From the IMG/VR virus record IMGVR_UViG_3300042863_000623, positions 1 to 43,468 of that record: a DNA stretch of 43,468 bases; one strand, written 5' to 3'. The notes below the pieces were generated by a model. That model searched no databases and was not told where the DNA came from. It saw only the letters and a list, made by a program, of their open reading frames with translations. This DNA comes from a virus. Positions 1-43,468 of the stretch are shown one piece after another. Position 1 is the stretch's first letter. Each line of letters opens with the position of its first letter. The position numbers and the translations under genes are program-made.

Positions 1-461
1 TCTTGAAACAAATTAAATTTAACTATATTAAGATTATACATTTTTTCTAGTTTTTCTAATACAGAAAATGTATAGAATGTGTCAATTGTGCAAATCCTAG
101 TGTCAGGGTGGTCGTGTAATAATGATCGATTTATTAATCCCGGTCCACGAGTTTTTCTTAAAAATTCAGGAGCTAGATGAGGTATCATAAATCTATCACG
201 CAGAGGTGTAGTAATGCCAAACAATATTAGATCATCAGAAGACATGTTAGTGCAATCTAACCATAACTGATCTAATTGAACAAAATTACTACACCCACTA
301 ATTGCTCGATTTGTTAAAGTTACATTAAGTTTTTTTGCTAGTACTGATGCAAAACTAACATTATATCTATTATATTCCATGTTTTCTAGTATAGCGTCGA
401 TCCGATCAGGAATATCCTGATCACCTGCTACAAAACTATCACCGTATGCCCATAGTTTCAT
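1..461 (-). CDS. SGNH/GDSL-hydrolase-like protein, C-terminus cut by window edge
   Basis: About 153 residues are visible before the left edge. The protein opens MKLWAYGDSFVAG, a block I motif of SGNH/GDSL hydrolases with the nucleophile serine expected in GDSF (residues 7-10). A second glycine-containing stretch, AISGCSNF, fits block II. The C-terminal part that should carry the catalytic Asp-His is outside the window. Members of this fold remove acetyl or other acyl groups from sugars or lipids; the substrate here is unknown. The start ATG overlaps the stop of the upstream radical SAM gene in an ATGA junction, so the two are translationally coupled. A second SGNH-like gene lies at 4057-4806, and both share the GDSF start but otherwise look divergent. 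An acyl esterase role is inferred from the motif only. Confidence 0.65.
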   Translation of the reverse strand, partial: MKLWAYGDSFVAGDQDIPDRIDAILENMEYNRYNVSFASVLAKKLNVTLTNRAISGCSNFVQLDQLWLDCTNMSSDDLILFGITTPLRDRFMIPHLAPEFLRKTRGPGLINRSLLHDHPDTRICTIDTFYTFSVLEKLEKMYNLNIVKFNLFQ

Positions 462-1591
462 TTGTTTAATAACTCCCATTCAGTAGGCCACAATTTTTCA
501 AATTTTAAAGTTTCATTTTTTAAATAGGTAGTTTCTAATGAATATATTTCTTCTACAAAACTTTTATTTGTTGATTTTGTTTTTAATGTGAGATTTTTCT
601 TAAAAGTCAATAACCACTCTAATCCGGGAGCATCTGGAAATAATTTTTCACATTGAGTGATTTCGTCGATTGCACGTTGCTTTAATTCAGGAGATAATTT
701 AAGAACACTAGCTGTAGAATTTTCTCCCGACGACTCTAATAAATTCCAAAATACATTTTTAATTTTATTTTCCTGTATAAACTCATAAAATTCAACAAGA
801 TTAAATGCAGAATATATCGAATATAAACTATGTGCATCTATATTATTGGATGTTTTTTCTTGTATGTAATTTATATTTTTTGCAAATAGATCCCAAGATG
901 CTCCTCGTCTTACATACTCGTATCTGTTGCCAACTGTTTCAAAACTAACTCCCCATTTTGTAGTTCGTTCATTTATTAATGTTTGTGCAATTGAGTTAGA
1001 TTCTAATGGTATTGCTAGATTGGATAAGATGTAAAAACTTCTATCATCTGTTATAGTATTAACTAATCGTAGATTTTGTTTTTGTAATAACGGTTCGCCG
1101 CCTAACATTAAGATATTTTCTATAGAGTCTATGTTTTTTTCAATCATGAGAAATAAACTATTTTCGTTTTCATCTTTGATTGTATTAATTTTTAAACCCT
1201 TCAACGTTGCCCACTTAGAACTAAAATATTCATAACAATAAGTACAAGATAAATTACAAGTGTTACTCCAGCGTAGATCTAATCTTCTCAATTTAAAAAA
1301 AGAATTATCAACAGGTCCGTAGTCAGTTTGAAATCTTTCCAAATCACTGTCTCTTTCTGATCTAGCATTTTGAGATTCTTGTTGTTTACATTGTCTGCAA
1401 GACTCATGCCATTTACCATCAAGAATATGCTGTCGAATATCGGTTGCAACCTTTCCGTTGATTAGTTCGTCAATTGTGTTTGTATGTAACGATCCTATAG
1501 AATTAGATGCCGAACAACAAGTCTTGACGTGGCCATCCGGTCCTAAGAAAATCTCAGTGAACGGCAAAGAACAAAATGTTTCTTTGTTCAT
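458..1591 (-). CDS. radical SAM protein with N-terminal cysteine cluster
   Basis: 377 residues. The radical SAM 4Fe-4S motif CxxxCxxC is C112, C116, C119 (TCNLSCTYCY), followed by the GGEP motif at about 164-167 that contacts S-adenosylmethionine. Before the core sits a cysteine cluster: C7 in FCSLPF, C25-C26 in KTCC and C65/C68 in CRQC. This resembles a SPASM/twitch auxiliary-cluster region but is placed N-terminally. Such enzymes make a 5'-deoxyadenosyl radical and act on peptides, sugars or cofactors; the substrate here is unknown. It overlaps its upstream neighbour (ATGA, four bases) and the downstream SGNH gene in the same way. The gene is visibly AT-rich. It is clearly related to the radical SAM genes at 2843, 4796 and 6133, so duplication within the cassette is likely. 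Confidence 0.88.
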   Translation of the reverse strand: MNKETFCSLPFTEIFLGPDGHVKTCCSASNSIGSLHTNTIDELINGKVATDIRQHILDGKWHESCRQCKQQESQNARSERDSDLERFQTDYGPVDNSFFKLRRLDLRWSNTCNLSCTYCYEYFSSKWATLKGLKINTIKDENENSLFLMIEKNIDSIENILMLGGEPLLQKQNLRLVNTITDDRSFYILSNLAIPLESNSIAQTLINERTTKWGVSFETVGNRYEYVRRGASWDLFAKNINYIQEKTSNNIDAHSLYSIYSAFNLVEFYEFIQENKIKNVFWNLLESSGENSTASVLKLSPELKQRAIDEITQCEKLFPDAPGLEWLLTFKKNLTLKTKSTNKSFVEEIYSLETTYLKNETLKFEKLWPTEWELLNK

Positions 1592-2850
1592 TTAGATACC
1601 TTTATTTCCCGCCAATTTCTAGATTTGTCGTCCATCTTTTCGTGTGTATAAATTCTATCTACTCGACTAAAGGTTCCGCATATGTTAGCACAATATGCCA
1701 TTTTGCCTTCGGCACAGCTAGACTTGGTCCATGAGTCCGTAAACACCCGATCCAGGTGATGACCTTCCATGATTTCTTGAAGGCTATGTTTGTTAAGGTC
1801 GAAGTGATCCCAGCCGTACTTTTCAATCTCGTAATGCAGTTGCAGGCTTTGGCTATCTGAATGTACGCCGTTTAAGTGTGTGCCCATGTAACAACAAGGG
1901 ATAACACGACCCTTTTGATCAACAAATATTTCTCTACCACCATTTCTAGTTTCGGCTTTACACTTGATGCTAGCACTATCTAATATAGAATTATCTTCTG
2001 AACGTAGCATGTCATATACGTTGGCAACACGTTCAGGATGATTGTTGTGTGTTAGTTTATTTTCTTTAAGACGTTTGTAATCATCTATACTAAATTTCCA
2101 AAATTGATCTTGTACTTGTCCTTGAGGATTTTCCAAATTTCTATTCTTTGGGTCTACAGGAGCATCGATCCAATAATCAAATTCACCCTCGCGAGTCATT
2201 GCACTCATGCGTACTAAACTTGTACCGTTATCAACGCCCAATGCTTTCTTAGGAACAAATGCATGAAATCCCATGTCTTTAGAAAGTTGTTTAGCTTCGT
2301 CGATTTGATGTTCGTTATGTTTAAAAATCAAGTAGTCCCATTCTGCACGACCACCTGCATCTATGAATGCTTTTGCATTTGCTATGAGCTTATCCCACTC
2401 TACGTTTCTTCTGTACAAGTGGTTTGTGTCTGCTAGTCCGTCGATACTAAATGTAATTTGCCATGACCAGTGATCTCTTAGTTTCTTTGAAAACAAAGTT
2501 CCCATCTTAGCCCAGAATTCTGGTTTACGCATTCCACCGTTCGTATTCATACGAATGACAGTTGTTGGACTTACTTGATCTATGTATTCGCAAATCTCGT
2601 ATAGATCTTTTGCCATGCCGGGGTCACCGTGAACACCGCAAAACAAAATTACTTCACACTTGTTAACAACTTCTGGTGGAAAATATTGTTTAAATTTTTC
2701 AATAGTAATTTGATCTATTTCTAAATCTGGACGAGTAAGTGGACTGTTAACATGAAATCGAGTACACATTGGACACGCAGCATTACACGCATTAGACAGC
2801 TCGATGTGTAATTGATCTAGTTGATCAAAATTAAAAAAGTTATTATTCAT
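1588..2850 (-). CDS. radical SAM protein with C-terminal SPASM-like cysteines
   Basis: 420 residues. The radical SAM motif lies very near the N-terminus, C22, C26, C29 (ACNAACPMCT), as in PqqE/AslB-type enzymes. A C-terminal cysteine set, C297, C319-C320 (VIPCCYMG), C379, C387 and C391, fits a SPASM domain holding one or two auxiliary iron-sulphur clusters. The usual GGEP is replaced by a diverged FCGVHGDPG at about 70-78. SPASM proteins modify ribosomal peptides, make cofactors or oxidise alcohols and sugars; which applies here is unknown. Its architecture differs from the other four radical SAM genes of the cassette, whose extra cysteines come before the core, so it may catalyse a different step. 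It overlaps the upstream gene by eight bases and the downstream gene by four. Confidence 0.88.
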   Translation of the reverse strand: MNNNFFNFDQLDQLHIELSNACNAACPMCTRFHVNSPLTRPDLEIDQITIEKFKQYFPPEVVNKCEVILFCGVHGDPGMAKDLYEICEYIDQVSPTTVIRMNTNGGMRKPEFWAKMGTLFSKKLRDHWSWQITFSIDGLADTNHLYRRNVEWDKLIANAKAFIDAGGRAEWDYLIFKHNEHQIDEAKQLSKDMGFHAFVPKKALGVDNGTSLVRMSAMTREGEFDYWIDAPVDPKNRNLENPQGQVQDQFWKFSIDDYKRLKENKLTHNNHPERVANVYDMLRSEDNSILDSASIKCKAETRNGGREIFVDQKGRVIPCCYMGTHLNGVHSDSQSLQLHYEIEKYGWDHFDLNKHSLQEIMEGHHLDRVFTDSWTKSSCAEGKMAYCANICGTFSRVDRIYTHEKMDDKSRNWREIKVSK

Positions 2851-4060
2851 AGTTTATTGTCTTTGCATATTCTGGATATACTGTTGCAAAATTTTGTCCT
2901 CGATATTCATCGTGTGCTTTTACATGTCGATTAAACTTTTCCCAATTTTCTGATTTAGCAGTGCCGTTAATAATAAAATTAATAATTCCTGGAATATGAT
3001 ACTCATACATATACCCATCAACATCTTCTTTAGGAATTGACTTGAGTATATCAACAACATAGGATTTTACGTCCGTTGGCAGTTGAGTTAAGTTATATTG
3101 TATTGGTCCGTGTACTAAATTAAGATAGGGTCCAAATTCTTTAAAATTTGTATTGTGTTCTTTTAATATTGCTGGCAATCCTGTAATGTTTATTGTACTC
3201 AAAGTAATACACCAACCTAGATAGATGTTACCTGTTCTATTACTAAGTTCTACTGCCTTTTTCATATTTTCTTTTACTTCGCTCCATTTAGCAGGATAAC
3301 GCATGTATTCGAATTGTTCTCCTATACCGTCGACACTGAATGATAAATGTACGTGTCTAAAATGTTTGAATATTTCAACTTTTTCAGCAGGCCACTGTGT
3401 GCCGTTGGTAGCATAGTGTACTTCGATATCTTTAGCATATCCTTTTTCAACAGCAACTTCTAAGATACGCCACATTTTTTTACTCATGAAAGGCTCACCG
3501 CCATAGAAGTCGAACTGTTTAATCGTTGCTAAGTTATTTTCTAGATCATCCCAAAACGGACTTTCGTCATCGTAGTGCTGATGATACTTTTTCATACTTT
3601 GAGCAAATAATTTATATGTAGAATATCTCTGGTTTTCATAAACATCGTAGTCCTCTTCCATCCAAGTACTACTAGAATGACTTCCGCAGGTTCTGCATTT
3701 TAAATTGCAGGTATTGCCCAAGTTTAATTCAACTTTGGCAAGACCTTTAAAGGGTGCATTTCCTTTACGTAACCAGTCAACGTATTTGTCGTTATCGCGC
3801 TGACGCTTACTTTTACGACCAGCGTCTTCTTCTTCGAAACACCAACTGCACTTATCGTGTCTCTTTCCGGAACCCAATGTATCTCTCACTTCCTGAAATG
3901 CTTTCTGATTAAAATTAATTGCAATAGGTTCAGCACCTAATGAATGTTTTAGATCTTGATCTCGATACATGCAACAAATTTTTGTTGTACCAGTATTATT
4001 TCCACTCATTGCGTGGTCAGCGTTTACACACCAGGTAGTTTTATTTTGTTCGTTTATCAT
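2843..4060 (-). CDS. radical SAM protein with N-terminal cysteine cluster
   Basis: 405 residues. The radical SAM motif is C118, C122, C125 (TCNLKCRTCG), with GGEP at 187-190 (FYGGEPF). An N-terminal cysteine set (C11, C29-C30 in KICCMY, C71 and C74 in CSWC) precedes the core, and is followed by a charged linker. After the core, SFSVDGIGEQFEYMRY fits the next strand of the partial TIM barrel. The reaction is unknown; the layout matches proteins annotated as twitch-domain radical SAM proteins in marine phages. It is coupled by ATGA overlap to the SGNH-like gene upstream. The shared WxxxxEYMR-type stretch and cysteine layout link it most closely to the proteins at 4796-6163 and 6133-7566. Confidence 0.9.
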   Translation of the reverse strand: MINEQNKTTWCVNADHAMSGNNTGTTKICCMYRDQDLKHSLGAEPIAINFNQKAFQEVRDTLGSGKRHDKCSWCFEEEDAGRKSKRQRDNDKYVDWLRKGNAPFKGLAKVELNLGNTCNLKCRTCGSHSSSTWMEEDYDVYENQRYSTYKLFAQSMKKYHQHYDDESPFWDDLENNLATIKQFDFYGGEPFMSKKMWRILEVAVEKGYAKDIEVHYATNGTQWPAEKVEIFKHFRHVHLSFSVDGIGEQFEYMRYPAKWSEVKENMKKAVELSNRTGNIYLGWCITLSTINITGLPAILKEHNTNFKEFGPYLNLVHGPIQYNLTQLPTDVKSYVVDILKSIPKEDVDGYMYEYHIPGIINFIINGTAKSENWEKFNRHVKAHDEYRGQNFATVYPEYAKTINYE

Positions 4061-4806
4061 AATTTTAATAGTTCTCTAATACAGTTTGGGTCGTTTGAAA
4101 CATTTTTATCTTTAAGGATATCTATCATAGTCGATGTATTATTTAAATTTTCATACATGCGATCGGCAACTAATTTATTATTTTTCCAATTCATGTGGCA
4201 ATATCGCATATCGCCTGAGTATATCATTTTTATAAATTGTTCTTGTTCTACAGGTGTTAATTGTTGTTGTTCAAATTGGATTAGGTCAATAGCATTATAT
4301 ATGCAAAATCCTGCTCTGCTTTCATAATTAATCAACGTACCGTTATCAAACGGCATGAAATTTATCAATTTTATGTTATTATCGCGACATAGTTGATTCA
4401 CATCATTAAATATTTTTTGATATACAAAAAGATCAAACTCTTCCGAGTTTACGATGGGGTATGTATCTAAAAGAATTTTTGCAACATCACGTTTTTCTTT
4501 GGCTATATTAGGAACGAATAATTTATTTACAGTAATATGGTGCATTGTTTCGTATTCTTTTTGGAGACTATGCCACCGATTGTGCTGACTATATACAAAT
4601 ACTATGTGTGAGTAGTCTTTGTAATGTTTTATAAAATTATTAAAACTCCACCAGATACTTGTTCCATGTAGTGCGTATAAAGTAGAATCAATATTTAATA
4701 AATCAGAAAGAGTTTTCGCCCATGGCTCTCCAGATATGGGTAGAGGAGATAGGTCTTTACTTGCAAAGCTATCTCCAAAAATTCCAAGATGTTTTTTAAT
4801 ATTCAT
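4057..4806 (-). CDS. SGNH/GDSL-hydrolase-like protein
   Basis: 249 residues. The N-terminus LGIFGDSFAS (GDSF at 11-14) is a block I motif with the candidate serine nucleophile at 13. ALHGTS supplies a block II glycine at about 48, and VYSQHNRW at 71-78 could be block III. Near the C-terminus, CHMNWKNNKLVADRM places a histidine at 204 where block V is expected, so a complete catalytic Ser-His pair is plausible. No signal peptide or membrane segment is visible, so it should act in the host cytoplasm. It sits between radical SAM genes, overlapping both (11 bases upstream, 4 downstream). By family it may be an esterase or deacetylase acting on sugars or lipids; that is inference. The incomplete block III means a non-catalytic member is possible. 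Confidence 0.65.
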   Translation of the reverse strand: MNIKKHLGIFGDSFASKDLSPLPISGEPWAKTLSDLLNIDSTLYALHGTSIWWSFNNFIKHYKDYSHIVFVYSQHNRWHSLQKEYETMHHITVNKLFVPNIAKEKRDVAKILLDTYPIVNSEEFDLFVYQKIFNDVNQLCRDNNIKLINFMPFDNGTLINYESRAGFCIYNAIDLIQFEQQQLTPVEQEQFIKMIYSGDMRYCHMNWKNNKLVADRMYENLNNTSTMIDILKDKNVSNDPNCIRELLKL

Positions 4807-6163
4807 TGTAAACTGTTTTGCACAATTCGTAAAAATCTTTATATTCTGGAAAGGTCTTTAATAAGTTAGTATTTAACCGCTTGTCGTTTTCTGAAAAGAA
4901 GCTGTAAAAGTCTCTGCGACCAGCACGAATTTTTTCTGCAGGAATTGTTTTTTCCTTCATATAATCTGTAACACGAAGCATTTTTTCATATTCAACATCT
5001 GTAAACCATTTTTTATTATCTACAATAAATTGTAGTTGACGTTCTTGATGTTTTATGAAATCGTCTGTAAGAATATTAATCATCCAGTGTGGTGGTTCTT
5101 TTAAGTAAGGGGTATCAAAGGAGACTGATTCAAATCCAAACTTCTCACGCCATTCAATCACCTTTTCTAATAGTTGTTGAAAGTTAGTTACACAAAGAAC
5201 ATTATATGTACACATTAAGTTTACAGTAGCACCTGCTTTGATTACTTCTATCATGTTGCGTTCCCAGTGATCACATTTAAGTCCTGTACGCATATACTCT
5301 GCTTGCTCGCCCCAACTATCAATGCTGGTAAAGAAACTAAACTTACGAATTTTCTTTTGACGAACCAGACTAGTTACTCTTTGAATAAGTCTGTCAACAC
5401 GATCGAATGTTACACCTAGATTACTGTTTAATGTAATTTCTAAGTGAGGGGCTGGTTCGTCTTCTAACAGATCAAAAAACTGCATTGCACCTGGATTCAT
5501 TAGAGGTTCACCGCCTGTGATGCGGAGTGTGTGTAGATCTTTACGCAGACTGGGCCACCATTTCCAGAATGCTTCAATGTAGGGATTTTCGTCTTTAGGA
5601 CCATAGTATGTTCCGTTGGTCATAAACTCAATGCCATACTGATTATAGGTTAGATCGTAATTACCATGCTTCTTGATTTCTTCTGTCCACATGGTGCTTG
5701 CTTGTGGGCAGCAATAACCGCAACGATAATTACAGCCATTACCAAAACTAACTTCTAGGTAACGAGGATTAACTGGTGCATCCCAGGGAAGCTCTGCTAG
5801 TTTTTCAATCAGCGGTTCGCTAAAATCACTTGAACTATGTATCATTCTGTCACTGATATGCTCGCCTGGTAGATCTTCAATATTCCAACAATATTGGCAT
5901 TCGTTAGGGCGACCTCCTTCTAACATAGTTTTACGCTGTTCTTTTTTCCATCTTGTATTGTGTAACGCACTAGGATCTGCTGCAATTTCATCTAAGCCAA
6001 TATGATGCGGGCGTGGATGATAGCAACTATGATTATCACCGGTGTGTAGATACAGAGTTTGGTGCAACCACTTCATTGCACAGAATCCCGAACCAACTTT
6101 GTTTAATCTATCTCTTACGTTTTTAATAAACGTTACTCTGTTTTCTTGCATTTTGCCTCGCAT
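4796..6163 (-). CDS. radical SAM protein with N-terminal cysteine cluster
   Basis: 455 residues. The radical SAM motif is C144, C148, C151 (GCNYRCGYCC), with GGEP at 217-220 (ITGGEPLM). An N-terminal region carries C28, C47 (SCYHPRPHH) and C89/C92 (ECQYCW), probably ligands of an auxiliary cluster. The SCYHPR and CxxCW blocks and the LHNTxxKKEQR segment are shared with the neighbouring protein at 6133-7566, so these two are paralogues. The start is uncertain: ATG at 6163 has GGA five bases upstream, while ATG at 6151 has GAGG four bases upstream. Both overlap the end of the upstream gene. The substrate is unknown. The conserved lysine/arginine-rich stretch between the cysteine sets could contact a phosphate or leader peptide, but this is a guess. 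Confidence 0.9.
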   Translation of the reverse strand: MRGKMQENRVTFIKNVRDRLNKVGSGFCAMKWLHQTLYLHTGDNHSCYHPRPHHIGLDEIAADPSALHNTRWKKEQRKTMLEGGRPNECQYCWNIEDLPGEHISDRMIHSSSDFSEPLIEKLAELPWDAPVNPRYLEVSFGNGCNYRCGYCCPQASTMWTEEIKKHGNYDLTYNQYGIEFMTNGTYYGPKDENPYIEAFWKWWPSLRKDLHTLRITGGEPLMNPGAMQFFDLLEDEPAPHLEITLNSNLGVTFDRVDRLIQRVTSLVRQKKIRKFSFFTSIDSWGEQAEYMRTGLKCDHWERNMIEVIKAGATVNLMCTYNVLCVTNFQQLLEKVIEWREKFGFESVSFDTPYLKEPPHWMINILTDDFIKHQERQLQFIVDNKKWFTDVEYEKMLRVTDYMKEKTIPAEKIRAGRRDFYSFFSENDKRLNTNLLKTFPEYKDFYELCKTVYNEY

Positions 6164-7566
6164 TCTTTCCAGAAAGTTTCTAACTCTGGAAATGTATTTA
6201 AAAAATTTGTGTCTTGACGCTTGTCTTGCTGGCTAAAAAATAAATAAAAATTCTCTTTAGCTAATTCACTGTTAAATCCAGTGTCTGATTTAATCCAATC
6301 GATCAATCTCTGTACTTTGCTAATTTCAAAGTCGCTAAATCCTTTAAACTCGTTCCATTTGGTTTCTGGATTATATTTCATAAACTCAATTGTGCGTTCT
6401 AACTCAGAAACTAAATCAGGTAATAATTTAGGATTCAAAAAATCGGGATCAATTAACTGAGGCACATCAAACCAAACCAACTGACGACCACTGTTAAATT
6501 GTTTGCGTAATTTTAATATATTTTCCATGTATTCGTAAAATCGTGTGTACGACAACGCATTAAAAGTGATAATAAATGTCAAACTATGTTTATCGCTGTT
6601 TTGGAGATAATCAGTTACATTGGTGTATAGCATGTCAAAGTTCATGCCGTTACGTATATATTCAGCCTGTTTGCCCCACGAGTCTAAACTGCAAAACAAC
6701 ATAAAGTGGTCAATTGCATTTTTTTCAGTGATTTTCTTCAATGATATCATGAACTTATTCCACTGATTTCCAGGCGGGCAGCAATTTGACGTTATAGACA
6801 GGTTTAAGGCAGGATGTGGGTGCTCGTATACATAATCAAACATTTTAAAAGTATTTTTATCCATCAACGGTTCGCCACCAGTCATACGGAACGTTTGTAG
6901 CTTTGGATAAACTACAGGCATCCATTTCCAAAAGGCTTTTAGATAAGGATTGTCAGGACCGTTGTCGATATTGAGTTTTTTTACCCATGTAATGTCATTG
7001 TGCCAGCGATCAGATAAAGTGATAGCACCGCTTTGTTCTATATCCTGTTGCCATGCTGTGCTTAGGTGCGGACTACAATAGCTGCATTTAAAATTGCAGG
7101 CCTGATTGAAGTTTACTTCAACATATTGAGGTATTGCATCACCTTCAAATCCCAATGCCTTGGCTTCCTCAATTAGTCCGTCTTCGTAAACGTCCTTACT
7201 GCGATATGCGCGATCGCTGAGTTGATTGCCACTGTCTTCGATTTGCCAACAAAATTCACATTCTTTAGGACGAGTCCCTTCTAGCATTAATTTACGTTGT
7301 TCTTTTTTATACTTGGTATTATGCAACGCACTTACATCGATCACTATTTCATCTAATGGAATTTGATGTGCTCTAGGATGATAACAACTATGAGTCTTTC
7401 CTGTGGGAATATGTATACTAACGTTATACCATTTGGCAAGACAGAAACTAGGACTAACCTTGTTTAGTTCTTTATACACATATTCAGCGTCGGCAAGATA
7501 ACGAGATTCATATCTACCATTAATCTCTTTAAGTTCATTGCCTTTTATATTACGATTATATTCCAC
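6133..7566 (-). CDS. radical SAM protein with N-terminal cysteine cluster, GTG start
   Basis: 477 residues from a GTG at 7566. The radical SAM motif CNFKCSYC is at 157-164 in this numbering, followed by MTGGEPLM. The preceding region has SFCLAKW, SCYHPRAH and ECEFCW, matching the paralogue at 4796-6163. The frame stays open upstream to 7755, but that part overlaps the conserved end of the glycosyltransferase gene in another frame and has no counterpart in the paralogue. GTG 7566 has AGGA eight bases upstream (7575-7578) and overlaps the upstream stop by 11 bases, typical for this operon. ATG 7596 is the alternative (487 residues) but has no ribosome binding site. The reaction is unknown. Confidence is high for the family and moderate for the start. 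Confidence 0.85.
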   Translation of the reverse strand: MEYNRNIKGNELKEINGRYESRYLADAEYVYKELNKVSPSFCLAKWYNVSIHIPTGKTHSCYHPRAHQIPLDEIVIDVSALHNTKYKKEQRKLMLEGTRPKECEFCWQIEDSGNQLSDRAYRSKDVYEDGLIEEAKALGFEGDAIPQYVEVNFNQACNFKCSYCSPHLSTAWQQDIEQSGAITLSDRWHNDITWVKKLNIDNGPDNPYLKAFWKWMPVVYPKLQTFRMTGGEPLMDKNTFKMFDYVYEHPHPALNLSITSNCCPPGNQWNKFMISLKKITEKNAIDHFMLFCSLDSWGKQAEYIRNGMNFDMLYTNVTDYLQNSDKHSLTFIITFNALSYTRFYEYMENILKLRKQFNSGRQLVWFDVPQLIDPDFLNPKLLPDLVSELERTIEFMKYNPETKWNEFKGFSDFEISKVQRLIDWIKSDTGFNSELAKENFYLFFSQQDKRQDTNFLNTFPELETFWKECEAKCKKTE

Positions 7567-9859
7567 TAAACTGTTCCTGTAACCATTCAAAGTCATTGAT
7601 TTTATTAAGAGCGTCTGGATTATTTTTATTAGTTTCGCCGTAATGTCTACCCGCCTGTGCCCCGGCAATTGCATATGCCCCAAACGGTTGTTCAACACCA
7701 GCTGAACACCATATGTCCAATCGTAGTTTAGTTTCTTCTTCGTACTGCCTTTCAATAATACGACTAGCTAGTTTACAACATTCTCTAAAGGCCGATCTCC
7801 ATGTTGCAAACTCATCAGTATTGAAAGAGTTAATATTAGACACAGTATTCATGGCTTTAAACTTGTCAGATATACTTGTTGTCATATCCGAAGTATTAAC
7901 ATTCATATTCAATGTTAGGTGTCTTGGTAATAATTTAACACCACCGTTACCGTATTCTAAATTGTTAATAGGATTTTTACTTTGCCACACATGAACACAA
8001 TCTATATCATAGCTTGACATCACTGTATCAAAACTAAAACTGTCTTCAATTATTGCATCGCCATCGACTATCCATATCATATCAGTATCACATATACTTG
8101 CTGCTTTAATATGTGCATTGTGAATTCCTTTCACGCCACGCACTCGTTTGGCCCTAGGACACATATCTATTAATTTTTTATAGTTCTCGTCAGCGTTGGG
8201 CTCGTTATAAGAAATAAAAACAACATCATATAAACGATGTTTAGATACTAGTCGATCATGTTCTTTTTTCTCAATTAAAAATCTATGTTTAAATTCTCGT
8301 TGTCCTATAATTTTATCTTTAGACAATAATACTAGTCCGTTGGTATGAATTTCTTTACCGTTAAACAGATGCTTAAATGTATGATTTTCTTTTCTATCAT
8401 GATCATATTTTCCATCATTAGGATCAAAATATAGATCAAATACAGATTCATCTACAATATCTATCTCAGGCCATATCCCCCAAAACATCGGCTGTGTTTC
8501 ATTTTTTAAAATGTCTGTGTAGTTGTCGTATGACGAAAGAACATATCTATTATATCTATACCGACTAACAACAGTTGTATGTTCTTTTTTGTCTATTAAA
8601 TATCTACGGTTAAATTCTTTTTGCGAAATAACTTTTTCTTTTGAGAATAAAACTAGCCCGCACAAATATGTTTCTTTGTCATTGCATAGATTTTTAAACA
8701 CGTGATTTTCTTTTCTATCATGATCATACTTTCCATCGTTGGGATCAAAATATAAATCAAAAATTGTTTCATCTATAATGTTTATTTCGGGCCATATACC
8801 CCAGAATAAAGGTTGAGTTTCTGTTTCTATAATTTGTTTATATTCTTCGTAACTGGAAATATTGTATCGATTATATCTATACCTACTAACTATGCGGGTA
8901 TGTTCTTTTTTGTCAATTAAATATTTTCTATCAAATTCTTTCTTAGAAATAATTTTAGATTTAGAAAATAAAACAACTCCGCTTAGATATGATTCTTTAT
9001 CATTGCATAAATTTTTAAATACATGATTTTCTTGCCTATCATAATCTAATGCACCATTGTTAGGATCAAGATAAAAATCAAATATTGTATCGTCAATAAT
9101 TTCTATACTAGGCCACTGACACCAAAACATTTGTTGTTTTTCATTGTCAATAATCTCTAAATAATCAGCATAAGAATTAATTTTATAAACTGGGTATTGA
9201 TATTTGCTGACAACTTTGTTGTGCTCTTTTTTATCTACAGCATACTGTTTATCAAACTCTCGATTTGATAAAGGTTTATATTTGCTGCAAAGGATTACTC
9301 CGCTGAGATAAGATTCAACACTATTGCAGAGATTTTTAAATACATGATTTTCTCTGCGGTCATAACTATTATGATGACTAAAATATATGTCAAAAATTGA
9401 TTTGTCAGTTACAGTAACTTCTGGCCATACTAGCCAAAACATGTCGTCGGTTATGTGTTGGTATTCGTTGAATGTATTAGGACTGTATGTTTTATATTGT
9501 TTTGGAATACTAGCAACAATATCAATTTCTTTTTTAGCTGTAAAAAATCTATGATGAAATTCACGCTGAGAAATCGTCAACGATTTAGGAAACAAACAAA
9601 TACCATCATAGTGTTCTCCGTTTTTAAAAACGTGAACATACATGTCATCCCACTTAGTGGCTTTATAATCTAATAAATTAAATTCTGTAAGATTTATATC
9701 GTCCCAGATAACCCAGAACATTTTTGTAAAGGATTTAGATTGAATTTCTTCGTAAGATTTTATGTTTGTTAATTTTTGAGCAAGTGGATACCTAGACTTT
9801 ATTGTTGACCAGTCTTTGTCATTTCCGTTGCTTGCTGAAACATAAAAAATATCATACAT
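7556..9859 (-). CDS. tandem-repeat protein with C-terminal GT-A glycosyltransferase-like domain
   Basis: 767 residues. About residues 1-30 look like the first strand of a GT-A fold. Five tandem units follow, each near 105 residues, with anchors HVFKN at about 75, 171, 276, 381 and 487. Each unit carries MFWxxWPE, then IFDxYFDPNDG, ENHVFKNL, a GxVLFSK strand and DKKEH. The units around 276-487 are nearly identical in places, suggesting recent duplication. From about residue 544 the protein matches the glycosyltransferase-like gene next door: VVFISYNEPNAD, AKRVRGVKG, and a metal-binding DxD-type WIVDGDA near 598. It probably transfers a sugar in the host cytoplasm, with the repeats acting as a scaffold or acceptor binder; this is inference. 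It overlaps the upstream gene by eight bases. Confidence 0.75.
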   Translation of the reverse strand: MYDIFYVSASNGNDKDWSTIKSRYPLAQKLTNIKSYEEIQSKSFTKMFWVIWDDINLTEFNLLDYKATKWDDMYVHVFKNGEHYDGICLFPKSLTISQREFHHRFFTAKKEIDIVASIPKQYKTYSPNTFNEYQHITDDMFWLVWPEVTVTDKSIFDIYFSHHNSYDRRENHVFKNLCNSVESYLSGVILCSKYKPLSNREFDKQYAVDKKEHNKVVSKYQYPVYKINSYADYLEIIDNEKQQMFWCQWPSIEIIDDTIFDFYLDPNNGALDYDRQENHVFKNLCNDKESYLSGVVLFSKSKIISKKEFDRKYLIDKKEHTRIVSRYRYNRYNISSYEEYKQIIETETQPLFWGIWPEINIIDETIFDLYFDPNDGKYDHDRKENHVFKNLCNDKETYLCGLVLFSKEKVISQKEFNRRYLIDKKEHTTVVSRYRYNRYVLSSYDNYTDILKNETQPMFWGIWPEIDIVDESVFDLYFDPNDGKYDHDRKENHTFKHLFNGKEIHTNGLVLLSKDKIIGQREFKHRFLIEKKEHDRLVSKHRLYDVVFISYNEPNADENYKKLIDMCPRAKRVRGVKGIHNAHIKAASICDTDMIWIVDGDAIIEDSFSFDTVMSSYDIDCVHVWQSKNPINNLEYGNGGVKLLPRHLTLNMNVNTSDMTTSISDKFKAMNTVSNINSFNTDEFATWRSAFRECCKLASRIIERQYEEETKLRLDIWCSAGVEQPFGAYAIAGAQAGRHYGETNKNNPDALNKINDFEWLQEQFSGI
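7575..7578 (-). promoter_or_regulatory. ribosome binding site deciding the GTG start at 7566
   Basis: AGGA on the minus strand, eight bases before GTG 7566 and inside the end of the upstream glycosyltransferase gene. The competing ATG at 7596 is preceded by an AT-rich stretch without a purine-rich site. This favours the GTG start. Confidence 0.45.
8240..9720 (-). repeat. five coding tandem repeats of about 315 bases
   Basis: The DNA shows recurring blocks such as those near 8390, 8705, 9020, 9340 and, more diverged, 9630, giving a period of roughly 315 bases in frame. The units centred on 8390 and 8705 are the closest to each other. They encode the MFWxxWPE / ENHVFKNL repeat of the glycosyltransferase-like protein. 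The repeats are coding and long, with no spacers, so this is not a CRISPR array. Confidence 0.85.
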
Positions 9860-10769
9860 TCGTAGGCACCGGCATCTTAAAATAAGTGTCGTTGAGATTC
9901 ATGGTTTCATTATACAAATCTAAAGTAAATTTGCTCTGCTGTGCATCAAGAAAAGGCCAATCTAATCCCAGACTCATTTTTATTTTATCGCCTAAATTTT
10001 TAATCTCATCTATTAATCCGTCACCGTTTACTTCTTGATAAGGTTTTCCATATTGATTCCATATATCTCTGAGTATTTCAAAATCTCGAACATCAACATA
10101 ATTCCATTCAGTGCAGTTGGCCATCCATGTTCCTAGTCTAGCACCATAGACTGCATAGATTCCATTTTCTTCGTGAGCACCCACAGTTGACCACATGCGC
10201 AGTCTGTGAATATTATGCCACCATATGCGTTCTTTAATTTCCATCGGAGGAACTTTAACGCCGTCAAGCAAGGTCATTTTAACACCTTCTCGAAATCCTG
10301 CTCTCCATGCTTGAAATGATGATCCTGTAATAACACTTTCACTGAACGTTAATGGAAAATTTCTATATCCATCTTCCCAACAAAAATCTACTTGGCCGCG
10401 ATCACTGTTGGAATTTTCATGTGTCTTCATGTTCAAGACAAAATCCTTACGCCAGATTTTTAATCCACCATTGCCATATCGAAGACCGTTAATTGCATTA
10501 CGACCACACCAACCATAGACCTGTATCTTGGGATCACTCATGTCAAGGTCGATGTTAAAAAATCTAGGATCTACAATGTTGTCAGCATCAACTGTGATAA
10601 ACCAATCTGTTTCACTGGCTTCTGCTGCGGCTTTATGGGCATGGTCAGATCCTTTGACTCCGTGAATGCGTTTAGCCCACGGAACTTTGTTACACAAATC
10701 AGCATAATGCAGATCTGCATTAGGCTCATCGTAACTTAAAAAAACTACATCAAACTCGATTACTTTCAT
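9852..10769 (-). CDS. GT-A fold glycosyltransferase-like protein
   Basis: 305 residues. The N-terminal strand FDVVFLSYDEPNAD, the block AKRIHGVKGSDHAH and the metal-binding DxD motif ITVDADNIVDP (DAD at 61-63) fit a GT-A nucleotide-sugar transferase fold. RYGNGGLKIWRKDFVLNM and SFQAWRAGFREGVKM follow and are shared with the C-terminal domain of the larger protein at 7556-9859, so one probably arose from the other by duplication. No membrane segment or signal peptide is seen. It likely transfers a sugar from a nucleotide donor; donor and acceptor are unknown. Its start overlaps the upstream stop in ATGA. I recall similar proteins as common in T4-like cyanophages, but I cannot verify this here. 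Confidence 0.72.
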   Translation of the reverse strand: MKVIEFDVVFLSYDEPNADLHYADLCNKVPWAKRIHGVKGSDHAHKAAAEASETDWFITVDADNIVDPRFFNIDLDMSDPKIQVYGWCGRNAINGLRYGNGGLKIWRKDFVLNMKTHENSNSDRGQVDFCWEDGYRNFPLTFSESVITGSSFQAWRAGFREGVKMTLLDGVKVPPMEIKERIWWHNIHRLRMWSTVGAHEENGIYAVYGARLGTWMANCTEWNYVDVRDFEILRDIWNQYGKPYQEVNGDGLIDEIKNLGDKIKMSLGLDWPFLDAQQSKFTLDLYNETMNLNDTYFKMPVPTNV

Positions 10770-11383
10770 TTATATTCGATCACATAATTCTTAAATAGGC
10801 GTCTTGTATACACACTGAATCTATCATATTCAATGTTTTTAATTGTTACATTATGCCCAACTAGTTCATTTAGTTTAACAGAAAACATCTGAAAAATCAA
10901 GTTGGGATCGTTGTAATCGGTGATTAAAAAATCCATATCGGTAGAACCATCCCAAATAAATTGTCTTGTTCCGATGCTGCCTTTGTGTTTTTTAGTTCCA
11001 CCGTATTCTGTAGACAGTTGAATTTTCAAATATTTGCTTTTCGAACTGTATGTTAGATGTATGTCCGATTTAAATTCTTCCAAATATTTGATGTCAGGAA
11101 TTCTATGCAATACATCATCTAATTTGTTTAGTGTCTTTTTTTCAGCTATCTCTAACTGTCCTGACTCTACATTTATTTGACAGTTGTGTATCTGTGTTTC
11201 AGCTGTGATTATAGATTCAGCAATTTCTTGTGATATCTGCACTGTATGTTTTTGATCTGCAAAAGCATGATCTGGTCCTACGCTGATAACTCGACCCGTA
11301 TTTGGATCAAACACCGCTACATATTGTATAATCGGTGGCTTGTATTCTTTCAGCCATTTATCAAAATCTTCTATAGTTTCCAT
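10766..11383 (-). CDS. unknown protein, possibly fibre-related
   Basis: 205 residues from ATG 11383, chosen because GGAG lies eight bases upstream; an ATG at 11410 would add nine residues but lies further into the previous gene. I do not recognise a family. The N-terminal half, with QYVAVFDPNTGRVISVGP followed by an ISQEIAESI helix-like stretch and a VESGQLEI strand, recalls small modules found at the ends of phage fibre proteins. The C-terminal half contains WDGSTDMDFLITDYND and a basic end. It lies between glycosyltransferase genes and overlaps both (ATGA downstream). A structural or adaptor role is possible but not shown. Confidence 0.7.
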   Translation of the reverse strand: METIEDFDKWLKEYKPPIIQYVAVFDPNTGRVISVGPDHAFADQKHTVQISQEIAESIITAETQIHNCQINVESGQLEIAEKKTLNKLDDVLHRIPDIKYLEEFKSDIHLTYSSKSKYLKIQLSTEYGGTKKHKGSIGTRQFIWDGSTDMDFLITDYNDPNLIFQMFSVKLNELVGHNVTIKNIEYDRFSVYTRRLFKNYVIEYK

Positions 11384-12210
11384 GCTTTGGTCTCCAAGAT
11401 ATGTATGCACTCATCTGTGATTAAATTTTTCTCTACGTAATGCACAATATCATTCTGTTGAAAATTTCCTATCTTTAGTCTAGCATCTGCATTGAGATAA
11501 AATCCCACATGATCGCTCCAAGTGTCAGCCGGCCACGGCCAATTTTGCAGCATTGGTTTCATATGCACTACTCGAGGAAATGGTAAATCGTATGCGACGT
11601 CATCAGTTATATCTAGTATTTTAGCAGCCAGTGCGAATGCTTCATCTGTGCCAACGACCTTGGGTCTATGTTCATTTAGAAACTGATTAGTGAATTCATT
11701 GGGATTTTTTATAATCTGTCGGCCTAAATCAAAAAATTCTTGGCATAGCACAGATCCTTTAGAGAAAAAAGTCCACATAGAGTATAAATCTGGCAGGCAG
11801 TTTCTGTCAAAGGTTTTTCTATATGTGCGATCTGTGATTGTTTCGCCCCTATAGGTATAGACTTGGTTGGCCACATATAATTCACTGTTAGCAATAAAAT
11901 AATCAATCCAATGACTGTAATCTCGTAGGAATAACATGTCAGCGTCAAGGCATACTGTGTGATCAAACGGAGACAGTTGATCCATCCACGATCTACCATC
12001 CCAATATTTCTCTTGGTCCCATTCTATCACTGTGTCAAACACCCACGGACTTGATAATTTTTCAAGCGATTTTTTGTTGTCAATTACCAATGCCACCTTG
12101 TCATACCCTGGTTTTTGTGTGGTTTTTATACTCAGAGCTAGAGCATAGGCGCACTTGAGATAATCAATGTCATCATTGTGTGCTACAAATAACAGATACC
12201 CAAAGTTCAT
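11371..12210 (-). CDS. glycosyltransferase-like protein, GT-A fold with DxD
   Basis: 279 residues. The first strand YLLFVAHNDDIDYLKCAYAL is followed by the DxD metal-binding motif VCLDADMLFL (DAD at 89-91). VGTDEAFALA (near 186-195) and VHMKP (near 215) match the later acceptor and histidine elements seen in GT8-like retaining transferases. The family assignment is by motif, not alignment. It should use a nucleotide sugar; acceptor unknown. Its ATG overlaps the stop of the next glycosyltransferase-like gene upstream (ATGA). Together with the genes at 7556, 9852 and 12207 it makes four glycosyltransferase-like proteins in one operon, enough for a short glycan rather than a single decoration. 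Confidence 0.75.
   Translation of the reverse strand: MNFGYLLFVAHNDDIDYLKCAYALALSIKTTQKPGYDKVALVIDNKKSLEKLSSPWVFDTVIEWDQEKYWDGRSWMDQLSPFDHTVCLDADMLFLRDYSHWIDYFIANSELYVANQVYTYRGETITDRTYRKTFDRNCLPDLYSMWTFFSKGSVLCQEFFDLGRQIIKNPNEFTNQFLNEHRPKVVGTDEAFALAAKILDITDDVAYDLPFPRVVHMKPMLQNWPWPADTWSDHVGFYLNADARLKIGNFQQNDIVHYVEKNLITDECIHILETKAWKL
11392..11395 (-). promoter_or_regulatory. ribosome binding site deciding the start at 11383
   Basis: GGAG on the minus strand with an eight-base spacer to ATG 11383. The upstream in-frame ATG at 11410 has no such site, so the shorter protein is preferred. Confidence 0.5.
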
Positions 12211-13067
12211 ATCAACTCCATTAACTGTTGTTGATGTCTCAATATACTTTGTTTATTCATCACATGTATATCAACTCCAGTCACTGATGCTGCACAATAT
12301 GTGGCATCCAATCGATGATCGATCAAGAATGTCAATTTGTCCTTGTCGACGGCTGTGAGTATGTCTTTGTCCATCACTGATAACACAGGCGGCAGCGTTG
12401 GTGTGTTCATGTTTTCAAATCCATCTAGCATATGCTTGGCAACACTAAACGCTATGTCATTTCTATATTGTCTATGATCAAATCGAAAGACATCAGCATA
12501 GTGCTTGTAATTTTCTTTGATTAAATTCACCGTATCAAAAAACAGTTTGGACTGTGGATTTTTCGTGAACATCACTGTGGTTGCCCAATACATTTTACAG
12601 CTGGTTTCACAGACGTATCTATCAAGGTATCCTAATCTATCTTCGCTATATATGTCGTTGATCGAATCTCCTATCATAACGTCAGCTTCTACATTCCAAT
12701 ATTTGTTTAGATTATCACTGAATATTAAAAAATCGCTGTCTATCAGCAGTGTTCTATCATAGGGTGTAAGGTCCCATACAGAATGTCTGTTGGTATTGCA
12801 AAACGGTATTTTTTTATTAATTACACCGTCGTGCAATCCACGTTGATTATCCGTAACAGGCTTATCAACAATTATAACATGTTCGAATACTGTTTCAACC
12901 TGCTGCCATGTGCGGGATTCGATCAACCATTCCTTGGTGCTAAGGTCTGTGACCAATGACACTGGAACATTAAGATGTTTTTTTGCAAGCCCGCCACTGA
13001 TCACTGCTAATAATCCGTAATCTACTTCACGATTATTATGTGCGAAAATTAAAATGCCATTGGTCAT
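12207..13067 (-). CDS. glycosyltransferase-like protein with DxD motif
   Basis: 286 residues. The layout is like its downstream neighbour: a first strand ILIFAHNNREVDYGLLA, a second strand VPVSLVTD, then the DxD-like RTLLIDSDFLIF (DSD at 110-112) at the end of a strand, all expected for a GT-A fold. The C-terminal part is less conserved by eye, so it could be a nucleotide-sugar-binding relative without activity. No transmembrane or signal region. It begins in a TAATG overlap with the 115-residue gene, so its translation is coupled to the first gene after the late promoter. Substrate unknown. Confidence 0.68.
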   Translation of the reverse strand: MTNGILIFAHNNREVDYGLLAVISGGLAKKHLNVPVSLVTDLSTKEWLIESRTWQQVETVFEHVIIVDKPVTDNQRGLHDGVINKKIPFCNTNRHSVWDLTPYDRTLLIDSDFLIFSDNLNKYWNVEADVMIGDSINDIYSEDRLGYLDRYVCETSCKMYWATTVMFTKNPQSKLFFDTVNLIKENYKHYADVFRFDHRQYRNDIAFSVAKHMLDGFENMNTPTLPPVLSVMDKDILTAVDKDKLTFLIDHRLDATYCAASVTGVDIHVMNKQSILRHQQQLMELI

Positions 13068-13414
13068 TATGCGATAAGTTTTTCTACAGATCTAGATTTC
13101 TTGATCTTGTCAAATTCTTGAAAGTATTCATTGGTGACTTCGAAATATCTGCTGAAGATTTCATCACGAAAAGCTTCTAGATTTTCTATCAAAATGGGAT
13201 TTTCGTTGCTGTCCAACAGCACTGTTCCAGAAACTCTGCCTTTGCTACACAGCATTTCAACAAATGTCAACAGATTTCTATCAATGGCAAACAGCCCGCC
13301 AGAGAAACCATACATCAGTTTGGCAGCTGTGCGTTCTTTGAGAATTTTTTTGTGGATTGAAAAAGTCTGCTGATAATTGGCGAAATCCAATACAGCTTTC
13401 AACTGTTCGTTCAT
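13067..13414 (-). CDS. small unknown protein, first gene of the accessory operon
   Basis: 115 residues, charged, no cysteine cluster apart from one CSKG, no signal peptide or membrane segment. I do not recognise the family. The sequence alternates predicted helix (LKAVLDFANYQQ, KKILKERTAAKL) with a short strand region (GTVLLDSNENPILIENL) and ends in a helical, basic tail. It is the first gene behind a perfect T4-type late promoter and has the strongest ribosome binding site seen here (AAGGAGA, five bases before the ATG). This suggests a protein made in quantity late in infection. It could be a small virion protein or a chaperone for the preceding fibre genes; both are guesses. Confidence 0.8.
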   Translation of the reverse strand: MNEQLKAVLDFANYQQTFSIHKKILKERTAAKLMYGFSGGLFAIDRNLLTFVEMLCSKGRVSGTVLLDSNENPILIENLEAFRDEIFSRYFEVTNEYFQEFDKIKKSRSVEKLIA

Positions 13415-13419
13415 GAGTT

Positions 13420-13424
13420 CTCCT
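13420..13424 (-). promoter_or_regulatory. strong ribosome binding site for the gene at 13067-13414
   Basis: AGGAG inside AAGGAGAA on the minus strand, five bases before ATG 13414. It is the best Shine-Dalgarno match I saw in the window and sits in the leader made from the TATAAATA promoter. Confidence 0.7.
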
Positions 13425-13442
13425 TGATAAACTGCGTAGTTT

Positions 13443-13450
13443 ATTTATAG
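13443..13450 (-). promoter_or_regulatory. T4-type late promoter, TATAAATA
   Basis: The minus strand reads TATAAATA, identical to the consensus -10 element of T4 late promoters used by the gp55 sigma factor. It lies 28 bases upstream of ATG 13414, in a 59-base gap. It should drive the whole left-hand accessory cassette. By eye no -35 element is needed or seen, as expected for this class. Confidence 0.75.
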
Positions 13451-13473
13451 AGAATTATGTGGTCTGAAATAAA

Positions 13474-14454
13474 TTACGAGCCAGTGACAGCACCAATAGA
13501 AACTGTGGGTTGAGTCACAGTGAATACTGCGCTGCTAGGCACCATAATACCTGTAGCAAACAGTGTAGAAACACTTACTGTAAGTGTTCCATCTATGTCA
13601 TCACCTGGGGGTGGGTTAGGACTACCCCCTGCACCCGAGTCGGTGTATCCGTCTGTGAACAATATTCGTATTTCACCGCTGGCCGCGGTGCCTCCGCTGT
13701 TTGAAGGCACATCAACACACCTAGCCTGTAGACGATAGTTGTTAGAACCATAGGGACTGCTGGCTGTGGCTGTGTAAAATGTCTGGAAAGAGTTAGTGGT
13801 TCTATACCAGTTTGTACCGTCGTTAGGGGAAGTTACAAGACTTGCGTTAGGCGCTGCGCCTCCAAAACTCTGTGTGCCTGCGGCACTGAGAAGACTAGTC
13901 CAACTAGTATTTTGAGCCGTGCCAAGCACCCCACCGGTTCGGCTCGCACTGATCCTAATTTTACCGCCACTGTTGAACCAATATCTAGCATCATTGGCAT
14001 TGGACCAATAAAATTGTATGACGCATTCGCACTGGCTAACCCATGCTCCGGTTCTGCTTGATGTGGTCACTGCTGTGGTACCCGATTCACTAGTGGCTAT
14101 TGTGAATCTATTAGCTGTGATATTATCGGCCCAATCATCATATTGCTTTTGCGGTACGTCGAGGGTTCCGATATCGGGAGTAAATGAACTGGAATATCGA
14201 ATAGTATTACCGTCTGCGACCACAGCGGTAACTGGGTTAGATCCGTTAATGTGCTTGTAGGCATTGATAATGTCATATCTCAGATTTGCCCACTCGTTGA
14301 TAGTGACTTTAGTGCCTTCTGTTACAGCCGTAGATTGGATTCTGATTTGTTGACCGTATCCAGAGTTTCCACTGCCGGAACCTAACACAGCAATGATTTT
14401 GTTTCTTATTGAATTGTAGTCTGCTTGGACTATTACACTGTTAACAGCTGGCAT
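13474..14454 (-). CDS. probable virion structural protein, paralogue of the next gene upstream
   Basis: 326 residues, rich in Ser, Thr, Gly and Asn. It shares with the protein at 14471-15373 an N-terminal helical part (QADYNSIRNKI against ASQYVAIQDKA; WANLRYDIINAYKH against WDLLRFDIINIRLH), then GGKIRI followed by a SFG stretch, a YQTFYxxxxSSPYxxNNYRL segment, a proline hinge NPPPGDD, and a last beta part (GTLTVSVSTL). This layout suits a capsid- or tail-exposed protein with a helical base, a central beta domain and a small Ig-like end, but I know no function. The product is inferred to be structural from composition and from its place after the fibre genes. It is separated from the 300-residue gene by only 16 bases. 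Confidence 0.8.
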   Translation of the reverse strand: MPAVNSVIVQADYNSIRNKIIAVLGSGSGNSGYGQQIRIQSTAVTEGTKVTINEWANLRYDIINAYKHINGSNPVTAVVADGNTIRYSSSFTPDIGTLDVPQKQYDDWADNITANRFTIATSESGTTAVTTSSRTGAWVSQCECVIQFYWSNANDARYWFNSGGKIRISASRTGGVLGTAQNTSWTSLLSAAGTQSFGGAAPNASLVTSPNDGTNWYRTTNSFQTFYTATASSPYGSNNYRLQARCVDVPSNSGGTAASGEIRILFTDGYTDSGAGGSPNPPPGDDIDGTLTVSVSTLFATGIMVPSSAVFTVTQPTVSIGAVTGS

Positions 14455-14470
14455 GAGAATATTTAAGAGA

Positions 14471-15373
14471 TTATGCTGCTACAATACTTGAAAGTGAATA
14501 TGTCGGACTAGTGATTGTGAAATTGCCCGATGGCTGTAACAGTCCAGAAGCTTTGACTTCTGCCACATTCACTGTTAACGTGCCCACTACAGAATCCCCC
14601 GGTGGTGGACTGGGTTCTGGGCCGGGATCAGTATACGTGTCTGTTAATGTAATACGTATCTGGACTTGAGTGGCTGTGCCTGTGGAGTTATTTGCTACAT
14701 CAGACTTGGCTTCAAGTCTATAATTGTTTGCAGAATACGGGCTACTGAGAGAATCTTGATAAAATGTCTGATACACATTAGTCAATGTGTAATAATTGAC
14801 AGTAGGATTCGTATTGGCACCAAAACTTCGTGTTCCAACACTGTTCAAAAAGTTTACCCAAGCTGTAACTTGTGCTGTTGGTGCGCCAGCTGTCAACGCC
14901 GAAGTAATTCTAATTTTTCCTCCACTGTTGAAAAAATACCTAGCTGTGGTAGCATCAGCAAAATTACAAGTCAATGTGGTCTGTGCTTGAGTTGACCACG
15001 AAGAACTGAATGTCTGTGTGGCTTTAGCTGTGACTACTGATTGGTTGTCGGCAAGATTGAATCTATTTGTAATGGCCTGTTCTAACAATATGTCGTAATT
15101 TGTGTTTGGAGAACTTGGTCCAAATCCAATTGCATCACCGACAGCGACCTGTACTATCGAGGGAATTACTCCATCCTGGTGCAGTCTTATATTGATAATA
15201 TCAAATCTCAACAGATCCCATTGTGCTTTGGTTATAGCATTACCAATGAAAACATCTGAAGATTGCACGGTCTGACCATACCCCCTAGTGGTAGATCCAA
15301 TGCCTAACAAAGACTCTGCTTTGTCTTGTATGGCCACATACTGCGAAGCAAATATTGATGTTCCGCTAGTCAT
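14471..15373 (-). CDS. probable virion structural protein, tandem paralogue
   Basis: 300 residues. Same architecture as the downstream neighbour: N-terminal helical region, GGKIRITSALT strand, YQTFYQDSLSSPYSANNYRL block, proline hinge SPPPGDS and a terminal beta segment (GTLTVNVAEV). Identity is low to moderate by eye, so the duplication is old. The start codon overlaps the stop of the fibre gene upstream in TAATG, giving coupled translation with the fibre proteins. A tail or fibre accessory role is inferred from position and from Ser/Thr/Asn-rich composition; no catalytic motif is seen. Confidence 0.8.
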   Translation of the reverse strand: MTSGTSIFASQYVAIQDKAESLLGIGSTTRGYGQTVQSSDVFIGNAITKAQWDLLRFDIINIRLHQDGVIPSIVQVAVGDAIGFGPSSPNTNYDILLEQAITNRFNLADNQSVVTAKATQTFSSSWSTQAQTTLTCNFADATTARYFFNSGGKIRITSALTAGAPTAQVTAWVNFLNSVGTRSFGANTNPTVNYYTLTNVYQTFYQDSLSSPYSANNYRLEAKSDVANNSTGTATQVQIRITLTDTYTDPGPEPSPPPGDSVVGTLTVNVAEVKASGLLQPSGNFTITSPTYSLSSIVAA

Positions 15374-17175
15374 TACAGCACCAATACTTCAATGATGTTG
15401 CCAGTTCGTGTTCCGGTTGATTCTAGAGCAACTGCAAACACGTTGGCATAATTACCGTGAGCTGCCATAGCTGTGCCGCCTGGGCCAGCTATCAGCCTAT
15501 CACCTTTTGCTACTGAACCGTATGCCTTACATGGAACTCTGCCTTTGAGAGCAATGTATATTCCACCTTCAAGATCTTTGTTCATCATAAAAGCAGGATC
15601 TGCACTAACTACTCCTACAGCGCGAGTATTGACATCGCTAGCTGTGACTTCTTTTTCACCGCCTATCATTACCACTGTGCCTGCTTCGTATTCTTTGTCA
15701 GCAAGATATTTTTCAGCTAAGTCTGCATAACGAGCAGCTGTGGCCGTGCCATTGAAAATATTTGCAGTGATGTTACCGCTGACATCTCTTGCCGCAATGC
15801 TGTAAGCTGTGGCTGTAATTCTTGCGGTTCTATATTGGGTGCTGACTGTTCCATCTGCCCATGTAGGATCAGATATTGCATTGGTTCTATCGATAAATGT
15901 TCTATCGGTGCGGTCTGCAGTACCAACAAATTGATTGGCTAATATATCACCGTTGGCGTTTCGTACAGCTACTGTTGAAATTGCTGATCCGGGTATAACA
16001 GCACTGGGATCTAAATTGTTTAGTTTACCAGCATTTACTGCTGTTGACGCAGACCCGGTAACCGACCCAGTAAGAGTACCAACAATGTTAGCTCCGGCAA
16101 ATCCTATCTGTTTTGTTGTAGCATCTATCAACACTGTATCATCATTGGCCAATACGTTGCCTTTGTGTATACCTGTGGTGTTTCCCGTCACTGCTCCAGT
16201 TAAGGCACCATTGAATGCTGTAGCGAAAACATTACTCCACCTTTTGGTAGTCGATCCTAAAGCATATGCGTTAGAGATACCAGGTTCTATTCCTGTGCGT
16301 TTTATAATTGCAATATCTCTCTCATCGACAGCGTCTTGTACTGTGATCCTAAATGTTATATCATTGCCTAAACGATTTTCTACAATTACATCGCTGCCGT
16401 TTTCAACTCTAACTCTAAGATCATTGCCGTCGCCTACTTGAAAGCCAGGATCTTTGAAACCAACTTCCGAAATAAATGCGCTTTCACCTGTTTTGATATA
16501 TTGGTCAGCTGTGAATCCGCCTAGCTTGGTGGCATTGCTTGCAGTGCCCCAAAACGTAAAATCATCCGTAGAAACACCAGTCTGTGATTTTACTAATGTT
16601 ATACCTTTCTTAATCACTGTGAAATCATCTATGGCATTTTTACTATTATCAAGAGTAAACGCAGTCTTGCTGATCACAGCTATGGTCTTGCTGTCTGCTA
16701 TGACTTTAAGTATAGTATGTGGGCCTTCTGCAGTAGTCAGTGTTCCATATACCACTGCCGGGCTGATAATTGATGTGCCTAAATCGGGACTGGCTATAGG
16801 TCCAATAAGAGTGAAATCATTACCGGTATAGGTATATAACTGTTTGGCTAATGTGTCCCACCAAAAATCACCTACAGACAAACCACTAGGTGCTGATGCG
16901 CTGGCTTCAGCACCGCCAGCTGTTTTGAACTTGGCACCATCATAGAACTTTAGTTTTTTAAGTTGTGTATCAAACCAAACTTGCCCGGTAATAGCTTTTG
17001 GAGGTGCTGTGTTATTAGCAAAATTTTCTAATAGATGAACAAAATTTTCATTCTGCACTTCGCCGTAGCCTGCGTAATTTTTGCCCACTAGCCTTAGATC
17101 AGTGGTGGTGTCGATAGTGCCGTCAGCTACAGACGTTAAAAACACACCGTTAAATTTGTTGACTTCATATGCCAT
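15373..17175 (-). CDS. tail-fibre-like protein with shared N-terminal domain
   Basis: 600 residues. The N-terminal part of about 200 residues (VADGTIDTTTDLRLVGKNY, GYGEVQNENFVHLLENFAN, ITGQVWFDT, then a second WWDT module) is common to four consecutive proteins and probably attaches them to the tail. The centre has repeated fibre-like beta segments. The last 120 residues (ARYADLAEKYLADKEYEAG, VGVVSADPAFMMN, LKGRVPCKAYG, KGDRLIAGPGG) form a domain shared with the 700-residue neighbour. That domain recalls chaperone or autoproteolytic end domains of other phage fibres, though I could not confirm this. A late promoter lies just upstream, so this gene can be transcribed apart from the earlier fibre genes. 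It probably binds the host surface. Confidence 0.85.
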   Translation of the reverse strand: MAYEVNKFNGVFLTSVADGTIDTTTDLRLVGKNYAGYGEVQNENFVHLLENFANNTAPPKAITGQVWFDTQLKKLKFYDGAKFKTAGGAEASASAPSGLSVGDFWWDTLAKQLYTYTGNDFTLIGPIASPDLGTSIISPAVVYGTLTTAEGPHTILKVIADSKTIAVISKTAFTLDNSKNAIDDFTVIKKGITLVKSQTGVSTDDFTFWGTASNATKLGGFTADQYIKTGESAFISEVGFKDPGFQVGDGNDLRVRVENGSDVIVENRLGNDITFRITVQDAVDERDIAIIKRTGIEPGISNAYALGSTTKRWSNVFATAFNGALTGAVTGNTTGIHKGNVLANDDTVLIDATTKQIGFAGANIVGTLTGSVTGSASTAVNAGKLNNLDPSAVIPGSAISTVAVRNANGDILANQFVGTADRTDRTFIDRTNAISDPTWADGTVSTQYRTARITATAYSIAARDVSGNITANIFNGTATAARYADLAEKYLADKEYEAGTVVMIGGEKEVTASDVNTRAVGVVSADPAFMMNKDLEGGIYIALKGRVPCKAYGSVAKGDRLIAGPGGTAMAAHGNYANVFAVALESTGTRTGNIIEVLVL

Positions 17176-17202
17176 GTTGTTAAGAACCTCTGCTATGTTT
17201 TA

Positions 17203-17210
17203 TATTTATC
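17203..17210 (-). promoter_or_regulatory. T4-type late promoter, GATAAATA
   Basis: The minus strand reads GATAAATA, a match to the NATAAATA late element reported for T4-like cyanophages. It is 27 bases upstream of ATG 17175, in the 48-base gap between two fibre genes. The 25-28 base distance to the ATG is the same as at the other two sites. Confidence 0.65.
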
Positions 17211-17223
17211 TATTCAGATATTA

Positions 17224-19326
17224 TTAGTTTCTTCCAACTAAAACTTCAATAATTCCGTCAGTTCCGTTAAAATTTTCTAAAGATTTACCTACTATATTAC
17301 CAAACTGCGGTTGATTAGTTGATTTAGCGAACCCGTTACCGGCGCTTACTAATATATCACCCTTATTAATTTTTCCTGTAACTTTACACGGAACTCGTCC
17401 TTGTAATGCTACAGCAACTACATGGTTACCTGCACATGAAGAATTCATTAAATATGCGGGGTCAGTAGAAACAATACCAGCAATTTTATTAGTTTCTGGT
17501 CGAGCTAGAGTAACTTCATATTCTCCGCCAATTTCTAAAACTGTGCCGGGTTCGTATTCTCTGTCAGCTACATAATTTTCTGCTAGATCTGCATACTGAG
17601 CAGTTGTTGCTGTTCCCCTAAACAAACCAGTAGTGAAAATATCATTACTACCTGTATCTAAAACTCTGTTTAAAACCCATTTGTTGCCTGTGCTTGAATA
17701 CATAACCGAAGCGCCAGACCCGTTAATGAATATACCAGCACCACTAGCTTCAGCTGCTGTAGCTGCTCCGCTGGCTAGTGTTATTAATTTGTCTTCGATT
17801 GTAAGTTCTGTGGAATTGACTGCTGTTACATTTCCCTGAACTGTTAAATTTCCAGTTACAATTAAATTGCCGTTGGCAGTTATATTATTACTAGGATCTG
17901 CTGACGTTATGCTAGTAACTTCAGCATCGGTACCTTTAAAATATGTTGCATACACATTTTTAAATTTATGACTCGGAATACCCAAATTTGATAGATTATC
18001 AGAAATAATTGCAGGATCGTTGGGACCGCCTAAAGATAATGATTCTGGAGCACCTATAAATGATAACTCAGGTCCTATTCCTAACATATCAAATTTTAAT
18101 TTTCCGCTAGTAGATCTTATAGTAGGACCAGTTGAATGAACAAACACTCGCAGTTGATTTCCACTGCCTAACACTATTCCTGTGTCACTGACATTTAAAG
18201 AACTCAATGTTCCTAACTGTGTCAAACCACTCAGTGTCACAGAATTATTAAGACTGCTTCCGGTCAAGGTTGCGGCATCAGCTGTGACTGTGATATTATT
18301 AGAACCATCAAATCCCACGCCGTTAATGGTTCTAGAAGTGGCTAATCGTGTAGCAGTGGATGAATTTCCAGACAACTGTGCGCCGATAAATTGGGTGGCC
18401 TGAACTATGTTAAATGTGCTGGTTCCACTGGTTGCTGTGACATTTCCAGTAAGGTTGCCAACTAGATCTGCTGTGATAGTGCCTGCTGAAAATCCGCCTT
18501 GTGAATTTCTAGCGACTATCTTACCTATGAGATTGGCAGGAGATGCATCCACATTCCATGTTCTTTCTACCGAACCATTGAAATCTGATCCTAGGATATA
18601 ATCACCTTTTTTCAATGCATTGGTGGTATTTGCTGTGATTGTGATATTTGACGCGGCTGTAAATGGCACTCCGTTAATTAGTCTAGCTGTTGATAACTGA
18701 TCAGCTGTGGCAGCATTGCCGGTTACGCTGCCATTGATCTTAGCCGTGCTAGAAAGATTGATTCCCGCTAATAGACTGTCGCTGAATCCTGTAACTTGAT
18801 CGTTTGTGTTGATAGTAAAAGCTGTCGCAGTGCAGATAGCAAATATCACGCCATTGGTTTCTAAGAATATCACTGGGCGAGGATTACCGGTGTTGTCGTC
18901 CAGGGTTCCTGATCTTGCTTTAGTAGATCCAAATCCTTCCACAGCTTCTGGACCTATCAATCTCCATGCTGTACCAGTATATGTAAACAGTTGATTAATC
19001 GGAGTCTTAAACCATAAAGAACCCGGGTTGGCGCTGACAGGGACTGTGGCGCTTACAACAGCAGATCCTATGGGATTCCACTGTGTGCCATCATAGGCAT
19101 AGGTTATAGAGTCTGTGGTATTAAACCATATCTGTCCAGTTAAAGGCCTCGATGGAGGAGCTGTATTAGCAAAATTTTCCAAGAGAAACACAAAATTTTC
19201 ATTCTGTATTTCACCATAGCCCACATAGTTTCTGCCAACCAATCCCAGACTTGTGGTAGTATCAATGGTGCCATCCTGCAGCACCACTAATTGTTCCTTG
19301 TTGAACTTGTTAATTACATAGGCCAT
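17224..19326 (-). CDS. tail-fibre-like protein with shared N-terminal and C-terminal domains
   Basis: 700 residues. It opens with the shared tail-attachment domain (FNKEQLVVLQDGTIDTTTSL, NENFVFLLENFAN, LTGQIWFNTT, then SLWFKT). The middle holds two fibre repeats (TARLINGVPFTAASNITITA and TSRTINGVGFDGSNNITVTA), a repeat type known from other tail fibres. A GNLIVTGNLTVQGNVTAV module near residue 490 is shared with the 604-residue neighbour, and the final domain (YADLAENYVADREYEPG, AGIVSTDPAYLMN, LQGRVPCKVTG, KGDILV) with the 600-residue neighbour. It is thus a mosaic of the modules around it. AGGAG lies eight bases before the ATG. Receptor binding is inferred. Confidence 0.87.
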   Translation of the reverse strand: MAYVINKFNKEQLVVLQDGTIDTTTSLGLVGRNYVGYGEIQNENFVFLLENFANTAPPSRPLTGQIWFNTTDSITYAYDGTQWNPIGSAVVSATVPVSANPGSLWFKTPINQLFTYTGTAWRLIGPEAVEGFGSTKARSGTLDDNTGNPRPVIFLETNGVIFAICTATAFTINTNDQVTGFSDSLLAGINLSSTAKINGSVTGNAATADQLSTARLINGVPFTAASNITITANTTNALKKGDYILGSDFNGSVERTWNVDASPANLIGKIVARNSQGGFSAGTITADLVGNLTGNVTATSGTSTFNIVQATQFIGAQLSGNSSTATRLATSRTINGVGFDGSNNITVTADAATLTGSSLNNSVTLSGLTQLGTLSSLNVSDTGIVLGSGNQLRVFVHSTGPTIRSTSGKLKFDMLGIGPELSFIGAPESLSLGGPNDPAIISDNLSNLGIPSHKFKNVYATYFKGTDAEVTSITSADPSNNITANGNLIVTGNLTVQGNVTAVNSTELTIEDKLITLASGAATAAEASGAGIFINGSGASVMYSSTGNKWVLNRVLDTGSNDIFTTGLFRGTATTAQYADLAENYVADREYEPGTVLEIGGEYEVTLARPETNKIAGIVSTDPAYLMNSSCAGNHVVAVALQGRVPCKVTGKINKGDILVSAGNGFAKSTNQPQFGNIVGKSLENFNGTDGIIEVLVGRN

Positions 19327-19345
19327 TTATGCCACTCCTGATTCA

Positions 19346-21160
19346 TTATGGAGGTAATGGTAGATCTGACTGCCATATCCACACTCCTCCGATTATTTGA
19401 AATACTTTGATAATTCTTGTTACCGAGACACTTGCTGCGGCTATGTTAGCTGTGGGGAAGCTGATGTTTGTAATTGCTTGGCTACTGGCTCCACCAAGAT
19501 TGGTTAAAAATGGTGCTGTGGAAATCGATGGTGGCAATGAATTTATGCTTAAAGATTGAGCGTTGTTGCTTATCAAATTACATAAAATTCTGGCATATGT
19601 GCTTGGCCTATACTCACTCACAGGAGCAAGATTATTCAATATATTTGTAATAATATACGTATTGGATTTACCATCAGATAAATCAATAGTAAAAATCACA
19701 GGTCTTGATTCCACTTTGTTATCTGCATATTCTTTAGTAGCAGCATCTTGAGCAGACACAGGATCTTGCATGCCGGTGATTCTTGGAGCCCCGATCAATG
19801 CAACATTTCCTGTGCCATCTGGTTCTAATTCAATATCAAAATTTGTACTCACAGTGCTGATTCTGTGATTTTCCAGTCTCATCTGAGTAACTGCAGGCAC
19901 GCCCGGTCCGATGTTGACCACAGTCTGTGTACCAAAAGAACTAACCCCTGGGATACTTGTGATAGCAGAACCTAAACTATTGCCATCTATTACCTTAGTT
20001 CCGCCAATATACATTGCTTTGCCGGCAGCTAAATTCAATGTCTCGGATACATCAAGCCAATTACTGCTATTGCTGTATATTATAGTTTTATCTGTAGATG
20101 CCTTAATTGTAATACCTGCACCATCGGCTGTAAGATTTGTGGGACTGGCAACATTGGCTATGACTATATTTTTATCTTCTATCTCTACTGTGTTAGTGTT
20201 TATAGTTGTGGTTGTACCTTCAACTGTGAGATTACCACTGACTATTAGATCGCCGCCGGTGGTCACTGTGCTGCTGGTAAATCCAGAATATAGGTTGATG
20301 TTTCTTGTTGCTGCATTAATAGTAATAGCTGCTTCTTGTGTAATACCCTTGCGTACACTCAACTGAATGTTTCTATCAGTTGCAGCATTGCTTATTAATA
20401 CATCTCCAGCACTGACAAATAAATTTGCCTGGCCTGCTGAACCTACTATGATACCTAAATCACTGGTAATCTGTAATTGTCCATTTATACTGTTAGAAGT
20501 ATCAGTTCTAACATAGGTGGTTGCCGGAGATCCGCCTAAACTGTCGCTGTTTATACAGGTCGCACGTATTTTAAAATTAGATAACGTGCCTGCATTGAAA
20601 CCAGGTTCTATATTGCCATTAAATCCTACGATTTCTACTTTAGGTGTAAAACTGTCTTTGGAAAAAATTCCCAGTAACACACCATTATTATAAAGACTAG
20701 TTACTACTCTGGTTTGATTCAATGTATCTAAAATGGTGTCTACTCGCAGTCCGCTGAGACCCTGCACACTACTATACGCTGGTGCAAGTAACACCGCCGA
20801 AAGACCATCAAAAAAGTATAGTTGTTTTCCAACATCGTCATACCAGAGGTCGCCTGCAGCTAATGTGCTTGGTTGAGAGCTCGATACTGTAGCTGAACTT
20901 ACCGGAACGAAAGAGATGCCATTATAGACTTTTAATTTTGACTGGCTAGTATCAAACCATATTTGACCCTTGATCGGGCGCATAGGGGCTGTGTTACCAG
21001 AAAAATGCTCTAGTAATTTTATAAGATTCTCATTAAACGCTTCGCCAAATCCGCTGAAATTCTTTCCTATAAGAGTGATATCAGTGGAAAGGTCATCGAC
21101 CTGGCCGTCTGCTACAGTTGCTACAATTGTGCCGTCAGTTTTGTTTATTTGATATGCCAT
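19346..21160 (-). CDS. tail-fibre-like protein with shared N-terminal domain
   Basis: 604 residues. The N-terminal domain (TVADGQVDDLSTDITLIGKN, FNENLIKLLEHFSGN, IKGQIWFDTS, LWYDD) matches the other three fibre proteins. The centre carries the GDLIVSGNLTVEGTTTTIN module also found in the 700-residue protein. A conserved tail, RITGMQDPVSAQDAATKEYAD, is a typical fibre motif that precedes a coiled or beta end. The C-terminus ends with a short beta stretch rich in Ser/Ile and lacks the YADLAE domain of the 600- and 700-residue proteins. This suggests a different receptor or a position nearer the tail. It is 11 bases from the tail-collar gene upstream. Confidence 0.85.
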   Translation of the reverse strand: MAYQINKTDGTIVATVADGQVDDLSTDITLIGKNFSGFGEAFNENLIKLLEHFSGNTAPMRPIKGQIWFDTSQSKLKVYNGISFVPVSSATVSSSQPSTLAAGDLWYDDVGKQLYFFDGLSAVLLAPAYSSVQGLSGLRVDTILDTLNQTRVVTSLYNNGVLLGIFSKDSFTPKVEIVGFNGNIEPGFNAGTLSNFKIRATCINSDSLGGSPATTYVRTDTSNSINGQLQITSDLGIIVGSAGQANLFVSAGDVLISNAATDRNIQLSVRKGITQEAAITINAATRNINLYSGFTSSTVTTGGDLIVSGNLTVEGTTTTINTNTVEIEDKNIVIANVASPTNLTADGAGITIKASTDKTIIYSNSSNWLDVSETLNLAAGKAMYIGGTKVIDGNSLGSAITSIPGVSSFGTQTVVNIGPGVPAVTQMRLENHRISTVSTNFDIELEPDGTGNVALIGAPRITGMQDPVSAQDAATKEYADNKVESRPVIFTIDLSDGKSNTYIITNILNNLAPVSEYRPSTYARILCNLISNNAQSLSINSLPPSISTAPFLTNLGGASSQAITNISFPTANIAAASVSVTRIIKVFQIIGGVWIWQSDLPLPP

Positions 21161-21171
21161 GTTTTACTCTG

Positions 21172-23289
21172 TTAGAAAGCTGGTGGTCCAGATCTTATAA
21201 TATAATTCATTGCCAAGAAAGGATTCATTAAACCTACTGGTGTTGCTAGTGTCACTCCTACGGCTTTTTTTACTCCGCCGCTGTCTTTGAGATATTGTGC
21301 CTGTCCCGGAGCTGTCGGTCCAGGTCCAGAGGTGGCCAACGGATCAAGTGTTGTTGTAAGTGCGACTGCAGAATAGTCTTGAGTGGGGGTTGACAGAGAA
21401 TGACTGTGTTCTGGTAGATTTGGCAATGTTAACGCTACAGAACTTTGTCCAGCTGAGCCTCCAAGTATTGTGGCCTGCACGTCTGGAACCCGGCCTGCAA
21501 CACCGCCACCTGCATCTACGTAAGGACCTGTAATAGTTGGCACAGTGCCTGCATTATCCATATTATCCTTACCAAGTGCGAATCTACCTCTGAGATCAGG
21601 TAATCTAAATGTGTTCACTCCCAGCAATGCTGTGACTCCATTATATGTGGTGCCGATCACATCATACAGGTCTGTATACTTTACCCTTTCAATTTCTGAG
21701 CCGTCACAGAACAAGTAACCATCAGGAGCAGTAATACCCGCATACGGAAGAATAGCTCCTATCGGCACTGCTAGATCACCGAGAAATACTTCTCTAGTTT
21801 GTTTAAGAAGACCAGAACTAGCTAAAGTGCTTTCACTAGGCCTGTAGGTTAAAACAAAATCCCCTTTTTTGCCACGATTAGGTACTGGAGTTTCTTTACC
21901 CGCAATAATATTTGCTGTGAGTGTGGCATTAAGAATTTTTGTAGAACTACCAACTTGCCCGTCAAATTGCACAGCCGGTGAGATCACATCTCCTGCTAGT
22001 TGAAAACTGGTGATTGTGCTGAGAGATGTAGCAGTATTGGCGTTGCCACTGATGTTTCCCTCGAGCACGCCTTGTATAGTATCTGCAATGATTGTTTTGG
22101 CACGTATATTATTGAAGCGTCTTGTTGTAGTGCCTATATCATACGTGTTTGTGATTTTTGGTATTATAACCGCGGTTTGTAGGACGCCAGTGACGTCAAT
22201 GCCGTCACCGACAATTATATTTTTTGCAACTGCAATTCCACCTTGAGTGACCATGCTACCATTATTTAAATTAGTGCTGGCTAAGCTACTGGTAGTAAAA
22301 AAAGAACCTGTGATTTTTGCATTGCCTTGGATGTCTAACGCTTCTAATGGGTTACTTTGATTTACTCCAACTTTGTTGTCAACAATTCTTAAAACTGTTG
22401 CTGGGATACCGTTTCGGTTTGTCTGTAGATCAATAGAACTGCCTGCAGAAGAATTATAGATGTTACTAGATGTTGTTGTAGCTGATAACTTAAATGTCTC
22501 GTCGGCCCCGATAGAAATACCGTTATTGTTTTTGATCTTTATTTCAAAATTAGTGGTATTGATGGTATCTGATCTAAGAAATGTTCCTGCAGCTTTTTCT
22601 ACTCCGCCTACCAATAATGCTTGAGCATTTCTTGCTGTACCGTTCAGAACAGGTAAAAATCCCCCTACAAAATTTGCAATTTCACCCGAAGTTGCAGGAG
22701 CACTGATGTTAATACCTGATTTTATCAGATCAAATCCAGTGATCAGAGTCTTTGGTGTAAAACTGTCTTTACTAAAAATAATTACAGGAATGTCTGCAAT
22801 ATAAAATGTTAGAATAAATTTATCTAAGTTATCAGAATCTGATATTTTTTCTATAACCGGTCCATATCTCAAACCACCAACTGAACTCTCAACTGGGCCA
22901 ACTAATATCCAACGTGTGCCTGTAAATATCCGCAGTTGTTGATTAGTAGTGTCTACCCATAACTCTCCTACTTTACTGGTTTCTACTGAAGGTTGGCTAA
23001 CTCCTTTTTGTATTCCAGATGCTGCCTTCCATGCAGTGTTATCCCATATTTTTAGAGTTTGTGTTCCGCTTGTGCTATCATACCAAAGCTGTCCTTCTAC
23101 AGGATTAACTGGTTGATTAGTAGATGCAAAATTTTCCAGTAGTGATAAAAAATTCTCTGCGATAATCTGCCCGTAACCTGTGACATTTCTACCAGGAAAT
23201 GTCAAACTGGTATCTGTGCTGGATGTATTATCAAACACTGTGATTGGACTTTTATTTTCTTTGTCTGTGAAATTAACAATATATGGCAT
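21172..23289 (-). CDS. tail-collar short-fibre-like protein
   Basis: 705 residues. It starts with the N-terminal domain shared by the four fibre genes (FPGRNVTGYGQIIAENFLSL, VEGQLWYDS, LWVDTT), then a beta-rich middle with TYDIGTTTRRFNNIRAK. From about residue 510 it carries a tail-collar domain: PVGAILPYAGITAPDGYLFC, FRLPDLRGRFALG and an LPEHSHS region, as in gp12-type short tail fibres and collar proteins. The C-terminus NPFLAMNYIIRSG is typical of that domain. Such proteins form trimers that bind the host envelope irreversibly. In T4 the collar domain belongs to gene 12; this protein has an unrelated attachment domain in front, so I leave the symbol empty. It lies two bases from the upstream stop. 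Confidence 0.9.
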   Translation of the reverse strand: MPYIVNFTDKENKSPITVFDNTSSTDTSLTFPGRNVTGYGQIIAENFLSLLENFASTNQPVNPVEGQLWYDSTSGTQTLKIWDNTAWKAASGIQKGVSQPSVETSKVGELWVDTTNQQLRIFTGTRWILVGPVESSVGGLRYGPVIEKISDSDNLDKFILTFYIADIPVIIFSKDSFTPKTLITGFDLIKSGINISAPATSGEIANFVGGFLPVLNGTARNAQALLVGGVEKAAGTFLRSDTINTTNFEIKIKNNNGISIGADETFKLSATTTSSNIYNSSAGSSIDLQTNRNGIPATVLRIVDNKVGVNQSNPLEALDIQGNAKITGSFFTTSSLASTNLNNGSMVTQGGIAVAKNIIVGDGIDVTGVLQTAVIIPKITNTYDIGTTTRRFNNIRAKTIIADTIQGVLEGNISGNANTATSLSTITSFQLAGDVISPAVQFDGQVGSSTKILNATLTANIIAGKETPVPNRGKKGDFVLTYRPSESTLASSGLLKQTREVFLGDLAVPIGAILPYAGITAPDGYLFCDGSEIERVKYTDLYDVIGTTYNGVTALLGVNTFRLPDLRGRFALGKDNMDNAGTVPTITGPYVDAGGGVAGRVPDVQATILGGSAGQSSVALTLPNLPEHSHSLSTPTQDYSAVALTTTLDPLATSGPGPTAPGQAQYLKDSGGVKKAVGVTLATPVGLMNPFLAMNYIIRSGPPAF

Positions 23290-23291
23290 GA

Positions 23292-23942
23292 TTATATCTC
23301 AGTGAATCCAGTTAAACTCTGCACACGGATAGTGTAGTCAATCTGTAACAGTCTGTTAAGACTTTTCTGCACAGGGTGAAACACCACGTGTGTTAATAGT
23401 TTTCCTTCAGCGCCGTTTTGGCCGATGCTTTTTAATCCTAATTCATCAAATACGAATTCACCATTCATGTCAACGCTGTTGTCAAATGCTTCTTGCTCTA
23501 ATGGTTCTCCATAATCTAACAAGCAGCTGATCACAATATCACTATAAGTCGCTCCGCTGATATGTCTAATTTCCATTTTATTTCTCACAGGATCTTGATT
23601 TTCAATAGCATTTTGATCAACTACTTTTTGGTAGGTTTGATTGTAGAGGCTAGAATTAACACCAACAGTATTGGGTGTAAGATAAGTGATAAGACCTGTG
23701 GGGTCGACTGTGGTTCCGCCTGTACCAAAAATCATCTGATACACTGTGCCGTATCCTTGATTACTAAGACTATTGACCATGGCCACACTCATATTTTCAT
23801 AGTGAATAGCATTGCGTTTGTCTACAAAAATTTCTTTGGTCTCAGGATCGTGAATCTTGATATGACCTTCAAAATTAAATCCGCCTGTTTCGTTGGGTCG
23901 AGATTGTGTATTTTGAGCTGATTGATCTTGATTTTTAGGCAT
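23292..23942 (-). CDS. probable virion protein
   Basis: 216 residues from ATG 23942 (MPKNQDQ). The frame is open to ATG 24002, but the late promoter at 23968-23975 lies inside that extension, and ATG 23942 is 25 bases beyond it, the spacing seen at the other two late promoters. The start is therefore judged by promoter position; the ribosome site (GAG, six bases away) is weak. The body (FEGHIKIHDPETKEIFVDKR, FGTGGTTVDPTG, DYGEPLEQEAF, VQKSLNRLLQIDYTIRV) looks like an all-beta structural protein. I think it is a conserved T4-like marine phage virion protein, from memory. A baseplate-to-fibre connector is plausible. Confidence 0.78.
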   Translation of the reverse strand: MPKNQDQSAQNTQSRPNETGGFNFEGHIKIHDPETKEIFVDKRNAIHYENMSVAMVNSLSNQGYGTVYQMIFGTGGTTVDPTGLITYLTPNTVGVNSSLYNQTYQKVVDQNAIENQDPVRNKMEIRHISGATYSDIVISCLLDYGEPLEQEAFDNSVDMNGEFVFDELGLKSIGQNGAEGKLLTHVVFHPVQKSLNRLLQIDYTIRVQSLTGFTEI

Positions 23943-23967
23943 TTTTATCTCTTTTTGTTCCATCATG

Positions 23968-23975
23968 TATTTATT
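23968..23975 (-). promoter_or_regulatory. T4-type late promoter, AATAAATA
   Basis: The minus strand reads AATAAATA, overlapping the stop codon of the giant gene, and lies 25 bases upstream of ATG 23942. It should drive the small virion gene and the following fibre genes. The distance to the chosen ATG equals that at the other two late promoters within three bases. Confidence 0.65.
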
Positions 23976-26900
23976 CAGGGATGTCAGTGGTCTTTTCCAC
24001 AATGAATCTAGCCACCGACGTTACGCTATCTATTAGACTCACCCCATCTGCTGCTGTAGTATCGCCCCTTGTATACCAAGTTTGTCCTAGTCGTCTAAGC
24101 ACAGTGACTCTGGTCCCAGCAGGCAAAGCAGCGGTTAATCTAATTTGCTGTGAAACACCGTCCACACTAAACTCAGCTTCTTGTGTTTGATCTGCATCAG
24201 GGCTTGCCGCTCCGTTAGTTTCGGTGTATACATCCTGTGGATCTTTTTTCAATCTACGACCTGCTGCAAAAACTTCAAGTTGATCGCACGGTCCATAAGT
24301 TAGCGGAATAGATTTTCTATACCAGAGACCGCTTCGTGAGCTTTTTACAGGAGTAAAATCTAATGGTCCAATCAGTAATGTGCTGCCGTCGCTGGTAAAA
24401 TCAATCCGCTGTTGTGTTTCATTGTAAGGAATAGTTTCACTGTAACTCACGTCAGCAACCACAGTGTTTGTAGCATACGTTTCTGCGATTGATGTTCCTT
24501 GCACTCCTCTGCGCAGCTGTCCAAGCACATTGCCTGTTTTCAGCATGTATTCAATGCGTTCACCGTCAATGAATATGGTTCCTGGTAAATTTCTAGATAC
24601 GATCGGTTGCCCTAACAAACTAGCATCTGATACTTCTATGGTTGTATCAAAATATCTCAAAGGCTTTACTAATTTGCATGATGCTTTTGAAAATCTGTTA
24701 AAGTGATACACATTTAACATGTCTTTGTGGATTTCGTACGCCGAGGGCAATTTGAAAATATCATTCCCAAAAGTAATTATTTTGACAGTATCATCAAGGG
24801 TGGTCGTGACATTGAGATATACCACTGCTCTTGGCAGGCTCACAAAGTAATCTTTTTCTTGTTGAAGTCTGATGCCGTTTAAGTATACCCATACATAACT
24901 GGCCGATATAGGAGATCTAGACAATTGATAATTCACTTTGCCGCCTTTGGTTTCATCTTGAATAATATCCATAGAAGGATATTCACCAAACCAAGTAACA
25001 TTAATTGCAGGGTATGTTGAATCAGATATTGTGGAATCTCCAGGAAATCCAAAATCAAATCCACTGTCAATAATTACATTATTTCCTTGTATAAAATACT
25101 GTGCATTTAAATCGTTTTCAATTTTGATTTTATCGCCTACTGATAGCTTTTCTGGTTTGATGATCAATTCCTTAGTAGGACCGTTGAATGTATAATCAAT
25201 CACAAACGTGCTGGGATCATCATTGATGTAAACTCTTAGATTAGAAGGTAATATGCTACCTCCTGATTCAAACGGATCTACTCCAAGTATGAACTGGTTG
25301 TTGGTGCCGTCATAAGTTACATAGTCGGTGTCTGGACCGTTAAGCAATTGACCGTTAACTTCCACAATCACAGAACTTAAAGCCGATCCTCTAGCTAACT
25401 CACTGAATCCGTTGAGATCAAAACTGCGTGTGCTGCCTTCGTAATAAAATGTTTGGGTATTTACATTTACTAGAGACAGACCCAATGAATCTACATCCAA
25501 CGATGCTGCTAGACATACGATTTTGATCACATCACCTGCCTGAGGCTTTATTGCAAATTCAACTAAAGTTTTTCCCACAGCATCTATAATATCTGTGCTG
25601 TTGCGGAATCCTACATCAACCCGAGATCCATTTAATGTAACAAATACACCACTAGTAACATCATAGCCTGCATTAGTAAGAAATAATCCAGTGGTGCCAT
25701 CTGCTATATAACTTTGATAATCTAATATACCAAGACCGCCAATACCTATGCTTAATATTTCCACTAGTTCACCTATTGCTGGTGCTGAAATAAAATTCAC
25801 AGTTGCGGCGGAACGGTCTATAGTGTAATGTTGATTCAACGCTTTTGCAGTGTTATCAACATAAACAAACACTGAGGAATTTTCTAAAACTGTCTGACCT
25901 ATAGCAAACACAGTGTCTTGACCATTAGAAATAGTAATCTTTGATTGTAACGCAGCTGCTCCGGATGTTTTGTTGTTGTATACTTTTATCGAAACACTGT
26001 CTATTACCTGTCCTGGTATATTTTCTTCAGGCGCCGGAATGTTATCTTTGTCAATGAACTTTCCACCTGTAATAGCAATTTCTTCTGCAGTTGCACCGGT
26101 GGCAGTGGCATAAGCAGAACTAATAGCTGACAACGATCCGCCGCTGAGTTTGGTATCTAATATGTTATCATCTGTAATTACCACAGATCCGTCGCTGTCT
26201 ATCGGACGGAAAATAAGGATATCACCATCTTGGGTGCTGAGATACGGCCCTATTAATACCACAGCATTTACCCCATCACCTACAAACGTTGGCATTTCTG
26301 CTGCAGGATTAACACCTGTGCTAGAATCTTGTGCCGATGAATAATTTTCATCATCTACACGCACTGTGATGTTTGTGTTTTTACGTTTGATATATATGTT
26401 GATTTGCTGCCCAGCTGCTGGTATATATGGTAACGTCACCGAGACGGTGCTGCCGTCCGCTACATGGTAATAATCTGAACTGAGCTCTACTGAATCCCAA
26501 CTATCAGTAAACCAAGGTAGCGCATCCCAACCACCAGTGACATCGAATGTAGTGCCTTGTATTCTTACGCCACCAAAGTCAATACCAGTCATGAGTTGGT
26601 TTAGTTCCTTGCCTATCATGCCTGTTTTTGGGTTATAGGACTTTTCTATTCTATTCACAGCATCTAATAACAAAATGTTCTTGTCATAGATCACTGTGAT
26701 TTCATCATTTATAGTTGGTGCAGTATTAAATGTCAGTTTTCCACGAAGTAAATTATAACCACCTGTGGGTTGATAATACAGAGATATCTGATAGTCACTA
26801 GCCAACACAACCTGTGTTTTTTGTGTGGCAGATATTTTTCTAGTTACCTTGATTCGAGTTTTATCATTAGTTGGTGCATAATTTAAAAAGAATACAGCAC

Positions 26901-29900
26901 TACTACCGCCGGCAATGAATGTCTGTGTCTGCGAAAAATTTTCATAGATGCCGTTGGCCGAGAGTCTATCAAATTTCAAAGCGACATCAAACATACGCAC
27001 TTGAGAATTTCCTATGATTGCAGTGGCTTTGGCCTGTACAGCAGTAGATGGATTTCCTCCTACCAATGTCACTGTTGGTGCTTTAAGATATCCTGAACCC
27101 TGAGTTAACATCTGTATGCCCGACACTCTACCATTTGAAATAAATGCTCTAGCGGTGGCACCAATTCCATCTCCTTCTATCAACACCCTAGGTGGAGTTA
27201 AGTATTCTGTGCCCTGCTGATATACCTCTATAGCTGTGACTGCGTAGCCTTTATTATCTGCCCACCATTTCCACGGATACTGTGATATTTCTGTTGATGA
27301 TGCATTAACAGGATTAGCACGGCCGTCAAAGATTGAATATGACGGTGGAAGATCAAAATCAACCGCCGACGATGCATATGTTTCTGGTTGGTCATAACGG
27401 CTGATATACTCTCTAACTGTGGTTCTAAATGGTTTAACTTCGTTGATGTATTCTTGATAACTTGATAGATTATCATTTTTGTAATTTGGCGGGCTTGCTA
27501 GTGTGCCAATATTATGGGTGGCATTTAGGAAACTGGTTTTGAACACCCAATCCACATACTGCTGTTCGCTGAACACATGTCGTATCGAAGCAAAAAACAA
27601 TTTGTTCCATTCTACTGCGTAATCTCCTACAAAAATATTTTCTTTTACTGCTGCAAAAATATTTCTAAGTTCTTGCGAATTTTCTATGTCATAGGTTGTA
27701 GTGTCAAATGGTTGTGTATTATCGAACCCGACTCCAGTTACACCAGTGTCGTACAATGAAGAATTTATTTGTATTGTACCGTTTTGTCTACCAACTAGTA
27801 GATACTTGTCTAAAAATGTTTGACCTATTTCTTGAGTTTTTTGGAATTTAGCCCATCCGCCTGCAGCATATTCTTTGACTTTGATAATGTCACCGATCAT
27901 TACAAGGCTATCTATGACCTCATAAATGTTAGAATATTCTTTAACAACACGTAGATTATCACTGTATCCTGGTCTAACCCAATCTACTTTATTCCAGTAT
28001 GCTGTTGTGTCAAACGCTTGTGATCTACTACGGAAATATGTCTTGCGTAAATCATCCCAAGAATAAATGCTCCAGAAATTATTCAGCGTTGCATCATTGT
28101 TTACTAACACAGAAAAATATCTCACCTCGACCTTGATCACACTGTATTTTTTACCACGATTGGTAACTACCACAGCTATTACTCTGCCTTGTCCATCAAT
28201 GTGACATACTGCTGTGGCATTCAATCCATCACCGGTGATGATCACCGGGGGACCAATATAAATTCCAGGTTGTTCTTGATCGAATAATTCTTTAGGCTTG
28301 TATCCATATCCCGGATCTATTATATCTATTGTGTCTAATTCACCGTTGATTAAATTACCACGCAATACAGCACGTTTGGTATTGGTTGTTCCCACTGTCT
28401 GTAGATCTATTTCAGTGTCTACTGCAATGTCATAAAGATTCAATTTATCACTAGGAGCTGTATCAACTTTATTTAAATTAGTATATTCTATGATTTCTGC
28501 AAAAGTTTCATTTAGTAATATATCATTGATGTATTCTATAACGATTTGTAATGCTAACAATCTGTCGACAAACATGGTCTGTCGAGGTCTATATTGTATA
28601 CCGTATTTTTGTTTAGCTGGAAGATCGATATCAGGAATTTTATTTCCTGCGATATCCGAACCAACAAGACTGTCAATCCATTTGTTTTCTAATTTCGGAG
28701 ATGGTAAATTATCAGCCACTCCTTCTGTAAGCAATTGGTATTCGTTGTGAATTGGTCTCGGTGATTCCAAGCTGTTGTTAATTTGTAGATTCAACAACGC
28801 TGTATCAGACTGCATGATTGTTTTAAAATTATATGTGAGAAATTTATTGGATTCTATCAACGCAACAAAAGCTAGATTCGATCCTGCTGGATTTGCAATT
28901 AATCCGGCCACCTCAGCAGCTGATTTTGTTCTGTCTGGCATATTGCTGGGTGTGACGGCTTTGCTTCTTACCCAATAATAATATAATGTTTCTGAGACAA
29001 GTCCAGTAGTTGGGCTAAAGAAAAATTTCACACTGTAAACATCATTGTTGGGATATAATGGTTGCCCGCTAACTCCTTGAGCCAGTCCTGCATTAGTGTC
29101 TGCCAACGCTGCCCATTCATTAGGTAACAACACCGTCTCAACCCATTCATACACATCTATACTCGAACCCAACACCTGTTGATTCCAATTTCCTGTTTTA
29201 TAAGCAGAATCTTTTTGTTCTGCATATTGAAATTTTGCAGTGCTGGTATTCCACCATAATTTTCCTACATTTTTTTCTAACCAGTTTATAGTTGTATCCA
29301 CTACCACTTCATCCGTGCCTACTGAATACACCGCAGGATCGTATGGTGTTTTATACTTGATTTCTTGCTCAGCTATATTAAGAATTTTTCCTCTAGCTGC
29401 ATCGACGAAATCTATGTCTTGTATTTTTACATTGTTTACATTGTCATAAAGTTCAATTTTTTTAATTTTTCTTAAATCTACCAATGGTCGTTGGCTTGTA
29501 AGCACAGTCCAACTTGCATCTGCACTAGCTGTGAACAGACGTGCTATGCCTTGATATGCTTTGGTAGATGTGTTTTTATAATAAGGTGATCCTACTAGTA
29601 TTTTTGAACCTATACAGTCTATGCTGTGTCCAAATGATTCGTCTGTCTGTAGATCGCTGTCTAGTTTTTCTGTAAGAAAGAATATTTGATCTTTGTTGTC
29701 AAACACATAGACACCACCAGTAAATCCTTGATCAATATAAAATCTTGTTCTTGCATTATCAAATGTTGTGCCTTCCAGTAGATCAAAATTGATAGAGAAA
29801 GGCGTTTTTGTATTTCTAGCACCGACTGCTATTTTAGAACTGTCTGGACTCACCGATACGGCAAAACCAAAATATTCATCAGCATAGATTTCATAACTTT

Positions 29901-32900
29901 GTAAACGCTGTTTCACTCGGAATTCTGTTGTTGATTGATCTAATTCTAACACATATACTGCGCCCTGATCTTGATAATTTACATCTGATCTAGGACTAGA
30001 AACTACTAGTGTATTTCCATTGGCATCTAAATCCATAGCAAATCCAAACTGATCCCCAGTACTAATCACTAACCCAGAATCTATGTCGGTGAACGACGAC
30101 AGTGTGCCAGCATTGATCATTTGAACAAATTCATAGGAATCGTATGCAGTTTTTTTATATACAAAAATCTTACCGCTAGGTGTAGTAGTGCTGTCTCCTA
30201 CCTGATGCCAATTAACACTAGCAGATGGATCTTCATTATAACTGCGATATGTGCTGTCTGTACTGTCAAATGTGTCACCTAATTGATAATATTGATATGC
30301 TGTGCCAGGTGATCCTTGAAATCTTACAGTCTCTCCTTCGACATATTCAACGTCTGGTCTCCATAATCCTCGATAGTTTGCAAAATATTGTCCATCGCTG
30401 TTTGGGGCACCTATAACTAAAATATTTCCATCGCCACTCATGGCCATAGAAAACCCAAACTGATCTCCTTGCTTGACTAGTTCTGCTTTCTGAGTGTTGG
30501 TTAACAGTCCAGTGGTTGTAAACTCCTGTGTGGAACCATCATCTTCCACAGAGATATTTGTTGGTAGAGAGCAGTGTGTTGATATGTCGCTGACTTTGAG
30601 CCAATTTTGTGAATCGAGAGTGATGGTGCTGCCATCCGAGGTTGATCCGTCTAGACTCTGCCATAAATTGCCACGTGCTGTTTCTAAGATGGGATCTTGC
30701 GCTGCTTGCCATACTATATCATCTTGCTTGTAGGAATCAGATAGGTTGTATATGCCTTTATACAAAGGGTTTTCCATATGTGTCCACTCTGTTCCTGTGC
30801 GCTTGATGAGATATACCCTGCCTGTGTTGTTATAAGATCCCACAGCAGATACTGCCAAATAATATTCAGATCCGTTTACACCGATGACAATTTCAGAACC
30901 AAATTTTTCATTGTCTGCAGGTCTCGGTGACACGAATGCTGTGACATTAACATATCTTCCGCTGACAAATTCATAGACCGCAACCATGCCCTGCTGATAG
31001 TATCCAAAATTTCCTGCTGTTGTCTGTGCAGGAATGACAGTGGAATGTGGCATCCAGTCATCTGAATTTATAGCTATTTCTGAACTTCCATCAGTAGCCG
31101 CTGTGTTGGCGTTCAGAGCTCTATATAATCTACCGCCATATACGACAATATCGTCCTGTGCATAAAACACATCCACGGCCCACTCGCCTCGATATCTACT
31201 AGTTACTCCGCTGGCTGTGGGAGCACCTATTACAAGATATTTGCCGTCCGGACTAACTGCCATTTTTTCGCCAAACGATCCCAATGCTGTTTCAAAGAAA
31301 CCTACCGGCGGTGCTATGATCTGTTTTAACGAAAGACCGTTATCTGTTTCTACATACACATTTACAAAACCCGACTGAGGTATGGCAACAATTGTGTGCT
31401 TATTAGTATTGTCATATATAACCTTAGTGCCTAACCCTAACGGATTAGATATACCAGCACCGTCTATATTTTTTGCTGAATAAGTTTTATTCTTTTCAAT
31501 AACTTCCCATTGATCATTTCTATTGTTATCAACAAAGACCAAAGATTTATTTTTTAGTAGTGCTGCAGACCGTTGATCTATACTAGAATAATCAAAAAAT
31601 CTTGATGGAGTTAACAACTGTAAATTAGCTGTGGTGCTAGTGTCTATCTCAGGATCATCTATATCTGCGTTTACTGTGATTGTTACGGTTGTGTTTGTCG
31701 CCGCAGTGATCTTGAAAAATCCTTGCAGATTTGCAATTTCACGAATGCCTATGTAGTCATCAACTGCTATAGCATGTGGACGATTGAGTGTTAGTATCAC
31801 CGTGGTATCATCTGGTCTAGCTACCGACACTACGTAAAGCAGCGCCGATTCATTTACTCGTAGAACTTGCCACGAATCTTGATAGAACGTCACCCAGATA
31901 TGATCAGCTTCATTGACTGTGTCGATGGCCAAAGTAGTTAAATCATTCAGGGTTCGAATAACATGTTGATACTGGCCGGCACTCACGTAACCAGCTGTAA
32001 ACACCGGCTCAGTCTGTGTCGTGGTAAGTAAAAAATCCACTGTGTAGGGCACAGGAGCAATAGTGAAATCGTTGGCAGTGATACGATAGAATGAATCTAC
32101 AACTTTAGAATTCACTGAGAGATTAGAAATGTGCAACTGAGGATTCAGTTTAAATTTAGTTTTTTCCAACTGTATTTCAACTTCTGTAAACTGATCTGTG
32201 CCGCCAATCTGTCCTAGTCTAAATGCCCATTCTTCATTGAGAGTAACACTGCCTGCTGAAGATCTACTCAGCTTATCAAATATCTTGGTTATGCTGTTTG
32301 CTGTGCCTTTTTCTCTGATAAATCCTTGATATAGTTGAAATTGACTCACAGAATCTTCTGCTAGATTTTGCAGGTAATCTCGCTGTTGATATCCTATAGC
32401 ATGTCTAGCAAGTTCGCGTTGACTTTGATTTATACCTTGCGATGTAGTTTCAAAGTAATCACTGAACTGATTTATTTTGTAATCAAAATTAGATACCAGC
32501 TGCTTAACAGGGGTGGAATCTAATTTAGCCCATGTTGCATCGATGAAGTTTTCCGAACCTAGTTGGTTAACTAAGCTGGTCCAATTGTATGACTTGTAAG
32601 ATACGATGTCCCCTAGTTTGTAATCTTTGAAAGGTTGCCAAACTTGTATATCAACATTGTCGAATAAAAATCCCGGACTAGTGTAGTCTCCGTCCCAATC
32701 CACTGTACGGAAGGCCTGCATTTTTATGCGCCCTTGCCGATATCCTGTGGTCTTGTCATAGATAATATCATTAAACACTGTGCGATCATCAAATACAGTC
32801 ACATGCTCTTTGATAACATAATGTAACCGTGCATAATATATACCGTCGGTGGTATTTGTTGTTTCTAATTTGAAATTCTGAAAACTTCTGTTAACGTTAA

Positions 32901-35900
32901 TAAATCTAGGAGGCAATACTGTGCCATCACCTTTGAGTATCTGATAGTCATAGAATCCGTCTAAGAGATTATCTGGTGTCCCTACAGGCACATTAATTTC
33001 TAATTTTTGCGCCGAAGGGCTTAAAGCTATAATTGCACCAGGTTCCCAATTGTGTTTGGTCCAGAACATGAATTCTTTAGCAGCACTTAACCAATCTTGA
33101 CTGGTAGCATTCTGAGGATCATAGTTATTGAATACGACACCCTGTGTTTTAAGATAGCTGTCATAACCTAACAACAGATCTACCACTTGTTGTATACTGG
33201 TTAGCAATGTGCCGTAGCTCATCTGCCGAACTGTGATAGTATTAAATATTCGTCTTCTCAGTGCTTCGACTGCACCTATTTTAGGAACGTCTCTTAATTT
33301 CTGCCATTGGCTTCGATCAAAGTCATTGGTACTGCGATGTGTTTTCAACGCACGATAAAAATTGCTTTGATATCTTACTAATATACCATTGTTGTAATTT
33401 TTTTCTTCGACCCAGTCTGTAAACGGTTCACTTAGGCCACCTACTGAAATTACAGGATCTTTGCTGCTGGCCTGTGGCTGATGATAATTGAAATAGGGAT
33501 GTATGTCATCATAGCCTGCTACTATCCAGCCGCCTCCAGTTTTTTCCAATCGAACTCCGCTGTAACTAATCGTAGTTACTGGACTGCTGACATTGAATAT
33601 GATATCATAGTTTTCGGGAGGTATGAAAATACTTTTAGATGTAGCAGAAGGATTTTTAGAGTCTAGTAGATATTTCTGTTGTTGCTGATCTACAAATCCA
33701 CTCATTCTAAAACTTAGGGCCACATCTAATTTTTCTATTTTTTTCTGTAGATTATCTACAGGCAAGCCTTGTGATTTTATGTAACTAGTGAGATATCTCA
33801 CTAGGCCTATATTATTAGCTTCAGACACATGTCTTGCAACATCTGAAATAGTCACAAACAATCCTGTGTCTGAATTTATATATTGATCTAGTTTATTTTT
33901 GGAGAATTTTGATCTGTCAAAATTGTCAGGAATATATTCGAATGGTTTCATCACGCACATGGCTGTGATTATCGCATAGGGCCATTCTGAACTTGATCTC
34001 CAGGCGTATTCAACTGGGCTGACATCTCCTAGCACGAAAGGTCCGCGATTATTAATCAACGAAAAATCCTTTGCAAGATTCGAATCCAACGGACTCAGCA
34101 ACTTGCCGTCGCCGTCTACAGGGACGTGCGACGATAGTCCGGGTCGTTTGTATCTATCATAACGACCTGCTCGAACGCCTTGGCGAATAATACCGGCTTC
34201 AAGATCTTCCCACAATATCAAGTTATTGCTGGTATAAGGGGCGGCACCGTATTCGGCTTCCCACCAGACCGGTTGTTGACTGAATCCTAACATTTCCCAA
34301 GGACAGCGATGTGGTCTGTCTGTGTCATAAAAATGTTGATATACTCCTCTCCACCAACCAGGTATATTTTTGGTCTTGGTGGGGTCGGACATGTTTGAAT
34401 AGGTATACGTAAATGAGTTTTCACTGTCAAAATATTCATTCACGGTATAATTGATATTGGTATTTTGTATCCATTTCAAAAAATCTTGGACTATCACGCC
34501 GTCTAGTTGAGCCTTAGAATATTCACCTACTTCGTAGTATCCGGCTAATATTTGATCTATGTCGAACACCGCAGAATCATATTCCTGCTTGATATTGTTG
34601 TAGATACGTAATTCTAATTCCAACAATAGATCATCTCTAAAATCATCAAACGCTGCTGTGATACTACCGTCGTGACCTTGTATGACATATCTAGGCTCTT
34701 GATATGTGTCATCAAGAAACTTGGTAGGAGTGTATTTTTTATACAGACCCATAGAGGTTGGAGTAGGAGGGATATGATTAGTAGCTGTGCTGAGATATTC
34801 TCTAATTTCTATGACATCTAATAACTCCAGTGTCACTAATAATTTCACAAAGCTAAATGTCGCATCAAACACATAGTCAACACCATGTAATAGCTGTGTG
34901 TCATTTTTATACACATACACTGCTCTGCTACTAGGAGTTGTAAGATCAAATGGCTGTGTCAGGGCAAACGTGCGTATCCCTGTGTCCTCTACCACTGTGG
35001 TCAGCGCAGTAAATGCTCCTGCTCCGATCATATCCGAATCTGAGAATGCGTCCTGTGCAGTTTTTACAGCGGTAAGACTGTTGATGATGTCATCTACAAA
35101 ATCATTTACTGTGTCATTGTAATCAATTTCTAGGGACTTCTGTAAAAAATTATTTTTAAAAATTGTATATTCTTTTTCAGCGTATTGTATAGCTTTGACT
35201 ATGTTATGAGTTTTGTCACACAAGGTCATTACTGCCAACGGTGTATTACCGCTGTGTTTTAAAAATCTCGACGCATGATATCTATAATCTTGAAGATCTC
35301 TTAGATTACTGACTCCTGGTAAAACACCAATAAACTCTTTGTCCCATTCTATCGCACTGGCAATATGATTAGTAGCTTGCCCTAGTGTGAATGATTGAAT
35401 TGCTGTGTTAAGGGGATTCTTTTCAATGCCTATTGGCATTTCATAATATCCTTGATCAGGTTCTATATCAGCAATGATCTTGATTACCACAGCATCTTTG
35501 GCAGCAAATGTTTTATCGAATACAAATACGTTTCGACTTCGAGTCCAATTACCTAAATATCTGTTTCCGTTGAGGTAAAAATTTATCTCAGGATCAGCTG
35601 TGAGACTATCCCATTTCACCGTGTTAAATGTCAAGGTATCAGTATCAGTGTCTACTATGAGATTATCAATTATTGGTTGGATATATGTGTTGTTTAATTT
35701 CTGCCAACCGTTGGCAAACACATCAGATCCCAGTTTATAAAAACCAGTGGAAATTTTTTGTGTCACAGGCTTTCTATCAACACTATACCTGAATGTTTGT
35801 GTTTCCCAATTCCAATTAAATTCGATGTCTCCAATATTATCTATATTGAGATAACTAAGTCTAAAACCTAACTCGCTGTCAATTCTACCATTCCCGGGCT

Positions 35901-37788
35901 TATAGCTAAGGAGATGCGAACCTAAAAACTCTGTGTCGGAATACGTTGTGGTATCACCGAAACTTATTCCATCGCTGTCAAAAACATCAAACAATGGTGA
36001 CTGATTGACTGTGGTTTTTTTCTGGCTAGCTACCCAATTTACACCATCAAAGTGATACATCAATCCTTTGTTTTTGTTACCTCTGGTAACAACTACTCCT
36101 TGTCCGAGTATTGATTCTGTATCTTCAGTTTCCTGCAAGTGTATCTGTTTTGAATTGGTATGTGTGATAAATTGCACTGTGTAGATTTTGTTGTTTGCTA
36201 ATCTGTCAGTGTCTGCTATCACTAAAATTCTTGCACCGTTGAATAAAAATTCACCGTCTACGCTGTAGCCTGTTGATCCTTCAATGGTTGAAAACACATC
36301 GGCAGTATTTGTATCAATGTAATCCACAGACATTTTTGCCGTGGTTCCGTGATTAACTAGTTGTAGATTAGGCAGGAATTCGATTATGGGCCGCTTGGCT
36401 CTGGAAGTTTCTGCGGCTGGAAAATCTTGCCCTCGTAGTTTGTAGGCTTTTTCCAACACTGACCGATGGAACCAGCGATTATATCGACTCCACGGATTAT
36501 TGTCTAGGCTGTTTCTAGCAATAGTGATATAATCTTTAAATGCAGCATATTCAGTGGCATCATCAAACGGCTGAGTGTCAAATCCTTCGTTGTCGAATAA
36601 TATTTCAGGAACGTCTGTGCTTAATCTCGGCACAACTAGATCGTTGAATCGTGTTAAGGTAATAGCCGTGCCTACTCCTTCTACCAACCACGTGTTCTTG
36701 GCATATTTCGAGGGGGTGACTTTGCCATTGAATTCCACAATCATTCCATTTGAAAACTCCACTGCATTGCCGCTGGTATATGTGGTTTTTCCGAGTATTT
36801 CTAGTTCTACATTAATCGCTGTATTTTCTTCTATGTCGGCAATGATAAATCTACCAAATGCATCGGGAGTGATGTTGCTTTGATAATAAAGGACATCGGG
36901 TGCATCATACGGCACAGTAAAAGTCAATGTTCCGTTTTCAATTCCGTTGTTTGTAACACCCTTGTCATAGGCAAGTGCTGCGCCTTGGTTAGCTGATTCA
37001 ACAAACTGCCAATCTTGACTATCAATGGCAATAGAACTGGCATCTAAAACAGACACATCACGAATTGCTCTCCATAATTTTGAATCATACACAGCAAAAC
37101 TTCCTGCACGATACGGTTGATTGGGTCGAAACAGTAGTGAGCCGGAATCAAAATTGGTGCGTAAGTTAAAGCCTTCGTCAGGGGCATTGATTTTAAATTT
37201 ATATGTTTGACCGCGGAATAAAGTTAGCGTAGGATTATTTGTGTAGCTGTCAGGACTAAACACAAAGGAATTTTTTGTTGTGCCTAACACAACTTTATAT
37301 GTGCTGACTATATCCGCAGATTGACCAGTAATATTAATGCTGCGGGGGCCCAATGGTTCCCAATAGTATTCACGATAGTTTATGAACTTGTCCCAATCTA
37401 TGGGAGGATTCCATGTGTAGTGCGTTTGATCAGCCAGCTTGTCATCGCGTTCGATAGAGTTTCCAAAAAATTTCAGTTGATTTTTAACATCTATGTAGTC
37501 ATAGAAGTTTTCTATTTTATCCTGATCTCTAAATATGACTCCAGGTTCAAGCTGATAGCTGCTTCTCAAAGTAGCATCTGTATCAACATACACGTCATTG
37601 CCATTGTAGGTTTTGTCATATCTACGACCTACATAACCTACTACTTTATCCAACACGCCAGGCTGAATCAACGGATCAACTACTGCAGATAAAAATTTAT
37701 CGTTGGTAGGAGTTTGAAAAATTGTAGGTAGTAGTTCGACTGATCTGCGTATAGGTAATCCGCTTTTAGGGAATGTATTATCAGCCAT
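23971..37788 (-). CDS. giant modular virion structural protein (4605 residues)
   Basis: About 1-150 is a conserved N-terminus (SGLPIRRSVELLPTIF, NDKFLSAVVDPL, NFYDYIDVKNQLKFFGN, YREYYWEPLGP) that I recall from very large structural proteins of T4-like cyanophages. CBM5/12-like modules lie at about 218-265, 1446-1502, 1713-1758, 2196-2249, 2343-2401 and 2471-2533. Six FG-GAP-like blades lie between about 2168 and 2751. GxGY modules are at about 3139-3221 and 3516-3593, and NG...DY beta modules near 950-1000 and from about 3970 to the end. No signal peptide or catalytic motif is seen. GGAGGA lies eight bases before the ATG, which overlaps the gp6 stop in TAATG. By position after gp6 it may replace or contain the function of gp7 and later wedge proteins. 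A baseplate or long-fibre role is inferred. Confidence 0.88.
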   Translation of the reverse strand: MADNTFPKSGLPIRRSVELLPTIFQTPTNDKFLSAVVDPLIQPGVLDKVVGYVGRRYDKTYNGNDVYVDTDATLRSSYQLEPGVIFRDQDKIENFYDYIDVKNQLKFFGNSIERDDKLADQTHYTWNPPIDWDKFINYREYYWEPLGPRSINITGQSADIVSTYKVVLGTTKNSFVFSPDSYTNNPTLTLFRGQTYKFKINAPDEGFNLRTNFDSGSLLFRPNQPYRAGSFAVYDSKLWRAIRDVSVLDASSIAIDSQDWQFVESANQGAALAYDKGVTNNGIENGTLTFTVPYDAPDVLYYQSNITPDAFGRFIIADIEENTAINVELEILGKTTYTSGNAVEFSNGMIVEFNGKVTPSKYAKNTWLVEGVGTAITLTRFNDLVVPRLSTDVPEILFDNEGFDTQPFDDATEYAAFKDYITIARNSLDNNPWSRYNRWFHRSVLEKAYKLRGQDFPAAETSRAKRPIIEFLPNLQLVNHGTTAKMSVDYIDTNTADVFSTIEGSTGYSVDGEFLFNGARILVIADTDRLANNKIYTVQFITHTNSKQIHLQETEDTESILGQGVVVTRGNKNKGLMYHFDGVNWVASQKKTTVNQSPLFDVFDSDGISFGDTTTYSDTEFLGSHLLSYKPGNGRIDSELGFRLSYLNIDNIGDIEFNWNWETQTFRYSVDRKPVTQKISTGFYKLGSDVFANGWQKLNNTYIQPIIDNLIVDTDTDTLTFNTVKWDSLTADPEINFYLNGNRYLGNWTRSRNVFVFDKTFAAKDAVVIKIIADIEPDQGYYEMPIGIEKNPLNTAIQSFTLGQATNHIASAIEWDKEFIGVLPGVSNLRDLQDYRYHASRFLKHSGNTPLAVMTLCDKTHNIVKAIQYAEKEYTIFKNNFLQKSLEIDYNDTVNDFVDDIINSLTAVKTAQDAFSDSDMIGAGAFTALTTVVEDTGIRTFALTQPFDLTTPSSRAVYVYKNDTQLLHGVDYVFDATFSFVKLLVTLELLDVIEIREYLSTATNHIPPTPTSMGLYKKYTPTKFLDDTYQEPRYVIQGHDGSITAAFDDFRDDLLLELELRIYNNIKQEYDSAVFDIDQILAGYYEVGEYSKAQLDGVIVQDFLKWIQNTNINYTVNEYFDSENSFTYTYSNMSDPTKTKNIPGWWRGVYQHFYDTDRPHRCPWEMLGFSQQPVWWEAEYGAAPYTSNNLILWEDLEAGIIRQGVRAGRYDRYKRPGLSSHVPVDGDGKLLSPLDSNLAKDFSLINNRGPFVLGDVSPVEYAWRSSSEWPYAIITAMCVMKPFEYIPDNFDRSKFSKNKLDQYINSDTGLFVTISDVARHVSEANNIGLVRYLTSYIKSQGLPVDNLQKKIEKLDVALSFRMSGFVDQQQQKYLLDSKNPSATSKSIFIPPENYDIIFNVSSPVTTISYSGVRLEKTGGGWIVAGYDDIHPYFNYHQPQASSKDPVISVGGLSEPFTDWVEEKNYNNGILVRYQSNFYRALKTHRSTNDFDRSQWQKLRDVPKIGAVEALRRRIFNTITVRQMSYGTLLTSIQQVVDLLLGYDSYLKTQGVVFNNYDPQNATSQDWLSAAKEFMFWTKHNWEPGAIIALSPSAQKLEINVPVGTPDNLLDGFYDYQILKGDGTVLPPRFINVNRSFQNFKLETTNTTDGIYYARLHYVIKEHVTVFDDRTVFNDIIYDKTTGYRQGRIKMQAFRTVDWDGDYTSPGFLFDNVDIQVWQPFKDYKLGDIVSYKSYNWTSLVNQLGSENFIDATWAKLDSTPVKQLVSNFDYKINQFSDYFETTSQGINQSQRELARHAIGYQQRDYLQNLAEDSVSQFQLYQGFIREKGTANSITKIFDKLSRSSAGSVTLNEEWAFRLGQIGGTDQFTEVEIQLEKTKFKLNPQLHISNLSVNSKVVDSFYRITANDFTIAPVPYTVDFLLTTTQTEPVFTAGYVSAGQYQHVIRTLNDLTTLAIDTVNEADHIWVTFYQDSWQVLRVNESALLYVVSVARPDDTTVILTLNRPHAIAVDDYIGIREIANLQGFFKITAATNTTVTITVNADIDDPEIDTSTTANLQLLTPSRFFDYSSIDQRSAALLKNKSLVFVDNNRNDQWEVIEKNKTYSAKNIDGAGISNPLGLGTKVIYDNTNKHTIVAIPQSGFVNVYVETDNGLSLKQIIAPPVGFFETALGSFGEKMAVSPDGKYLVIGAPTASGVTSRYRGEWAVDVFYAQDDIVVYGGRLYRALNANTAATDGSSEIAINSDDWMPHSTVIPAQTTAGNFGYYQQGMVAVYEFVSGRYVNVTAFVSPRPADNEKFGSEIVIGVNGSEYYLAVSAVGSYNNTGRVYLIKRTGTEWTHMENPLYKGIYNLSDSYKQDDIVWQAAQDPILETARGNLWQSLDGSTSDGSTITLDSQNWLKVSDISTHCSLPTNISVEDDGSTQEFTTTGLLTNTQKAELVKQGDQFGFSMAMSGDGNILVIGAPNSDGQYFANYRGLWRPDVEYVEGETVRFQGSPGTAYQYYQLGDTFDSTDSTYRSYNEDPSASVNWHQVGDSTTTPSGKIFVYKKTAYDSYEFVQMINAGTLSSFTDIDSGLVISTGDQFGFAMDLDANGNTLVVSSPRSDVNYQDQGAVYVLELDQSTTEFRVKQRLQSYEIYADEYFGFAVSVSPDSSKIAVGARNTKTPFSINFDLLEGTTFDNARTRFYIDQGFTGGVYVFDNKDQIFFLTEKLDSDLQTDESFGHSIDCIGSKILVGSPYYKNTSTKAYQGIARLFTASADASWTVLTSQRPLVDLRKIKKIELYDNVNNVKIQDIDFVDAARGKILNIAEQEIKYKTPYDPAVYSVGTDEVVVDTTINWLEKNVGKLWWNTSTAKFQYAEQKDSAYKTGNWNQQVLGSSIDVYEWVETVLLPNEWAALADTNAGLAQGVSGQPLYPNNDVYSVKFFFSPTTGLVSETLYYYWVRSKAVTPSNMPDRTKSAAEVAGLIANPAGSNLAFVALIESNKFLTYNFKTIMQSDTALLNLQINNSLESPRPIHNEYQLLTEGVADNLPSPKLENKWIDSLVGSDIAGNKIPDIDLPAKQKYGIQYRPRQTMFVDRLLALQIVIEYINDILLNETFAEIIEYTNLNKVDTAPSDKLNLYDIAVDTEIDLQTVGTTNTKRAVLRGNLINGELDTIDIIDPGYGYKPKELFDQEQPGIYIGPPVIITGDGLNATAVCHIDGQGRVIAVVVTNRGKKYSVIKVEVRYFSVLVNNDATLNNFWSIYSWDDLRKTYFRSRSQAFDTTAYWNKVDWVRPGYSDNLRVVKEYSNIYEVIDSLVMIGDIIKVKEYAAGGWAKFQKTQEIGQTFLDKYLLVGRQNGTIQINSSLYDTGVTGVGFDNTQPFDTTTYDIENSQELRNIFAAVKENIFVGDYAVEWNKLFFASIRHVFSEQQYVDWVFKTSFLNATHNIGTLASPPNYKNDNLSSYQEYINEVKPFRTTVREYISRYDQPETYASSAVDFDLPPSYSIFDGRANPVNASSTEISQYPWKWWADNKGYAVTAIEVYQQGTEYLTPPRVLIEGDGIGATARAFISNGRVSGIQMLTQGSGYLKAPTVTLVGGNPSTAVQAKATAIIGNSQVRMFDVALKFDRLSANGIYENFSQTQTFIAGGSSAVFFLNYAPTNDKTRIKVTRKISATQKTQVVLASDYQISLYYQPTGGYNLLRGKLTFNTAPTINDEITVIYDKNILLLDAVNRIEKSYNPKTGMIGKELNQLMTGIDFGGVRIQGTTFDVTGGWDALPWFTDSWDSVELSSDYYHVADGSTVSVTLPYIPAAGQQINIYIKRKNTNITVRVDDENYSSAQDSSTGVNPAAEMPTFVGDGVNAVVLIGPYLSTQDGDILIFRPIDSDGSVVITDDNILDTKLSGGSLSAISSAYATATGATAEEIAITGGKFIDKDNIPAPEENIPGQVIDSVSIKVYNNKTSGAAALQSKITISNGQDTVFAIGQTVLENSSVFVYVDNTAKALNQHYTIDRSAATVNFISAPAIGELVEILSIGIGGLGILDYQSYIADGTTGLFLTNAGYDVTSGVFVTLNGSRVDVGFRNSTDIIDAVGKTLVEFAIKPQAGDVIKIVCLAASLDVDSLGLSLVNVNTQTFYYEGSTRSFDLNGFSELARGSALSSVIVEVNGQLLNGPDTDYVTYDGTNNQFILGVDPFESGGSILPSNLRVYINDDPSTFVIDYTFNGPTKELIIKPEKLSVGDKIKIENDLNAQYFIQGNNVIIDSGFDFGFPGDSTISDSTYPAINVTWFGEYPSMDIIQDETKGGKVNYQLSRSPISASYVWVYLNGIRLQQEKDYFVSLPRAVVYLNVTTTLDDTVKIITFGNDIFKLPSAYEIHKDMLNVYHFNRFSKASCKLVKPLRYFDTTIEVSDASLLGQPIVSRNLPGTIFIDGERIEYMLKTGNVLGQLRRGVQGTSIAETYATNTVVADVSYSETIPYNETQQRIDFTSDGSTLLIGPLDFTPVKSSRSGLWYRKSIPLTYGPCDQLEVFAAGRRLKKDPQDVYTETNGAASPDADQTQEAEFSVDGVSQQIRLTAALPAGTRVTVLRRLGQTWYTRGDTTAADGVSLIDSVTSVARFIVEKTTDIPE
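29535..31285 (-). other. FG-GAP-like beta-propeller region with inserted binding modules
   Basis: Within the giant protein, blades begin at FGEKMAVSPDGKYLVIGAP (about 2168), FGSEIVIGVNG (2294), FGFSMAMSGDGNILVIGAP (2444), FGFAMDLDANGNTLVVSSP (2582), FGFAVSVSPDSSKIAVG (2639) and FGHSIDCIGSKILVGSP (2717). Several have DGN/DAN loops like calcium-binding FG-GAP repeats. CBM-like modules with an aromatic YRGEW or YRGLW start lie between the first blades. The arrangement suggests one propeller whose loops were filled by carbohydrate-binding domains. Confidence 0.7.
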
Positions 37789-40700
37789 TAAACGTATCCT
37801 CCGCTACTAGTCTGGTATGTTGTAACTTGTTCATTTTCAGATTGCACACTTGTGTTTGTTCTTGTACCTATTTCAGCAGCAGTGATCGCAGATACAATTT
37901 CTATATCATCAACTGTGGCTGCGCTAATTAAAATTTCATCAGGATTGCTTTGTATTTCAAAAAGACTGCCAAATGCCTGACTTGTTTGTCTTGGAATGAT
38001 CACAATATTTGCTAGGTCCGGAGCTACAGTATTTAAAATATACGTAGTAAGTTCGCCCATATAGAATCTGTCTCCAAAATCCCAATTGTTGATATCAAAG
38101 AAATCGTTGATAGCTGAAATAATTCTTACCTTGAGATCGTTATCGTTGATAGACAGATTTTGATTTTTCACAATCTTGAACACGGCTTGAAACGCAGGAT
38201 CAGCCTTGGCGCCAAACAGCACTTTATATTTTACAGGATGATATATTATGTCATCACTGATGCTTTTTATCGATGATAGCGCAGATCCAAATGTAGTTCT
38301 TAACGCTTCACTAGTAGGTGCTACTGGTTGGGTGGATGTACCGCCTGCAAGATATGTTCTATAACTTTCATCATAACTTCTAATTAACAGATAGATATCA
38401 ATGATGTTGCTAGAGGAAGGATCTATTCTTCTATCTACACTAGCGTTGTGTATATATTGAAACTTGAGATTTCTCCTACCCAATACTGCAGAATATTCGC
38501 TGGCGATGTCCAGGGTATTAGTTGTTCGATTTACTCGTTTAATTACATTTTCACCAATATCATAAAAATAAATCAATTGTTGATCAGGATATGATACAAC
38601 ATCTGTAAAATCTATGTTGTCTTGTTTATCTCTAATTAATATAAGATCTGTAGAGTTATCAATTAGTGTGCTGATTCTAGTACCGTAGATATCGTTGGTA
38701 GCTTGAAAAAATAAAAAATTTAAATCTGTATCAACGCCTACTATATTTTCAAATGCTTCAGGATTATCTATAACTCCGTCATCGTCAGAGTCTCTAAAAC
38801 TTAGTTTGATTTCACTGGTGCTTTCGTAGCCGTCGCTGAATTTTATTGTATCGCTGATTTCAAAAGGAAAATCTTGAATCAGTTGCGTGACAAAATCTTT
38901 GCTGGTATTGACCCCTAGAACCTTGATTTGATCTTTTACTACTAACCCCAATTGATCATTATAACGTTTTTCATTTGAGTCAAAGTAAAATCTATTCTGA
39001 TTAACACTACCAAAAATATAACCAAGCTTTCTAATTCTCACTGTGTAACTGTCAGGCTGTTTGACAAATGCCACTATCCAAGAACTATCTATATTTGTAT
39101 TTGTAGTATCTCCTGCCTTGCCAAGAATAAAATCATCTACAAGATTTAAATTGTTACTGGTCACTAGTTTCCACTGCGATTCAGAAGATTCATAACGCAA
39201 TCCAAAATTTTGATTTTCAAAAACTTGATTAACTATTTCTGTTTCTAATGCCGTAGGTAAGTCATTGATAAATCTTGGCAGGATTCGTGTAGCAATTGCA
39301 CCTGTTGGCACTACAATATTCAACAATATAGGACCAAGACCTTTGACATAGCGGCCGTCGCCGGAAACTTTGATAATTTTTGCCCAGATATAATCTGTTT
39401 GATCTGCGTCATTGACATCAGCTGGAACAATTTTTCCTTTTTTAAATCTACTGCCTGCAGGGGCTGTAAATTTCACAGTTGCGTTAGTCAACACATATTT
39501 TAGGTTACTAGTTGAATATGCACCTACCAACAACTGTGAGTTATCTACCACATTTTTAAAATAGCCTGTGCTGGTCGCTGTGGAAATAGACTGCCATACT
39601 GTGTTGGTATCTGTGAAAAGTATTTTATCAAACTTGGTAAAATAAAAATTGTAAATTTCTGCGTCAGTAAAAACTGGTTCTATGCTGCGTCTAAGAAAGT
39701 TAATGATGTCTATTCTACTGGTAAATTTAAATGACAATACTGACTCGTCTTCTTTTTTATAAAGATATCCGTCGTCACCAAATACATTTATACTGCTGTA
39801 TTTTCCTGTGGCATCAATGATGTCAAAATTTCTGCTGATGCCGCTGCTGGTTCTGTTGACTGATTTTATTTTTACAATGTTTTGCGATCCTAACAAAGGA
39901 GCAAGATTGTAATCTTCTGCAGTGATCATTCTATTCTGAGTGTAATACACTGCTGGCGCATTTGCTCGGATGGTGTCTATGTCTTCTGATGCTGCCGAGT
40001 TTGCTACAGTGCTCTGTAAAGCCAACCCTATAGTTAGTGTATGTTCAACATTATTTTTGTTTCTGTATAATACAGAAATATTAATACCTCTTAATTCGTT
40101 GGGATATATGGTATACGATAAACCATTGCTGGTTCTATAAAATACTCTAAATGCCCCTTGCGGCAGATTTCCGTAAACACCGTCCGCAAACACAAGATCA
40201 ATATTGTCATTTTCTTTGGTGTTGATAGCATATATGTTGCGTATGTCTTGTGTTACGCTGTTATATGCAATATTATTGCCTACTAGCGATGACACCTTGG
40301 TCCATTCTTCCAGTTGGGCACCTTGCGAATTAAGAGAAAATAACCACACATCGTCATTGTTGATATTACCTGCGTCCACTGCAATTTTTTCGTTGGTAGT
40401 TGGTACATCTATAGAAAAATCTGCTAGTTCCAAGCTACCTTGCTTGAACTGTATAAAAAATCCTGTGTTAGCACTACCTGGTCCGGATCCATCATTTTTA
40501 TATATAAATCCCAATTGGTTACCCGGAACTGGAGGCTCTTCATAGATATTTTCACTGTTCTTGAAAGATGTGCTGACTATTTCAAAATTTACACTTCTAC
40601 TAGCCACAGTCTTAGTAAACGAGAACAAAGGAACATCTGTGCCCACAGTTCGGAATCTATATTGCTCAGTAGGAATACCTTGGATAATCGCGGATCCTTG

Positions 40701-41219
40701 GCTGCGACCAAATTCTGTGTTGTCGGCCATGGCACTGTTCAACACAGTGAGAAATTGTTCTAGCCAGTTAGTATTGGTAGGGTCGTTCCAGGTTATCAAC
40801 TGTTGAGCAAGATTCTTGCCATTACTGTCGACGATAGTATCAGTGGTAGATACTGAAACAAATTTTAAAAGTCCGCTGGCGGCTGCGGTACGTTTGGCAT
40901 TGTAACTGAGCATGCGAGCAATACGCAGCACACTTTCTTTGGTTTCTGCTAGCTCAATAAAGTTTTCACGGCTGGCAAGATCTATGCGGAATGCCAGACT
41001 CTGACCTAAGAACGCCACAGCATCAATCAATGCCATGTATTCTGATGATTCTATGTAGTCGTTGAAATCTTCTGGGTAGTTTTCACGTAGGTACGTGATA
41101 ATAACCCTGCGCAGATTTTCAAAGTCGTAGCTGCGGAAATCCGCGTTTTTAAAGGTCTGATATATCCTGGTCCAATCTTGATTCAGTATGAGATTGTTTT
41201 GTCTGCTAGTTGTAGTCAT
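37788..41219 (-). CDS. gp6: baseplate wedge protein, gp6-like
   Basis: 1143 residues. The N-terminus (NADFRSYDFENLRRVIITYL, NYPEDFNDYIESSEYMALID, AFLGQSLAFRIDLASRENF, RIARMLSYNAKR) is the conserved start of gp6/baseplate J-like wedge proteins, which dimerise and hold neighbouring wedges together around the hub. MITAEDYNLAP near 430 is the typical baseplate J block. T4 gp6 is about 660 residues, so this one has a long insertion or extension, mostly between about 500 and 1000. It sits in the order gp25-gp6 and is followed directly by the giant gene with a TAATG overlap. A GGTAAATA stretch just before the ATG is too close to serve as a promoter. Confidence 0.9.
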   Translation of the reverse strand: MTTTSRQNNLILNQDWTRIYQTFKNADFRSYDFENLRRVIITYLRENYPEDFNDYIESSEYMALIDAVAFLGQSLAFRIDLASRENFIELAETKESVLRIARMLSYNAKRTAAASGLLKFVSVSTTDTIVDSNGKNLAQQLITWNDPTNTNWLEQFLTVLNSAMADNTEFGRSQGSAIIQGIPTEQYRFRTVGTDVPLFSFTKTVASRSVNFEIVSTSFKNSENIYEEPPVPGNQLGFIYKNDGSGPGSANTGFFIQFKQGSLELADFSIDVPTTNEKIAVDAGNINNDDVWLFSLNSQGAQLEEWTKVSSLVGNNIAYNSVTQDIRNIYAINTKENDNIDLVFADGVYGNLPQGAFRVFYRTSNGLSYTIYPNELRGINISVLYRNKNNVEHTLTIGLALQSTVANSAASEDIDTIRANAPAVYYTQNRMITAEDYNLAPLLGSQNIVKIKSVNRTSSGISRNFDIIDATGKYSSINVFGDDGYLYKKEDESVLSFKFTSRIDIINFLRRSIEPVFTDAEIYNFYFTKFDKILFTDTNTVWQSISTATSTGYFKNVVDNSQLLVGAYSTSNLKYVLTNATVKFTAPAGSRFKKGKIVPADVNDADQTDYIWAKIIKVSGDGRYVKGLGPILLNIVVPTGAIATRILPRFINDLPTALETEIVNQVFENQNFGLRYESSESQWKLVTSNNLNLVDDFILGKAGDTTNTNIDSSWIVAFVKQPDSYTVRIRKLGYIFGSVNQNRFYFDSNEKRYNDQLGLVVKDQIKVLGVNTSKDFVTQLIQDFPFEISDTIKFSDGYESTSEIKLSFRDSDDDGVIDNPEAFENIVGVDTDLNFLFFQATNDIYGTRISTLIDNSTDLILIRDKQDNIDFTDVVSYPDQQLIYFYDIGENVIKRVNRTTNTLDIASEYSAVLGRRNLKFQYIHNASVDRRIDPSSSNIIDIYLLIRSYDESYRTYLAGGTSTQPVAPTSEALRTTFGSALSSIKSISDDIIYHPVKYKVLFGAKADPAFQAVFKIVKNQNLSINDNDLKVRIISAINDFFDINNWDFGDRFYMGELTTYILNTVAPDLANIVIIPRQTSQAFGSLFEIQSNPDEILISAATVDDIEIVSAITAAEIGTRTNTSVQSENEQVTTYQTSSGGYV

Positions 41220-41248
41220 ACCAATATTTACCCTTAAAAATAAACTGC

Positions 41249-41686
41249 TTAGTTAATCACACTGTTGTTTTTGTCAAAGTTCAAGGTCATGCGTTCATTG
41301 ATGTTAAACGGAATATACACCAAATCTGCTTGAATACGCATGCCTTGATCTGTGCTGTCTATGTTGATTTCAGTGACTGCAAATCTCGGATCATAGTTGA
41401 TGATAGCTTCTACATCCTTGGCTATGATTTCTTTGACATCTGGAGTAAATGGTTCAAACAGCATGTCCCAGATCACTGTGCCGAATTCCGGATTTTCCAG
41501 TTTTTCGCCTTTGCGAATATAAAAATGATTGATCAAATCCTGTTTGACAAGATTGATATCGTATAGCTTAAAGTTCTTATTAGCTTCAGTAGAGCTGAAT
41601 CCTTTATAGGTGAACTGACCTTGATTCTGCGTTACCGTAGCAGAACGCTGCGCTGCTGTTTGTTGGTTGTATAGTCTTGTGGCCAT
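41249..41686 (-). CDS. gp25: baseplate wedge protein, GPW/gp25 family
   Basis: 145 residues, close to the usual size of the family. DINLVKQDLINHFYIRKGEK followed by PEFGTVIWDMLFEPF is the core motif of GPW/gp25 proteins, which form the inner part of the baseplate wedge and help start sheath assembly. VKEIIAKDVEAII and the final strand pair (IDSTDQGMRIQADLVYIPFN) complete the fold. It lies three bases after the gp5 stop and 29 bases before gp6. T4 has these genes in separate groups; direct gp25-gp6 adjacency is common in other contractile tails. Confidence 0.93.
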   Translation of the reverse strand: MATRLYNQQTAAQRSATVTQNQGQFTYKGFSSTEANKNFKLYDINLVKQDLINHFYIRKGEKLENPEFGTVIWDMLFEPFTPDVKEIIAKDVEAIINYDPRFAVTEINIDSTDQGMRIQADLVYIPFNINERMTLNFDKNNSVIN

Positions 41687-41689
41687 GTT

Positions 41690-43285
41690 TTAGGTGTCCC
41701 TGTCAGTTTTATCTGGAGTTAATAATTGCGGTGCTCTATGTTCATGCAAGGCCCAAGGCTCATGCATGGGTATGCGTTTCATGAAGCTTTTTACAATGCC
41801 GGCTTGGTAACGCTTGTCCCAACCTGCTGTGGTGCTAGTGGCTAAATTGTCTCTGAGATCATAGGGTCTTACAAAGTCAGCAGCCTCGGCAGTTTCTGCG
41901 TTTGTAGGACCGTTAAAAAATATTTTAGTACCGTTGACTTTGACTTCTGCGCCACTACCTAGATTGATATCTGAAGTGGAGCTAATTTTAGTTTCTGCTC
42001 CGGATGCAATATCTAGATCGTTGTTGGTGGATATTTTAGTCTTGGCTCCGACTAATATATCTAGGTTAGCACCCACTGTGAGTTTAGAATCATTGTTGAT
42101 TAAAAATTCCATGTCTGTGGCAATTTCTACGTGCCACTTACCTGATTCAGTTCTCATATTAATATTTCTACCTGCTTCTAGATTTATATCTCGAGCAGCA
42201 CGTATGTTGAGATCTTGCTGTGTATGCACACTGATGCTGTCTTGTGCATAGACATCGATCTTACCGTTGCTGGTAAGTTCTATCCATGCTGTGCCACGAG
42301 CATTGGCAATATAGATTAGATCTTCTGAGTTGTGCATCAGGATCTGATGCCCAGTTCTTGTTCTTACTCTAAAATATTCACTAGCAGGGATCGTTGCAGA
42401 TCCTGTATCACCTTTTTTCTGATTAGTAGGATCTAAAAGATCGATGTATTTCACTGGACCTTCTGCTGCAGATTTTTCTCTGTGAAATCTATCATTGCCG
42501 TCATCCATGACCAACTGTGTGCCACCTAATCTACTCACTGGCACAGTAGCCTGACTGTCTGATTTGCCTATCTGTTGTTTTTTAGCACTGGTTCTGCGAT
42601 CAAGCGGGCCCGGAGTAGAAATACCAAACACCATGCTAGGAGCTTCTCGTCTCGGTGAACTTGTATTGAATCCTCTAACATCATCCTCTAATAGGCCTTG
42701 TTCAAGAAATCTATCTGCTATAGGATGAACCACTCTAGGATATTTTTCTGGATCAATTTCCTGTGTGTCGCCATTGATGCGTTTGTTGATTTCAGCCACA
42801 GGCAAGGGCAATGTAGTATTACCATATCTTTTTTTATCTTCAGCATCTAAACTGTTTACAGTGCTGCTAGCTATGGCTGGTACCATGTGATTGATGTTGA
42901 TGCCAGGTACGCAGGCAAACCAATAACCTGCTGCAGGATCGCCATTGACAAACAATACCAACACATTAACACCAACATCCGGCGGTACAAACCACATGCC
43001 GTATGATTTCTGTGTGTCGCTGAACCCGTCAATGGTTGACTTTGATCCATCGTTGTTTCCCATGAATTCAAATGGAGTATAACCGAAAAACGGCGATGCG
43101 TATTTCACAATAAAAGTTTGACTGTCGTCACCTGATGCGTTTGACTGATCTTTCAATAAGGTAACTTCGATAGATCCCATGAAGGAAGGGTCAAGATGAC
43201 TAATAACTCGGGCGATGTATATGCCCGTGGTTAATCCACCGCTTCTGCCTTCATCATCAACCGACGGTCTTGATAATTCTGCCAT
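41690..43285 (-). CDS. gp5: baseplate hub/spike protein, gp5/VgrG-like, without lysozyme domain
   Basis: 531 residues. The first 130 residues (TGIYIARVISHLDPSFMGSI, MWFVPPDVGVNVLVLFVNGD, GYWFACVPG) form the OB-fold domain of gp5/VgrG proteins. Residues 140-290 are low-complexity and charged and show no lysozyme catalytic motif, unlike T4 gp5. From about 300 the chain follows the beta-helix pattern of the spike (HQILMHNSEDLIYI, then regular DINLEAGRNINM and KISSTSDINLGSG turns). The end has MKRIPMHEPWALHEHR, a His/Glu-rich motif I recall from related marine phage spikes. It pierces the outer membrane as the tail needle. AGGA lies eight bases upstream, and the ATG overlaps the previous stop in TAATG. 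Confidence 0.88.
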   Translation of the reverse strand: MAELSRPSVDDEGRSGGLTTGIYIARVISHLDPSFMGSIEVTLLKDQSNASGDDSQTFIVKYASPFFGYTPFEFMGNNDGSKSTIDGFSDTQKSYGMWFVPPDVGVNVLVLFVNGDPAAGYWFACVPGININHMVPAIASSTVNSLDAEDKKRYGNTTLPLPVAEINKRINGDTQEIDPEKYPRVVHPIADRFLEQGLLEDDVRGFNTSSPRREAPSMVFGISTPGPLDRRTSAKKQQIGKSDSQATVPVSRLGGTQLVMDDGNDRFHREKSAAEGPVKYIDLLDPTNQKKGDTGSATIPASEYFRVRTRTGHQILMHNSEDLIYIANARGTAWIELTSNGKIDVYAQDSISVHTQQDLNIRAARDINLEAGRNINMRTESGKWHVEIATDMEFLINNDSKLTVGANLDILVGAKTKISTNNDLDIASGAETKISSTSDINLGSGAEVKVNGTKIFFNGPTNAETAEAADFVRPYDLRDNLATSTTAGWDKRYQAGIVKSFMKRIPMHEPWALHEHRAPQLLTPDKTDRDT

Positions 43286-43468
43286 TAATTTTGTCCTAGA
43301 TCTCGATAATATCTAAAGCCCACTCTTCGTTGGGGTTGATTAGATGTAGTGGTTGGTTGAGCGCCTGTGCTAGAGGATGCAGTGTCAGCTCCGACTGTAG
43401 TGCTAGAAGAACTGCTGTCGACCAGTGATGTTTTCGGTGGTTCTTTGTCGCCTATTTCTATGGCTGGC
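43285..43468 (-). CDS. C-terminal end of an unidentified baseplate-region gene
   Basis: About 60 residues before the stop; the rest is outside the window. The visible end is Ser/Thr-rich and disordered (SSSSTTVGADTASSSTGA) and closes with a short basic aromatic tail, VGFRYYRDLGQN. The stop overlaps the gp5 ATG. In T4, gene 53 (a baseplate wedge protein) lies before gene 5, so gp53 is a positional candidate, but nothing in the visible residues proves it. Confidence 0.7.
   Translation of the reverse strand, partial: PAIEIGDKEPPKTSLVDSSSSSTTVGADTASSSTGAQPTTTSNQPQRRVGFRYYRDLGQN

Follow-up and report, generated by a model that had tools for sequence, protein, structure and literature searches.

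The gene cassette that follows the tail-fiber genes of this virus may encode a pathway that acts late in infection to build and decorate a glycan on the tail tip, a reading whose chances we regard as about even. In this reading a glycosyltransferase-like block (gt286, gt279, gt305 and usually rep767), together with u115 and u214, lies directly behind the tail-fiber genes, as judged from sequence, and is followed by an exchangeable arm that carries radical SAM genes. The earlier note on this DNA had proposed a late pathway that makes or decorates a glycan, or modifies a peptide or virion protein, and had called it a candidate for an undescribed system. The evidence favors late glycan making and decorating, and co-occurrence of the genes holds in near relatives, but "undescribed" was too strong.

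Gene layout of the cassette

The window, that is, the whole stretch of DNA analyzed here, is a 43-kb virus record and a fragment. Its hub and g236 proteins are nearest to those of jumbo myophages (PA5oct, Atu_ph07; Phosso, CBB, Serratia phage BF). On the minus strand, u115 and 12 more ORFs fill the whole span from 3 to 13414 (13.4 kb) and encode five radical SAM proteins, four glycosyltransferase-like proteins, two weakly supported SGNH-like proteins and two unknowns. The features are as follows.

13474..15373, minus strand: tfX326 and tfY300, paralogous tail-fiber-type genes immediately upstream of u115
13400..13485, minus strand: leader of u115, predicted late promoter and predicted hairpin pairing with the Shine-Dalgarno sequence of u115
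13067..13414, minus strand: u115, conserved first gene of the cassette
12207..13067, minus strand: gt286, GT8-like glycosyltransferase, D-x-D conserved
11371..12210, minus strand: gt279, GT8-like glycosyltransferase, D-x-D conserved
10766..11410, minus strand: u214, beta strands in the second half of the model
9852..10769, minus strand: gt305, GT-A-family protein, conserved D-x-D-N, no Pfam match
7556..9859, minus strand: rep767, tandem 107-aa modules and a C-terminal GT-A-type domain (541-681)
6133..7755, minus strand: r1, twitch radical SAM protein (NF033640, 302 bits)
4796..6163, minus strand: r2, twitch radical SAM protein (NF033640, 296 bits)
4057..4806, minus strand: sgnhB, SGNH-like (weak), GDSF block by eye
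2843..4060, minus strand: r3, twitch radical SAM protein (NF033640, 299 bits)
1588..2850, minus strand: r4, radical SAM protein with C-terminal SPASM-like cysteines
458..1591, minus strand: r5, twitch radical SAM protein (NF033640, 210 bits)
3..479, minus strand: sgnhA, SGNH-like (weak), cut by the window end

The overlapping gene order and the position right after tail-fiber genes, both described in the earlier note, were borne out: from u115 to sgnhA, 12 of 12 junctions overlap, by 1 to 200 bases each, and tfX326 and tfY300 stand immediately upstream. Because all junctions overlap, there is no room for a separate precursor gene, and a hidden one between the cassette genes was ruled out. A crude Kyte-Doolittle scan found no 19-residue membrane-like hydrophobic stretch in any cassette protein.

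Glycosyltransferase-like, SGNH-like and unclassified proteins

Four glycosyltransferase-like proteins had been claimed and four were found, two of them GT8-like by joint profile and two of the GT-A family with no Pfam match. As single sequences gt279 and gt286 had no Pfam match, whereas their joint profile matched glycogenins with a best E of 7.5e-7, a match that covers only profile positions 12-106 of 270; in their D-x-D motif, D89 is nearly invariant and D91 is invariant. Residues 541-681 of rep767 were modelled as a GT-A-type fold (pLDDT 85.7), and by this model the C-terminus of rep767 has such a fold with a D-x-D motif. Foldseek matched this domain at E 1e-4 to 1e-3 to SunS, ArnC and GalNAc transferases, although TM on the long model was low, and VIA gave Z values of 9.3-11.7 among the matches listed, with IspD-type nucleotidyltransferases, which have a similar fold, on a par with glycosyltransferases (Z about 11). 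The predicted GT-A fold of gt305 rests on homology to the rep767 domain (35% identity over 210 aligned positions, E 5e-32). An actinobacterial relative of gt305 (L179) lies near a GT4-like gene and a GT2-family gene. Among 50,697 phage records, no relative was found for gt305 or gt286 (E 1e-5) or for gt279 (E 1e-3).

Of the claim that two SGNH proteins are present, what stands is a G-D-S-F block, which can be made out by eye in both proteins; the Asp-x-x-His block departs from the canonical form, and no family model confirms the assignment. The match of sgnhA to Lipase_GDSL (E 0.03) is below cut-off, and sgnhB matched no family model over cut-off and had no Lipase_GDSL match. The full length of sgnhA is 247 aa in one relative (L007). 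No Pfam or PHROG match was found for u115. For u214, Foldseek gave no match with an E of 0.001 or lower, one chain had a Z of 5 or more, and there was one chance-level match at E 10 in the 50,697 phage records; no fold is claimed.

Radical SAM proteins

The presence of five radical SAM proteins was confirmed. Four of them (r1, r2, r3 and r5) exceed the NF033640 cut-off of 170 bits, r1 by far, although r1 is below the Pfam Radical_SAM cut-off (16 bits). In contrast, r4 scored 48 bits against NF033640 and matched Radical_SAM (E 1.6e-5) and SPASM (E 5e-4) at scores below the Pfam cut-off; by sequence it appears to belong to a different kind of radical SAM/SPASM protein. The CX3CX2C motif is invariant in the aligned relatives of r1 to r5 (36, 37, 20, 21 and 9 sequences, window included), as are the N-terminal auxiliary cysteines of r1, r2, r3 and r5. 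The ORF called for r1 overlaps rep767 by 200 bases, and its true start is probably further in. The r2 protein is 36% identical to r1, and r1-r2 and r3-r4 are recurrent neighbor pairs among relatives. In the 50,697 phage records, r1 had no relative at E 1e-5, and r3 and r5 matched Vibrio phages only (11 and 40 records). The radical SAM proteins also match peptide-maturase models weakly, at the superfamily level.

Conservation of the core and exchange of the right arm

Relatives were the best 80 of 316 and the best 80 of 507 in IMG/VR, so that co-occurrence describes near relatives. Flank-poor loci were left out, which left 58 of 80 r2-seeded and 45 of 80 gt305-seeded loci, and the counts for order, tail-fiber neighbor and arms include some contigs twice (157 loci, 135 contigs). 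Among these nearest relatives all 135 loci that include both ends had the order gt286-gt279-x-gt305, and the gene before u115 was a tfX/tfY paralogue in 120 of the 123 loci showing an upstream ORF. The co-occurrence of radical SAM and glycosyltransferase genes, which the earlier note had put forward as a check, holds in these relatives: u115, gt286, gt279 and gt305 were all found in 54 of 58 r2-seeded loci with 9 kb upstream (25/29 non-redundant), and all 45 gt305-seeded loci with 7 kb downstream carry an r1-r5 homologue behind gt305 (17/17 non-redundant). The rep767 gene is usually part of this fixed left block. The layout is kept in phage contigs filed in MAGs (L166-L170, L172) at 43-52% gt305 identity.

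The right part (radical SAM, SGNH and sugar-modifying enzymes) varies by exchange, also between loci whose left parts are nearly identical, and seven different right arms were found on gt305 genes at least 94% identical to that of the window (37 loci). The arms behind the core include UDP-sugar dehydrogenase, NAD epimerase, methyltransferase, 2OG oxygenase, hexapeptide transferase and B12-type radical SAM genes; 12 of 20 right-arm proteins scanned had no Pfam match or sub-cut-off matches only. Related modules without the core in the flank examined (L062, L063) also lie beside virion structural genes, a carbamoyltransferase gene adjoins the core-less module L066, and L171 lacks the core but has radical SAM genes and a rep767-type protein. 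The apparent junction of arm exchange is rep767. Two loci look like recombinants with a crossover in this gene, and the identical stretch at the junction covers one 500-base window in L009 and about two in L096; a chimeric assembly at the shared identical stretch could also give such a junction. One 281-kb relative has a second radical SAM array (epimerase, oxygenase, B12-type enzymes), and QueD-like genes adjoin two related modules.

Predicted late promoter and hairpin in the u115 leader

The 8-mer TATAAATA is present in a single copy in the window (13442-13449), inside the 59-bp gap before u115. The chance expectation for this 8-mer is 4.73 copies per whole window, so that the window copy alone proves nothing. 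The claim of a late promoter is carried instead by the relatives, in which the exact 8-mer is found in 20 of 51 distinct u115 leaders and the core TAAATA at -45 to -22 in 42 of 48 u115 leaders, compared to 0 of 54 for gt286 and 0 of 55 for gt279. Sigma-70-type promoters and intrinsic terminators were no more frequent than the shuffle level.

From these sequences, TATAAATA is predicted to be a T4-type late promoter that lies inside a co-varying hairpin. Of 45 leaders folded, the 41 with a recognizable Shine-Dalgarno sequence gave a mean z of -3.69, and the hairpin was supported by an arm-swap test with controls on leaders of relatives (40 with the motif, 21 non-redundant, 20 in the pairing comparison). 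The leader of the window itself has a z of only -1.21, and it has little structure if transcription begins after the motif. The models predict that the u115 leader hides the ribosome site in read-through RNA only, with the late promoter inside the structure. Leader structures that hide the ribosome site are described for the T4 genes e, soc, 49 and I-TevI (PMC3014915, PMC2988022), and in these descriptions, as in the u115 leader, the late promoter is so placed that late mRNA loses the 5′ arm of the structure. Unlike those leaders, the u115 leader precedes a multi-gene enzyme cassette, and it is predicted here from folding and co-variation.

Similar loci in print and possible action on the host envelope

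Radical SAM arrays near phage tail genes are already in print (PMC7029224, PMC12390700). The host-recognition cluster of pelagimyophages is described as hypervariable, with GT8 genes (GT8 being their commonest glycosyltransferase family) and radical SAM cassettes beside tail fibers (PMC7029224); the window shares this adjacency, but the hub and g236 proteins of its phage have their closest matches in jumbo myophages. The T4-like environmental genome TARA_ERS488813_N000010 has 12 radical SAM genes, which are discussed via Fe-S metabolism, and the passages concerned give no tail-linked cassette (PMC5332604). The cultured giant Aeromonas phage 332-Vera has eight radical SAM genes in a structural and tail-fiber cluster and is likened to the window by description; it differs in belonging to the Chimallinviridae, and the relevant text is without "glycosyl" (PMC12390700). 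Mycobacteriophage virions are reported to have glycans on capsid and tail tube subunits (Freeman 2023, cited in PMC12619734), and resemble the proposed system in having glycans on virion proteins. The fixed core order, the RNA-locked late promoter and the arm exchange are not found in the passages of PMC7029224 on the cluster, and a fixed left part, an exchangeable right arm and an RNA lock are likewise absent from the corresponding passages of the published accounts of similar loci.

The main rival reading is that the cassette remodels the host envelope (LPS O-chain), and so blocks superinfection or stops progeny from sticking to debris. This has been proposed for the pelagimyophage GT8 genes at a similar locus (PMC7029224), and we consider it somewhat unlikely here. 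The sugar-nucleotide and decorating enzymes of the right arms fit O-chains too, and a gene of the radical SAM cluster of Vibrio phage K566 matches an LPS galactosyltransferase model, far below cut-off. Soluble GT8 enzymes can equally act on lipopolysaccharide, which counts against the tail-glycan reading, as do the IspD tie for rep767, the weak SGNH calls, the 12 right-arm proteins with no match over cut-off and the core-less L171. Set against envelope remodeling are the late-only expression suggested by the motif and the predicted RNA lock, which would be late for superinfection exclusion, and the fixed site behind tail-fiber genes.

Radical SAM genes and (CHxS)3RGRR proteins in other jumbo phages

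In jumbo phages other than that of the window, proteins with a (CHxS)3RGRR C-terminus are found together with radical SAM genes. The cultured relatives Atu_ph07 and Phosso have three to four annotated radical SAM genes at a site syntenic with the window cassette, and there, as well as in Burkholderia phage FLC6, these genes flank a protein with a conserved (CHxS)3 tail. Nothing similar to the core transferases was found among 22 neighboring Atu_ph07 and Phosso proteins tested, so that radical SAM there needs no such glycan. The published virion-protein cluster of Atu_ph07 is CDS 170-215 (PMC6102473), and CDS 170, at its edge, should be the (CHxS)3 protein.

The CHxS search gave 73 DNA matches, 55 in an ORF and 18 outside ORFs. 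The C-terminal set is made up of 43 proteins (41 IMG/VR loci, L184 and L185), with the exact motif end in 40 of 43; L193 in the CHxS set is Atu_ph07 itself. Radical SAM was checked at 27 of the 41 loci, a non-random choice, and 12 of the 14 loci whose CHxS match was not a tail had none nearby in a crude motif scan. Homology of the CHxS proteins to tfX/tfY was not accepted (no hmmsearch match; hhalign 29%, E 6e-4, 56 columns). The His-Xaa-Ser (Hxs) system was also rejected: TIGR03977, which we take to be the HxsC model, was over cut-off in 0 of 6 records, and TIGR03976, presumably its partner model, matched 0 of 6.

These loci would fit a second rival, in which the radical SAM enzymes act directly on the backbone or side chains of a virion protein and the glycosyltransferases serve a decoration of their own. 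For the window we hold this to be improbable: the CHxS tail or (CH-x6-CH-x6)-type DNA pattern was found in 0 of 15 records (11 of them IMG/VR relatives of the window, some fragments), window-type right arms combine radical SAM with sugar enzymes, and the radical SAM proteins of the Atu_ph07/Phosso group are only faintly like r1 (E 0.001-0.008). It is tentatively suggested, as somewhat less probable than not, that exchangeable radical SAM sets mature tail tips in both groups, through a glycan in the window lineage and through the (CHxS)3RGRR tail of a virion protein in Atu_ph07/Phosso/FLC6-like phages.

Very improbable is a third rival, in which the cassette makes a ribosomal peptide or small molecule with no link to virions, or modifies DNA or RNA bases. 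The weak peptide-maturase matches and the second array of the 281-kb relative would agree with it, and the QueD-like genes would fit deazapurine chemistry, but the overlapping junctions leave no room for a separate precursor gene and no exporter family was matched among the cassette proteins scanned. Least probable of all is a loose assembly of auxiliary metabolic genes with no joint function, which the strong variation of the right arms would allow, and which is disfavored by the co-occurrence, the invariant core order, the fixed site and the recurring r1-r2 and r3-r4 pairs.

Proposed pathway and implications

In the glycan pathway that we favor, the hairpin would block translation of read-through mRNA, and the cassette would be driven by its own late promoter. 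Late in infection, the transferases would build a short glycan on a tail protein, for which tfX326 and tfY300 are the nearest candidate acceptors; Ser and Thr make up about 24% of their residues, and no Cys-rich or other obvious signature was seen in their sequences. The right-arm enzymes would then alter the glycan by radical epimerization, dehydration or methylation, by acylation or with other groups. With the core unchanged, replacing the arm would give the tail tip a different chemistry, in the manner of serotype switching. We know of no radical SAM arm in the virion glycosylation of mycobacteriophages.

The analysis turns scattered remarks in print on many phage radical SAM genes into a defined system, whose core is fixed, whose arm can be exchanged, and which has a strict late switch and a constant site beside tail fibers. 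It also identifies cultured phages that allow a direct test of whether radical SAM enzymes mature virions. If such enzyme sets mature tail tips in both groups of phages, this maturation would be a general and unrecognized layer of phage-host recognition. The tail proteins of phages with the cassette are predicted to have modifications that are invisible to sequence-based host-range prediction.

Layout and conservation of the locus

The window record is a 43-kb fragment of a virus genome. Gene calls on its minus strand gave the tail-fibre-type genes in the order tf705, tf604, tf700, tf600, tfY300 and tfX326, the last two being paralogues, followed by a 59-base gap and then u115, the first gene of the cassette. 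From u115 on, the order is gt286 and gt279 (GT8-like), u214, gt305, rep767 (GT-A type), the radical SAM genes r1 and r2, sgnhB, r3, r4, r5 and sgnhA; every neighbouring pair overlaps, and sgnhA is incomplete because it is cut at the window end. Baseplate genes (gp25-like and hub) lie upstream of the tail-fibre series. The closest relatives of the hub protein and of g236, a second marker protein, belong to jumbo myophages, with PA5oct and Atu_ph07 closest for hub; the top matches of g236 include Phosso, Atu_ph07, CBB and Serratia phage BF.

Relatives were collected from IMG/VR as the best 80 of 316 for r2 and the best 80 of 507 for gt305, which gave 157 loci on 135 contigs. In these best-80 sets, the order gt286-gt279-x-gt305 was kept in all 135 loci containing both ends, and a tfX/tfY paralogue stood directly before u115 in 120 of 123. 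The genes u115, gt286, gt279 and gt305 were all present in 54 of the 58 r2 loci with enough flank (best 80 of 316); the exceptions were L055, L063, L069 and L073, and in L055 the three transferases were present and u115 was not recognised. An r1-r5 homologue followed gt305 in 45/45 gt305 loci with enough flank (best 80 of 507). The same layout was found in six phage contigs recorded under MAGs (L166-L170, L172); in L171 the core is absent, and a rep767-type protein stands with radical SAM genes. The MAGs of the six contigs with this layout are labelled Neomarinimicrobiota, Rickettsiales, Rhodobacteraceae and Gammaproteobacteria, and over the fetched stretch the contigs look like phage DNA, with tail genes and the same cassette.

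Searched parts of the literature already report many radical SAM genes near phage tail genes, as well as GT8 and radical SAM cassettes in that position, and sections of PMC12619734 list four putative glycosyltransferases among the gene groups shared by 25 mostly freshwater jumbo 'moraphages'. Nothing in the parts of the literature searched describes the core-plus-arm cassette or its RNA lock.

Late promoter and predicted RNA switch upstream of u115

Of 48 distinct u115 leaders, 42 carry the late-promoter core TAAATA between -45 and -22. Applied to other genes, this test found none before gt286 (0/54), gt279 (0/55), u214 (0/47), gt305 (0/54), r1 (0/50), r3 (0/51) or r4 (0/39), and gave 1/60 for rep767, 25/30 for tf600, 8/27 for tfX and 4/51 for tfY. 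For r2 the count was 18/67, perhaps an internal late promoter or a coincidence.

When folding was compared with shuffles, the u115 leader had a mean z of -3.69 (41 leaders), and the leaders of seven other genes ranged from -0.44 to 0.54. The Shine-Dalgarno was predicted to be paired at 0.82 in read-through RNA versus 0.36 if transcription started just past the motif (20 leaders). Among 21 non-redundant leaders, the mean pairing gain between the leader halves was -13.9 kcal/mol for native and -6.6 for swapped combinations, and swapped halves matched the native on average in 6% of cases for u115 versus 47-62% for six control genes. Judged from these predicted pairings, the left and right halves of the u115 leader do co-vary. 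The window's own leader has a two-stem form that is weak alone (z -1.21). The arrangement, here by prediction, is the same as in the T4 genes e, soc, 49 and I-TevI, for which sections of PMC3014915 and PMC2988022 describe leaders of this kind.

Exchange of the right arm

In 37 loci gt305 shares at least 94% identity with that of the window, and these loci show nine signatures of the right arm (the genes behind the core); three of the signatures are variants of the window's own arm, which leaves seven distinct arms. By comparison of these sequences, the right arm is exchangeable. Before rep767 begins, loci L009 and L096 match the L022/L091 type at 100% identity, and beyond that point they match the window at 99-100%. 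They are apparent recombinants in which rep767 holds the junction between the tail and glycosyltransferase core of one phage and the right arm of the window.

The right arms of 163 loci comprise 969 genes, of which 262 had no window match and formed 117 clusters. Twenty representatives were scanned for families: eight had a family over the cut-off, six had matches below the cut-off only, including a sulfotransferase (L170) and GT9 (L013), and six had no family match. Within the flank covered, gt305 was absent from L066 and L069.

Families and additional genes in right arms
L151: UDP-sugar dehydrogenase, over cut-off
L117: NAD epimerase and 2OG oxygenase, over cut-off
L066: carbamoyltransferase, over cut-off
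L069: DUF6492, over cut-off
L012: methyltransferase, over cut-off
L069, L151: two B12-binding radical SAM proteins, over cut-off
L166: hexapeptide transferase and DUF6071 protein, additional right-arm genes

L062 has two tandem QueD-like 6-pyruvoyl-tetrahydropterin synthase genes and L063 has one; in both loci they lie next to virion structural genes and the r1-r4 module.

Enzymes of the cassette

All five radical SAM proteins retain CX3CX2C, and all except r4 passed the NF033640 cut-off. Auxiliary cysteines are N-terminal in r1, r2, r3 and r5 and C-terminal in r4. A mutual identity of 19-36% (BLAST, alignments >13 residues) marks the five as distant paralogues. The SGNH assignment of sgnhA and sgnhB is weak.

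A joint alignment of gt279 and gt286 indicated a relation to glycogenin-type GT8. The C-terminal domain of rep767 has a GT-A-type fold in a predicted model, and gt305 is related to this domain. Foldseek matched the rep767 domain to chondroitin polymerase, SunS, ArnC and GalNAc transferases (E 7e-5 to 1e-3). In VIA comparisons it aligned with B4GALNT1 at Z 11.7 (rmsd 2.6, 141 aligned) and with ThuS, SunS and WrtF at Z 9.6-10.7, and IspD nucleotidyltransferases, of like fold, reached Z 11.0. In L179 (Nocardia), the one actinobacterial neighbourhood scanned, a GT4-like gene (below cut-off) precedes the gt305 relative, and a GT2-family gene (over cut-off) lies two genes past it. Counted by motif, with partial ORFs included, the rep767 modules (window 7556-9859) number from 0 to 7 among phages; by eye, the modules resemble decayed GT-A N-terminal halves without D-x-D.

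A second large radical SAM array was seen on both strands of a 281-kb relative (L163/L164, G001:226000-262000), with 13 ORFs carrying CX3CX2C, an NAD epimerase, a 2OG oxygenase, a B12-region radical SAM protein, a glutathione-peroxidase-like protein and, below cut-off, an arginine-deiminase-like protein. Vibrio jumbo phage K566 (L183, OZ196521 at 150-180 kb) has five NF033640-matching genes, two over cut-off, and four of the five are interleaved with glycosyltransferase-like genes by eye.

Proposed function and (CHxS)3-tail proteins

One explanation is that the cassette modifies host LPS, as part of the published literature proposes for a similar pelagimyophage locus. We favour a glycan built on a tail protein, the acceptor being putative, because of the late timing, the fixed site behind the tail fibres, the sugar-decorating right arms and the lack of any membrane-like stretch in the cassette proteins by a crude scan (no 19-residue Kyte-Doolittle mean >1.6). 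In Atu_ph07 and Phosso the syntenic site holds 3-4 annotated radical SAM genes and, among 22 proteins tested, no lookalike of gt305, the GT8 pair or u214, which speaks against radical SAM enzymes that act on a glycan alone.

Between the radical SAM genes of that site lies Atu_ph07 gp170 or its Phosso homologue (38-46% identity, depending on method), each with a C-terminal (CHxS)3. An IMG/VR pattern scan extended the group, in which 40 of 43 collected proteins have the exact ending CHxSCHxSCHx[SN]R[GSA]RR; the proteins have 172-306 residues and 35 non-redundant bodies. Six CHxS motif strings had no occurrence in the full texts searched.

Locations of CHxS-tail proteins
L185:25062-25952
L184:24315-25235
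L259:10001-10561
41 IMG/VR loci among L186-L258

All 27 records tested had a Radical_SAM match within 8 kb of the CHxS gene, as a raw count; a match started 1.2-2.6 kb upstream in 24, and in 23 records Radical_SAM passed the Pfam cut-off at some position. In the isolates examined, CHxS genes lie behind virion structural or tail-fibre genes. In the Burkholderia phages FLC6 and SURPRISE13, a virion structural gene is followed by a cupin, a radical SAM or Fe-S oxidoreductase, a CHxS-type protein and further radical SAM genes; of the Burkholderia phages FLC6, FLC8 and SURPRISE13, FLC6 is the one whose sequence was read for the tail. Sections of PMC6102473 describe Atu_ph07 CDS 170-215 as a cluster rich in virion proteins, and CDS 170 should be the CHxS-tail protein, since that numbering matches the Atu_ph07 record at the baseplate genes gp181 and gp182. 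The CHxS-tail protein is a candidate for a virion protein matured by radical SAM enzymes.
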